Shown here in pieces: positions 1 through 64,000 of a DNA stretch of 64,000 nucleotides. Under the pieces are notes generated by a model. It was not told the DNA's origin. It saw only the letters and a program-made list of their open reading frames with translations, and searched no databases. The stretch is taken from contig OX327697.1 in NCBI GenBank assembly GCA_946807835.1, positions 1,689,001 through 1,753,000 on the forward strand, given 5' to 3'. Origin of the DNA: Ailanthus altissimus. Taxonomy: Eukaryota; Streptophyta; Magnoliopsida; Sapindales; Simaroubaceae. The translations under genes were made by a program, and so were the position numbers. Positions within the stretch are counted from its first letter, which is position 1. Every line of letters starts with the position of its first letter.

Positions 1-791
1 ACTTTGAAAAGAACTTGTAATGCTGGTTATAATAGTCGATTTTGTTCCATCACGATAGCGTTGAGTGTTCTGATTCAATGTTTTCTTGTGAAACTAGCAT
101 TGTATGGTTGCAACCACTCAGTGAAATCAACTTACTCAATGGTGATTGCTCATATATGAAAATATTACTTGTATTGTTCTTCTAGTGTGATATCATTACC
201 AAAAGGTTATTAGGTTAATATACAGATTTTAGTAGATTGTTTTATTCATTATTATGTTGGCATTTTCATTAACAATAATTTATTGTCTTGTTCATTCTCC
301 TTTTATTCTTCTTCATTATCATGTTTGTAGAGTTTAACACGCAGGGGAATACGTAGAGTATACAAGCAATGAAGTAGGTAAAATAATCAAAGCAAGAACA
401 ACAAGCTAATTCAAAACTAAGTATTGACAGTAGAGAAAAGTAGAAATATACCATACCAAGACACAAAATACGTAGTTCAGTAAATTGCTTATGTCCACGG
501 TGGATCAAGGATCCAAGTCTCTCTTATTTGATGTTTGATTACAAGAGAATTGATCTTAGAAGATCAAGAAAGGAATTTTTTCCTATTTTCTCCTGTATTT
601 TGTCAATTGTTCCATTAGTTTTTCACCCCTTCCACACATACTTCCGGCTCCAAAATAATTTTGACATATTCCCGAATTTGTTCCAAACATTACCATCATC
701 ATAAACATAATTTTGGATCACAAATTCTACAATGTTGCAACTTCCATTAACAATAAACGATTTCATAATATCATTTTTGAGCTTTTTCTAG
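1..791. other. No gene seen; possible LTR scrap
   Basis: I see no gene here. The stretch around 310-620 has the look of a copia LTR fragment (for example the 'gtccacggtgg' block near 493), but I could not find both ends or a target-site duplication. The 5' exons of the RAD6-like gene recognisable from 792 would be expected here on the plus strand; I could not identify them. Confidence 0.4.
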
Positions 792-1538
792 GTATATTTA
801 AGTTAACACTTAAGTTTTCAGAAGAGTACCCAACCAAGCTCCCAGTAGTTAAATTCGTTTCTCGAATGGTATACTAGTATTATTTTTATTACCATGGATC
901 CTTGTATGCATCATATGACTTGTAAAAATTTTAGTGCTTTCATCTTCCATGCTTATTTTTTCGGTTCTTGTTCCTTTTCTGGAAATATCACTAGTAGGTT
1001 GCCATTTCTGGTATCAAACACTTGTTTTATGTTGACTAGTTTTTAGAGATGGAAGTATCTGTTTAGATATTCTAGACGTGAAGTGGAATCCCAATTATGA
1101 TGTTGTTACCATACTTGAAGCAATTCAGGCGAGCATGGGTTCATTTATTCATTTTTATAAGAATGTTTTGGCACATAAAGATTATCTTTTATGTTTGCGA
1201 AGATGGAAGTTACACTGTAAATAAGATTAAGGCGGGCCGGGCCTGAATTTAAACCAGACCAGACTCTTCTTTGTTTGAGCTGCTCCCACGCACGCAGACC
1301 TGTTCCAAATAAAGATGAAGAATCTTGAATAGAAGAAGTACGACCGATCCCTCTGCATCGTAAAGCAGTAGACAGGTATTTGAGTTTGGGCACCTATTTT
1401 GTCTTTGCATTGGATGCTGGATGATCAAACCCATACTCGTCAGCTAATGAACAAGCTGCAACAATGATGTGTGAGAAAAGAGTTGATTACCACAATCGAG
1501 TTCGAAGGCTTACTGAGCGCACCTGGAAAATAGATTGA
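792..1538 (+). pseudogene. RAD6/UBC2-type E2 ubiquitin-conjugating enzyme, decayed 3' exons
   Basis: Three exon-like blocks read as the C-terminal two thirds of a RAD6-type E2, which takes ubiquitin from E1 and passes it on through an active-site cysteine. Block 1 (792-868, after a 'tttttctag' acceptor) encodes FKLTLKFSEEYP...VKFVSRM and ends at a GT. Block 2 (1047-1128, after 'tttttag') encodes DGSICLDIL...WNPNYDV...ILEAIQ; the active-site Cys codon is 1060-1062. Block 3 (about 1418-1538) encodes NPYSSANEQAA...VDYHNRVRRLTERTW and stops at the point usual for RAD6. The residues expected between blocks 1 and 2 (the FHPN part) are missing, block 2 is followed by GC rather than GT, and block 3 has a frameshift or stop at its start. 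I therefore call it a pseudogene, though an unusual splice form is possible. Copia A inserted 64 bp past the stop. The family match comes from remembered motifs, not a search. Confidence 0.7.
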
Positions 1539-1601
1539 TGCTTTAGATCTCTTAGCTGTTACTGGCTCATCAGCCAAACTGAGTCATAGGTTAACTATTC
1601 C

Positions 1602-1889
1602 TGTTGGGTTTGAGAAGTACAAGGTAGTTTATTGTTTAAGGGAAAGAAAAACAACTCCTTAACAACTCAAATGTTGTTCTCCGTTCTACTTTTTTAACAA
1701 AGGTTACAAGAATTTAAATACTTGAACTATAAGAGTTCAACTTAAACTAAAAGACTTATTAAATCTAAACAACTTGATCTTTAGCAATTCAAATTCAAAA
1801 TGACTTCTAACTAAAAAATTCCTACAATCCTTGAACTTGAGATTGTTTATTTGACCTAGTCTAATATAGAAAATACAGTATCCTCAACA
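1602..1889 (-). repeat. Copia A 3' LTR
   Basis: The LTR has TGTTG...CAACA ends and pairs with 19872-20159 at the same length. ATTCC directly precedes it. Confidence 0.93.
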
Positions 1890-1916
1890 CTCCTCCTTGC
1901 TATCTTTGTTGCATAC

Positions 1917-3473
1917 TGATGAACACATGAAAATGCATGTTGTTAAGAGATTCAATCACCATTTAATGTCACTAATTTTAGTATTTTCTGTATTTTTAGC
2001 TTGAAATAAAGTGTTCTCCTTAAATTGTGATTAATGAATATTATTTGGACAGGTTTAGGTAAACTGGACATAACTCTCAATGTAGAAATCGAAATGAAGA
2101 AATTCTTGAACCTGGTGCAACATGACTCAATCTTACACAAATTTGAAGAATAGTGGAAAAGCCAAATCCAATATGTTATGGGCCAAAAATTGAGATACAA
2201 CAGAATCGGACTATAACTCTTACCCAGCTTGACCCAATTCACGTATTTGGACCGTATCTCACAAAATACGTATTCAATTGGTATAATTCTTGAAGCTGTG
2301 AATTTTTGACTTAACTATCAACAACTCGTATGTTTATGGTAAAGTCCGAATCAGCCGTTATCATGGACCAAATCGCATTGCAAGTGGGTAAAATGGTTGT
2401 TGGCCGAATTCTGATGTATCTTTGGAATATTGCTCATATCTCATTGGATACTCATCCAATTTGCATGAAATCAGTGCCTATGGGAAGAAGAGTCAAAATT
2501 CTACAACTTTCATGTCGGATGCAGAAGCTGAATTGATCATTTACATTATCAAAAATATGCTGTAAATGGATACACGAGTTATTGGCTTAAAATTATTGAA
2601 GATTGATGTCATCCATGACATATGTCCATTCATTGCCTATATAAGGAGACACTTAGGACGTTTTTATATATAAATAATTCTCTCTTCTTTTATTCTCATT
2701 AACATGTATTGTAATTTAGGCTAAAGTTCCTAGCAAGGCTAAGAGATGAACTTTTATGTGTAGTAAATCTACTTCCATGCTTTGATTCGGTGTCAAGAGC
2801 TATAAATGTTGTAAGTTTGGTTTTGATTAAACTCTTATCTATTTTATTTTCTATAATCTAGAGGTTATAATTCTCATGTCTCATATATGTTCAGTCATGC
2901 TTTTCTTATGTGATTCATGCTGATTTATAATTGTTACTGGTTACATTATTTTATATGTTAATCTTTTACATCAGTATTGTCAATTTGATATATTGTCGAT
3001 CTTGGATAACATGTAAGGGCAATAAATGTTTGATATTCAAGTTAATATTTTACTGCAATATTTTCAAAATGATATATTGTCGATCTTAGATAACTTGTAT
3101 AAATAACATGATGTGTGTTAATGCTTGCAAAGAGTTTAACTAAATCAAATACATGTGTTATCAAATGTGCTATATATTACATACCTTCCGATTGATTGTT
3201 TGGGATGTGAAACTTTCAGTTGAGTTATAAATATCGAATCAAAGTATAGAGTAGATTTATAAAGCATAATTGTGATTCTCAAAGCCTTGCTTAAATCATC
3301 ATAAGACATTTTCCTCAATTCATAGACAATTCTATCTCATCCGTTTAAATCAATTAACCCTTTGCTACTGCTTTAATATTTTACTTCACTAACCTATTTT
3401 GCCAAGAGCTTTCTCGTGGGATCGACACCTCAATCTATACTGCGATAGCCGCGTTATATTTTGAGCGTAAACA
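1917..3473 (+). repeat. Gypsy A 5' LTR
   Basis: The 1557-bp LTR begins TGATGAACACATGAAAATGC and ends TTGAGCGTAAACA. It pairs with 12822-14378. The duplication CATAC precedes it and the primer-binding site follows after six bases. Confidence 0.96.
2638..2644 (+). promoter_or_regulatory. TATA box of the gypsy A LTR promoter
   Basis: TATATAA in the context cctatataaggagac sits 722 bp into the LTR and is identical in the other LTR (13543-13549). Transcription would be expected to start about 30 bp downstream, near 2670. This would leave a long R/U5 and a leader of about 1.57 kb before gag. Confidence 0.7.
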
Positions 3474-3479
3474 AAAATT

Positions 3480-3497
3480 TGGCGCCGTTGCCGGGGA
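3480..3497 (+). other. Primer-binding site, tRNA-Asp
   Basis: TGGCGCCGTTGCCGGGGA is complementary to the 3' 18 bases of plant tRNA-Asp including its CCA end. It lies six bases after the 5' LTR, as expected for minus-strand priming. A tRNA-Asp primer is typical of Athila-type elements. Confidence 0.88.
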
Positions 3498-3613
3498 GGC
3501 ACACTAAGCGAAAGTTGGTTGCGATTATAAATACTAAAGTGGTAACTTTGTACATTTTCTTTTCTTTGTAAAATCTTAATTTTATTTCCTTTGTTGTAAT
3601 TTATTTATTATTC

Positions 3614-4157
3614 ATGGTTGGTTCTACCACCTAATTTATTTTGTTTTCTTTAGTTAATTTGTTATATTTTATATTATCTTAATGGCTGGTTTTACCGCCT
3701 AATTAGTTTATTTTCTTTTATTTATTTATCGCACTTTATTTTCTTTAGTTTATTTATTGCACTTTTTTTTAATGGCTGGTTTTACCGCCTAACTTCGTTC
3801 ACTTTCTTTTATTTATTTATTGTACTTTTTTTAGTTAATTTGTTGTATTTTCTTTTTATTTTGTGGCTGGTTCTACCGCCTAACTTAGTTTCTTTATTTC
3901 TTATTGTACTCTATTTATTTATTGCACTTTTTTTTATTGTACTTTATTTTCATTTTCTTTTACGTATTTACTGCAATTTATTTTCTTTAGTTAATATGTT
4001 GTGTTTTCTTTTTATGACCGGTTCTACCGCCTAACCTTTTATTTATTTACTTATTGTATTTTCTTTTTATTATTTATTTATTGTATTTATTTTTCGTATT
4101 TTATAGTCTTTTGTTTAGTTATTGTATTTATATTTCATGGTTGGTCTTACCACCTAA
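3614..4157 (+). repeat. Six copies of a 21-bp micro-ORF/hairpin unit in the gypsy A leader
   Basis: Units lie at 3614-3634, 3682-3702, 3772-3792, 3863-3883, 4014-4034 and 4137-4157. The core is GGYTGGTTYTACCRCC, and five of six units read as ATG, five more codons and TAA (MVGSTT, MAGFTA, MAGFTA, MTGSTA, MVGLTT); the fourth begins GTG. The core can fold as GGC/GCC or GGT/ACC, a bulged T, then GGT/ACC closing a three-base loop. The outer pair changes together: C-G in copies 2-5, T-A in copies 1 and 6. T-rich spacers of about 50-130 bp separate the units. The leader has no long ORF that I believe in. Confidence 0.85.
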
Positions 4158-4241
4158 CTTATTTCTATTTCTTGTTGTGTTTATTCCACTTCTTAATTTT
4201 CCTTAAGCATTTCTTTCCTAAAAACAAAAAAATTAGGATGT

Positions 4242-5990
4242 ATGCATCGACCTAGAGACAAACGAGGAAGATTTATGAGAGAACTAGAACTAGAACTAGA
4301 ACCACCCCCACAATTTGTAAGTGAAGAGAATTCACCTTCTAGTTCATCTTGTAATTCTAACACAATGAGCCAACACGAAGAAAACCCCGTTAGAACTCTA
4401 AAAGATTACTTGCATCCTACTCGCACAGCCACACCATCATGCATTATATTTCCACCTAACACACCACATTCGGATTTTAAACCTGGAATGATACAACTTC
4501 TTCCCACTTTTCATGGTCTAGATAGTGAAAATCCTTATGTACATGTTAGGGAATTTGAAGAGGTAATTGCCACCTTTCATAGCCAACCTGAAGCCATAGA
4601 CACTGTTAGACTTAAATTTTTCCCTTTTTCTTTGAAAGACAAAGCAAAGAGTTGGTTATACTCTTTGAGGCCGAGGTCTATAGGAACTTGGACAGAAATG
4701 ACCCAAGCATTTTTCAATAAATACTTCCCACAACACAAAACTAATGGCCTGAAAAGAAAAATTTCTTCCTTCTCCCAAAAAGACAGTGAAACCTTATATC
4801 AAACATGGGAAAGGTTTAAAGAGTTGCTAAATCTGTGCCCTCACCATGGGTATGAAAATTGGCGCTTGGTTAGTTATTTCTATGAGGGACTCACAATTAG
4901 AGAGCGCCAATTTGTTGAGATGATGTGTAATGGGGAGTTCCTTCACAAAGATCCCGAGGAAGCCATAGAATTCCTTAATGACTTAGCCGAAAAAGCCCAT
5001 ACATGGACTGGACCTAGCGTTACTGAAAGCACAAATAGGTCACGACCCAATGGAGTTTTCCATCTTAGGGAAGAGGATAACCTCAAAGCCCAATTAGAGG
5101 TCTTAACTAGGGAGTTAGAGGCCTTAAAAACCAAAGATAGAAGGGTCACCCACACGGTTGCTAAAGTTGAGTCACATGATGTCTGTTTTGTCTGTGGAGG
5201 AGCGGAACACTTAGCTCAGGATTGCCCCACGTATAGTGAGATGAGAGGGATATATGAGGAACAATGTAATGCCCTAGGGATGTACAAGAAGCCTTATTCA
5301 CCCTACTCTGAAACATATAATCCTAGCTGGAGAAACCACCCAAATTTCGGTTGGAAATCTGACCAACAAGTCAACAACCAATGGAAACAAGAACAACAAG
5401 CACCCAAGTCTTATGTTGCACCTCAATATAATGCACGACCAACTAGGAGTTCTTTAGAGGATACATTACAAGCATTTATGGAGGCACAAAGTAAGACTAA
5501 TAAAAAATTTGAAACAATTCTTGCACAGGTGGTGGACGAAAACAAAGAAATCAAGAGTCAAATCACAAAGTTGACCAGTGCCTTAACTGTACAAGAGCGA
5601 GGTAACAAAGAAATCAAGAGTCAAATCACAAAGTTGACCAGTGCCTTAACTGTACAAGAGCGAGGTAAGTTTCCATCTCAACCTCAATCCAATCCGAAAG
5701 GACAATTCATGGCACAAGCTTCTACTTCTGATGTTCAAAATCTCAAAGAAGTCAATGCCATTACTACTCGAAGTGGTAAGATTGTAAGTGAGCCTACTCC
5801 TGAAATTAACACATCTACGAGTAGTAAAGACGCCCCCCTTGAAAAAGAGGCCATAGTGAAAAAAGAGCCCGAAAGTAAGTTTTCAATCCCAGTGCCTTTT
5901 CCTCAAGCTCTTCGACCGGTTGGGAAAAATTCAGAAATTCAAGGTGAGATTTTGGAACATTTGAAACAAGTTAAAATTAATCTTCCCTAG
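4242..5990 (+). CDS. gag: Gypsy A gag (capsid and nucleocapsid)
   Basis: This 582-residue ORF encodes the structural Gag protein that packages element RNA in cytoplasmic particles. A retrotransposon gag domain spans roughly residues 85-235 (including LKFFPFSLKDKAKSWLYSL). A CCHC zinc knuckle, CFVCGGAEHLAQDC, lies at residues 315-328. A low-complexity, Gln/Lys-rich tail follows, with an exact 21-residue tandem duplication (bases 5541-5666). ATG 4242 is the first in-frame start after the repeat leader. The ORF ends at TAG 5988-5990, but homology continues in the same frame into the protease, so this stop is probably a mutation inside a single gag-pol ORF. Confidence 0.9.
   Translation: MHRPRDKRGRFMRELELELEPPPQFVSEENSPSSSSCNSNTMSQHEENPVRTLKDYLHPTRTATPSCIIFPPNTPHSDFKPGMIQLLPTFHGLDSENPYVHVREFEEVIATFHSQPEAIDTVRLKFFPFSLKDKAKSWLYSLRPRSIGTWTEMTQAFFNKYFPQHKTNGLKRKISSFSQKDSETLYQTWERFKELLNLCPHHGYENWRLVSYFYEGLTIRERQFVEMMCNGEFLHKDPEEAIEFLNDLAEKAHTWTGPSVTESTNRSRPNGVFHLREEDNLKAQLEVLTRELEALKTKDRRVTHTVAKVESHDVCFVCGGAEHLAQDCPTYSEMRGIYEEQCNALGMYKKPYSPYSETYNPSWRNHPNFGWKSDQQVNNQWKQEQQAPKSYVAPQYNARPTRSSLEDTLQAFMEAQSKTNKKFETILAQVVDENKEIKSQITKLTSALTVQERGNKEIKSQITKLTSALTVQERGKFPSQPQSNPKGQFMAQASTSDVQNLKEVNAITTRSGKIVSEPTPEINTSTSSKDAPLEKEAIVKKEPESKFSIPVPFPQALRPVGKNSEIQGEILEHLKQVKINLP
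5541..5666 (+). repeat. Perfect 63-bp tandem duplication inside gag
   Basis: Two identical, adjacent 63-bp copies (5541-5603 and 5604-5666) keep the frame and add 21 residues (NKEIKSQITKLTSALTVQER plus Gly). Complete identity suggests a very recent duplication. Confidence 0.97.
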
Positions 5991-6104
5991 TTACATTTGA
6001 TTAAGCAGGTTCTAACTTATGCCAAAGTCATCAAGGATTTATGTACTATCAAAAGAAAACACCATGTGAAGAAAACTGCATTTTTGGCAGAATAGGTAAG
6101 TGCA

Positions 6105-6554
6105 GTGATTGAACAAAAGACACCACCCAAGTATAAAGACCCAGGATGTCCCACAATCTCCTGCCAAATTGGGACACATGAGTTTGGTCAAGATTTATTA
6201 GACTTAGGAGCAAGTGTAAATTTAATGCCTTATTCTATTTACTTGCAGTTAGGACTTGGTGAGATTAAACCAACCTCTGTAGTCCTACAATTAGCTGACC
6301 GATCAATCAAGAAACCACGGGGAATAGTAGAAGATGTTTTGTTGCAAATTGATAAATTTTACTACCCTGTTGATTTTCTTGTTTTAGATACTCATTCTGT
6401 TGTTAACATGGAGTCAAAAATCCCTTTTATTTTAGGGAGACCTTTTCTAGCCACTGTTAACGCTCTTATTAATTGTAGAAATGGTCTAATGAAATTATCT
6501 TTTGGGAATATAACTCTTGAGGTTAATATTTTCAACATTGGCAAACAACCATGA
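6105..6554 (+). CDS. Gypsy A protease segment of gag-pol
   Basis: This 149-residue segment carries the aspartic-protease motif in its Athila form, DLGASVNLMPYSIYLQLGLG, and the second conserved block ILGRPFLATVNALI. The enzyme would cut the gag-pol polyprotein inside particles. It is in the same frame as gag. Bases between them still encode polyprotein-like sequence (IKQVLTYAKVIKDLCTIKRK) but hold a nonsense TAG at 6093-6095 in addition to the one at 5988. The segment ends at a third in-frame nonsense codon, TGA 6552-6554, after which the frame stays open again. Confidence 0.85.
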   Translation: MIEQKTPPKYKDPGCPTISCQIGTHEFGQDLLDLGASVNLMPYSIYLQLGLGEIKPTSVVLQLADRSIKKPRGIVEDVLLQIDKFYYPVDFLVLDTHSVVNMESKIPFILGRPFLATVNALINCRNGLMKLSFGNITLEVNIFNIGKQP

Positions 6555-6581
6555 GAAGAAGACGAGTGCTATCATTCATAT

Positions 6582-7559
6582 ATGATAGACACATTTGTAG
6601 CAGATGAAGCTTATAAAAATCATGGCTATGATTCTTCAAAAAACCTTCTCAATTTTGATTTTGAAGAAATGTATTATCCTGATGTAACAACTGATGTGTT
6701 TAGTATTTTTGACTCACAACACAAAGGGACTCGATTTTGGCAGCCACACTTTGAAGAGTTGCCACGAGAGAGGGAGAAACCGAAACCATCAAACCTCGAG
6801 ACACCACAAGTTGATCTTTCTCCACTGCCTAAAGGTTTGAAACACGCATTCTTGGGACCAGATGATACCTTTCCTATCATCATTTCTTCTGAACTTAGTG
6901 CTGAACAAGAGGAAAAATTGATAAAATTGTTAAAAGAACATAAGTCTGCACTAGGTTGGACCATAGCTGATATTAAAGATATTTCTCCATTGATATGCTC
7001 CCATAGAATTCATTTAAAGGAAGGTGCCCAACCTCGTAGAGACCCACAAAGAAGACTTAACCCAACAATGAAAGAAGTAGTGAAGAAAGAGGTCTTGAAA
7101 CTATTAGATGCAGGTATAATCTACCCAATTTCTAATAGTCAATGGGTAAGTCCAACTCAAGTAGTTCCTAAGAAATCTGGGGTTACTGTTGTTGAATATG
7201 AGAATGGGATACCTATTCCAACTAGGGTAGTAAGTGGTTGGAGAATGTGTATTGATTATAGAAAGTTAAACACAGCCACTAGGAAAGACTATTTTCCATT
7301 GCCTTTTATCGACCAAATTTTAGAACGTGTAGCTGGACATCCTTTTTATTGCTTTCTTGATGGGTATTCAGGATATTACCAGATTGAGATAGCTATAGAA
7401 GATCAAGAAAAAACTACTTTTACATGCCCTTTTGGTACTTATGCTTTTCGTAGAATGCCATTTGGATTATGTAATGCACCAGCTACTTTTCAGCGTTGCA
7501 TGTTGAGTATTTTTTCTGATATGGTTGAAAATGCATGGAAGTCTTTACGGATGATTTGA
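6582..7559 (+). CDS. Gypsy A reverse transcriptase, N-terminal part
   Basis: The same frame as gag and protease reopens here and encodes the fingers and palm of a Ty3/gypsy reverse transcriptase: [43 protein letters not shown] and NAPATFQR in the right order. Just before the catalytic YXDD-type motif, near 7533-7545, a one-base loss moves the rest of the polyprotein into another frame, and this reading stops at 7559. The enzyme of this copy is therefore broken. Confidence 0.88.
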
Positions 7560-9715
7560 CTATTTTTGGTAATTCTTTTGATTTATGCCTACTTAACTTG
7601 AAATCTGTTTTGAGTAGGTGTGAAGAAAAAGGACTTGTGCTAAATTGGGAGAAATGTCATTTCATAGTATCTTCAGGAATCGTTTTGGGGCATGTTGTAT
7701 CTGAAAGAGGGATAGAGGTTGACAAGGAAAAAATTGAATTAATCTCTAAATTACCTACACCTAAAACGGTAAAAGATGTCCGATCCTTTCTTGGACACGC
7801 TGGCTTTTACAGAAGGTTTATACAAAATTTTTCTACCATATCTAGACCATTGTGTAACCTTTTGTTAAAAGATGCAGAATTTACATGGACACAAGAGTGT
7901 GAGGAGGCATTCCGAACACTCATTGCCAAACTCACCACCGCTCCTATCATGCAATCACCGGATTGGAACCTCCCATTTGAAATTATGTGTGATGCAAGTA
8001 ATTATGCTGTAGGAGCAGTTCTTGGGCAACGGAGGGAGGGAAAACCCTTTGTTGTTTATTATGCTAGTAGGACTTTGAATGATGCTCAAATGAATTACAC
8101 TACTACTGAAAAAGAACTATTAGCTGTTGTTTTTGCCTTAGATAAATTTCGTTCTTATTTGATTGGTTCACCTATTGTTATTTTTACTGACCACGCAGCC
8201 CTTAAGTATCTTCTTTCTAAGAAGGATGCTAAAGCCCGTTTAATTAGGTGGATTCTTCTTTTGCAGGAATTTGATATAACCATCAAAGATAAGAAATGTG
8301 TTGAAAATGTTGTTGCTGATCATCTATCCCGCCTTGAGTTCACTGACTCTACTGATTTGCCACCCATTCGAGATGATTTTCCAGATGAACATCTTTTTGC
8401 TATAAGCCAAATACCTTGGTATGCACATATCGTAAATTATTTGGTTTGTGGTGAACTTCCATCTGACTGGAGTGCACAAGATAAGCGTAAGTTCTTGGTT
8501 GAGGTACGTAACTTTTATTGGGATGATCCATATCTTTTCAAATACTGTCCTGACCAAATCATGAGACGTTGCATTCCTGAAAGTGAAGTTTCTAGTGTCT
8601 TAAATTTTTGCCATAGTGCTGCTTGCGGTGGCCATTTTTCTATGAAGAAGACAGCTGTGAAAATTTTACAGTGTGGTCTTTATTGGCCCACTTTGTTCAA
8701 AGACACTAATAATTTTTGTCGTTCCTGTGAAAGATGTCAAAAGTTAGGTGCTTTATCTCGAAGAAATATGATGCCTCTTAACCCTATTATTGTTATTGAG
8801 ATATTTGACTGTTGGGGTATCGATTTTATGGGTCCTTTTCCTTCATCTTTTGACTATCTTTACATCCTTTTAGCTATTGACTATGTATCAAAATGGGTGG
8901 AGGCTATAGCTTGTCGTACTAATGATAATACAACTGTGGTAAAATTCTTAAAACAAAATGTGTTATCTAGGTACGGTACGCCACGTGTCATCATTAGTGA
9001 CCAAGGAACACATTTTTGTAATCGTTCTTTTAAAGCTTTGATGCACAGGTATGGTGTTCTTCACAAATTTTCCACTGCATACCATCCACAGACAAATGGA
9101 CAAGCCGAGCTAGCAAATAGAGAGGTTAAACAGATTTTGGAAAAGACGGTTAACCCGAATCGCAAAGATTGGTCTCTACACCTTTCTGATGCATTATGGG
9201 CATATCGCACTGCATACAAAACCATCTTAGGAATGTCTCAATACCGGCTTGTTTATAGGAAAGCTTGTCATTTACCTGTTGAGCTAGAACATAAAGTTTA
9301 TTGGGCTGTCAAAGCCCTTAACTTTGATTTGAATGCTGCAGGTCTTCAGAGAAAGTTACAATTGTCAGAAATAGAAGAGCTACGAAATGACGCATATGAC
9401 AACTCCAGAATTTACAAAGCTAAAATGAAAGTAGCTCATGATAAACAGATCTCAAGGAAACACTTTGAGCCAAATCAACGGGTCTATCTTTATGATTCTC
9501 GATTACATTTACACCCTGGAAAGTTGAGATCTCGATGGACTGGTCCATTTATGGTAAGACATATTTTTCCTAATGGTGCTGTTGAAATAGAAGACCCCAC
9601 TGATGGACGGACTTTCAAAGTGAATGGACAGCGGCTAAAAAGCTACGTGGAAAAGGTAAACGACTCTATGTACCTAGGCGAGATCCCTCTTATGGATCCT
9701 GTCTATCGTGATTAA
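7535..9715 (+). CDS. Gypsy A RT C-terminus, RNase H and integrase
   Basis: This 726-residue open frame begins with the RT active-site box FTDD, then the thumb ([16 protein letters not shown]). RNase H follows ([14 protein letters not shown] from about residue 150; [24 protein letters not shown]). The integrase has an HHCC zinc finger (about residues 360-400) and a core with Asp near 429 (GIDFMGPFP), Asp near 489 (ISDQGTHF) and Glu near 525 ([10 protein letters not shown]), the DDX35E spacing. A C-terminal part ([20 protein letters not shown]) ends it. The listed ATG is only the first Met after the frameshift; in an intact element this would be the second half of gag-pol. No premature stop interrupts it. 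Confidence 0.9.
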
Positions 9716-9963
9716 TCAGGTTCAATCTATCTGTACCATATTTTATATTTTGTCTATATTTTACCTTTTGACTTTCTATTTTTGCTTTTATTTTCTTGCA
9801 CATTTTATTTTACTTTATTTTCTTCTTTTTATTTTTTCTTCAGTGTGATTTTATTTCCCGATCAAGTGGCGGATACGGTACTCCGTGACTATTAAAGTCA
9901 GTTTCTCAGTTCCCTAAAAACTGTCCCTCAAACTGTGCATTCATCTCTTTTCTTTCTTTCAAA
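9716..9963 (+). other. Spacer between integrase and first accessory ORF
   Basis: This T-rich, apparently non-coding stretch contains no clear TATA box or splice acceptor. How the downstream ORF is expressed (splicing, internal promoter or reinitiation) cannot be read from it. Confidence 0.5.
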
Positions 9964-10512
9964 ATGGATCGCATTCTTGCCAATCTTAAAAAACGTTTTC
10001 CTTCATTTCCTCAAAATGCTCTACTTAAGATTTACAAAGCACGGTGTGAAAGACTAAGGCTATTGATGTTGGGTAATATCCCTGTGGACCTTCGTTGGTT
10101 AATTGAAGCCAAGGTTCGGTTGTCTGGTGAGTTTGAAAATGATTTTATTTCTCATATGCCTGGTCTTGGAAGAAGCTCCTATGCCAAAAGGCGACGAGCA
10201 AAAAGGTTACAAATCTGTCATAAATGTGCTCGATGGAATTGTAATCGGAGTTGTCGTTCTTTAGGATTCGTATCTAGAAATCGAGAAGACAAAATTCAGT
10301 TCATTAAGGATGGACTGAGTAAGGAGTCTTTGGATGATATCCTATTGACTCTTGAGACGCATCCCTGTGGGCTCGTGCAACGTGAACTTCTCGATTTATG
10401 GAACAAATTTAAAAATGAACATCAACGGTATAGTCTCGGGAATCTGACTCTAAAAGACCCTGTTTGCCAATTTATAAGAAAATTGGATGGGAAGCCTATC
10501 CCCGACCCATAG
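9964..10512 (+). CDS. Accessory ORF 1: basic cysteine-rich protein, perhaps related to carlavirus nucleic-acid-binding proteins
   Basis: This intact 182-residue ORF sits 248 bp after integrase and 312 bp before the LOG ORF, wholly inside gypsy A. The centre (about residues 68-118) has a basic run, RSSYAKRRRAKR, followed by a Cys cluster, CHKCARWNCNRSC (CX2CX4CX3C), and then a motif ending IQFIKDG. That order (small polar residues, Arg/Lys run, Cys cluster, FIK-Gly) resembles the cysteine-rich nucleic-acid-binding proteins of carlaviruses (Pfam Viral_NABP), small proteins reported as silencing suppressors or host-gene regulators. The Cys spacing differs, and the last 65 residues have no counterpart that I recognise. 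It has no signal peptide or membrane segment. Homology is inferred by eye. It could instead be an unrelated zinc-binding or captured host protein. Confidence 0.75.
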   Translation: MDRILANLKKRFPSFPQNALLKIYKARCERLRLLMLGNIPVDLRWLIEAKVRLSGEFENDFISHMPGLGRSSYAKRRRAKRLQICHKCARWNCNRSCRSLGFVSRNREDKIQFIKDGLSKESLDDILLTLETHPCGLVQRELLDLWNKFKNEHQRYSLGNLTLKDPVCQFIRKLDGKPIPDP

Positions 10513-10764
10513 AGGGCGTTTAAGCCGTTACTTGACGTAAAACTAGAGGAAGATGTGAGCCACAATCACAACTACTTGTAAATACATGTGTTTTAATTTC
10601 AAACTTTATTTTATGAATAGTAGGGCTACTCATGTAGATGTCTTAAATTCAAATCTTTTTGTTCAATAACGCATGTGGGCCATTATGTTTAAATTTTTGT
10701 GCTTTATTTTTAACTCTCTTTTGACAAACTGTCGGGTTACCATAATTGTTATCATTTGGTACTC

Positions 10765-10772
10765 TATAAATA
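10765..10772 (+). promoter_or_regulatory. TATA box in front of the LOG ORF
   Basis: TATAAATA in the context actctataaatacagcacc lies 53 bp before ATG 10825, a normal distance for a plant core promoter with a short 5' UTR. The sequence AAGGTGAGT (10810-10818) just before the ATG also matches a splice donor, so splicing in this region is possible. Function is inferred from sequence alone. Confidence 0.55.
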
Positions 10773-10824
10773 CAGCACCTCATTTTCTTCATTTTCATAT
10801 ATTGAGATAAAGGTGAGTGTAGAT

Positions 10825-11472
10825 ATGGAGGAAACCCAAGTTCGACAATTTCGAAATATATGTGTATTTTGTGGATCTAGTCCTGGGGAGAGTAAAGTGT
10901 TCGTAGAAGCAGCAAATAATCTAGGAAAAGCATTAGCTGCAAGAAAAACTCATTTGATTTATGGAGGAGGTAGCCTTGGGCTAATGGGGTGTGTGTCAAC
11001 AGCTGCACATTTAGGAGGAAGTCAAGTTTTAGGTATTATTCCTACAGCTTTGGCCGTGGGAAACCTGACCGGAAAAACAATAGGGGAAGAATTACAAGTC
11101 TCATCCATGCATGAACGTATAGCCAGAATGCTTTGCAATGCAGACGCTTTTATTGCTTTACCAGGTGGTTTCGGTACCTTGGAAGAAATTTTTCAAATTG
11201 TCTCTTGGGCCCAACTGAATATCCACCGAAAACCCATAGGTTTGTTGAATGTTAATAACTATTTTGATTGCTTACTTTGTTTTCTTGATCAAGCTGTAGA
11301 ACAGAATTTTATTTCACATTTGGCGCGACAGATCCTGATTTCTGCTACTGAGGCAGATGAATTGATTAACAAATTACAGGCAGTTACCTACGAACATGAC
11401 CCAGCAATAACTCGGATCGATTGGTCAGTGGGCCTTAACAAGCGAAAATTGGATCTGACACTTCGTTTGTAA
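10825..11472 (+). CDS. LOG: LOG-type cytokinin riboside 5'-monophosphate phosphoribohydrolase carried by gypsy A
   Basis: LOG enzymes cut cytokinin riboside monophosphates to the free active base plus ribose 5-phosphate, the direct activation step, in the cytosol and nucleus. From ATG 10825 the protein has 215 residues, the normal LOG length. An upstream in-frame ATG at 10756 adds 23 residues but lies before the TATA box, so I prefer 10825. The motifs are ICVFCGSSPG (12-21), GGGSLGLMG (47-55), MHER (95-98), PGGFGTLEE (113-121) and KPIGLLNV (136-143). The catalytic Arg and Glu positions are kept, but the Lys usual after that Arg is Ile99. Host LOG genes have several introns; this one has none, which suggests capture through an RNA intermediate. 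There is no frameshift or stop. It is not a host gene hit by the element, because it lies between integrase and the 3' LTR of one element with matching target duplications. Confidence 0.92.
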   Translation: MEETQVRQFRNICVFCGSSPGESKVFVEAANNLGKALAARKTHLIYGGGSLGLMGCVSTAAHLGGSQVLGIIPTALAVGNLTGKTIGEELQVSSMHERIARMLCNADAFIALPGGFGTLEEIFQIVSWAQLNIHRKPIGLLNVNNYFDCLLCFLDQAVEQNFISHLARQILISATEADELINKLQAVTYEHDPAITRIDWSVGLNKRKLDLTLRL

Positions 11473-12821
11473 ATTTTTCTTTTTATTTATTTATTTATCA
11501 GTACCATCATTTTAGTTTATATTTGCTTAAGTGTCTCTCAGGTTTGTTTCTTTCAAATAACTGGCGTTTCAGGTAATGTCTCCTATACTTTATCTCTTTC
11601 TATTTAAACATTGAGGACAATGTTTCATCTGGTTTGGGGGGAGGATAGTAGACATACGTTGCATTTTGTAAAAAAAAAAAAAAAAAAATTGTGGTCCGAC
11701 ATTTGATTAAAATGACAGAGTAAAGAGTTCATTCTTGAACTCTTGAGACGCATTCTAGGTCAAATTAGAATGGCAGAGTAAGGAGTTTTAGTACTAACTT
11801 TTGAAATGCATTTTAACTAACTTTTTGTTATTTTGTTTTATATTTCATGCATTGTCGTTTACTGCTTGTAGTCTTGGTAATTCTTGTATAAAGGAATTTG
11901 CTTTTCTGCCTAACTATGATTTCAGAATTGTTTAGGTTGATTCATTGTTTCTATCTAGGTTACTAAAGAATGACTTCCAAAATATTTTTGAGCACAATGC
12001 TAAGCCTTGTGGTAAGATGGATGATTCAATTTATATAGCCAAGAGAATTTCCATGTTTAAGTATATATTTTTCTAATCTCACATATCTTTTGTGAGTAAG
12101 TGGAAAGGATGAGAAAACAGCTTATAAACCTTCATTGTTCCTTTGAATTGGTTAATTTTTGTTTAGAATGATATTATTTGAATTAAGGGATAAGTTGGTT
12201 GCATTTGTGCATAATATAATTTGGTGAGAAACCTTTGTAATGCTTCCTTGTATTCTTCAAAAAAAAAAAACACAAAAGTACCAAAAACAAGAAAAAAAAA
12301 AAAAGCAATTCAGTTTAATAAAGTCTTCATTCAATTTTAGAAGACAAATACCTTGTAAAATAGTTTTCTCACCAAGTTATAATTGTATTATTCTCACAAG
12401 CCAATTAAAGTTCTAAAGTTGGCGTATGATATGAATAATTGATTTTTAAACAAATAATTTTCCTATCTTCGGATCAATGTTAGTTTATATGTCTGTCTTT
12501 AAAATTGACTTTTTCTTGAATGCTTAACTGTTTTCCAACTCCATAAGAGAAGTCCTAACCTTTTAAACAGTCATACACCTGTGAGGATATGGAGTTGAGG
12601 CTTTTACTTGGAGAAATTCTCAAGGCTATATCTATTGTGGTTTGTGGTTAGATGGTTATGGCTTAGTTCACACACACACAAATTATGGAAGTTGTAATTG
12701 AAAAAACCATGATAGCAACAGTGATCTCGAACTGACGTTTTGATTGAAATGTTTAGGTAGTTTTGCATATTCTATTTACGCTTGAATTGCTAGAGACTAG
12801 CAATAAGCTGGTTGGGGGCTG
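11473..12821 (+). other. Gypsy A 3' untranslated region with a purine tract
   Basis: There is no ORF. At 11612-11645 an 'acattgaggacaatgt' block is followed by 'ggtttggggggaggat', a block commonly seen in the 3' region of Athila-type elements. Poly-A runs lie at 11671-11688 and around 12259 and 12292. The bases directly before the 3' LTR ('ggttgggggctg') are the likely, poor, polypurine tract for plus-strand priming. Confidence 0.65.
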
Positions 12822-14378
12822 TGATGAACACATAAAAATGCATGTTGTTAAGAGATTCAATCACCATTTAATGTCACTAATTTTAGTATTTTCTGTATTT
12901 TTAGCTTGAAATAAAGTGTTCTCCTTAAATTGTGATTAATGAATGTTATTTGGACAGGTTTAGGTAAACTGGACATAACTGTCAATGTAGAAATCGAAAT
13001 GAAGAAATTCTTGAACTTGGTACAACATGACTCAATCTTACACAAATTTGAAGAATAGTGGAAAAGCCAAATCCAATATGTTATGGGCCAAAAATTGAGA
13101 TACAACAGAATCGGACTACAACTCTTACCCAGCTTGACCCAATTCATGTATTTGGACCGTATCTCACAAAATACGTATTCAATTGGTATAATTCTTGAAG
13201 CTGTGAATTTTTGACTTAACTATCAACAACTCGTATGTTTATGGTAAAGTCCGAATCAGCCGTTATCATGGACCAAATCGCATTGCAAGTGGGTAAAATG
13301 GTTGTTGGCCGAATTCTGATGTATCTTTGGAATTTTGCTCATATCTCATTGGATACTCATCCAATTTGCATGAAATCAGTGCCTATAGAAAGAAGAGTCA
13401 AAATTCTACAACTTTCATGTCGGATATAGAAGCTGAATTGATCATTTACATTATCAAAAACATGCTGCAAATGGATACACGAGTTATTGGCTTAAAATTA
13501 TTGAAGATTGATGTCATCCATGACATATGTCCATTCATTGCCTATATAAGGAGACACTTAGGACGTTTTTATATATAAATAATTCTCTCTTCTTTTATTC
13601 TCATTAACATGTATTGTAATTTAGGCTAAAGTTCCTAGCAAGGCTAAGAGATGAACTTTTATGTGTAGTAAATCTACTTCCATGCTTTGATTCGGTGTCA
13701 AGAGCTATAAATGTTGTAAGTTTGGTTTTGATTAAACTCTTATCTATTTTATTTTCTATAATCTAGAGGTTATAATTCTCATGTCTCATATATGTTCAGT
13801 CATGCTTTTCTTATGTGATTCATGCTGATTTATAATTGTTACTGGTTACATTATTTTATATGTTAATCTTTTACTGCAGTATTGTCAATTTGATATATTG
13901 TCGATCTTAGATAACATGTAAGGGCAATAAATGTTTGATATTCAAGTTAATCTTTTACTGCAATATTTTCAAAATGATATATTGTCGATCTTAGATAACT
14001 TGTATAAATAACATGATGTGTGTTAATGCTTGCAAAGAGTTTAACTAAATCAAATACATGTGTTATCAAATGTGCTATATATTACATACCTTCCGATTGA
14101 TTGTTTGGGATGTGAAACTTTCAGTTGAGTTATAAATATCGAATCAAAGTATAGAGTAGATTTATAAAGCATAATTGTGATTCTCAAAGCCTTGCTTAAA
14201 TCATCATAAGACATTTTCCTCAATTCATAGACAATTCTATCTCATCCGTTTAAATCAATTAACCCTTTGCTACTGCTTTAATATTTTACTTCACTAACCT
14301 ATTTTGCCAAGAGCTTCCTCGTGGGATCGACACCTCAATCTATACTGCGATAGCCGCGTTATATTTTGAGCGTAAACA
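12822..14378 (+). repeat. Gypsy A 3' LTR
   Basis: It is 1557 bp, pairs with 1917-3473 at about 98.8% by eye and is followed by the duplication CATAC (14379-14383). Its TATA box at 13543-13549 is intact. Confidence 0.96.
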
Positions 14379-14383
14379 CATAC

Positions 14384-14719
14384 TCCAATTCTTTCCCTAA
14401 GATGTTAAAATCTTGTTTTGGATAATCCTTTAGTAAGAATATCTGCAAGTTGAGACTCTGCATTGCAGTGTACCAGTTTTACTTCTTCTTCTTTCTACAC
14501 TTCTCTTAGATAGTAGTATTTGATTTTGAAATGCTTAGTCTTACCATAAAACACAGGATTATTAGAGATGGCTATGGCAGCTTGCTTGTTAACATATAGA
14601 ACAGTAGCAATCTCTTGTTTTAAACTTAAGTCTGCCATAATTTTTCTTAGCCACACAACTTGATTTACTGCTGCCACAACAGCAATATACTCAACTTTTG
14701 CAGTGGATTGAGCTACCAC
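14384..14719 (-). pseudogene. Copia A RNase H end of pol
   Basis: Minus-strand sequence from about 14719 encodes the copia RNase H tail: VAQSTAKVEYIAVVAAVNQ, NKQAAIAISNNPVFYGKTKH. An in-frame stop at 14495 cuts it before the usual C-terminus. Gypsy A inserted just beyond this end. Confidence 0.85.
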
Positions 14720-15960
14720 CTCTTATTTCCTAGTGCTCTAACTAAAACAACCTAATCCAAAACTGAATAAGTACCCTGAGGTGCTTTTCATATCCTCACA
14801 TACTCCTGCCTAATCACTATCTGTATAGCCATGCAAATCTAACTTTTTTGTCTTTATGAAACTGATGCCATAGTCAGTTGTCCCTTTAATGTACCTCAAT
14901 ACCCTTTTTGCTGCCTTTAAATGAACTTCCTTAGCACAATTTAGGAACCTTGATAGCAAATTCACAGTGAAGGCTATATCAGGCCTTGTTGCTATAAGAT
15001 ATATCAAACATCCAACCATACTCTTATAAAGACTTTCATTTGTTATCAGTGCATCAGTCTCAGAACAAAGTTTCTCATTCAAAGCTAAGGGAGTATCCAT
15101 AGCTTTGTATTCTCCCATTTTAAACTTCTTCAAGATCTCATTAGCATACTTCTTTTGTCCAATAAGCAATCCTTTCTTGGTTTGCTGTATTTTCATTCCA
15201 AGAAAGTATGCCATTTCACCCAAATCATTCATCTCAAATTCTCCTTGCATTTGTTCTTTAAACTCCTTTATGATCTTAGAATTGCTTTCAGTTATTAGCA
15301 AGTCATCAACATAAACTGATACAATTATCAGATTATGAATTTTAAGCTTAACATATAATGTTGACTCACTAAGGCTCATTTTAAAGCCTATACTCAGTAA
15401 GTATTCATCAATTCTGCTATACCAAGCTCTTGAAGCTTGCCTTAATCCATAAATGGCCTTTTTTCAGTAAATAAACCTTTCTAGGTGCTGTCACAAACCC
15501 TTCTGGTTGTTCAACAAAGATTTCCTCTTGCAAATGACCATTTAGGAAAGCTGATTTTACATCCAACTGGTATATCTTCCATTGTTTCTGTACTGCAATA
15601 GCATAAAGAAACCTAATAGTGTCTAACCTTTCTACTGGTGCAAATGTTTCAAAAACATCCACCCCAAACTGTTGTGCATAGCCTTTCACAACTAACCTTG
15701 CCTTGTACTTGTTTATGGTTCCATCTGCATTCAACTTTGTCTTAAACACCAATTTTACTCCAATAACCTTCTTGTGAGTTGGTCTGGACACAAGCTCCCA
15801 AGTTCTGTTTTGTTTATCATCCTTATTTCTTCCTTCATTGCTGTTATCCATTTTTCATCCTCTACTGCTTCTGCATATCCTGCTGGTTTCAATACTGCTA
15901 CATTGTATTTCTGATAAATGTCAGTAAGTAGCTTAGTTCCTCTAACTAGCATGTCATCTA
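14720..15960 (-). pseudogene. Copia A reverse transcriptase
   Basis: On the minus strand two overlapping blocks (15851-15417 and 15379-14810) give a copia RT. N-terminal [18 protein letters not shown] and [20 protein letters not shown] are followed by the catalytic box SVYVDDLLIT, DLGEMAYFLGMKI and YKSMVGCLIYLIATRPDIAF. A frameshift between the blocks and stops within them show that it is dead. Confidence 0.9.
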
Positions 15961-16033
15961 TGGTGTCTTCATTTATTTGATCAGATACTCTCTCATCTGA
16001 ATACAGCCTTCTAGGTTCAGTTTTAACCCAATC

Positions 16034-17058
16034 CTATTCTGCTTCTTCATCAAAGATTACATTCCTGCTGATGATGAACTTCTTGATTAGAGGTTGATAA
16101 ATTCTGTAGCCCTTGCTAGTAGAACTATAGCCTACAAAGACTCCAAGTTCAGCCTTTTCATCAAGCTTGCCCCTCTTTATATCTGGAATAAGAGTGTAGC
16201 ATAAGCTTCCAAACACTCTTAAGTTAACAACATTAGGCTTGAACCCATACCAGACTTCATAGGGAGTTTTCCCTTTCACAGCTTTGGTTATAAGCCTATT
16301 TAAGATGAATATTGCTGTGTTTACAGCCTCTGCCCAAAAATACTTTGACAAGTTTTTCTCAAACAACAAGCATCTAGCCATCTCCATACTTGTTCTATTT
16401 TTTCACCCACTCACACCATTTTGTTGGGGTGAGTAAGGGACTGTAAACTGATGTTGTATCCCTGCATCTTCACAAAGTTTGATAAGTTTTGCAGCAGTAA
16501 ATTCAGTTCCATTATCTGATCTAAGTGTCTTGATTTTGCTATGGCATTGATTCTCAATCCAAGTTTTAAACTTCAAGAATACCTCAGCTACTTCAGATTT
16601 TTGTTTTAAGAAGTAAACCCAGCACATTCTACTATAATCATCAATAAACAAAATGAAATACTTGCTGCCATTAAGAGATTCTGTTGACATGGGACCATAC
16701 ACATCTGTGTGAATCAACTGTAGCTTTTCAGAGGCTCTCAATGCCTTATTTGCTAGATATGACATCTTAGATTGCTTCTCCAGTTGACAAGCTTCACATA
16801 CGTTTGACTCTTCACTAGTATAATCCATCCCAAGCACAAGTTTTTCCTTCTGCATGTACTCTAAAGCAGTCTTGTGGAAGTGTCCCAACCTCTTGTGCCA
16901 TAAGTCTGCTTTCTTGAGAACACAAGTATATGCAGACTGCTTTTCCCATGACAGGCTAAAGCTTTTGTCTTTTATAGCAATAGAAAATAGCACAACTCTA
17001 TTTGAATCTGATATTTCACATTTGTTGTGCTTAAACACTACTGAGTACCCTTTTTGCA
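16034..17058 (-). pseudogene. Copia A integrase
   Basis: Minus-strand blocks encode a GAG_pre-integrase region (LWHKRLGHFHKTALEYMQ), then the integrase core with HTDVYGPM, LRSDNGTEF and PYSPQQNGVSG. A downstream part (MARCLLFEKNLSKYFWAEAV, GSLCYTLIPD) sits in another frame after a stop at 16403. A solo LTR inserted at 17059-17063 separates this region from the protease. Confidence 0.9.
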
Positions 17059-17063
17059 GTAGT

Positions 17064-17147
17064 TGTAATACACGTGTAATATTTATATATTTGTTAGTGG
17101 CAATGAAAAAAAAAAGAGAGAAAATAGAAAAGAATTGAAGAGGCGGC

Positions 17148-17189
<42 letters not shown>

Positions 17190-18595
17190 TGTTTGCTTCG
17201 TTGAAAAGAAGCAATTGAAATTGAGAAGAAAAGAAGAAAAGTGAAAACAGAGAAAGAAAGAAAGAAGAGAAAGCCGAGAGAAGAAGAAAAGAAAGAAAAG
17301 AAAAGAAGAAAAAGAAAGGGGAAGGAAGGAACCGGGAAGGAGAAAGAAACAGAGAAAGAAAAAGAAGAAAAAAAAAAGAGAAAAGAAAAAAAAATAAATA
17401 GAAAATTTTAGGAAATTAGTTTGGGTAGTCAGATTTATACCCAGTGGTTTAGCGGGTAATACTTTTGCGATATTAGAATATTTATATTTTAATAGTTATA
17501 ATACATATCGGCACACTCCTATGATATAAGAGGTGTGCCGATAGCGGGTAGATCTCAGAATCCAGACCTAGCTCAGGATTAGCGCACTTTTGTGAGTGGA
17601 TAACTATATATATTTTATATATTTTTAATACAGCCAATTATGATTTAATTGCGCGTTATCAGATTTAATTATGATTTATTTCAGACAGAAAAATATTTAT
17701 ACTATTTAGTATATTCAGAAATATTTTAGAATTTATTATAGTACAGTTTATAATTATGTTCAGTACAGAAATAATTATTTCAGAATAATTATGGTCATGA
17801 TATTATATTGTAATAATTTTTGAACCACCATATGCGTACCCTCCCTTTAGTGTAATTGCTCTGCGCATGCGTTAGACTAGTTTAGTTTGCTCTACCCGAG
17901 CGATGTAACATTCCGCCGGGTTAGACCAGCTTAGATCCTCCACTCTGCCTGTGCGTGAGTTACTCCGCCAGGTTAGACCAGATTTACCCCGGGTACAAGT
18001 TTGGTGTGGTTTTCAGTATATATATATATATATATATATGTAGTACATATTTCTAGAGTTATGTTACATATATTCAGCTTGATAATAGATTTTATGATAG
18101 TTTGCGCTTTCAGATTTTCAGATCCCAATATTATGTCATGATTTTAATTTCAGCACAGATTTTATGACAGTTCATATTTTCAGTACAAGTTTATTGATTA
18201 CTCAGTATACGGTTTTATGATTATTTTATCATACAGATTTATATGTGTACAATACATATAAAGTATATGATATTTTCAGATTATGTCCACTCACTGAGCC
18301 ATAAGTTCACCCTTTTTCCTATTTTTCCTATTTTTCCCAAGTTGTCATAGGAATTTGTGCAGTGTGATACAGTCATCACATTTTGAGGTTGGCCAACGTG
18401 CATAGCTGCATAAGTGTCTCAGTCTGTGTATTTGTATATGTTTTGTATAGTGGAACACATGTGTACATTTTTTGTTGAGGCAAGTAGCCTCATTGTATCA
18501 TATGTATGAGTAAAGAGTATGTTAGTCATGTGTCATCGCAGGATTTGCCTCGATTCTCGAAGAGGGCTCGGGTCGGGTCCTGTCAGTAGTTGACC
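17064..18595 (+). mobile_element. Solo LTR of a Ty3/gypsy element inside copia A
   Basis: A 1532-bp sequence starting TGTAATACACGTG and ending GGGTCCTGTCA is flanked by the 5-bp duplication GTAGT (17059-17063 and 18596-18600). The copia reading frame is continuous across it (LLQKGYSVV to one side, NLLSVGQLL to the other). It has no internal region, so it is a solo LTR left by recombination. It contains (TA)n runs at about 17152-17182 and 18018-18039 and an extremely A/G-rich stretch at 17200-17400. Orientation is assumed from the typical TGTAATAC start. Confidence 0.9.
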
Positions 18596-18600
18596 AACAC

Positions 18601-18970
18601 TAAGCAAGTTCTAGTCAATTTTTGGAACATACAACACATCATTGATCCGTTTAGCTCCTCTTAGACTCATAATCTTCACTGTTCCCTTCCCTTTAACATC
18701 AATCAACTGCCCATTTCCAATTCTCACCTTGGATACTGCAGTTCTATCAATCTTTAGAAAATTTGAGACCTCAAATGTCATGTGGTTTGTGCAGCCACTG
18801 TCAATCAACCAAGCATCATTGATCATGTTGTTTCCTACAAAACAGGTAGCTACAAACAACTGATCCTCCTACTGTTGTTGTACTGATTGTGCTTGTGTTT
18901 GTTGAGCTTCCTTTTGTTTATTTTTACAAAACCTGACAATGTGTCCCTTCTATATGCATGATCTGCATTC
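18601..18970 (-). pseudogene. Copia A zinc knuckle and protease
   Basis: The minus strand encodes a CCHC knuckle (CRSCI-stop-KGHIVRFC, with a stop inside it) and then the aspartic protease motif WLIDSGCTNHMTFE with the RIGNGQLIDVKGKGTV and INDVLYVPKID blocks. It runs toward the integrase, from which it is split by the solo LTR. Confidence 0.87.
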
Positions 18971-19786
18971 TACTTCAGGACTTTGCCAGCAGCTTGTTGA
19001 TTAATGGTTGGTCTTATTGCAGTGAGAACATGGTGGAAATTTTGGTTTAAACACTGTACTGGTACCAGGTTTACTTTTCCTCTGATTTCTTTTGTTCCAA
19101 TACTTCTTTCCTTTGCCATCCCCTGAGTGTTTATTATGTTCCTGTGCTGGTAAGGCTCCTTCAACAGTTTCTTCACACCTGTATGACCTTCTCTGCTCTT
19201 GTGTTTGCAAGGCATTGATCAACTCAGGTAATGTGATAGTTGACAGGTCTCTTGATTCTTCAAGAGATGAGATTTTGGACTCAAATCTCTCTAGAAGTGT
19301 AACAAGAATTTTTTCAACAACTCTCTTGTCAGGCAGTTGTTCTCCAAGCAACCTAATCTTGTTGACAATTTGCATCAACTTATCAGCATAATCTCTGAAC
19401 TTTTCTCCTTCTTTCATCTTCTGCATTTTGAATTCTCTCCTAAGATTCAAATTCTGCATTTGTTTTGATCTAGCATTACCTTGGTATTCTTGTTTAAGAA
19501 GATCCCATGCTTGTTTTGCTATCTCACAAGTCATGATCTTGCTAAATATCACTTCTGAGACTGCAGAGAATATACAAGTCTTAGCCTTGAACATTCTTCT
19601 TCTTTCTTCTCTTAGGTTTCTTATTTAAACTACTGTGGGATCATCTGGTAACTGTGCCACTTCTCCTGTGTCAACCAGATCCCATAGATCATTTGCCTGC
19701 AAGAAGGCTTCCATCCTAATAGCCCAAACTTGATAATTTTCTCCTGAAAATACTGATGGCATAGCCATATAATTATTACCTGCCAT
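18970..19786 (-). pseudogene. Copia A gag
   Basis: The minus-strand start at 19786-19784 gives MAGNNYMAMPSVFSGENYQVW, a typical copia gag N-terminus. After an in-frame stop near 19627 the same protein continues (IMTCEIAKQAWDLLKQEYQG; FRDYADKLMQIVNKIRLLGEQ). The start lies 73 bp inside the primer-binding site. Confidence 0.88.
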
Positions 19787-19858
19787 TTTGAATAGAAAAA
19801 AAAGAGGTAGCTTGAATTTCAGGAAAAAATAGCTTCTCGGGGTCCCTTAAGAAGTAAT

Positions 19859-19870
19859 GCTCTGATACCA
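19859..19870 (-). other. Copia A primer-binding site, initiator tRNA-Met
   Basis: On the minus strand TGGTATCAGAGC directly follows the LTR after one base. It is complementary to the 3' end of initiator tRNA-Met, the usual copia primer. Confidence 0.93.
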
Positions 19871-19871
19871 A

Positions 19872-20159
19872 TGTTGGGTTTGAGAAGTATAAGGTAGTTT
19901 AGTGTTTAAGGGAAAGAAAAACAACTCCTTAACAACTCAAATATTGTTCTTCGTTTTACTTTTTTAACAAAGGTTACAAGAATTTAAATACTTGAACTAC
20001 AAGAGTTTAACTTAAACTAAAAAACTTATTAAATCTAAATAACTTGATCTTTAGCAATTCAAATTCAAAATGATTTCTAACTAAAAAATTCTTACAATCC
20101 CTAAATTTGAAATTGTTTATTTGACCTAGTTTAATGCAGAAAATACAGCAACCTCAACA
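19872..20159 (-). repeat. Copia A 5' LTR
   Basis: This is the 288-bp partner of 1602-1889, followed by the duplication ATTCC at 20160-20164. Confidence 0.94.
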
Positions 20160-20594
20160 ATTCCTCCTAATGTCGTGGCCTCACTATGTGTGAAAGAAGT
20201 GAGGGCCTGAATGAAGTGTAGTTTAAGATCATGCTTGCTTGTAAGCACCATTATCTACTCGTAGCTGTGATGCAAGTGTTAAATTTGCCTATATGGTATT
20301 TTAAACTCAAGCCTCGTTTAGAGGTTTGTTGAATGTTTATACATCGACCGAGTAAAAGTTCCAATCTGTTATATATTTGACTGTGCTTCATATCTTCATA
20401 AACACATTCGATTATTCAATGCTTAATATAAGACATCATACTATTTGTATGGCAAATTGCATCTCATGAGGCAGGCTAGAAAATTTGAGCTGAGCTAGAA
20501 ATAATAATATTAAGTGTCGAAAATAGTAAAATATAATATTATTGCTCACTGAAGTAAAATTTAGGCTTGTGACTTGCATTCAAAGAGTGGTTTA
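20160..20594. other. Rest of the RAD6-like 3' UTR and short intergenic DNA
   Basis: Starting with the second ATTCC, this continues the sequence interrupted at 1601. The first 200-300 bp are probably the displaced 3' UTR of the RAD6-like gene. The remainder is the gap between it and the convergent dehydrogenase gene. I see no other element. Confidence 0.55.
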
Positions 20595-23067
20595 TCAGAC
20601 ACAGAAAGCATATACTGAAGTTCCAGAAGTAAAGTTCCGGTTACCAAATCCAACGGTAACCTTATAACCAGTACCCAAATAAATGCAGCCATTGCTCACT
20701 GAAATACCACCATAGATTGTGGCTCCAGTGTCATAAGACCACAAAATTTTTCCTGTCTTGGCATCCATTGCATAGATTGGTCCTTGTCGATAAGTAGATC
20801 CAGCAAATACGATGCCATTGGCCACTGTAACAGGTCCAGGGGCGGTGGCATTGCTAGGATTAGCCGTGGACCATAGGACATTGCCATTTCTAGCGTCCAT
20901 CCCCACCCATCCTCCAGCAATGGTGGAGTTCTTGGATGGCTTGAGAGTGAAGTTCTTGTGCTGGCTGTTGGCAATGTTGGTGTAGATTCTTCTCTCGTCC
21001 GTTGCTGCCCCCCACATTGCCCCTCCTCCTAAGCCTCCTGGCCCAGCCTCCTACAATAAAAAGCCTTCAGGTTATGTAAAGTCGAGATAAATTATGCTTG
21101 TCATGCGAATCAAACAGAGATAAATAGAGTCATTTCTGTAGGGACTAAGCTTACCATAGACCATATGAGGCTGCCATTATCACGATTTATAGCCCAAGCA
21201 AAGCCGCTTTTCTGAACTGCAACTACAATGTCAAGCTTTACTTTGTTGACATATATGCTGAGCATCATTGGTGCCTCTCCGAAATCAGCATCAGGGCTCG
21301 GTCCAGGGGGGCAATTAGGATTCAAATGCCAGTTACATGCACCAAACCACACATCATATCCTCCCAGCTGCTTGTACCAAATGATTTTTCCAGTGTCTAA
21401 GTCAAGCGCCAGGATTGAGTTTGAGTGATTTTCGGGTTCGATACACTTGTCCGGACTAGTTGGCGTTGTTTGATTATTTTCCTCTTCCTGGCATTTTCGT
21501 ACACGGAGTGGAGCTGAATAGAGGTTCCCTGTGGCAATGTAGACATGGTTTCTAATGGGATCAATTGATGGGCTGCTTCCCCAGATGGCTGCCCCGGCGT
21601 ATTCTCCAAACTTGCCAAAATTGTCCGGCAACATGAAGGTTTGCCACAGGATCCTGCCGGTTCTGGCATCTAGCTTGGCAAAACTGCCACGGAATGTGCA
21701 GCAAAGCTCAAATGTAAATCCTTCTTCTAGTGAAGATGTTCCAACATAGAAAGCCCTGTGATAAATTGATCGACATAAATAGGAAGTTCCAAGTAGAATG
21801 AGCTATAATTTTTATTTTGTTACATTAAAATATAAACCAATTCTCACCCCACCCTGGTGTGAGTGGGGTTTAACTTCCAAACTTTTTATTTTACTAATTG
21901 AATCAAGTGACACCTACATAAGTTTGAACTTTTGATATGCCTTCTTGTCCTAAAAAAAAAAAAAACTCCTCAGTAGGACATATAATAAGGCTTATCTCTT
22001 AGAAAAACACTGACTTTTTCTGTAGCGTAGATTATTTATATTTTTTATATAAAATAGACATGCAAATCAGGAATAAATAATTAATTTTATCTTTGTCTTT
22101 GATAGCATATAATATAATAAATGTAAAATGCAATGGCAAGACAACGTGCATGTAAGACAAAGCACAATTTGAAGATTGATAACATCTAGATCCATTTCCA
22201 TCACTTTAATATTACATATTGAAGGTGAAGTTGCGGATAGGCCTGGCAATTTGTATTATCATAAAGAACTAATTAAGCTAATAAATCTTGAGACAAACAA
22301 AAATTGTCAGTGCATTAGCCTTTGCGGTAAGGTCAATGGAGAATCCCTATGCTAAAAACTGAAAGAAAAAATAAGAAAAAATGGAAAGAACTAATTAATT
22401 ACCCCTTGTAGTAAGTTCCGGACATGGTTACAAAACTTCTGACATGATCATCTAGCTTGGTTGACCAAACGAGCTTCCCATTTGATCTTTTAACAGCAAC
22501 AACAACGGCAGGTCCATAGAGCCCGGTAATAAGCAAATCTCCATCAGCAACAGCTGGTGTTGATCTCGACACCGTCGTGTTAACATTGAGAATGAACCCA
22601 GTGTTGTTAAATCCTGTCAGCTTTTGCAAGTTATTCTTCCAAACAAGAGACCCATCAGCTGCTTTCACCGCATAGAGGTAGCCATTCCAGCTGGGGAAAT
22701 AAAGGGTGTTGTTGAAAATTGCTGGAGTTGCACTCACATCATCACCTGCAAAGAATTTCCATTTCAAGTGGAGCTTGGACGCAGTTGCTGGGCTGATATT
22801 TTTCTCCTTGTTGGCATATCTCCTGTTATATAAATCTCCTCCATGGTTCAGCCAGTTTTGCTCAGCATTTTCTTTATTTCCCTGGAAAATGGAATCAAAC
22901 ATGTCAATGAAAATCTATGTTACTTTGCCCTTTAAAATGTGCTCAAGAGAGAAAGAGACTTAGAGAGAGGGTTTTACATTAGAATATGCAGAGGCTGTGA
23001 AGGTGAGAAAACAGAATAGGCATAGGAGAAGGACAAATAGATTGTTGTGGCATCTAAGAAGCACCAT
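20595..23067 (-). CDS. PQQ-type beta-propeller dehydrogenase (polyvinyl-alcohol-dehydrogenase-like), four exons
   Basis: Exons on the minus strand are 23067-22978, 22881-22403, 21755-21155 and 21050-20595, all with GT-AG borders and matching phases. They total 1626 bp and encode 541 residues. The first 25 or so residues form a signal peptide (LFVLLLCLFCFLTFTASAY), so the protein is probably secreted or apoplastic. The rest is a quinoprotein alcohol dehydrogenase-like eight-blade propeller with repeated 'G..Y..D..TGK..W' strands: NGYLYAVKAADGSLVWK, SNGKLVWSTKLD, DARTGRILWQ, LDLDTGKIIWYKQLGG, AINRDNGSLIWS, DARNGNVLWS, DAKTGKILWSYDTGA. The plant family is usually annotated as polyvinylalcohol dehydrogenase-like; substrate and cofactor in plants are unknown to me. 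No stop or frameshift is seen, so it is likely functional. Confidence 0.9.
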
Positions 23068-23530
23068 TGAAGTAGAAACCTTGAAGTGCTTACGGGGGTT
23101 TCTCTTAAAAGTGCTTAGTTTAGTTGTGTGGAGATTTTGTGGCTTTTAAGAATAACGTTATACTTTTAAAATATTATCTTAAAATTTTTTATTTTAAATT
23201 ATGTGTCAAATAATTATTAAATAGTAAAATAATATAATAGATAATTTTAAAAATTACATCATTTCACTGTCCAATAATTATTTTAATATATTATTTAAAA
23301 TATATAGCATTACTTAGACTTTTAATTACTTAATCTTACTTTGACTTAGAGAACTTATTATATTAATGTTCTGAATGTGTATATTAAATAATATGAACAT
23401 TACATATTTTATACTCCGCATATGGGATTGAATCGTAAATCTAGAAATCTATTTCTAGCTAAAGGAATAATTTTTACATAAATAACGTGCAGAGGAAAGG
23501 AGTACAAAATAATAATAATAATAATAATAA
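23068..23530. other. Dehydrogenase promoter side and AT-rich intergenic DNA
   Basis: I saw nothing beyond AT-rich sequence here, ending in an (AAT)n run at about 23511-23530. The promoter of the minus-strand dehydrogenase gene should lie in the first few hundred bases. Confidence 0.4.
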
Positions 23531-24097
23531 AGGTAAATGATACATAGACTTACGAAGTTTATGAAAAATGATATACATACTCTGAAGTTTTAAAAAAGCT
23601 ATAAAAATCTTTGTCAAAAGACAGAATCTATCAAATTTAATGGTTAAAAGGGTAAAATCATATTTTGATTATTAAATAGATTGAAAGCATCAAAATGTCT
23701 TAAGGAAGTTTATGAAAAGGGACATGTAGACTTCGAAACTTCATTAACTAGTTGACCATTAAATTTGATGGATACCATCTTCTTATAGGAGTTTGTATGG
23801 CTCTTTTAAAATTTCGGATGTTTGCACGCCTTTTTTCATAAACATCAGGGGTCTATGCGACTTTTACTCTAATAATAAATATGTTCTTTATTTAAATAAA
23901 AAAGTACTTTGAACGTTTATACATTTTAAAAGTCATTTAGATATAGAGGCATTTTGAAACTTTAATTGATTTTTGACCAATTGACTATTAAATTTGACGA
24001 ATTTCATCTTTTGATAGGAGTTTGTACGGCTCTTTTGAGACTTCAGAGGTTTGCATATCCCATTCTATGAATTTTAGGTTTTGTACGTCCTTTACCT
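23531..24097. mobile_element. Foldback MITE with long inverted arms
   Basis: The ends AGGTAAATGATACATAGAC and GTACGTCCTTTACCT are inverted relative to each other. The arms, 'opening' sequence at 23531-23690 and inverted counterparts at 23740-23876 and 23880-24097, share blocks such as 'atcaaatttaatggt' and its complement. Flanks are AAT-rich on both sides (possible duplication 'aataataa'). It has no coding sequence. Arms and flanks resemble small Mutator-like foldback elements. Confidence 0.65.
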
Positions 24098-24464
24098 AAA
24101 TAATAAATATATTTTTTATTAAAAAAATAAATGCTTTTAGAAGTGAATGTTTATACATTTTTAAAATGCAGACGTCATCTATAGTTGACCTAATATAGCT
24201 TACCATGACATAACTTTAGAAGAACTTTAGGATTTATTTTGAGTAAAAAAGAATTATTTTGTATTATACAGGCAAAATAAGTGGTATTTATATTTTTTAA
24301 AAATGTTTAATAAATTTTAATTAAAAATAAATTCTTTTATATATTGAAATTGCCAAATAAATAGAAAATTCAAAAAGTAAAAAAACATAGAAATAATAAA
24401 TTTTAATCTAAACATAATTATAACTATAATTATTAATAATTGTCTTTTTATTCATTGGTGTCAG
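24098..24464. other. AT-rich spacer
   Basis: I recognise nothing here. Confidence 0.4.
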
Positions 24465-25512
24465 GTAGAGGTGGGCACGGTTCAGTTCAGTTCGATTTTT
24501 TTTTTAAATTAAACCAAATCGATGCAGTTCGATTTTTTAAAGAAGTAAAACTGAATCAAACCGAACTAGTTTGTTTCGGTTCAGTTTTTGGCTATTTTTT
24601 GTTTTTTTTATTTTAAATTGTGGATTTTTTTAAAAAATTATTTGTCCAAATAATTTAGTGGATCATTTTAATTCATTTTTTTTATTTTTTCATTACACAT
24701 TACATAAGCCACTAAATTTGTTCTTATATATTATATAAGTCTTTAAAAAATTAAGTTGACTAAATTATTATATATTACACGTTACATATTATATAATAAA
24801 AAAAATTTCATTAAATGTTACATAAGTCACTAAATTTATTCATATATATTATATAAGTCTTTAAAAATTAAGTTGACTAAATTAATATATATTATACATT
24901 ACATTACACGTTATATATTATATAAATTAAAAAATTTTATTGCGCATTACATAAACTACTAAATTATTTTCTTATATGTTATATAAGTCTTTAAAAAAAT
25001 TAAGTTCACTAAATTATTATATATTACACGTTATATATTGTATAATAAAAATATATAATACATAGCCGAATTCATCTTTTGTATTTTGTAATTCATTTTT
25101 ATTTGTGTTGAATTCTTTCTTTATTCTAAAAAAAAATTAATTCAAAGTTTCACTTGAGGTAAAATGTAAGGCATATTGAATAAAGAGTAAAGAGTTGTCA
25201 AGTATTACACATTAATAGACAATTGGCTTTGTTAGGTAAGAAATTAGGATTGTTTTTTTAAAAAAATTTATGGAGGATTGTATGTGGTTAAGTGTATGTT
25301 AATAATTTTAATTATCCAATGCATGAACGCCACATGGCAAGTAAATTTAATTTTATCAATAAAATAGGTTTTTTGATTCAATATTTATTTAAGAAAAATC
25401 AAATTGGACAGTTTTCTTTAAATAAAATCGAATAGTTTTTTGTTAAAAAAATCAAACTAATCAATTTGAACCGGTTCAATTTTCTGGTTCCCGATTCAAA
25501 TTGCCCACCCTT
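24465..25512. mobile_element. hAT-like non-autonomous element
   Basis: The ends GTAGAGGTGGGCACGGTTC and GATTCAAATTGCCCACCCTT form an imperfect terminal inverted repeat of the 'GGGTGGGCA' type seen in many plant hAT elements. The flanks ggtgtcag (24457-24464) and agtatcag (25513-25520) match at six of eight bases, fitting an aged 8-bp duplication. 'ggttcagttcag'-type subterminal repeats follow each end, and there is no ORF. Confidence 0.7.
24691..25055. repeat. Three tandem subrepeats of about 115-130 bp inside the hAT-like element
   Basis: Units starting near 24691, 24809 and 24940 share 'cattacataag.cactaaatt', 'atattatataagtcttta' and 'ttaagttgactaaatta'. They are AT-rich and diverged. Confidence 0.75.
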
Positions 25513-27814
25513 AGTATCAGTATTTCAAGGTGATAAGTTTGGGTCTCTTTGTTTATCTAAGAGGGTAGATATTATAAGTTTGGATAATAGATATTACAAT
25601 GAGTAATGTTGGGAAGAATATTTACCTTGAATGAATCTAAGACAAATATACTCTTGTAAAACATAGTTCAAATATATCCTTATAGAACTCACTTATATAA
25701 GAGTAGTCATAGGGCTGCAACTATAAGAATTGGGTTATTTTCTAGAGCTCTCTCACTAGAATCAAGATAGAGAGCAAGACCGTTAATGTGCTAACCTACA
25801 AAACTAAGTTTTTGTCACTATTATATGTTATAGTTGAAGTTTAGTTAAAGGGGCCGAGATTAAAACATAGTTCACTTAGATTCCTCAAATATAACCTATA
25901 GCACTAAGTATAGATTTAAATATGAAAGACACTTATACTTATTACATAATAAAATTTTGTTATTATATATTTTTATTATTGATTATAAATTATATTTTCT
26001 TATATATCAAGATTTATATGTAAATAGAAAAGATTTTCAAATCTTTTATGAGGGATTATTGGAGAAAAGTTTTAAAACCTTTTTAATATTTTATAAGTTA
26101 CATAATTTAAATATAGTTTTTATATTATAAGTTATTAGTAATAAATTATCATCATTACATAATAGTTATAATATATTTAAATTAGCCATTAAATATATGT
26201 TAAATGTATAAGAGTTATAATATATTATTATTATTATTCTTATTATTTGAGAGTTTTATATATTAAATTATTATAGGAGTTACAATATATTAAATTATTC
26301 TTATTAATATTGGAATTGATATCTAGGTTATCTACCACTATTAAAGGAATGCTTACCGTTATTAAAAGTGAGTGAGAGTGAAGAAGAAAAAAGAAAAATG
26401 AGAAGTGTTCTATGTATATACTATTTTAATAATATATTTTTTATATTGCGATTTTAAACAACTATAACAACAAAAAATTGATATTATTTTTTGGAGATCG
26501 TGTCTATCAGAGAGAACAACTATGATCATAGAGTTGAATTTTTAAGTTATATAAATTTATCACTATTCACATGAGGAAAATATTATTTGACTTTAAGACA
26601 ATGCTCTGTAGTATACCTCTTTTATGCTCAACATTAGATTTTCTTACCATTTATATATGTTTACTTTATATGATGACTGAAGTTCTTGATTTTTTAGAAC
26701 CTCCAGAAATTACCTCAATTCCTTTGGATCTTTGTTGGAATCTCGAATTTGACACTCCTTTCTCCTTTAAACGGTTCCTGAAACCTCTCTCTAGAACAAT
26801 GCCATCCTTCTGCAAAAGAAAATATTCCAACGCTCAAGTCAATAAACAGCAAAAGAAGTTATGCTGTGTGTGAGAGTAATTTATCAAGTAATAAGGTTCT
26901 GTGTTTGGAGAGTTCTTGGAGATCAAACAAAGATCTCAAAAGTGCTTTAAGAATTCTTTGCTTATGAAAGCTTTTCTCTATCTGAATGTATTTGTATGTG
27001 AATCTCTTATTCAATTCTGAATGCTTTTTTAGATGAATGTAATCGATGTAATGCACGTCTTTTTATAGTACAAATGTACAATGTTTAATCATAATTCAAT
27101 CAGCTATCATGAGATGATCTTCAATCCGTTTTAAGATTGAAGAGATGCAATCAATACTGGTTTGGTCTATATCTCATATGAAGAGAAGCCTTAACATGAC
27201 TCTCTATATGTGTTTCAGTAGGTTCCCTTAATGAATTCGGTCCAATTCTAAGACCAAATTCATTTCATTCATATCATATAATACAAGTATAATTTGATTA
27301 CGACTTCATCTTGTTCAAATAATCAATACGCATAAAGATTAATCAAATAAGAGAAAGAATATTTGAACCTGACTTAAGTTTTTCATCCGTTTTCTGTTAG
27401 GAAATGCGATGGAATTTGAGTTTGGACTGGACTCTGCCATGCATCCATTTGGGGTCTATCTTGACCATAGGAGTATATTGGTAATTTTTAGAACCTGTGG
27501 GCCCATCTTCTGGGTTTGACAATTCATGGGCCTGGAACTTGTTAATTCTTATTTGAGCCTTTTTAGTTAACTTGTCTTAATTTTCCTTCAAGCCACAAGG
27601 TTTCTTTAATTGGGTTAAACTATCAGTTAAGCCTTGATCGAATATGAGCCCAACAATTATCGATAATCTTTATATTATAAATATTTAATAATATATATTT
27701 TAATATATGGTTGAATAATTTTCAAAATAAATATGCCAAACAGGTTGTAAAATGGAGTCCAAAAATAGACATATCCTAATGGATATGTTAAATTTCGTTA
27801 ATGGTTTCTGATAC
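25513..27814. other. AT-rich intergenic DNA
   Basis: I find no supportable gene. The part from about 26870 to 27655 has a TATA-like motif on the minus strand near 27062-27068 and ends 'gcccaaca' on the plus strand, so an old solo LTR is conceivable, but I found no duplication. The open frame at 26571-26873 has no recognisable domain, and I do not call it. Confidence 0.4.
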
Positions 27815-28701
27815 GGTGGCGAGAAAGGCTTTAGTGAAGTTGTTTGGAAAGTGGAGTATAAGAATGAAGGCGATACTCCTAAAATTATCTACTCCTACAA
27901 TAGCTGTGATGGTGAAGAAGGTTAGTATAATCGAATTTTGATTCTGATCTTTTTCAAATTTTGCACTATAAAGTCATTTCTTATGCAAAATATGTTATGA
28001 ATGTGGTAAACTTATGGTACCATTTACATATCTGCAATATTCTGGGTAGGATTCCCTAGTGATCTCGAAGTCACCGTGACTTACACTCTCAAAGCCCAAA
28101 GGAGACAAGGAATTAGGTGTATCAATGAAAGCCAAGGCCAAAACTAAAGCTACTCCGGTTAATCTTGCTCAACATGCCTACTGGAACCTTGGCGGGCACG
28201 ACTGTGGGAATATCCTTTCTGAAGAAGTGCAGATTTTTGCTAACTTCTATAGACCTGTTGATAGCCAACTAATTCCCTCCGGAAAAATTGATCCTGTGAA
28301 AGGAACTCCTTATGATTTCCTCACGTCGCATCCTATTAGCAGTTGCATCAACAAGCTTCCTGGCGGTTATGACATTAACTACGTGCTTGACGGGGGTGAC
28401 TCTGAAGAGGAAATGAGAAAAGTAGCAATTGTACACGATAAGAAGTCGGGAAGAGTGATGAAGCTATCAGCAAATAAGCCCGGTGTGCAATTCTACCCTG
28501 GCGGCCAAATCAAGGAAGCGAAGGGGAAGGGTAGCTTTGTGTATAAGAAATATGCAGGGCTGTCTTGAGACTCGACCTTTCCCGGATGCAGTACATCACC
28601 CCAACTTTCCTAATACAATTTTGGAACCTGGAGGGACTTACAAACATGAAATGCTGTATAAATTCTCCTCTAGTAGTGAGTTTAGGAGCGCTTCATTTTA
28701 A
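27815..28701 (+). pseudogene. Aldose 1-epimerase pseudogene (upstream copy)
   Basis: This is a 5'-truncated copy of the gene at 30017-32707. Exon 4 (27815-27920, GGEKGFSEVVWKVEY) ends at a GT like its intact partner. Exon 5 starts at 28050 (FPSDLEVTVTYTL), shifts frame near 28090, resumes at 28125 (MKAKAKTKATPVNLAQHAYW), then shifts again near 28560 before CLETRPFPDAVHHPNFPNTI and a stop at 28701. Exons 1-3 are absent. The catalytic His (QHAYWN) and Glu (CLETR) codons survive, but the two frameshifts and the lost start make it non-coding. Confidence 0.92.
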
Positions 28702-29327
28702 GGACAAAGTACTTTCTCATGCATGAACTAAGGTATAAAATGAATGAAAGGTACTTTTCTCATAAAAAGTAAGCAGCCCCAAACATAGTCTAAGTTATAG
28801 GTGATGTTTTCGTCCGTTTACTCGTACTATCTGTGGGAGGTTAACATTTAGGTCTTCATTCTCTACTATTTGAGACTGTAAAAAGATCAGGCTCCAAATA
28901 ATGAATAAAGTTATAGCAATGAATGGTAAGCACTTGCCATTCCAGTACCTGTTGTTCTAGTCTCCTTTGCAGTACTAATCTTTCACATGCTGTATGTTGC
29001 CATTCCAATAAATGTTTTAAATTTGTAATTTTTTGTGCTTTTCTCTTTTATATTTCCTGCTTTTTAATCTCATTAAGGAAAAACCTTGACTCTAGGATTA
29101 TGATTTCAAGCTCAAATTGATTTGGATATTGGTACTTATTTGTCCCCTACATACCACTTTTCCTGAGATGATTTTCCTATGATGTTACTTACACTTTGAA
29201 TGAATGGAGAGGATTCACAAACATCCAGTTAATTGGACTCACCAAATGGTCCATCTTTATAGCCACTAGACCTATTTTTACAGAAGCCCACCTGATAGAA
29301 TCAAAAACCAAATGATACCTCGCAGGA
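28702..29327. other. 3' flank of the epimerase pseudogene
   Basis: Bases 28830-29040 align with the 3' flank of the intact epimerase gene (about 32805-32950: 'aggctccaa', 'atgaataaa', 'cttgccattccaataaatgtt'), showing that the duplication includes downstream DNA. I see nothing else. Confidence 0.6.
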
Positions 29328-29445
29328 AATTACCAACTACTCCACTACTGACAACTTGAAAGCAGAACGCATGCTCTGCTTTCTTTTTCAGTTGTAATCT
29401 CCCAATGACTTTTCTGCTTCACTTCTAAAACAGGTTCTTTCATTT
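29328..29445 (+). pseudogene. Relic of exon 1 of the DHQ-synthase-II-like gene
   Basis: The sequence matches the 5' UTR, exon 1 and first donor of the gene at 37229. Shared blocks include 'actgaca', 'gcagaac', 'ctctgct', 'gtaatctcccaa' (versus 'gcaatctcccaa') and 'aaaacaggttctttca'. A deletion of roughly 15 bp removes sequence around the start region, and none of the later exons follow. It lies after the epimerase pseudogene, as the intact gene follows the intact epimerase. Confidence 0.8.
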
Positions 29446-30016
29446 TGTAGATGGATGCATCTATGTAAATACATGATAATGGAACCATGCAATGCTTACT
29501 AATTCATTTTAATTATATATGTTTTAATGTTTTCTTAATTTTATCAAATTAGTTCATATAATGCCATATTAAATAAACTTGATAACTAACTCGACCCCTA
29601 GTGGTACTTACCTAACGTGACCAAAAAATTATTTTGTGTCAAATGAGTGGACGTGTGACCATGTGACCACATGACATAACTTTGGGACTTGGGACAATTC
29701 ATTTAGACCATGATGAATGATAAAACTAATCCTGTTTAATTTCACACAGTATCATAACCTAATGAAGTTGACTATTCTGTAAATTAACATTTGGCATGAA
29801 GCGTCCATAGGATGGACCATAAAGAATCTTTACCAAGTCTAATCATCAATCGGCCAAAGCCATAATAAAATGACTAGAAAAAGACCAAACTGCCGCATAT
29901 ACAATGATTATTGGGCAACTTTTTCACCCATAAGTCTCCATTTTACAATATATATGTATAGCATATTGGGACATCATATAATAGTAAAGAGACCAACTGG
30001 TATCAACTTAAGAAAG
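29446..30016. other. Intergenic DNA and epimerase promoter side
   Basis: AT-rich. The core promoter of the intact epimerase gene must lie here; a 'tatatatgta' stretch at 29949-29958 is a possible TATA element. I see nothing else. Confidence 0.4.
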
Positions 30017-32707
30017 ATGGTGAAGATATCTCTTCTCTTGTGTTTTGTTGTGTTGGTTGCTTTGGGGAGTCTTGTTCATGGCTCTGTAGATTATGAAAAG
30101 GTTGGAGTTTATGAACTCAAGAAGGGGAATTTCACTGTGAAACTCACCAACTGGGGTGCCACTGTTATTTCTGTCATTCTCCCTGACAAGCATGGTATGT
30201 TTGTTATTGTATTGTTCCTTTAAAGTGAGTTTCAGCTAATTCTGCTCTCTCTTCTGGGTTGTTTTTGTTTTTCTGTTTTCATTTTTCTGTCAAGAGTGTT
30301 GTTTTGTTTGTCTTATGTCAACAGTTGTTTTTGTGTTAATTCTTCAGGGAAGTTGGCTGATGTGGTTCTTGGATTTGATTCAGTCAATGACTACAAAGTG
30401 AGCTTTTTTCTTTTCTTTTCTTTTTCTTCCATTTCTTCATTGATTGCCTTGTTTCTTGCTTTAGCATTTTGTTTTTCATGAAAATGATAATTTGCAAATT
30501 TTATGTTGAGGAAATACACATAGCCTGTTCTCTTTTCTTCATCTCTCAGACACGGACAAAACAAAGGTGCTTGAACTGCACTAGTTTAATTCATTCCCAA
30601 ATGGGACAAAAGCTTATGCATACATTTTCATTTCAGAAACATCCAATCAGCTGGTGACATGAGCTTTGGACTTATCAGTTTATTATTTTATTTAAATGGC
30701 ATGAACTAGGCAACTTGGTCCTTCTAAAGTAAAGTAACGCATAATTATTTGTAGTTAGCAGAAGTTGAATTATGAAGTTTCTTTATGAAGCTTTCTTTAT
30801 GAAGCTTTTTCTGTGATAAAAAATCATGTAGTTGAACTTTAGGTCATTTTATATTTGCTGAAGTCCTTGATTCTCTGAAGCAGTGATCCAATTGCCGGTA
30901 GAAAAATATGTAGTCCAACAAGTTGGCTATTAAAAAACAATCTTGATATAATAAGCTGAAGGGTGTGGAAATTTACAGCTGTACTGTGTGATTCTTTTGC
31001 ATTTTTGTCTCATTGACTTGGAAGTGTCAAAATCTTATCTCAGAAATCTACATTATTGACTAAGTATATGAATTATTATAACTTCTGAATTTTCTTCGTA
31101 ACCATTTATGAATGTCACATGGCAGGAAAAAGCTTATCTGTTCTTGTTCTCTTTGCTTTATTGTGACATTTGAATTTTCTTTGCAATGTCACATTCATAA
31201 ACAGCTTGCTATGCGAAAAAACTTGCCTCATTGATTGTAACACATGAACCCCATTGTTGGACTAGTTCCATGAAAATGTTGATTTGCTAGTTTTCTGGTT
31301 CATTATGCAGAATATTCTTATCCATTTAGCTCTTGCTTCCTGGTTGCGTATACAGTGCATCATTGGTTAATAAAAAAGTTTTTCTTAAGTGAAATTTCAC
31401 AGATACATTCAAGAGAGGATAAAATTTTCTTTATCTCTTGGTTTCATTGGGACTAAAAACATTTCTGCCGAATCACTTAATGAGAAAGAACCGTTATCAG
31501 AAGGAAAACTCATTTTGTTTTGCTTGAACTTGATTCTACAATTCATAACCATTAGGGTCAAATCCCAGGGCTCAACCCTGGACAGGAGTTATTATTTACT
31601 GCCAGTTCTTGTTTTTACCAAAAATGAAAATGGCATTGTTATGCAGAATGATTCAGCTTACTTCGGGGCAATTGTTGGACGAGTTGCTAATAGAATTGGA
31701 GGTGCTCAGTTTACTTTAAATGGAACCCATTATAAACTAGTTGCTAATGAAGGGAAAAACATGCTTCATGGTACACTTCTGCTTCTGTTTTCTAATTTCT
31801 TATTCTACCCGGCAAAAGAAAAAGAAAATGGCTTAATTCAATTCTTGATATGAATATTAGGTGGCACCAAAGGCTTTAGTGATGTTGTTTGGAAAGTGAA
31901 GAAATATCAGAAAGAAGGCAATGCTCCTCACATTGTCTTTGTCTATCATAGCTTTGATGGTGAAGAAGGTTGGCGTATACATATTCTATTTACACTCTTA
32001 CTTTTCCAATTTTTGATCATATAATGTTTCATCTTGGTATAAGATTGTGAAAATTTATATTTCTTCAATCTTTCACAGGATTCCCCGGTGCTCTCTATGT
32101 CACTGTGGGCTACACTCTTGTCGGAGACAAGCGACTAAGAGTAACAATGAAAGCCAAAGCACTAAACAAAGCTACTCCAGTAAATCTAGCACAGCACACA
32201 TACTGGAACCTAGGTGGGCACAACAGTGGTGACATCCTGTCCGAAGAAATCCAAATCTTTGCTTCCCAATACACCCCTGTTGATAGCAATCTAATTCCCA
32301 CCGGCAAAATTGCATCCGTTAAAGGAACTCCCTATGATTTCCTCAAGCCTCACACTGTTGGAAGCAGCATCAACAAGCTTCCTCATGGCTATGACATTAA
32401 CTATGTGCTTGACGGTGGGGCTGGAAACAAATTGAAGAAGGTGGCAATAGTACATGATAGGAAATCCGGAAGAGTGATGGAGCTGTTGACAAATCAACCT
32501 GGTGTGCAGTTTTACACAGCCAACTATGTAAAGGATATAAAGGGGAAAGGTGGATTTGTATATCAAGCTCATGCTGCCTTATGCCTAGAGACTCAAGCTT
32601 TCCCTGACTCTGTGAATCACCCCAACTTTCCTTCAACTATTGTGACTCCAGGACAGACTTACAAGCATCATATGGTGTTTAAGTTTTCTACTTCTCCAAC
32701 TTATTAG
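30017..32707 (+). CDS. Aldose 1-epimerase (galactose mutarotase), five exons
   Basis: Exons are 30017-30194, 30348-30397, 31647-31770, 31861-31968 and 32079-32707, with GT-AG borders and consistent phases. They total 1089 bp and encode 362 residues, the usual size. The enzyme interconverts alpha and beta anomers of glucose, galactose and related sugars. The N-terminus (VKISLLLCFVVLVALGSLVHG) is a signal peptide, pointing to the secretory pathway or apoplast. Motifs include NWGATVISVILPD, YFGAIVGRVANRI, the catalytic His in NLAQHTYWNLGGH, GYDINYVLDGG and the catalytic Glu in ALCLETQAFPDSVNHPNFP. Intron 2 is long (1249 bp). A decayed copy lies 2.2 kb upstream. No defect is seen. Confidence 0.93.
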
Positions 32708-33236
32708 TTGTCAATGATGGTTTTATATCAAGCCTACAATAACAAAATTGAGGTGTTCCTGTGTTTTTTTTTTTGTTGTGTTACTAACCTCAGGAGGTTA
32801 TGATTGTTATAGCCTCCATGATGTGAGAAATTGTAACACTAGGCTCCAAACCAACAAAATGAATAAATTTGTGGAAGGGAAAATTGAGCCCTTGCCATTG
32901 CAATAAATGTTCCTCGTTGACTGTAATCTCAAACACTTGTGATCATTCATAAATTTGTTTTCACTCCAGCGTTTTACTTTGTATAGAAATTCTCAAGTAC
33001 AAACCTTAAGTATACTTTTTAAACGCAAATTTGATTTATACGCTATTGTTTAAATTAATACAATGTTGTTTAACTTTTGTATGGTTCAAACTTTTTTTAA
33101 CTAACAAAAATGTTATTTAAGTCGGGTTGTATTTTAAACATATATGAACATATACAATTAATACAATTCTTATTTTACATATATTAGTTTTTATGTGTTT
33201 TTAAACATTGATATTTTATTATATATTTACTATATA
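32708..33236. other. 3' UTR of the epimerase gene and spacer
   Basis: Poly(A)-type signals 'aatgaataaa' (32859-32868) and 'caataaat' (32901-32908) lie 150-200 bp after the stop. The rest is AT-rich with nothing recognised. Confidence 0.5.
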
Positions 33237-36200
33237 TGTAACACCCTGTCTTTTTGCGCGTACAAGACACGAGTTAAAAGAGGATGCCTTTAATTTTATT
33301 ATAAAACTAAAGTATTATATTTCATATTTTTTATGAAAATTCATTAAATTTTTATTTATTAAACTAAAATTTTTCAAAGTATTTAGGCAAAGATAAATCT
33401 TTAAAATAAAGTCTCAAATTTTGGATCATACTTATAACTCAAATAAAACTAAATTAAAACTATTGAAGATATAACTTTTTCTTCTTAAGCAAAACATAGC
33501 TCTCTGAATGTTCAATTTCAAGGTAACTCACCCAGTTAAAATTTAATCTGCAAAAACGTTAATGACGAAGGATGAGTTGTAGACTCGATAAGTAAAACTA
33601 TTCATAATATATAAGGTTTCTATTCGAAAGGTTGCAAGTATTTTCAAAATAGCATCAATAAAAGATTTTAATTTTAAATTTATTAAAGCAAAATTCTTCA
33701 ATATTATAAATCATTTCGAAAAGTGATTCAATAATAATTCTTATAAACTTTCATATAAAAATATTGCTCATATCATATAGTATCACCTGTAACTTCGATG
33801 ACCTGATCAATATCAAAATCATATAATGTTACTTGTATTCTCGGTGACCCGGCCAATTTTAAAATCTTATAATATCACCTGTACCTCCAGTGACCCAGCC
33901 AATAATCATTTGTAGTGTACATTTTCAGAAAAGGATATCAGCTGGTCAAAATCATATATCATGTCAATCGTTTCAATATCATATGACTATAAACAATGAG
34001 TGAAAATATTTTTTTTAAATTTCAGATTTAATAATCAATTTATTTCAAATATCATAACTTCAATTCTTTCATAATAACATAGCTTACAACAGTTTTGTAA
34101 ACAATATTTAATTAACTCAAAATTAAATCCGTAATTTTGAGTTACCGTATATAGATTCATAATTTTGTAATCTTATTTAAAAAGATGTTTAAAACTATAA
34201 GTAAATTATTTATTTAAAAAATCAAAAAAATACATAAATTTAAAGATAAAATTCATACTTTTAATCAAAATCAGTGAAAAATTATATAATTAAAAAACCA
34301 TAAAAAAGTTTTAAAAGTAATAATAAATCATAAGTTTCTTGAAGTATTTTCTATATTTTAAATATCATAATAACAATATTTTTCTTTTGAAAACAAAAGG
34401 GATACATTATGAATGAAGTTACTTACCTCGACAAAAGTCAAATACCTCAAAAATTATCTCTACTTGTCCATAGATCGCAAATATCCTACTCATCAAGATA
34501 ACAATTAATTATATTTCATAATCATTTATAAAATAGATATATCTCTCAACCTATAACTCTACCTTTATTCATATTTCAATATCAAACAGTAAATACTCCG
34601 AAATTCACATATCATATTCTGTATATTAGATTCATAAAAACTATATATACATCTATTGTAGGCACATAAGGGTTCAACATATAATTTATTTAGGATATTT
34701 AATTTAGCAAAACTATTAAAAACAAATTAATATTTCAGCTTGACAAAATCTGTCAAACTGTTTCTGTATGTAAACATAGTTGGTAATTTAGTTCATAAAA
34801 TATTTTACGATTGTTTAAAAATCACAAAATTAAAACTAAAATAACTAGACATATATAAATGCCAGTACATAATATTTCAGAAATTTTGAATATCTTTTGA
34901 TAAGTAAAATTATTTTCGCAATTTGAGTTTATTGCTGAATTTTTTATTTTTCAGCATTGCAGTCACTACTTTAGAAATTCATATAAAATTGAATTCTTAG
35001 AGATTTTTAGTGAAACAAAATTTTTCAAAATCTTTATTGTGTTAGATTTTAAATAGTAAAAATATTAATATAAAAAAATATGTGTATAAATGCATTTTAT
35101 TTAAAGAATTATACATATTGTTGTTGAATTCTCTATTTTTCTAAGATCTCACTTACTACTTAATATACATATATATTCAAAAGTCAAAACTAAAGAGTTC
35201 TCGATAAACACTAAGGTTTTAAATAATTATTATGAAATATAATTCATATGAAAGAATCACATTTATAAAAATAAGTATTCAAAATGTCAACTTACTTATT
35301 GAAATACACTACTCATAAAATAAATTTAGTTTCTACTTTACATAATTTATTTTTCATTTTTATTCTACATAACCTCCTCATAAACCATATTCATTGTCAA
35401 TTCACCACAAAAATGGGTTAATTAGGTATGAACTCTACAAAATTATAGAAAATATAATTAAAGAAATTATAGTAGAAGAACATTCCTTAAATCAAGATAC
35501 CAATCAACACTTAACCATCTTCTTTTTCTTATTTTTTAAATCAACACTTGGTTGTTCTATGACTCAACACTTTCAACTCACACACACACACACACTATTT
35601 TGATTCTTTTCAATCAATTTCTACACTATTTCTTACATAGGCACCATTTATATATAGTATCTATTTAAGTGATATATGATGATAAATTCACTCACTTAAA
35701 GTTGATATATTAGGTTTATGAATGAGTCACTAAATTAGGTATTGTTTGCTAAGTGCCTGTGTTAGATTATATTCAACATTACATATATATAAGTTATTGA
35801 CGAATGGGTCATCAAGATATGATCAAATTAGGTACTTGTTTGTTAAGTACTTGTGTATGTCATATTCAACACAATACTTAATTATATCTAAAGTATTTGT
35901 GTAAACTATGGATGAATGGATTATCAAGATAGGACTAAATTAAGTATTTATTGACAAAATGCTAGTGTTAGGTTACATTTGACACTAGGCATAATATTAT
36001 CTAAAGGATATGTATAAATTATAAATGAATGAGTCTTTAATATAGGATCAAATTAAGTATTTTTACTAAATAATTATTAGTGTCCGAATTTTATAAATTC
36101 AAATACTTACTAAAAAATTATGAAACCACCTCAAATTTACTCAAGATAAATATATTAGTTCACATTAAATATTTCAACACAAAGTTCATTGAGAAAGTAT

Positions 36201-36902
36201 TTAAAAATTAATTTATTTCAAACATTTCAAAATCTATCTGTAAATTCTTGAAATGAGATTTTATAAATTATAATAATTTGAAAGTAATGAATTAAATTAT
36301 GAGATTTTAATATGTTATACTAGACATCTATAAGTTTAATATTTCAGAAAATAATAATTTTATAAAATTATTTAATAGATCAAAATTAATTATTAATTTT
36401 TTAATACTGCAAAAATAGTGAATTTTTAAAATTTTATGGTCAGATTTAAAAAATTACTAAAAATTGAATTGATAAATTTTATAAACAATTCAAAGTTTTT
36501 CATGACTATAAATTTGTCTAAATTAATATTATCAAATATCAAAACTAAAATCAATCTATGACGTTTTATAAAATATTTGGACTAAGATGTGATCATGAAG
36601 AAATTCAATAATTTTTTAATGATTCTTCTATTAATTCATATAATTATACACACAAATATATTTGTATAAATTATACCCAATAATTTCATTAGTCTCACAT
36701 ATTCTATAATAATATATATCAAAAAGTTTTGATCACATATTCTAATAATAATAAAATAAAAATAATACAAATATTATAATATAATAATACGTTTTTTGAA
36801 ATTATACGTCTATTAATACTTAGTATGCACAGATTCACATCTCTATATAACAAGAGAGGAATTAAAGCCCTTACAAAAAGTTTTGTAAGAAAAAATATTA
36901 CA
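33237..36902 (-). mobile_element. Possible degenerate gypsy LTR, minus strand
   Basis: The block begins TGTAACACCCTGTC and ends ATATTACA on the plus strand, so on the minus strand it reads TGTAATAT...GGGTGTTACA, a frequent pattern in plant Ty3/gypsy LTRs. Near 33785-33900 three imperfect units of about 50 bp with 'cctgta.ctccggtgacccggcca' resemble subrepeats of such LTRs. However, the bases outside the ends (atata and ctgtc) do not match, and 3.7 kb is long for an LTR. No gene is seen anywhere in it, and a (CA)n run lies near 35580-35594. The ends may belong to separate elements. Confidence 0.3.
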
Positions 36903-37228
36903 CTGTCTGTGTCTTTGTTAGAGCTCGAAACCTGACCAAGACTGGTGTTGGGCAACCAGCCGGGTGCTATTTAGTTTTCAAGTGTTAAATCATCAAAATT
37001 AAGGAAAAAAAGTAGGCTCAATAGCATCGCTCATCTTGTTAAGCTTTTTGTGCTTCCATAATAATTCACAAAGCCCAGTGACTGGACAGTTCCAAAGATT
37101 TATCTTCTTCTATCGATGGACTAGACCAAATTTTGCTCAAGCCCACTCAAGAGAATCCAAATCCAAATCCAAATCCACCAACAACTCCTCCATCACTGAC
37201 AGCGTACAGCAGAACAGAAGTCAAAGCC
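36903..37228 (+). other. Promoter side and 5' UTR of the DHQ-synthase-II-like gene
   Basis: I see no ORF that I trust. A 'ccaaatccaaatccaaatcc' microsatellite-like run lies at about 37156-37175, just before the start codon region. Confidence 0.45.
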
Positions 37229-40200
37229 ATGGCTCTGCTGTCTTGTTCATTTGCAATCTCCCAACAGCTTCATTGCTCCACTTTCAAAACAGGTTCTTTC
37301 AATTTACACATGCAAGTATGTTAATATACAATGATGCCCACATGCCATGGACTGTAAAATTGTTAACTTTAACCCTGATTCCTTTGAACAACAATGCAGA
37401 TAATTCGAGCAGAATAAACTCTTGGAACATTTTCTCAAGTAAAGTTAGACACAGTTGCTGTGTGACAATGTGCTCTGTTTCTTCAATCACAAATGAGAAG
37501 TCGAAGGGGGTGTGGGTATGGACAGAGAGCAAGCAAGTAATGACTGCTGCAGTGGAGAGAGGATGGAACACTTTTGTTTTCTTGGCCGAGAATCAACAAC
37601 TTGCTAAAGATTGGTCATGTAAAGTGAATTCCCACTTCAGAATTGATGTTTATTAATCGATAACAGATAAAAGAAATGAATTTTTTGAGTTATTTTATTT
37701 TTTTTTGGGGCAGCGATTGCGTTGATAGATCCTCTGTTTATTAAAGAGGGTGAGGTTTTTGATAGCGTGGACAGAAAGGTTGGCTCCATTGTTGAGGTTT
37801 CAACTCCTCAAGAGTTGCAGCAACTTCAGCCGGCGGATGAACAGGCGGATAATATTGTTATTGATTTGCTGGATTGGCAGGTTTGCTAATTTTATTGTTA
37901 GTTATTTATTGGATAAAATCAATTTATTTTGAGACATTGAGATTTGAGATTGTGAGATTAGGGAGGAGTGTGAATAATGAGAATATTACATCATTGGGAC
38001 TAGGGCTACCAAGTATTGGTTGCTATGTCTTGAGTTAGATGCTATTTGAGATGTTTTCGTTCATATGATAATTTTGTTTCTAATGTGTTGTCCAAGTTAT
38101 TTGATGTGCGGATTCTTTGGCTAAGCTTCTAGAGACAAGTTTAGCCGAAGTATGTTCTATTTAATGAAAGCTAGCAGTATTTATCTTGCTCTTCCCAGAT
38201 TTTTTTTCATCTTAATTTTACTCCATTGGTATGGGTTTTGGTTTTCATTGTGTCTGAAAGTTGTTTTGATCTTCTTACATACTTTTGGATATACAATCAT
38301 CTTAACAATATGCTCTTTGGAAATATATGATGATAGTATCTTTTTGAAAATTTCAAATGTACTGCTCATTTAGGTGCTGTTTTTGTGTTTCTTAGGTAAT
38401 ACCAGCAGAAAATATTGTTGCGGCATTTCAAGGCAGTGAGAAAACAGTGTTTGCCATCTCAAAGACTCCCTCTGAAGCACAAATTTTTCTTGAGGTATCT
38501 CTTAATAATCTACATTGAGAACCAGAAATTGAACTTTGTGTTTCCAATTTATAAATTATCAATGTCTGCGTGGCCCTTCAAACTTGTAATGAATCTTCCT
38601 TGTATGTAGGCGTTGGAGCAAGGCCTGGGTGGAGTAGTTCTAAAAGTTGAGGATGTCAAAGCTGTTTTTGAGCTTAAGGTAAATTGTTCTCAGGTTGGGC
38701 TTCCTGAGCAGTGAGGCATTGCTCCTTATCTTTTTTACAATTATCAGGAATATTTTGACAGAAGGGATGAAGTAAGCAATCTCTTGAGCTTAACCCAAGT
38801 CACAGTAACACGAGTTGATGTAGCTGGGATGGGCGATCGAGTTTGTGTGGATCTTTGTAGCCTTATGAGACCTGGTGAAGGACTCCTAGTATGCTTCTTC
38901 CCTATCTTCTACAATTCGTTTTGGCTCTTATTTTTCATTCTTAGTCTGATTGTATGTTGTTTATTCTTATTGCAATGAATACTATTTATAGGTTGGATCC
39001 TTTGCTAGGGGACTTTTCCTCGTTCATTCTGAATGCTTGGAGTCGGATTACATTGCCAGCAGGCCTTTTCGAGTCAATGCGGTTAGTTTTGACTTCAAAG
39101 TTTTGTCAATGACAAAATTGATGACTGTTTTGCATTATAGTTTTTAACGAATGAATGGATCTAATATCTTATGCCAACTGCAACCAAAGTATGTGTGGTT
39201 TGCTTTTTTCTTGAGAGTAAGGCATATGACTATACACAACCAGCTTATTGTACTAAAAGAACCTGCAGGAAAACTCTTATTCGGTATGATTACTATAGAG
39301 CTTCTTTGAGGAGAAAAATGACTTTTTATACATGAGCAGTTCCTGGGTTTTCTTATTATGTGTCATTCGTATCCAGCCTTTGTAACCATTAATCTGGTAA
39401 TTTTCAGGGGCCAGTTCATGCTTATGTACTTGTCCCAGGAGGAAAAACCTGCTACCTTTCGGAGTTGAAGTCAGGCAAAGAGGTGATTGTGGTTGATCAG
39501 AAAGGCAGGCAGCGAACAGCTATTGTTGGCCGTGTGAAGATAGAGTCTAGACCTCTTATCCTTGTAGAGGCAAAGGTTTGTGTACTGTGTATCACCGAGA
39601 ACAAGATCAAGTTTCCAAAGATAATGAAATTTATGGATTGTTTAAGTTGAGCTAGAATTAGTGTGTGTTTGATTTTTGGCCTGAACTATCTCAAGTTGAC
39701 AGCTGCTTACTAAATAATACTCATACTCTAAATAATCTGTGATAAATGCATATAATACTTAATAGGCTCATTTTGCTCTATACTGTTATAAGAGTGAACA
39801 TTTTGCATTCAGAATTGGACAAGCCATCACCCCTCCTCCTTAGTGAGGATAAAATGTGATCAAAATCTTGTTGAAAGAGTCCCTCTGAAGAATGTAAATG
39901 TTTCTTGAACTATGATTAATTTTGCATTCTTGAGAAACATTTGTCTTACTCCATTCAGCATTGCAGTTGATGGATAAATTTTTTAACATCACTAAATATT
40001 TCTGCTAGTGCAGACCAATTCAGATGATCAAACTGTTTACAGCATCATTCTACAGAATGCAGAAACTGTTGCCTTAATAAGTCCCTGCCAAGGTTTATAT
40101 TCCAATTATCTATTTTGGTTCTGGAACTTCTGGGTTTATTGTTTGCTTTTCCTATCTTGTAAAGCTTGCCCACCTACGTTCTGCAGGAAATGGAAGGCTG

Positions 40201-40314
40201 GGAAAAGCTATCCCAGTGACCTCACTAAAAGTTGGCAATGAAGTTTTGCTGAGAGTACAAGGAGCAGCCCGACATACTGGAATAGAAATTCAAGAATTCA
40301 TTGTCGAGAATTGA
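37229..40314 (+). CDS. 3-dehydroquinate synthase II-like protein, ten exons
   Basis: Exons are 37229-37292, 37400-37618, 37714-37880, 38396-38494, 38610-38678, 38748-38888, 38992-39081, 39408-39575, 40014-40092 and 40187-40314. All borders are GT-AG with matching phases; they total 1224 bp and encode 407 residues. The protein matches the DHQ synthase II family (Pfam DHQS), which in archaea makes 3-dehydroquinate for the shikimate pathway by a route different from AroB. Conserved parts are [97 protein letters not shown] and [11 protein letters not shown]. The first 70 or so residues are Ser-rich and lack acidic residues at the start, suggesting a plastid transit peptide. Its role in plants, which also have AroB, is not known to me. 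No defect is seen. Confidence 0.9.
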
Positions 40315-41819
40315 AGAAGCCAAGATGATGTATTTGGAAATAAAATTTGTTCCTGACTGTCGCGAATATGATGGCAAATAAGATCTCTCTCCTGCTGAAA
40401 GTCTTGTATCTGCTTCTGAAAGTTATAAACAGATAACTTTATCATTCAACTCCAAGGATCATATTGCTTCATGTTGAGTGAATTGTGTCTCCAATGAATT
40501 AGGAGTTTCAACCAGATATGTTTTACTTCTTTTGAAATGAATTGTGTACATTGTTCAAGAAAGCATTCATTTATAATTTAGATATAATACTTTCTTTTTA
40601 TCATGGAAAAAGGGAAAAAAAAATCTCACTGTTAATTTATTAGAATGCCTTGGGTACTTTTAGAAGTGTTTTTGATGAGGATTTTTTTTTTTTGTGAAAA
40701 CTTAGTGGGTCTATTTTGTAGTGCTTGAGTGAGTAGAAAAAGCCCTTTCCGGAGTAAGAGAGAAAAAAAAAAAAAAAAGAAAGAAAATACTTGCATGGTT
40801 AATTTTAGAGAAACAATCAATAGATACTTTTTTTTTTCCGAAAGTGTGTATTTAGGTCGGAAAACAACACAACTGCTTTTTTTTTTCTCAGAAAATGAGG
40901 AAAGTACATTTGTTCAAAATGCTTTCTACTATCAATAATCTAAACACACCTTAAAAATATGCACAATGAGTTTTTGAAATCTTATAGAACCTCTACCTTT
41001 CCCCAAGTTTATAAACATAAACAAAATCTTGCCATCATCTTGCTTGAGAACAAAACTTGCGTTTCACATAATAGAACCTTGAATTATGACAATTTACCAA
41101 CCACTAACATTTTCCCAGGCCTTGAACTGATGTGTACCATCACTTTTCAAAATAATGTTCACATCTAATTACTTAAGTGACAAATTTAACATGTAAGATT
41201 ACTATGCTTGACAAACATGATTAAGGTTTGTTCCTGCGTAAGATATGATTCAACCGGTCCTTTTCCAGGAAGAAAATGTGCTGGTATAAAGGCCGAAGGA
41301 TCTTGACTCGTGTTGTTTGCCTCAATCGCAGGCAAAATGTAACTGGGCATGAATGTAGTGCCTGCCAATTCTGTCCATTGATATTCTAGTATTTAGTGGG
41401 TTTTCATGGGACCCAACGAGGAAAAAAGTTGAATCATTCCCTGAAAAATCTAACTGTGTAGAGATGTGACAAGAAAGATAATTTTTCCAGGCAGTGCAAT
41501 TTTGTTGGCTGTTTTCATTTGCCAAAAATGTCATCTCAGACAACATATGGCTTCAGTACAAATGCTCAAAGACGATGAATTCTATACAAAAACATGTGTA
41601 ACTTGTCAGCAGCCAGCATTTTTAGTGTTAATTTAGACAGTAACTTGCCTGAATTGGTCTAACTCGTGGTTGATTAGTTGAGTGCTTGAATTTGATAGGA
41701 AAACACTTTGCCTGGAGTAAGAAACCTAAATCCAGTTTTAACTTGAGTTTGATAACACTTGCTGCAAAGGTAGTATCAAAATCAACCAAACGATGTTAAA
41801 CTAGAGTCTGTTCCTCCAT
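40315..41819. other. Intergenic DNA between the DHQ-synthase-II-like gene and the LRR pseudogene
   Basis: The first 200-300 bp are probably 3' UTR. Poly-A and poly-T runs lie near 40680, 40766 and 40828. I see no gene on either strand; the small open frames at 40959-41546 carry no recognised motif. Confidence 0.45.
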
Positions 41820-43435
41820 TTCCAGATTGGTGGTGTTTTGGGCTGCTCTTTCTGTATGCCATGTTGCTTGTGTTACCCATAAATTTGCAGTAGCTTCTGA
41901 ATTGTCATCCTTACAATTAGAAAGGGAAGCTATATAACAGTGCTTGGTGGAGTGACAGAATTGCCTTACTTCAGATCATTGCAGATTGACTGTTATCACT
42001 TGCAATGCAGCAGGAAGCATCACAGAGATAATGTTATATAATAAAAGCATGAAAGGGGAGCTTGGCAGACTCAACTTCTCTCTTGCCAAACCTGGAACGT
42101 CTGAGTCTTGCGATCAATAGCTTCACTGGAACCATTCCAGCACAAATTAGCGTTCTTTCCAAACTCAATACCTTAGCCTAGCCGAAAATGATCTTACAGG
42201 TAAGCCACGATGTTTACTAGTTATCCTTGCACCTTGCTTAACTTGTTGATATTGATTTTCTTTTTTCCTTTTAATCACAGGCACTATCCCCCAGCAATTG
42301 GTAACTTGAAGAGTCTGGTCAGGCTGTGTGTGAGTTATAACAATTCCACTGGACCTAATCCTTCAACTATTGGTCACTTAGCCCAATTGAAACATTTGAA
42401 CCTATGTTGTAATAGCTTATTTGGTTCAATCCCTTCAACTCTAGGTCTTTTAACCAATTTCACAGCTCTGGATCTTAAACAGACCCAACTCAGTAGTTCT
42501 CAGTAGTTTGGTGCCTCAAGAAATTGGGAATCTAAAGAATCTACTGTGTCTCTGAGTAATAACAACTTATTTGGACCTATTTCTTCAACTCTTGGTGATT
42601 TAACTATCTGACTGATATGCATCTTGATTTTAACCAGCTCAATGGCTCGATTCCTTCAGAAATAGGGAGTGTAAATGGCCTAGCTTGGGTGGAATTGTCA
42701 GAGAACAAAATAGATGGTACCAGCTCACATGAGCTCACCAAATTAACCAATCTTAATTTTCTGAATCTTTCCTCAAACATACTCACTGGCCAAAGACCAT
42801 CTACAATTGGAGGGCTCATTCACCTTCAGCAGCTAGACCTCTCCAATAATAAACTTGGCAGTTCCATTCCAATAGGAACTGGTGACAGCTCGAAGTTTCA
42901 AAAGTTGATATTGAACAACAACAGTTTGAGTACAGGTATTCCATCAGAGGTTGACAAACTTTCAAAGCTAGAGTTTCTTGATTTGAGGTACAACTTCATT
43001 AATGGTACGATACCTACCAATTGGGAGAAATGCAAACCTTAAAGTACCTGGATGTATCCCACAACTATCTCTCTGGTGCCATAACTGATTTTCTCAATGG
43101 TATGCGGTTGATGAATTTCATAAACTTACCATATAATAGTTAGGATGGTGAAATTCAGGGTTATTTTCTGAAAAGATACTCTGCACAGGCATTGTTGACA
43201 AAAAAGGTTTGTGCAGTAAGTTCAATGATTTGCCTCCTTACAGAAGTGCTAAACCTTCAAATCTCGACTTCAACAAGAATTCCCAAAACGTTGCCATTCA
43301 CTTTATTAAAACATTTCTTCCCATAGCCACGCTCTTGGTCATCTTAATGATTGGAATCATGTATCACCTTCAAGGGTGGTGGTCATGTCGGCACCTTCAA
43401 GCTGATCATGCTACCTGTTTGAGTCATAAGTAACA
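41820..43435 (+). pseudogene. LRR receptor-kinase pseudogene 1 (MIK2-like family)
   Basis: Exon 1 (to 42199, with a clean AG/GTAAG donor) encodes a hydrophobic leader, a cysteine region (CRLTVITCNAAGSITEI) and the first repeat. Exon 2 starts at 42281. It reads as plant-type leucine-rich repeats in several frames, with stops and shifts between them: FLNLSSNILTGQRPSTIGGL, LQQLDLSNNKLGSSIP, LEFLDLRYNFINGTIP. It ends with a membrane segment near 43310-43370 (FIKTFLPIATLLVILMIGIM). The kinase domain is gone; copia sequence starts at about 43440. The family name rests on the N-terminal 'ISCNNAGSITEI'-type signature. Confidence 0.85.
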
Positions 43436-43439
43436 TGAC

Positions 43440-44141
43440 AATTAGAATCTTTTAAGAGCTGATTCACAGATATAAGAGATTACATGTAAGATTAAGGACA
43501 TAAAAGATAGATTTTAGCATGATTTTTTTAAAAAATTTGATGGAACCTTTTCTTACAAAAGATGAAAATTTTTCATATGCAATTCTAACTTTTTTATTAC
43601 CAAAACAAGGTAAATAAGAATGACATACATGTGAGAGATTAGTTATATGATCAGAGGCACCCAGTTCAATCATCTAAGGCAAATGACTAGAATGACACGA
43701 GAGAACACTAGAGTTGCTACTTGTTTGAGCCAAAGAAATATTAGGAATACTGGGCTCTTGATTGCATTTCAGCAGCCTCAGAAGTTGATTTATCTGCTCT
43801 TTACTGAAAGGGCCAGCATCAGCCTTATTTGCAAGAGAAGATCGGTTTTCAAGCTTGTTGCTCTTCTAATTGGTAGGTTTACCATGAATCTTCCAGCACG
43901 TCTCACGCGTATGGCAAGGTTTGTTGCAAAAATCACACCATATCCCAGGCTTGTCCTCGGTTTTGTTGGCTAATTGAGGTTCTACTCATGTTCACTTAGC
44001 AACAACTAGAGCAGAATTTTCAATTGGGGCAACAACCTCTTTTTGCTGAGCATAAAAGTATAGTGGGAGGCTAGAGTTTAAAAAACAAGGAATAAGTCCT
44101 TAAAAAGATTCTAACAAAGAAAACTTGCTCTGATACTAAAT
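43440..44141 (-). mobile_element. Truncated second copy of copia B: primer site, gag end and protease
   Basis: On the minus strand, reading from the LTR at 44142, come a Met primer site (44127-44138), a CCHC knuckle (CDFCNKPCHTRETC near 43905-43950) and a protease start in which the catalytic Asp-Ser-Gly is replaced (MIELGASDHITNLSHV). It is nearly identical to 53785-54490. Most of gag is missing. It shares one LTR with the element on its right, so it is part of a tandem copia, not a separate insertion. Confidence 0.8.
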
Positions 44142-44392
44142 TGATAAATATAGAGAAATATTTCATTCTTAAAAAATATATTATAACAGGAGACTTTTAT
44201 ATAAACTATAAATCAACTTTACATAAAAAGATATAATCTATATAAGGATTATGTCTATATGACCTATATAAGGAATATATTTTGTATGAAAAAAATATTA
44301 TTTATATAAGATATATTATTTATATAAGAAATATTATTTAAATAAAAAGAAATTTCAAGTGAATATTTTTTTAAATATTTTTTTTTAATACT
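44142..44392 (-). repeat. Copia B LTR shared by two tandem copies
   Basis: This 251-bp LTR has the RNase H end and purine tract of one copy on its right and the primer site and gag of another on its left. It pairs with 54491-54761, sharing 'cctatataaggaatata' and 'catttacataaaaagatat'-like blocks. It is very AT-rich. Confidence 0.8.
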
Positions 44393-44780
44393 TCCCTTTA
44401 AGTTGGTTTAAAGATATTTTTTATAGATAGTTTGTACGTCAATTTCTTAAATTATTTTTTGGATAATCTTTTTGTAAAAACAGCTGCAATCTGTTCATTA
44501 GTAGATATATAGGTCATACATATTTGCCCGCTTTCTATTTTTTTCTTTGATGAAATACTTATCTACCTCAACATGTTTGGTTCTATCATGAAATACAAGA
44601 TTGTGTGCTATTAAGATTACTGCCTTGTTATTACAATATTGTTTTATCAAAGATGGACTTGAAACCTTTAATTCATTTAAGATTCTTTTAATTCACAATA
44701 CCTCATAAAATTCATGGAAAATTAATCTAAATTCAATTTTTACACTGCTTTTTGCCATCACGTTCTGTTTTTTTATTATG
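44393..44780 (-). pseudogene. Copia B RNase H, C-terminal part
   Basis: The minus strand reads, with shifts, NNKAVILIAHNLVFHDRTKH, EVDKYFIKEK, NEQIAAVFTKRLSKK and a tail before AAAGGGAAG, the purine tract. It is interrupted at 44781-44785 by the chromovirus. Confidence 0.85.
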
Positions 44781-44785
44781 CCAAG

Positions 44786-45284
44786 TGTCACAAACCCTTC
44801 GAAAACCATGCAGCCTTAGATGCATTGTGCGTTAAGCAGTTGAAAAAATTACACAAAGAAGAGAAGAAACATGCACATAACCTATTTGAGAAAATGCTCT
44901 CTATATTACTCAAGAGAAACATAAACTATGAGATTATTGTGTTATGTTGTATGCTTTGTACAATTGAAGGTCTCCTCTTTATATATTAACAGCCTTATAC
45001 AATCGACGGCTGAAATCTAAATGATCTAACGGTGCATATACAAGATGGAATAATATGCCATAGAATATTCTTAGATACCATCACATATGCTACAGAAATT
45101 TCCTTTCTAAATTGAGGTTAACAACCCTAATAAGTCGCGGGCTTGGCCCGAATCTTCACCCACATCAGCGAGTCTTCTAGAAGTTTCGGCCCACGAACCA
45201 TTCCAGCAGCCCACATAGCCTCTAAAAGGCTTTGTTGTGCACCAAGTGTTCGAAAAAATGCTTGAGAACACTTAGAGCATGGCA
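44786..45284 (-). repeat. Chromovirus 3' LTR
   Basis: It pairs with 50020-50519 over its whole length, for example 'tacacaaagaagagaagaaac', 'caagatggaataatatgcc' and 'caccaagtgttcga.aaaatgcttgagaacactt'. Confidence 0.9.
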
Positions 45285-46279
45285 TTCTCCCCTACAAAAT
45301 TCACGCAACGCCCTCATCGCGTCTTTGTTAAAAATTGCGCACCTTGTTCTTCAATATGCCTCTGTGCACTCTCGTATTTTTAGCGTGCATCAATATCAGG
45401 TTCCCTTTTTCACTTGACAAAGTACTCACGCCTTGGAGGTGAATTTGTCTTCTGCACTGTTCGTCCGTCACGGATGAGTTTCGCTCCTATCTCATCCTAT
45501 GTGGAAATTCCTAAAGGACCCTGTTTCTGCTCCGTGTCTCCTATACCCCTTCGGTACAGCTTCCAATAGCTCTCGGGAAACACTAGATGCAACTGTTATC
45601 TCGAAGGTATCCTCACCTTATGCGAGACATTGCCAACCCTTTTGGCAATAGGAAATGGCCCATCGTCCCTACGATCAAAGCCCTTGTGAAGTGGGTGTGC
45701 TGTCTTGCATTGTGGGGAAGTATCATCTCCATCACCAAGTCTCTCGCACAATGCTTGACATGCCGCTGCTTGTCTCTACCCTACTTTTTATGCTGAAAGC
45801 GCACACCATGTGACGCCTCAAGTTATTGAGCGACACCCACACTCGAAAACTCCTTGAGCTGCCCCCGTAACTCATCTAATCCCAGTTGAGGCATTTGCAC
45901 TGTAGTTGGAAGCGTAAACCTCAGCTCTAATTGTTTCCCATGCTTAGTAAAACCCGAATGTGGTTGCGCCGTGGTATAACAGTTGGCATGACCCTTTTGT
46001 GCTCCTCAAGCACTTTTGCAACCCTCGTTGGTAGCTTACCCTCGCTCCTTGTCGCCTTATCATCCATCTCCCTCACTGTGGCTGGATGTGCTTCTTCTTT
46101 GCGCTTAGCAACTTCCGTTAGTTGAATGGCGGAAAGGATCTTAGTATTGGCTTTTGGCTAAGATTGCTCACTCTTGGGCTTGTCTACCATCGGTATCATG
46201 TAAGGCCCTTCTTCTATGATGCACACGTAGTCATGTCAAGGAAGCAGCACCACGCCGTATTGCCTCAAGAACTCCATAT
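45285..46279 (-). pseudogene. Chromovirus pol 3' end with a chromodomain-like segment
   Basis: Next to the LTR (45300-45430, minus strand) a frame reads REYFVKWKREPDIDAR-stop-KYESA, resembling the chromodomain at the end of chromovirus integrases. From there to 46279 short minus-strand frames (EEHKRVMPTVIPRR; MIPMVDKPKSEQS) look like degraded polyprotein from the region around the protease. The region is too broken to assign residue by residue. Confidence 0.6.
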
Positions 46280-46284
46280 CTAAC

Positions 46285-48459
46285 TGTTGGGAGTTAATTA
46301 TTCTAGGGTGTTTACATGTAGGTCTTGTGTTTAACAACAATATATACATATCTCATACATATAATGAAGCAGCAGAAGCTTAAAAATATTATAGTAAACA
46401 CAATCATTACATATTAAATCAATTAACAAATATGAAATTGAGAAATAACCCTTGAAGCCTTTGGATGGAGATTGTTGAAGTCCACCGAAATATAATCTTT
46501 GATCAATTCTAGTAATCAACAATGGTGAGTTTGATTATCTAGAATGACAGCCTTTGATCCAGCAGAAGTTTAACAACTTAAACTTATGTTCTTGATTTTT
46601 TCTTTTGATTAACACTTAATCAATTAATCAAAACCTATTTTGCTAAATTGGTTTTATGCCTTATAAAAGAAAATAATGAATTCAACTCTTGAATCCATTA
46701 ATTAAAAAATAATTTCTCTTTTCTCTCTTTGTAATGGCTGGTCAATTTTTTGCAAAATGAAAACTTAACAAACTTTTTGAATTTAATTTACATTTGTCTT
46801 ATTTATACAAATGAATTTAATTTCAATTTATAACACTTAATTTCAATTTGAATTTAACCTAACCTAATTATAGTTAACTCTTAACTCTAATTAGGTTAAA
46901 TGAACATTTAAATATTCTAACTATAGTTAACACTTAACTCTAGTTAGGTTAAAGAACATTTAAATATTTTAACTATAGTTAACTAACTTAACCATGGTTA
47001 GGTTAACTTTTACTTAACCATTAAGTATAATTAATCTAACTTAACCAAATGGTTAACTTTTAACCTTAGTTAAACTAAAATTATTTATTTAATAATTAAA
47101 TAAATAAATATTTATTTGAATTATTTAACAATTAAATAATTATTAAGTAACATTATATTTATGTCCTTATTAGGTTATCAAGTTAACTTAAAGTGGGTCC
47201 CAGCATCTGACCATATACTTTAGTTAACTTAACCTTAGTAAATTGCTGGATTTTATTGTATTGAACTATTTAATATGGTATGTTACCTAAGTGCTCAAAG
47301 AGTACATTTCATATTGGGACTCCATAGGTCTACGCCTAATTCATCAAATGGAACTATTTCATAAGTCCGTGATCGATGCCCCATGCACACGTTACGGATA
47401 TCACAAATTAGCGCGTTAGACCATACATGTTGAGATTACTACATATTCGTATAATCCTTCCATCATTATATCCTAGATGAACGGGATATAGATCATTACC
47501 ATCAAATCCCGATAATTTCATCCGTTACTTTATCTCTAGATTCGTATCTTAATGAACGATATACGTAAACACTTTTACTATAATGTTCGAACCTGTAGGA
47601 AAATCTTTTCCCAAGTTGATTGCTTACGGCCATAAGACTTTACAAGATACAATCTTGAAGTTTCGGATATACAACCTATCTATGTGAGCTAGCGGATCCC
47701 ATATCTATGCACACTGAACTCCATGAGCATCGGACCATACCCAGCGACACGTAACGGTCAGACCATAAAATGTCTCTAACATATGTAGAACCAAAGTATG
47801 GTGGATCTCCCACAAGCCCACCGTGGCGCTCAGGTCGAAGGACCACAAATACTACTTAACTCGAGAGGACCTTCCTTTGACAGTTTCATAGGATATCTAT
47901 TGGGGTTCTCATGAGTCTGTTCAGTATCCAGTCCTAACTGAATACCTGTATGTCTATATGAACTTCATCCAAGCTCATGGTTAACTAAGAATAATCATCT
48001 GTACAATACAGATATAGACATACACTAATCTTTATTATTGAGTTTCACTGATAGAACCCTCATTGGTGAACATAGATCAGGAACTCTTTATTTGAGAAGA
48101 TACTTACATAATGACATTTCTTAGTTTCTATTGCAACTCTTTGTAACTTTGTCATTACTAGTAGATTCTCAGGTCTTTGTCACATTATAGATTAGGTTCT
48201 AACTCTTTAGATCTCGCTGGCTATTATAACCTGCTAATTCTTAGCATTTATAACTATCAGCTTTGCTAACTCTTAGCCCTAGTCTAAACTTCTTTAAACC
48301 ATATATGAACTTATTTAGATCATATCATGTCTATAATATTACAAGCTTAATTACTATTTAATAAAGGTTATTAGCGATTTATTAAAATATTCATTGTATA
48401 AATATTACAAAATAAATATTCATACAAACAGGGATGGTGCGTAAGCACAAACCTTAACA
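46285..48459 (-). mobile_element. Solo LTR (2175 bp) inside the chromovirus
   Basis: On the plus strand it starts TGTTGGGAGTTAATTATTC and ends AAACCTTAACA. The perfect 5-bp duplication CTAAC flanks it (46280-46284 and 48460-48464). It has no ORF, primer site or internal region, so it is best read as a solo LTR. The TG...CA ends fit either strand, and minus is a guess. Its 46850-47240 part is packed with GTTAAC- and TTAACC-type words. Confidence 0.85.
46850..47240. repeat. GTTAAC/TTAACC-rich tract in the solo LTR
   Basis: Two imperfect units of about 66 bp ('aggttaaa.gaacatttaaatatt.taactatagttaac') are followed by dense TTAACC, GGTTAA and GTTAAC words, including the palindrome ttaaccatggttaa (46989-47002). 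It is clearly non-random. Confidence 0.7.
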
Positions 48460-48464
48460 CTAAC

Positions 48465-48700
48465 ACCACATCAAAATCATTAAAAGGTGCTACATGAGAA
48501 ATTTACATTGATGTGCCATTTTCCTAGGTGGATATCGACCTCTCGAACCACCCTATCTAGTGGCTTGGTCGCAGCGTTTACTGATTTGAGGAATCCCTCA
48601 TCGTTTTCTACGTAAAGTCCCAAGCGTTTTGTCTCTGTATGCTTAATGACGTTGTATGTCGCGCCTGTATCTATCAGCATTTGAGTCTTTTATGCAGTTG
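48465..48700 (-). pseudogene. Chromovirus protease fragment
   Basis: The minus strand from 48680 reads MLIDTGATYNVIKHTETKRL, the aspartic protease DTGA motif, and continues to VVREVDIHLGKWHINVNF. It is cut by the solo LTR and has an in-frame stop before the usual end. Confidence 0.82.
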
Positions 48701-50043
48701 ATGTAGGCTGTAACATACATGAGCACCTTTTCCGTTGGCGCGCTGGCACTCTGCTTGAACTTTATTGTGTTGAGCAGCTGCAAACACCCCATTTGACCTT
48801 ATTCGCAAGCCTCGTGTGCCGTAATTATTGCGTTGAGAGCCTTCTTTTTCGGACAGTCCTTAACCCAGTGATCCCCATTACAAAGGAAACAGCTTGTCTT
48901 CGGTCCATTCCTTCTATGATCGTTACGCTTCTATTTTTCCCATTTGAGCAGTTTACTTTTCTCCTCCTCATCCTTCGAAGGATAAAACTCTTTGGTGCCC
49001 CCACCTTTGCTGTGATTAGGTCTCGAATGCTTGGACTTTCCTGAGTCACCCTTGTGGTAATTCATGAGCGTTTCTGCCAATGTGATAGCGTTAGATATTC
49101 TCGTCACCCCACACTGCTTTAACTCATTGGATGCCCATGTTTATAACCCATCCAAAAAATTGAGGAGCAAGTCCTCCTCGTTCATGTTGAGAATTTGGAG
49201 CATTAGCAGGGAGTACTCCTCCATGTATTCGCTGATGGACTTGGTTTACTTTAATTTCTTTAACCGATTTCAAGCGTCGTGCGCCACATTCTTCAAATAG
49301 AACTGGCACTTCAGCTCCCGTTGCAATTTTGTCCAGGTGTTGATTGTGTAGGTACCCTTGTGTATCTCCTCACTTTTTCTGCGCCACCATAGAATTGCAT
49401 GATCAGAAAGATATAAGGTTGCAGTATTTACCTTGTCTTCATCCTACATACCTATGGCGTCGAAGTATCTTTTCATTTTCCAAAAGTAGTTATCGAGCTC
49501 CTTGGTGTTCCACTTACTGTTGAACTCCTTCAGTTTAGGAGCCTTAACTCTTGGCGCCTCTTGAGCAGCAACAGACCCATTCACCACTGCTCGCTTGCAC
49601 AACACCACGTCTTCCTTGACAGCGTCAAAACCTCTACGCAGCTCCTCCTTTTGGGCTTTAAATTTGTCAATGGTGGCATATACCTTCTCTTGAAAAGCCT
49701 TGATCCAGTCATGTTGTTGCTCAGCGTAACTATTGATGGATGTATCGATGAAAGAGCGCATCTCGTCCTCTTGAGTGTCGAGTCCCACCTTGAGCTTCTC
49801 TACTTGCTGTTCCAACTCCCTAAAATGATCCGTCACCTTTCCCACAGCACCATCGAGTATCTTTACCATATTCCCCAACTCATGGCATGGATCGATAGAC
49901 TTGTCGTAAGGTATACTGTCGTGCCTCTTAGCTTTAGGGTCCCTATCTCTCTCTTTAGTCAACTCCGATGACGTTGCAGCGTCATTCCCTATCTTCTTTA
50001 AACTCGCTCTGATACTAAATGTCATGGACCCTTCGAGAACCAT
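48700..50043 (-). pseudogene. Chromovirus gag
   Basis: A minus-strand open stretch (50043-49444, 199 residues) starts at the primer site. It carries a long heptad-like helical region (HFRELEQQVEKLKVGLDTQE and beyond, probably a coiled coil) and ends in the gag core (KLKEFNSKWNTKELDNYFWK). After a stop, fragments continue the gag domain (TATLYLSDHAILWWRRKSEE; NRLKKLKQTKSISEYMEEY). A CCHC knuckle, CFLCNGDHWVKDC, lies near 48860-48900. Confidence 0.8.
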
Positions 50044-50519
50044 GCGGCCTTAGACGCGTTGCGAGTTAAGCAGCCAAGAAAACTACACAAAGAAGAGAAG
50101 AAACACGCACACAACTTGTTTGAGAAAATGCTTTCTATATTGTTGAAGAGAAACACAAGCTATGAGATTATTATGTTATGTTGTGTGCTTTGTACAACTG
50201 AGGGTCTCTCATTTATATACTAACAACCTTATACAATCGATGAATGAGATTTAAATTATCTAACGGTGTATATACAAGATGGAATAATATGCCCTAAAAT
50301 ATTTCTAGATGCCATCACATATGCTATGAAATATTCGCCTTCCAAATTAGGGTTAACAAGCCTAATAAGTCACGGGCTTGGCCCAAATATTTACCTATAT
50401 TAGCAGGTCTTTTAGAAGTTCCAGCCCGCGAACCATTCCAGTATCCCACATAGCCTCTAAGAGACTTTATTGCGCACCAAGTGTTCGAGAAAATGCTTGA
50501 GAACACTTGGGGTGTGACA
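50020..50519 (-). repeat. Chromovirus 5' LTR
   Basis: It pairs with 44786-45284 and begins TGTCATGG and ends GGTGTGACA on the plus strand. The adjoining primer site 'gctctgatacta' (50006-50017) fixes the orientation as minus. Confidence 0.9.
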
Positions 50520-50736
50520 CAAATAACAAGGTTTCCTCCAACAAACGTACAATAGCTAGAAGTTGACCTTCTACCTATTGTACTAATAGCCCAATCTGCA
50601 TTTATATAAACTTCAATTTGTAAATGGCCATGCTTTCCAAACAATAGACCATTCCTCTGAGATCTCTTTAAGTACCTTAGGATTCTATATGCTGTCTCAA
50701 AGTGGTATGGACCTCGTGCATGCATAAATTGACTTA
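50520..50736 (-). pseudogene. Copia B RNase H, N-terminal part
   Basis: The minus strand reads MVSQFMHARGPYHFETAYRI, LRYLKRSQRNGLLFGKHGHL, then STSSYCTFVGGNLV, where the chromovirus interrupts it. Confidence 0.88.
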
Positions 50737-50741
50737 CCATG

Positions 50742-51233
50742 TGTTACAAATATAGCCTAGATTTCAAGAATCAACCCAATATATAAAGAATCAAACAAAC
50801 AGATCACATACATACAAGAACACTGAGATTATAGTGGTTCAGTCACTCAACCGTGACCTATATCTATTTGAGCTCAACAATAAGCCCGATTTGCACTATA
50901 ATGGTGCACAAAGTACAACACTAGAGATTATAAGAATGACCATACACGATTTACAACCAAGCTATTAACAATGAAAATTTCCAAGAATCCTAACCCTAGC
51001 CTGCGAGAGAGAAACAGAGAGAAAACCTTAAAAGACTCGAGAAGAAGGCAATAATATTCACATAATTCTCAAATCAACCCAACAATACATATATATTGTA
51101 ACCTCAAAACGGCACTATATAACCTAGGGTTACAACCCTTACACTTACAAAGACTAATATACACTCGCTAGCCAGAATGACTTTTATGCCCTTAAACATA
51201 AAATGAAATTACTTTGGAAACCATTTTTCTATA
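50742..51233. mobile_element. Short LTR-like insertion (492 bp) in copia B RT
   Basis: The sequence from TGTTACAAATATAGCC to TTTTTCTATA splits the copia frame (FTVSMV to one side, SQFMHARG to the other) and is flanked by the exact 5-bp duplication CCATG (50737-50741 and 51234-51238). The 'atagtggttcagtcactcaacc' block near 50832 is typical of copia LTRs. The 3' end lacks the usual CA, probably through mutation. It is a solo LTR or TRIM relic. Confidence 0.8.
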
Positions 51234-51238
51234 CCATG

Positions 51239-53420
51239 CTTACTGTAAATGCAATATTTGTGGCAAGTATGTGACAAATAAATCATTCTACCAATAAGTC
51301 ACTGAAATTGTTCCTTGTTCTTTACATATCTAGGTTTGGCATGTTGGAGTTTCAAATTAAGTTTAATTGGTATCTCTATTGCTTTGCAATCGAGTAGACC
51401 TGTCTCTTTAAGAAGATCAAGTACATATTTTCGTTAAGATATAAATATGCCCCCTTTTGACCTAGAAAAATCCATTTCGAAGAAGTACTTTAAGGCCATT
51501 ATGTTTTTAATTTCAAAGTCATTAGTAAGAACCCTTTTAAATCTATTAAGCTCAACATGATCATCATATGTCAATATTATATCATCATATACACAATTAA
51601 AATAACAATCTTTCCTTATTTTAAGTGCTTATAGAATAAAGTATGATTAGATTAACTTTGAGTATATCCACGACCTTTCATAGTTTTCCTAAATCGTTCA
51701 AATCACGCTTTGGGAGATTGTTTAAGGCCATACAAGAATGTTTTTAATCTACATTCTTTTTTTACACCCAAAAGTTCTTCAAATCCCGGTGGTAAGTTCA
51801 TAAGAACTTCCTCCTTTAAATCTTTATTTAAGAATGTGTTTTTTAAAATCTAGCTGGTGTAAGGTTCAACTAAGACTAACGGGTAAGGATAGTAAGACAC
51901 AGATTGAATTAATCTTTAGGACTAAAGCAAATGTCTCATAATAGTCAATACCATGTGTATGCGTAAATCCTTTTGCTACTAAATGCACCTTGTACCTTTC
52001 TGTACTTTTATCAACTCTACAGTTAATTATAAACACCCATTACATCCTATTGTCTTTTTCTCCTTTGGTAAGTTAACTATTTTCGAAGTCCAATTCTTTT
52101 TTAGAGCATTCATCTCTTATAAAACTATTGATTTCTAATCTAGATTATCTAGGGCTTCCTGAATAGTTCTTGGGATAGACAAGTTAGAGATTTTAGAGGT
52201 AAAGGCTTTATGTGACTCAGAAAGTCTATAGTAAAAAACATATTTAGAGATATGGTGTTCTATATAGGTTTAGACTCTCTTTCTAAGTACTACAGGTCTA
52301 TCTAGATTACTAATACTACGAATAAAATATGAAAAAAAAAGATCAAAGATACCAGAAGTAATAGAAGGACTATTGCTTAGAAAGAGTGATTGGTTTTGTG
52401 CCAGAGTTGTATGCGCTTCTTTATTTTATTGATAAGTACTCACTTAAACATAAAGTTCTCAGGTAGAGTATTCACTTAAACATAAAGTTCTCAGGTAGGA
52501 TTAATGTGATTCTACATTAGTTTTTTCTTCCCCTATTTGTGAGTCACCTAAGTTCGAAAATGGTAGACTAGTATTGCCTCTATTTTCTTTATTTTGGTTA
52601 TCAATTTCTTAACGATTAAAGGAGTTGTCAAGATTTATTACCAAAAAAAAAAACGTTTAGGCATAGGAACAATTTTTTTCCAAAACCAAGCTTCATTATT
52701 CTCTATTATCTCCATCTAAAGATAGTTTTGTAGAAAATAAAGCTAACTTTCAATAAATGAGATATCTATACTAACGAATGTTTTTCTTGTGTTAGGTTAT
52801 AGTACTTATATCCCCTTTTATTTGGAGCATACACAATAATAAATACACAATTTTCTTCCTTAAGATTAAGTTTGAATTGAAGTCTACTAGATAGGTGAAT
52901 AAACACTGTGCACCCAAATATTTTCAATAGTAAATTAGAGAAAAGTCGACATTTAGAATATTTTTTTGAAACACTCTAAAGATGTAATGTATTTTAAAAT
53001 CCTAATCGACATTCTATTTATCAAATAAGATGCCACTAAAATTGCATATCCCTATAGATATTTTGGATCAAGCATAGAGAACATAATGATATGTGCAACT
53101 TCAAGTAAATATTTATTTTTTCTTTTAAAAATACCATTTTGTTGGGGAGTGTCACTACAAGTAGATTGATGTTGAACCCTTTTTCTTTCAAAAACTTTCC
53201 CAAGACTTGGTTGAAATACTTAGTTCTATTATCAAAATGAAGGATTTATATTTTTGTTTGAAACTGGTTTTCAACCATAATGAAAAAAAAAAATTGAACA
53301 AATTTTTAACTTCAGATTTATCATTCATCAAATATACCCAACACAGCCGATTGTGATCATCTATAAAAGTTACAAACCATCTTTTTTTTTCAAAGGATGT
53401 GGTTATTTTTTAAGGACCTT
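51239..53420 (-). pseudogene. Copia B RT and integrase, heavily broken
   Basis: Minus-strand fragments of RT (51239 to about 52150), for example TYDDHVELNRFKRVLTNDFE and LLKETGLLD, are followed by integrase pieces upstream. No ORF longer than about 60 codons remains. Two near-identical 28-bp units ('tattcacttaaacataaagttctcaggta', about 52436-52498) form a small tandem duplication. Confidence 0.7.
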
Positions 53421-54490
53421 AAACATCACTATGAATCAAGTAAAATGATTTTAAGGTACAATATGTTTTTGGTTTGTAAATAGTACGATGGTTTTTTTTA
53501 TGAATGACAACTTTCACATTGAAAGGATGAGTAATCAACATTTTATATAGAGTAAGAAATAGATATTTCAAAAAATAACTAGGATGACCTAGTCTAAGAT
53601 GCCAAGTCATTATTTGTTCATTAACAAAGAGAGAACTAACATTAGTACTAAATCCTTCAGCTTGTTTATTTCGAAGGATGTTGTCATCAAAGTAATATAG
53701 ACCATCCACCATTTTAGGACTGTTAATCATCATCCCTGTGCTCAATCCTAAAAATCACTGTGCGAATAGAAAAAGTAACATGACAATTAGAATCTTTTAA
53801 GAGTTGATTCATAGATAAGAGATTACATGTAAGATTAAGGACATAAAAGATAGATTTTAGCATGATTTTTTTTAAAAATTTGATGGAACCTTTTCTTACA
53901 AAAGATGAAAATTTTTCATATGCAATTCTAACTTTTTTATTACCAAAACAAGGTAAATAAGAATGACATACATGTGAGAGATTAGTTATATGATCAGAGG
54001 CACCCGGTTCAATCATTTAAGGCGAATGACTAGAATGACACAAGAGAACACTAGAGTTGCTACTTGTTTGAGCCAAAGAAATATTAGGAATACTGGGCTC
54101 TTGATTGCATTTCAACAGCCTCAGAAGTTGATTTATCTGCTCTTTACTGGAAGGGCCATCATTAGCTTTATTTCAAGAGCAGATCGATTTTTTGGCTTGT
54201 TGCTCTTCCAATTAGTAGGTTTAACATGAATCTTCTAGCATGTCTCGTGTGTATGGCGAGGTTTGTTATAGAAATAACACCATATTTGAGGCTTGTCCTC
54301 AGTTCTGCATTGGCTATTTGAAGTTTTACTTAGATTCGCTTCAATAACAACTAAAGCAAAATTTTCAATTGGTGCAATAGCCTTTTTTTTTTGCCGAGCA
54401 TAAAAGACATAATAGAAGGCTAGGGTTTAAAAAACAAAGAATAAGTCCTTAAAAAAATTTAGAGAAAAAAAACTTGTTTTGATACAAAAT
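53419..54490 (-). pseudogene. Copia B pre-integrase, protease and gag end
   Basis: The minus strand encodes GAG_pre-integrase (MTWHLRLGHPSYFLKYLF), the protease start MIEPGASDHITNLSHVCHSY with the catalytic Asp replaced as in the left copy, and upstream a knuckle region. A decayed Met primer site (gttttgatacaaa, about 54476-54488) adjoins the LTR. Confidence 0.83.
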
Positions 54491-54761
54491 TGATGACTAT
54501 AGAGACATTGTATATTTCATCTTAGAAAATATATTACAAGAAGAGACCTTTATATAAGCTACAAATCTATTTTACATAAAAAGATATGACATATATAAAG
54601 AATATGATTATATGACTTATGTAAGGAATATGTCTATAGGACCTATATAAGGAATATATCTTATATGAAGGAAATATTACTTATACAAGATATACTGTCT
54701 ATACAAAAAATACTACTTATATAAGAAGGATTCTCACCCGAATATTCCTTTTTCCAATACA
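54491..54761 (-). repeat. Copia B 5' LTR
   Basis: This 271-bp LTR pairs with 44142-44392. The plus-strand end 'ccaataca' gives the minus-strand start TGTATTGG. Confidence 0.8.
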
Positions 54762-54806
54762 AGGAATAGATAATTGACATTTTTTTTTAATTTAATCATA
54801 TCTCAG

Positions 54807-56083
54807 GTGCCATCCCTCAAGAAATTAGGAGCCTAAAAAATCAGGTCAGGGTGTATTTGAGTTGTAACAATCTTACTGATCTATTCCTCCTACTCTTGGT
54901 CATTTAACCAAGTTAAGATATTTGGATTTGTTTGAGAACAGCCTTGTTAGTCCAATCCCTTCATCTATTGGTCATTTAACCCAGCTGACTTCTTTAGAAC
55001 TGTTCTCAAACTAAATCAATGGCTCTATTCCTTTGGAAATTGGGAATTTGCATGATCTTAGTTTGTAAACCTGTGCTGTAAAAACCTTAGTGGTCCAATC
55101 CCTTCAACTATAGGTAACTTAACCAACTTGATATCTTTGTTACTTCATTCCAATAAAATCCATGGTGTGTTGCCTCCAGAAATTGGTAATCTAAAGAATT
55201 TGAACTCTCTGTCTCTGAGTAATAACAACATAATTGGACATGTTCCTCCAACTATTTAACCAAGATGAGACATTTGTATCTTGATTTCAACTGGTTAAAT
55301 GGCTCGATTTCACTGAAAATAGGGAGCTTAAACAGTCTAATCATCATAGACCAGTCAGGAAATCACATTTCTGGCACTATACCACAAGATCTCACCCAGC
55401 TATCTCGAGTGACTTTTGTTCTCAACCTTTCTTCAAACCTACTTTCTCGTCAAATACCATTTACAATTGGAGGAATCTTCAAACTTGAACAGCTAGACCT
55501 TTCTAATAACAAACTTACTGGTCCTATTCCAACTGGGATTGTGGACTGCAGGCAGCTGAAGAAATTGATATTGAGCAACAATAGTTTAAGTGGACGCATT
55601 TAATTGGATATTAGCAAACTTTAAAAACTAAGTTTTCTTGATTTGAGATACATCTTTTTCAATGAGACAATACCTTACCCACTAGGAGAAGCACCAATCT
55701 AAGAATATTTGTATCTTTCACACAATAACCTTTCTGGCACCATTCTTGAATCAATCAATAGAATGCTTTACTTATAGTTGCCATACAATAATTTGGAGGG
55801 TGAAATCCCAATTAACTTGTGGTATACACACGCAGCTCAGCAATTTATAGGAAATAAATGTTTATGTGGTCAAGTTAGTCGTGGCTTTCCTCCTTGCCCC
55901 ACCCCTCTTGCACTTCAACCTTCTATGGCAAGTAATTTTTTTGTTAAACCCCGAAAGACGATCATTCGTTTTGTTATAATTTTTCTTCTTGTAACTACAT
56001 TTCTTACCTTCTTAATTTTAGGAATCTTCTTTCTTGTTAAATGCGAGAGCAAAAAAGCTTTACTTGAATTTAGATCCTTCTAA
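54807..56083 (+). pseudogene. LRR receptor-kinase pseudogene 2 (MIK2-like family)
   Basis: It starts exactly at an exon-2 acceptor (ATCTCAG/GTGCC), the same position as 42281 in pseudogene 1; exon 1 is not present. Leucine-rich repeats follow in broken frames: LYLDFNWLNGSISLKIGSLN, LEQLDLSNNKLTGPIPTGIV, LKKLILSNNSLSGRI-stop. Then comes the paired-cysteine region (CLCGQVSRGFPPCP) and a membrane segment (IIRFVIIFLLVTTFLTFLIL). It stops at 56083 soon after the membrane segment; no kinase domain follows. Confidence 0.85.
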
Positions 56084-56869
56084 AGCCGCGGCCCCAAGGC
56101 CTGGAGATACGTCCTTCCCATGTTTCATGCCCTTCTTTATTTTTGAATCTCTGTTTTCATCATTTTCTCATTCATCCTCTATGTTCTCGGCTTCGTGTTG
56201 ACTCCTTATTATTCTCTGACTCAAATCATAATTAAAAAAACCGATTTTGATTGTGAGGAATCAATGTAATAGTTGACCCAAAATTTGGTCATCTTAAAAT
56301 TCACGAGTTAATTTTTTTTTTTTAGAATCGAGATCGAGATTAACAAAAATAAAGATAACAAATATAGCAAGACATAATTTATAATGATTCATCTCAATAT
56401 GAACTTACTTCTATTTTATCAAACTTAATGAGCTCACTCATATGACATTATTGAGTAATAATTTTACATCACGATTAATAGAAATCATGGCCATTAGAGA
56501 GAAAATAAAATTGGAGAAGATAGGAGATAAAAGAAAATCACGTAATAGAGAGATTCATGTCCATGCCATTCTTTATTATTTAGTTCAATAATGTAGGGGT
56601 TGTAGAATCTGAAATCAATTAGGATATAACAAGACTTTCTCAATTAGAATTCACTTATTAGAGTTTTGCCAAAATAAACATAATAGTTTTCTTATTTGTT
56701 TGGGACTTTTGTTGTATAATTTTATTGAAATAAAGGCACTTAATACTCATTTAAGACTCTTTTTGGGTCTTGTAATAAATTGGGTTTATGCTAAAATCTA
56801 AGGAGAATAGTAATTAAGTTCAATAATTAATTGTTAACTAGATACCTTTAAGAGTTTTAATTCAATTGA
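56084..56869. other. Intergenic DNA after LRR pseudogene 2
   Basis: AT-rich, with a 'gccgcggccccaaggcctgg' GC island at 56086-56105. The kinase part of the pseudogene would be expected here but is absent. I see nothing else. Confidence 0.4.
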
Positions 56870-57389
56870 GGAAAAAGGACATACAGACCTCCAAATTATA
56901 ACAAAAGTCTCATACAAACCCTTATAATTTTAAAAGGGCCATTCAGACCTCGGTTAGAGGACAAATTTCATTTGAATTAATTGAAAAAATGAGAAAATTG
57001 TATTTTGATTATCAAAATGGTTAAAAGTACAAAATCCTTTGTAAGTGTTTTTAAATGAAATAATAAGATAAATATGCACTTGGAAAGAATTAAACCCAAA
57101 ACCTTTTGCTTAAAATTAAGCACCTTAACTATTAAACTACAAGCACTTTATTAATCCAAGACTTTTTTTTTTTAATAAATACACTAAAGGGACTGTGTAT
57201 ATGTTTTTAAAATAGAAGAATAAAAATATACATTTGGTGGGACTCAAACTCAAGACATTTGAGTGAAAATCTAATACTTTAACCATTAAGTTGCAAGCAA
57301 TTTATTGACAATAAATATAGCTACCTTTTATATATATATTATCAAAACATCTAGACAATGAATAAAATAACTGAAATTTAATATAAATT

Positions 57390-57720
57390 ACTAATAAAAT
57401 AAATTAATTTAAAGTGAATTAAATAAAAAAATTAAATTAAATGAAATAATTAATAGCTAAAATGAATTAAATAAATTAAATTTTAAATGAATTAAATTAA
57501 TTTTAAAATAAAATAAATTAATTAATTTTAAAATGAATTAAATAAATTAATTTTAAAATGAATTAAATTAATTAATTTTAAAATGAATTTAATTAATTAA
57601 TTTTAAAATAAAATAAAAAAATTAATTTTAAAATGAATCAAACAAATTAAATTTAACATGAAATTAAATAAATCAAATTTAAAATCAATTAAATAAATCA
57701 AATTTAAAATTAATAAAATG
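57390..57720. repeat. AT-rich tandem repeat at the foldback centre
   Basis: Repeats of 'aattaattttaaaatgaattaaat' type, roughly 30 bp each with many variants, fill the space between the two arms. Confidence 0.75.
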
Positions 57721-57825
57721 AATGAATTGGTGATCGATGGCTCCTTGATTAATTTTTCAATTTTTCAAAATTTCAATTTTAATTTATTAAATTTCAGTTA
57801 TTTTATTCATTATCCAGATGTCTTT

Positions 57826-58580
57826 ATAGTATATATAAAAAAATAGGTACACTTAATGGGTTTCAATTGCTTATAGCCTTATAGTTAAGGTGTTAAATTT
57901 TAAATAAAATATCTTGGGTTCTGAGTTCCACCAAATATGTATTTATTTTTATCCTTCTATTTAAATAATGCATATAGAGTCCCTTTATTATATATATAGA
58001 AAAATAGATAGTCTTAGATCAATAAAAATGCTTAATTTTGATCCAAAAGTTTTAGGTTCAAGTCTCACCAAGTGTATATTTATTTTTATCGTTCAATTTA
58101 AAAAATACACATAGGGTCCTTTTATTGTATATATAAAAAATAAATAGTCTTAAGTAAATAAAGATGTTCAGTTTTAAGTTAAAGGTCTTAGGTTAAAGTC
58201 CCACCAAATGCATATTTTTATTCTTTGAAATATATATAGAATCATTTTATTGTATATATAAAAAATAGATAGTCTTGAGTCCTTTTATTGTATCCTTCAA
58301 TTTAAGAAACACACGTAGAGTCCATTTATTGTATATATAAAAAAATAAATAGTCTTGAGTCAATAAAGATACCTAGTTTTGAGTTAAAGGTCTTAAGTTT
58401 AAGTTCCACTAAATGCATATTTTTATTGTTTGAAACACATAGAATCTCTGTATTGTATATATAAAAAATAAATAGTCTTGAGTCAATAAAGATACTTAGT
58501 TTTGAGACAAAAGTCTTAGATTCAAGTCTTACTAAGTGTATATTTTTATCATTTTATTTTAAACATACATACATAAGTAT
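57826..58580. repeat. Five to six tandem units of about 80-155 bp with tRNA-like box B sequence
   Basis: Units start with 'tgtatatataaaaaatagatagtctt' near 57830, 57986, 58126, 58251, 58331 and 58456. Most include 'ggttcaagtctcacca'-type sequence (for example 58051-58066), close to a Pol III box B, preceded by 'tagttaaggtg' near 57881 as a possible box A. An inverted copy of the same motif is in the left arm (57238-57260). Confidence 0.7.
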
Positions 58581-58711
58581 TTTGGTACTTTCATCAATTT
58601 TGACAAATTGATCGTTAATTTAAATAAAATTTGTCTTCTGACAGAATCTAAATGACTCTTTTAAAATGTTAGGGGTTTGCATAAGATGGGGTTTATATGT
58701 CATTTTTTCTT

Positions 58712-59925
58712 AAATTGATTATGATGAACCTCTTCACTTTGAATAATTTTTAACCAACAACCCAAAGCAAAGGTGGGAATATTGTGATTATCATTTTGAG
58801 TGTTAAAATATTATATCTTAAGATTATCATTTTGAGTGTTAAAATGGACCATGAAGATGCATGATTAATTTATTTTCTTTTGTGTTAATGTAGATCATAC
58901 ATAGTAATCTATCAATAATATTGATATGCATGCGCATCTTTCCTTTATTCTTTGAATCATCTTTCTTTAGTTAATTAACCAAATAATGAAGGTTTTATAT
59001 ATATTTTTCCTTCAAGAGTCCAAGGTAGTCCAAAATTGCAAGTAATATTGGTTATGTTGATTTGATGCAACTGAAAATGACAAATTTTCTAGGTCTAAGT
59101 ATCGAGTCATCTCTTGATTATATATCTCTTTACTGTTTTCTAGTCCCTTTCAATTATGAACAGAGAAAAGTCTTCAGAATTTTAAAGAAACGGCCAAAGA
59201 CTTTGAATTTTCTCTAACATTAGATCTATATAGTCTTGACATACATAAATGGGTATCTATGTTAATTTCTTTTATAGGTATCCAAAGATTAATAGTGAAC
59301 TTGAACGGGAGTTTCCTTGAAGCAATAATGCATTGATCTAATCGAGCCATAAAGGACCATCTAACTAAGAAGGTGAAAGGGAAAATGAGGGGGAAAAAAA
59401 AAGAGAGAAAACGACAGTGTAATTATGTACTTTTTTAGAACTTGTTTCATTAAGCACTTCTGCTTAATTAAGAACTTGTTTCATCTCATTTAAGTGATGC
59501 AGTGTCCTTTTTTTTATAATTATTATTGTTTAGCTTTAGTGAAAAACTGCAGAAAGAAATTTATTGTGAAATATACAGCATCATAAGAACTAGTTTCAAT
59601 TATCCGAAAGCAAATTAATTCTTATGATCTTTCTCATGTGTGTAAAGCGGGAAAAAGAAAAAGACCTTTGACTCCCTGTGCTTTTACATGAGTTATGAAA
59701 AGTCTTCAACTTCTGTACTTAAAAAATCATAATAGGTGGAGAAAAAAATTAAGGCAAGTGTTTTTAAAACACATGATCAGGTTGACGGTGACTTTTGTCT
59801 AGGAGTTCATGGAGTGTGAACACAAGTTTCTAGTTTTACGAAAATTTCATTAATGATGTATAAATCAACTTTCTATAATATCAGGGTGCTGGGAAGGATA
59901 GCATAGGACATAAATCAGCCAAAGT
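58712..59925 (+). other. Upstream region of a duplicated LRR receptor kinase gene
   Basis: This stretch aligns with 63120-63720 (for example 'atcatacatagtaatctatcaataatattga' near 58891 and 63177), so it is the 5' flank copied with LRR exon 1. It holds about 490 bp (59368-59858) that the other copy lacks. Confidence 0.65.
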
Positions 59926-60176
59926 ATGTTAAAAATGGTGCCCGGTTCCTCCATTGCCAAGACGAAGGCCATTTGGGCTACCCTTTTGATTATATACCAT
60001 ATTATGATTGTTACAGATATATTTGGAGCAGCATCTCATTTATCTGTAGGAGGTTGGAAGAGAAAGCTCTACTTGATAGCGGCTTGTGGTGGAGCAATGA
60101 AGAAGATCATTGTAATTGGATTGGCATTTCCTGCAATTCAGCAGCATCACCGAGATAAGATTATATCATGGCGTTG
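59926..60176 (+). pseudogene. LRR receptor-kinase exon 1 relic, copy 1
   Basis: From ATG 59935, MVPGSSIAKTKAIWATLLII and more hydrophobic residues form a signal-peptide-like leader. After a one-base shift near 60053 the frame reads EEKALLDSGLWWSNEEDHCN and WIGISCN, the N-terminal cap of the LRR family. The TRIM-like array starts within it at about 60182, and no LRRs follow. Confidence 0.8.
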
Positions 60177-60181
60177 GTGAT

Positions 60182-63118
60182 TGTCACGGGTCATGATTTA
60201 AGATTTAGTAAGATATTGTCTGCTTTAGGCCTAAATTCATATTGCTTTATTTTTGAACTTCATGTAAGCGTCTTTCACTCAATACGTGTCTTACTAATTA
60301 AGGTGTGGATCATCCCTTATAAACTAGTATCTCTCTCATGCTTTGGCGATATGAAATTTGTCCAAGGTGTTATATACACTCCCCTTAGAGACTCAGTATC
60401 CTCGTTGAAGTTTGCCCCACCATCGCCCATAAGGACACCGCGAGTGGCTCTGATACTATCTGTAATAATCCAACACAGACATAATAAGATATTGTCTACT
60501 TTGAGTGCAAACCTATACGGTTTTGTTTTAAGGCTTCACACAAGCATCCTTTATGCAAAACGTATCTTACCAATTAAGGTATTAATCACTCCTTATAAAC
60601 ACAGCATCTCTCTTATGCCTCGGCAATGTGGAATTTGCTTAATGTATCACATACACTACCCCTAAGGGACTCAACGTCCTCATTTAGGTTTGCCCCACCA
60701 CCGCCCATAAGGACATCGAGAGTGACTTCAATACCATCTGGCATAATCCAACCCAGACTTGATAAGATATTGTATGCTTTGGGCCTAAGATCGAATGGTT
60801 TTGTTTCTAAACTTCACGCAAGCAATCTTTACCCAAACCGCATCTTGCTAATTAAGCTGTGGATCACCCCTTATAAACTAGCATCTCTCCCATGCTTTGG
60901 CAATGTGGGATTTGCCTAAGGTGTTACATACATCCCCCTTAGAGACTCAGCGTCCTCGTTGAGGTTTATCCCACCACCGCCTATGAGGATACCGGAAGTG
61001 GCTCTAATACTATCTGTCACGATCCAATCTAGATCTGAAAAAATATTGTCGCTTATGGCCTAAGCCCGTATGGCTTTGTTCTTGGAATTTACGCAAGCGT
61101 GATTCACCCAAAACACGTCTTACCAATTAAGGTGTGAATCACCCTTTATAAACCAGTGTCTCCCCTATGCCTTGGCAATGTGGGATTTGCCTAAGGTGTC
61201 ACATATACCCCTTTAGAGACTCAACGTCCTCACTAAAGTTTACCCCATCACCGTTTATGAAGACACTGCGAGTGGCTCTAATACTATCAGTCATGACCCA
61301 ACCCAGACTTGACAAGATATTGTCTGCTTTGGCCACAAGCCTATATAGTTTTGTTTTTAGGCTTCATGTAAGCATCCTTCACCTAAAACAAATCTTGTCA
61401 ATTAAAGTGTGGATCACTCCTTATAAATCCAACATCTCTCTCATGCCTTAGCAATGTGAGATTTTCTTAAAGTGTCACATACACTCTCCTTTAGGAATTC
61501 ACCGTCTTCGCTTAAGTTTGCCTCACCACTGCCCATGAGGACACCGGGAATGGCTTCAACCCAGACCTGACAAGATATTGTACACTTTAGGCCTAAGATC
61601 TAACGGTTTTGTTCCGGAGCTTCACGCAAGTAACATTCACCTAAAACGCATCTATCCAATTAAAGTGTAGATTACCCCTTATAAAACAATGTCTCTCCCG
61701 TGCCTTGGCGATGTGGGATTTGCCTAAGGTGTCACATACACCCCTTTAGAGACTCAGCATCCTCATTGAGGTTTTTCCCACCACCGCCCATGAGGACACC
61801 AGGAGTGGCTCTGATATCATCTGTCATGAACCAACCTAGACATGGCAAGATATTGTTCGCTTTGGGCCTAAACATGCATGGTTTTGTTCCTAGGCTTCAC
61901 CTAAGCGTCTTTCACCCGAAATGCGTCCTACCAATTATGATGTGGATCACCCCATATAAATCAGCATCTCCCCTATACCTTGGCGATGTGAGATTTACCT
62001 AAGGTATCACATACACCCTCTTAAAAGCTCAGCTTTCTTACTGAGGTTTGCCCCACCACTTCCCATAAAAATATTGGGAGTGGCTCTAATACCATCTGTC
62101 AAAATCTAACCTACACCTGTCAATATATTGTTTACTTTGGGCTTAAGCATACATGGTTTTGTTATTGAGCTTCACGCAAGCATCTTTCACCTAAAATGTG
62201 TCTTGCCAATTAAAGTGTGGATCATCTTTTATAAACCCAGCATCTCTCCCGTGGTTTGGTGATGTAGGATTTGTCTAAGGTGTCACATATACTCCCTTTT
62301 AGGGACTCAGCATCCTTGGTGAAGTTTGCCCCACCATCGCCTATGAGGACACTGGGAGTGGCTATGATACCATCTGTTATGATCAAACCCAGTGCTGAAA
62401 AAATATTTTTCGCTTTAGGCCTAAGCCCGCACTATTTTGTTCCTGGGCTTCATGTAAGCAACATTCACCCAAAATGCGTCTTGCCAATTAAGGTGTAGAT
62501 CACTAATTATAAACTTAGTATCTCTCCCGTGCCTTAGTGATGTGAGATTTTCCTAAGGTGTCACGTACAACCTTTTAGAGACTCAACGTACTCTTTGAAG
62601 TTTACCCCACCACCGCCCACGAGGATACCGGGAGTATCTCTAATACCATCTGTCGTGACCAAACTTAGACCTGGTAAGATATTCTCCGCTTTGGGCCCAA
62701 GCCTGTATAGTTTTGTTCCTGGGTTTCACGCAAGCGTCCTTTACCCAAAACACATTTTACCAATTAAGGTGTGGATCACCCATTATAAACTCATCATCTC
62801 TCTCTCACGCCTTGGCAATGTGAGATTTACCTAAGGTGTCACATGCACCCCCTTAGGGACTCAACATTCTCGCAAAAGTTTTCCTCACCACTACCCATGA
62901 GGACACCAAGAGTGACTTTGATACCATCTGTCATTATCCAATCTAGACCTGGTAAGATATTATCTGCTTTAGACTTAAGCCTACTCAGCTTTATTCCTAA
63001 GCTTCACATAAGCGTCTTTCACCTTAAATTTATTTTGTCAATTAAAGTGTAGATCACCCCTTATAAATTAGTATCTCCTTCGTATCTTAACGATGTGAAA
63101 TTTACCTAAAGTGTAACA
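60182..63118 (-). repeat. Tandem array of TRIM-like retroelement units, about 11 x 275 bp
   Basis: The landmark 'aagatattgt' recurs near 60211, 60486, 60763, 61041, 61314, 61572, 61847, 62122, 62401, 62675 and 62952 (steps of 258-279 bp). Read on the minus strand each unit is an LTR-like part of about 190 bp (TGTATGTGACACC...GGGTCATGACA). It is followed within a few bases by a Met primer site (TGGTATCAGAGCC, clearest near 60446-60458, 61807-61819 and 62359-62371), a spacer of about 60 bp and a purine tract (CTAAGGGGG) before the next LTR. That is the layout of a terminal-repeat retrotransposon in miniature whose LTRs are shared in tandem. Units are diverged, roughly 75-85% by eye. It has no coding capacity. 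Confidence 0.85.
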
Positions 63119-63721
63119 AAAATGAAATACGAAGATGCATGTATGATCAATTTATTTTCTTTTATGTTAATGCAGATCATACATAGTAATCTATCAATAA
63201 TATTGACCTGCATGTGCATCTTTCCTTTATTTTTTGAATCATCTTTCTTTAGTTAATTAACCAAATAATGAAGTTTTTTTTTTTGGTCCAAGGTAGTCCA
63301 AACTTGGAAGTAATATTGATGATGTTGATTTGATGCAACTGAAAATGACAAATTTTCTACTTCTAAGTATCAAGTTATCTCTTAATTATATATCTCTTCC
63401 CTTTCAATTATGGACAGAGAAAAGTCTTCAAAATTTAAAAAAAAAGGACCAAAGACTTTGAATTTTCTCTAACATTAGAACTATAGTTTTAAAATACATA
63501 AATGAGTATCTTTATTAATTTCTTTTATAAGTATCCAGAGATTGACAGTGAACTTCAATGGGAATTTCCTCGAAGCAATAACGCATTGACCTAATTATCA
63601 CTAGAGCCATAAAGGACTATCTAACTATAGGAAAATTTCATTAATGATATATAAATCAACTTTATATAATATCAAGGTGCTAGGACAGACAGCATTATAA
63701 ATCAGCCAAAGTTTGTTAAAA
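63119..63721 (+). other. Upstream region of LRR relic copy 2
   Basis: Homologous to 58830-59930 but lacking the 490-bp segment 59368-59858. There is no gene. Confidence 0.65.
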
Positions 63722-63957
63722 ATGGTGCCCGGCTCCTCTAGTGCTAAGACAAAGGCCATATGGTCTAGCCTTTTGATTGTATTCCATATTGTTACTATTA
63801 CTGTTATTGATATATTTGAAGCAGCATCTGATTTATCATCCGTACGGTTGGAAAAGAAAGCTCTACTTGACAGCGGCTTGTGGCAGAGCATTGAAGAAAT
63901 CATGGTAATTGGACTGGCATTTCCTGCAATTTAGCAGGAAGCATCACCGACATAAGT
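63722..63957 (+). pseudogene. LRR receptor-kinase exon 1 relic, copy 2
   Basis: From ATG 63722, MVPGSSSAKTKAIWSSLLIV matches copy 1, followed by EKKALLDSGLWQSIEE. A frameshift then hides the expected cysteine motif, and a stop lies at 63932. The sequence runs to 'ggaagcatcaccgacataag', where a transposon end begins. Confidence 0.8.
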
Positions 63958-64000
63958 AGGGGTGGGCAAATTTTTCGTACCCGACCTGTCTTGAAATTTT
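63958..64000. mobile_element. Start of a hAT-like element, runs off the window
   Basis: TAGGGGTGGGCAAATTTTTC followed by GTACCCGACCTG is a common left end of plant hAT-type elements and resembles the end at 24465. Only 43 bp are in the window. Confidence 0.55.

What the first reader, a model, noticed from the sequence alone, without database searches (positions are those of the whole stretch)
10825..11472. A complete cytokinin-activating LOG gene carried inside an LTR retrotransposon
Seen: an intact 215-residue LOG ORF with PGGFGTLEE and GGGSLGLMG lies between integrase and the 3' LTR of gypsy A, and the LTRs and matching CATAC duplications enclose it. It has no introns. Known: LOG enzymes release active cytokinin bases, and Athila relatives can hold an env-like ORF at this position. 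Inference: the element captured a spliced LOG mRNA and spreads it. Local cytokinin release could raise cell division or meristem activity, where transposition is most likely to be inherited. The same coding length as host LOGs and the lack of stops, in a copy whose pol is broken, suggest that it was under selection until recently.
Basis: partly seen in the sequence, partly recalled or inferred. Interest (0 to 1): 0.93.

Follow-up and report, generated by a model that had tools for sequence, protein, structure and literature searches.

The report
Cytokinin gene spread by plant retrotransposon
A jumping element in a plant genome carries an intact copy of a gene that switches on the growth hormone cytokinin, next to a virus-type zinc-finger gene, and has spread the pair to at least a hundred places in that genome.

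Summary
Confirmed. Window 10825-11472 is an intact 215-aa type-I LOG gene inside a 12.5-kb Ty3/gypsy element of Athila type, with LTRs 98.8% alike and matching CATAC duplications. It is no one-off: in the 939-Mb source genome 150 LOG hits were scored (of 6311 candidates), each covering at least 214 of 215 residues at 95-100% identity. All 20 fetched loci have LOG directly before the same 3' spacer and LTR. For 98 of 150 CRP hits a listed LOG starts 853-882 bp downstream.

LOG (YgdH) in Citrus and poplar gypsy elements is already in print. New, as far as my searches show, are the CRP-LOG pair, its recent amplification (also in pol-deleted copies) and its modular loss.

Selection is modest: corrected for sampling bias, LOG pN/pS is 0.43-0.52, with intervals up to 1.01. 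Broken and LOG-less subfamilies also spread. Catalytic Arg and Glu are kept in 114 and 118 of 120 listed relatives.

Best reading: non-essential, host-manipulating accessory genes; that benefit is inferred.

The parts
1912..1916 (.). target-site duplication CATAC, 5' copy
1917..3473 (+). 5' LTR (TG...CA), 1557 bp
   Evidence: 98.78% identical to the 3' LTR; K2P 0.0123
3480..3497 (+). primer-binding site TGGCGCCGTTGCCGGGGA, complementary to the 3' end of tRNA-Asp (tRNA match recalled)
3613..4158 (.). degenerate direct repeats of about 91 nt in the leader, before gag
4242..5990 (+). gag ORF, 582 aa
   Evidence: PF03732
6105..6554 (+). protease ORF piece
   Evidence: PF13650, 23 bits, just under its cut-off of 24.3
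6582..7559 (+). reverse transcriptase, first part; pol is split over two frames in this copy
   Evidence: PF00078
7535..9715 (+). rest of RT, RNase H, integrase; no chromodomain or second RNase H among the Pfam matches
   Evidence: PF17917, PF17919, PF00665, PF17921
9964..10512 (+). CRP: 182-aa cysteine-rich nucleic-acid-binding protein of carlavirus type
   Evidence: PF05515 33.3 bits (cut-off 23), PF01623 27.8 bits (cut-off 20.9); 542 relatives
10765..10772 (+). TATA-box-like TATAAATA ending 53 nt before the LOG start
   Evidence: unchanged in the 17 of 20 copies that aligned; the same 8-mer occurs 7 more times in window 1-14400, mostly in the LTRs; promoter function untested
10670..11472 (+). 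segment missing as a unit in four LOG-less copies: upstream region plus CDS to the stop codon
10825..11472 (+). LOG gene, 215 aa, single ORF
11473..12821 (+). non-coding 3' spacer ending at the G-rich tract TTGGGGGCTG before the 3' LTR
12822..14378 (+). 3' LTR
14379..14383 (.). target-site duplication CATAC, 3' copy

Best explanation
LOG and the neighbouring CRP are standing accessory genes of a recently active, high-copy Athila-type LTR retrotransposon family. Shown: both are intact ORFs between integrase and the 3' LTR, copied with the element many times, also by copies that lost much of pol. LOG keeps the catalytic residues of cytokinin riboside monophosphate phosphoribohydrolases. Inferred: LOG is expressed from its own TATA-type promoter and/or the LTR transcript and releases active cytokinin in cells where the element is transcribed. 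Inferred: CRP works like carlavirus zinc-finger proteins, in the nucleus on transcription and in the cytoplasm against RNA silencing. Together they would favour dividing, less-silenced cells, where new copies are inherited. Because both products can act for all copies in a cell, single copies may lose LOG and still spread. Selection then acts on the lineage and is weak per copy.
For: LOG hits: 134 of 150 scored without a stop, 34 with one identical score. For 98 of 150 CRP hits a listed LOG starts 853-882 bp downstream of the CRP start, 864 bp in 89. LOG-spacer-LTR order in 20 of 20 fetched loci; full-length CRP in 17 of the 19 whose upstream was fetched. LTR K2P 0-0.0052 in 10 of 11 dated copies; two have identical LTRs, one of them with pol deleted; perfect 5-bp duplications in 10 of 11. 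Catalytic R98 kept in 114 of 120 relatives, E121 in 118 of 120 (roles in PMC5379747, passages). pN/pS: CRP 0.31 (0.16-0.68, n=37), RNaseH-integrase 0.28 (0.15-0.58, n=11), LOG 0.52 (0.32-0.88, n=56 picked by CRP). In a quick tree relatives fall into lineage-specific swarms, e.g. Reevesia, Populus, Diplodiscus. A carlavirus CRP is reported as transcriptional activator and silencing suppressor (PMC7588395, passages).
Against: The sample weighted to the CRP list gives LOG pN/pS 0.43 on average over 20 draws (0.38-0.48); one such draw was bootstrapped: 0.48, interval 0.27-1.01, and the 28 copies outside the LOG list alone give 0.70 (0.46-1.16). Singletons and variants shared by 3 or more copies do not differ significantly (Fisher p 0.25), and 5 stop variants are shared by two or more of 56 copies. 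Of 40 CRP-selected loci outside the LOG list, 29 had LOG broken, shortened or absent, five with one frameshifting deletion and four with one LOG-less junction. CRP is broken in 5 of 37 full-length copies, among them one pol-deleted copy. PGGxGTxxE is exact in 102 of 116 relatives only. No expression or enzyme data exist here. The CRP fold model failed (mean pLDDT 50).
Confidence: 0.55

Rival explanations
1. Passenger: LOG (perhaps CRP too) was captured and amplified with the element but does nothing for it; it looks intact because the burst is recent.
For: LTRs nearly identical in 10 of 11 dated copies; LOG interval reaches 1.01 in the weighted sample; LOG-broken and LOG-less subfamilies multiplied; the second LOG family also has 17 stop-bearing rows of 115, six with one and the same score.
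Against: Listed full-length relatives at 60-75% identity mostly keep the catalytic residues, many in lineage-specific swarms; neutral genes would not stay open over that divergence. This assumes that those relatives are element-borne, which was not seen directly. CRP and pol in the same copies have low ratios.
Confidence: 0.25
2. LOG protein repurposed: the element-borne LOG no longer serves as a cytokinin enzyme but as a regulator through its C-terminal LxLxLxL tail (resembles the EAR repression motif, recalled).
For: Tail ends L-x-L-[ST]-L-x-L in 76 of 116 relatives tested.
Against: The catalytic Arg and Glu are conserved (114 and 118 of 120), which a purely structural role would not require.
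Confidence: 0.08
3. Host benefit: the plant uses element-borne LOG copies as cytokinin genes and keeps them for itself.
For: Many open, contiguous copies exist.
Against: Copies are dispersed over contigs and, where looked at, young insertions carried with the element.
Confidence: 0.04
4. Artefact: misassembly or contamination joined a LOG gene to the element.
For: None found.
Against: Same junctions at 20 of 20 fetched loci.
Confidence: 0.005

Closest known systems
Athila-type gypsy elements with an extra ORF similar to LOG (YgdH domain) in Citrus and Populus: Steinbauerova et al. 2011 (not held; recalled, and seen as cited) and PMC9289625 (section 12 read)
   Same: LOG-type domain in a gypsy-type LTR element of a rosid plant
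   Different: The section read gives YgdH consensus hits only, and the words Carla and NABP do not occur in that paper's main text (supplements not seen); no copy ages, selection, pol-deleted carriers or LOG-less copies in that section
Orchid (Phalaenopsis) gypsy elements with an m6A RNA demethylase ORF (PMC9289625, passages)
   Same: Extra enzyme ORF captured and kept by a gypsy family
   Different: RNA demethylase, shown active in vitro; here a hormone enzyme, untested
Carlavirus/mandarivirus cysteine-rich proteins (CVB p12, PMC7588395, passages; CYVCV and CiYMaV CRP, PMC12172455, abstract)
   Same: Pfam Carla_C4/Viral_NABP, basic stretch followed by cysteines
   Different: Here in a retrotransposon, 182 aa; the cysteine pattern C-x2-C-x4-C-x3-C was not compared residue by residue with the viral ones; function untested
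Plant type-I LOG enzymes (AtLOG3, AtLOG8)
   Same: Family, PGGxGTxxE, catalytic Arg and Glu
   Different: 52% and 48% identity; contiguous, multi-copy, distinct C-terminal tail (full AtLOG ends not compared)

Membership tests
LOG, type I | PGGxGTxxE motif | tested here: met
   PGGFGTLEE at residues 113-121; exact in 102 of 116 relatives
LOG, type I | catalytic Arg and Glu (Arg155/Glu178 of CgLOGII, 23 apart) | tested here: met
   R98 and E121, 23 apart; roles from PMC5379747 passages
LOG, type I | curated family score | tested here: met
   TIGR00730 166.5 bits, cut-off 96.35
LOG, type I | NCBIfam equivalog NF058542 (CtkRMPhLog) | tested here: not met
   117.3 bits, cut-off 300; that cut-off belongs to a narrower equivalog model, not to the LOG family as a whole (my reading)
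LOG, type I | phosphoribohydrolase activity | not testable with these tools
   needs purified protein
Athila lineage of Ty3/gypsy | gag-PR-RT-RH-INT order, no chromodomain, no additional RNase H | tested here: met
   Pfam scan of gag and pol ORFs, protease just under its cut-off; Tat is set apart by aRH (PMC6317226 passage)
Athila lineage of Ty3/gypsy | tRNA-Asp primer-binding site | tested here: inconclusive
   site at 3480-3497; tRNA match and lineage link recalled
Athila lineage of Ty3/gypsy | RT/INT phylogeny | not tested
   no reference set on hand
Carlavirus-type NABP/CRP | Pfam gathering scores | tested here: met
   PF05515 33.3 (cut-off 23), PF01623 27.8 (cut-off 20.9); PF01623 in each of the 120 listed relatives
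Carlavirus-type NABP/CRP | four cysteines of the zinc finger | tested here: inconclusive
   C85, C88, C93, C97 kept in 125, 130, 135 and 129 of 136 element-type relatives; spacing not compared with viral sequences
Carlavirus-type NABP/CRP | nucleic-acid binding, silencing suppression | not testable with these tools
   bench assay needed
retroviral env-like ORF | transmembrane/envelope-like protein | not tested
   no transmembrane prediction run; both 3' ORFs match enzyme and zinc-finger families instead

The most novel reading that the evidence does not exclude
A plant LTR retrotransposon lineage with a virus-like host-manipulation module. A viral-type zinc-finger protein eases RNA silencing and/or reprograms transcription, and a hormone-activating enzyme raises local cytokinin. 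Together they favour proliferating cells in which new insertions reach the germ line. The module is exchanged between subfamilies by recombination, supplied in trans, and also carried by pol-deleted copies.
Probability: 0.28. Interest if true: 0.88.

Novelty: new variant of a known kind. Interest (0 to 1): 0.62.

Why it matters
Most extra ORFs of plant LTR elements have no known function. Here two of them have namable, testable activities: a hormone enzyme and a viral silencing-suppressor/transcription-factor type. They sit in young, high-copy insertions. That turns the question whether transposons manipulate plant development or silencing to their own ends into a set of ordinary enzyme and reporter assays. 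It also warns that LOG gene family counts in plants may be inflated by transposon copies. The Neumann 2019 survey predicted extra ORFs of at least 250 codons only (PMC6317226, passage), so ORFs of 182 and 215 codons would fall below it.

Tried and rejected
Rejected: one-off passenger (150 scored copies) and misassembly. Withdrawn by me: the first selection estimates, LOG pN/pS 0.25 (n=20) and 0.32 (n=40). Those copies had been chosen by similarity of the LOG protein, which hides amino-acid changes, so I resampled by CRP.

Poor control: the integrase-end remnant gives 1.22 in five pol-deleted copies, but also 1.44 in eleven others, so it does not show relaxed pol in deleted copies alone. In the same biased set LOG gave 0.15 and CRP 0.18 in the five, 0.29 and 0.23 in the eleven. 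A short gag piece gave 0.15 (0.00-0.74, n=6).

Led nowhere: viral-contig scans with LOG and CRP (patterns matched, no relative confirmed); solved structures for CRP (best E 0.47); AlphaFold2 of CRP (mean pLDDT 50, so no fold search); the host LOG with introns (all 150 scored rows are contiguous, near-full-length repeat copies); the profile search with CRP meant to reach viral relatives (722 hits, no row among the 120 shown is named as viral, apart from one automatic name 'Viral nucleic acid binding'). The 8723 pair, both 97% identical to the window, is convincing; the others are suggestive.

Full report
ORF 10825-11472 encodes 215 residues with PF03641 and TIGR00730 well above cut-off and a 226-bit match to AtLOG3 over residues 3-202. 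The element spans 1917-14378: two LTRs of 1557 bp, 98.78% identical, K2P 0.0123, flanked by CATAC on both sides. With rates recalled from the literature (1.3e-8 and 7e-9 per site and year) that is about 0.5-0.9 My. gag, RT, RNase H and integrase pass Pfam cut-offs; the protease piece falls just under. Pol is split over two frames in this copy.

A second accessory gene was missed. ORF 9964-10512 (182 aa) passes the gathering scores of Viral_NABP and Carla_C4, the zinc-finger proteins of carlaviruses. It is no chance match: 542 relatives were found and each of the 120 listed carries PF01623. The four cysteines are kept in 125, 130, 135 and 129 of 136 relatives. Named hosts in the list include Populus, Xanthoceras, Acer and Rhamnella. 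Papers report carlavirus p12 as transcriptional activator and silencing suppressor (PMC7588395, passages) and mandarivirus CRPs as pathogenicity determinants (PMC12172455, abstract). [quoted passage not shown] that paper is not held.

LOG is amplified with the element. Searching the window's own 939-Mb genome gave 6311 first-look candidates, of which 150 were scored: 149 cover residues 1-215 and one 1-214, at 95-100% identity, 134 without a stop, 34 with one identical score. I fetched 20. In 20 of 20 LOG is followed by the same spacer and LTR. Upstream was fetched for 19; 17 have full-length CRP (one with a stop, one with a 1-nt insertion) and two have lost part of it together with the end of integrase. 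Six of 20 lack 2.2-2.5 kb of pol, all with the same left edge at 6807, four with the same right edge at 9290-9292. So pol-deleted copies spread with the accessory genes; one of the six (L012) has the frameshifted CRP.

The family was active very recently. Of 12 LTR pairs tried, 11 could be dated: ten have K2P 0-0.0052 and one 0.017. One pol-deleted copy and one copy without that deletion in the part fetched have identical LTRs. Ten of 11 show perfect 5-bp duplications; in the eleventh the 3' LTR match stops short of the LTR end, so its flanks were compared out of register and are not resolved.

CRP and LOG travel together, but not always. CRP gave 4850 candidates, 150 scored, 6 of them with a stop. 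For 98 of the 150 a listed LOG starts 853-882 bp downstream of the CRP start, in 89 exactly 864 bp. Of the other 52 I fetched 40: 28 have full-length LOG (11 intact), five share a 136-bp frameshifting deletion, two have other deletions (90 and 62 bp), one is truncated, and four lack 10670-11472 as a unit. That unit starts upstream of the TATA-like box and ends at the LOG stop codon. In CRP the LOG-less copies differ from 17 LOG-bearing copies by 0.5-1.1%, against 0.65% among the latter, and in the integrase end by 1.2-1.8% against 1.3%. Next to the junction they differ by 2.7-5.9% (four copies upstream, three downstream) against 0.5-1.0%. The start of the 3' LTR, measurable in two of the four, is also further off (3.0-4.0% against 1.4%), but so is the window copy there (3.7%). 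I read this as recombination with a LOG-less lineage, so that the module is exchangeable; loss and gain are not told apart.

Selection. Copies picked by LOG score gave LOG pN/pS 0.25 (n=20) and 0.32 (n=40), but that choice hides amino-acid changes. Copies picked by CRP gave 0.52 (0.32-0.88, n=56). Weighted to the make-up of the CRP list, the mean of 20 draws is 0.43 (0.38-0.48) and one bootstrapped draw gives 0.48 (0.27-1.01); the 28 copies outside the LOG list alone give 0.70 (0.46-1.16). For CRP in LOG-picked loci the value is 0.31 (0.16-0.68, n=37 of 40), for RNase H-integrase 0.28 (0.15-0.58, n=11). In the 56 copies singletons are near neutral (0.89), variants in two copies 0.81 and variants in three or more 0.45; singletons and the last do not differ significantly (Fisher p 0.25), and five stop variants are shared by two or more copies. 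So constraint on LOG within this genome is moderate at best. The longer view is stronger: 7826 proteins match (7999 candidates scored), most of the 120 listed at about 60-75% identity, with R98 in 114 and E121 in 118 of the 120, the two catalytic positions by comparison with PMC5379747 (passages).

Phylogeny. A quick tree was made of 116 of the 120 listed relatives (P0002, P0003, P0032 and P0039 left out), the window, AtLOG3, AtLOG8 and the LOG of PDB 5zbj; the careful search did not finish. The window pairs with P0001 (99). The 116 relatives and the window separate from the three reference LOGs (97), and Reevesia, Populus, Diplodiscus and Paulownia rows form tight swarms. With two canonical plant LOGs only, the host source is not located. 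Three listed Xanthoceras proteins (P0002, P0003, P0039) look like doubled LOGs, and P0002 contains a stretch like the end of this gag (by eye). Querying the genome with AtLOG3 showed a second contiguous LOG family: 115 of 150 rows align over residues 5-198, against 35 rows of the window's family type starting at residue 3. Those of the 115 that lie on C9 and C18 do not overlap the list; the other contigs were not compared one by one. 17 of the 115 carry a stop. Its context could not be fetched, so that it too is element-borne is inferred.

Expression is inferred. TATAAATA at 10765-10772 ends 53 nt before the LOG start and is unchanged in 17 of 17 aligned copies, but the same 8-mer occurs seven more times in window 1-14400. 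A splice-donor-like AAGGTGAGT lies at 10810-10818, the only one in that stretch, and an acceptor-like TTTTTTCTTCAG at 9832-9843, upstream of CRP. No RNA data were available.

Prior art. PMC9289625 (section 12 read) reports the YgdH (LOG) domain in gypsy consensus sequences of two Citrus species and, without filter, Populus trichocarpa, citing Steinbauerova et al. 2011. That paper is not held; I recall its abstract naming two Athila-like elements similar to LOGL4. Hence LOG in such elements is known. For a carlavirus-type CRP in retrotransposons I searched three times (2 papers, both listed; none; 12 of 39 listed), and for LOG in retrotransposons (20 of 185 listed; 20 of 1,194; 6 of 6; 15 of 908; 6 of 11). 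No title or abstract start in these listings pointed to CRP in a retrotransposon or to the CRP-LOG pair. The papers themselves were mostly not opened, and most subscription journals are outside the library.

Verdict. An ordinary Athila-type element in its backbone, with a CRP-LOG accessory module that is recently amplified, often intact and dispensable per copy. Host manipulation through cytokinin and silencing or transcription is the best-supported guess for its role; no step of that role has been shown.

Noticed in passing
1602-1897 and 19872-20168; ORFs 14810-19594 (-): 297-bp repeats, 92.6% alike, bracket the gypsy element and a minus-strand set of copia-like ORFs: the gypsy element seems nested just inside one end of a Ty1/copia element (copia identity by eye).
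   Followed up: no
window LOG residues 206-215: C-terminal LxLxLxL tail resembling the EAR repression motif (recalled), ending L.L[ST]L.L in 76 of 116 relatives; absent from the matched parts of AtLOG3/AtLOG8, whose full ends were not seen.
   Followed up: partly
G000:C3:33583065/33593891, C1:28384995/28395848: LOG copies about 10.8 kb apart in the same orientation, as expected of tandem elements sharing an LTR.
   Followed up: no
G000, e.g. C18:15537715, C2:8155112: Second high-copy contiguous LOG family (115 of 150 rows), including six stop-bearing rows with one identical score.
   Followed up: partly
10810-10818: Splice-donor-like AAGGTGAGT just before the LOG ATG.
   Followed up: no
60210-63118: Tandem array of units of about 277 bp, roughly 73-77% alike.
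   Followed up: no
L027: LOG copy flanked by further LTR and spacer pieces on both sides: nested or rearranged insertions.
   Followed up: no
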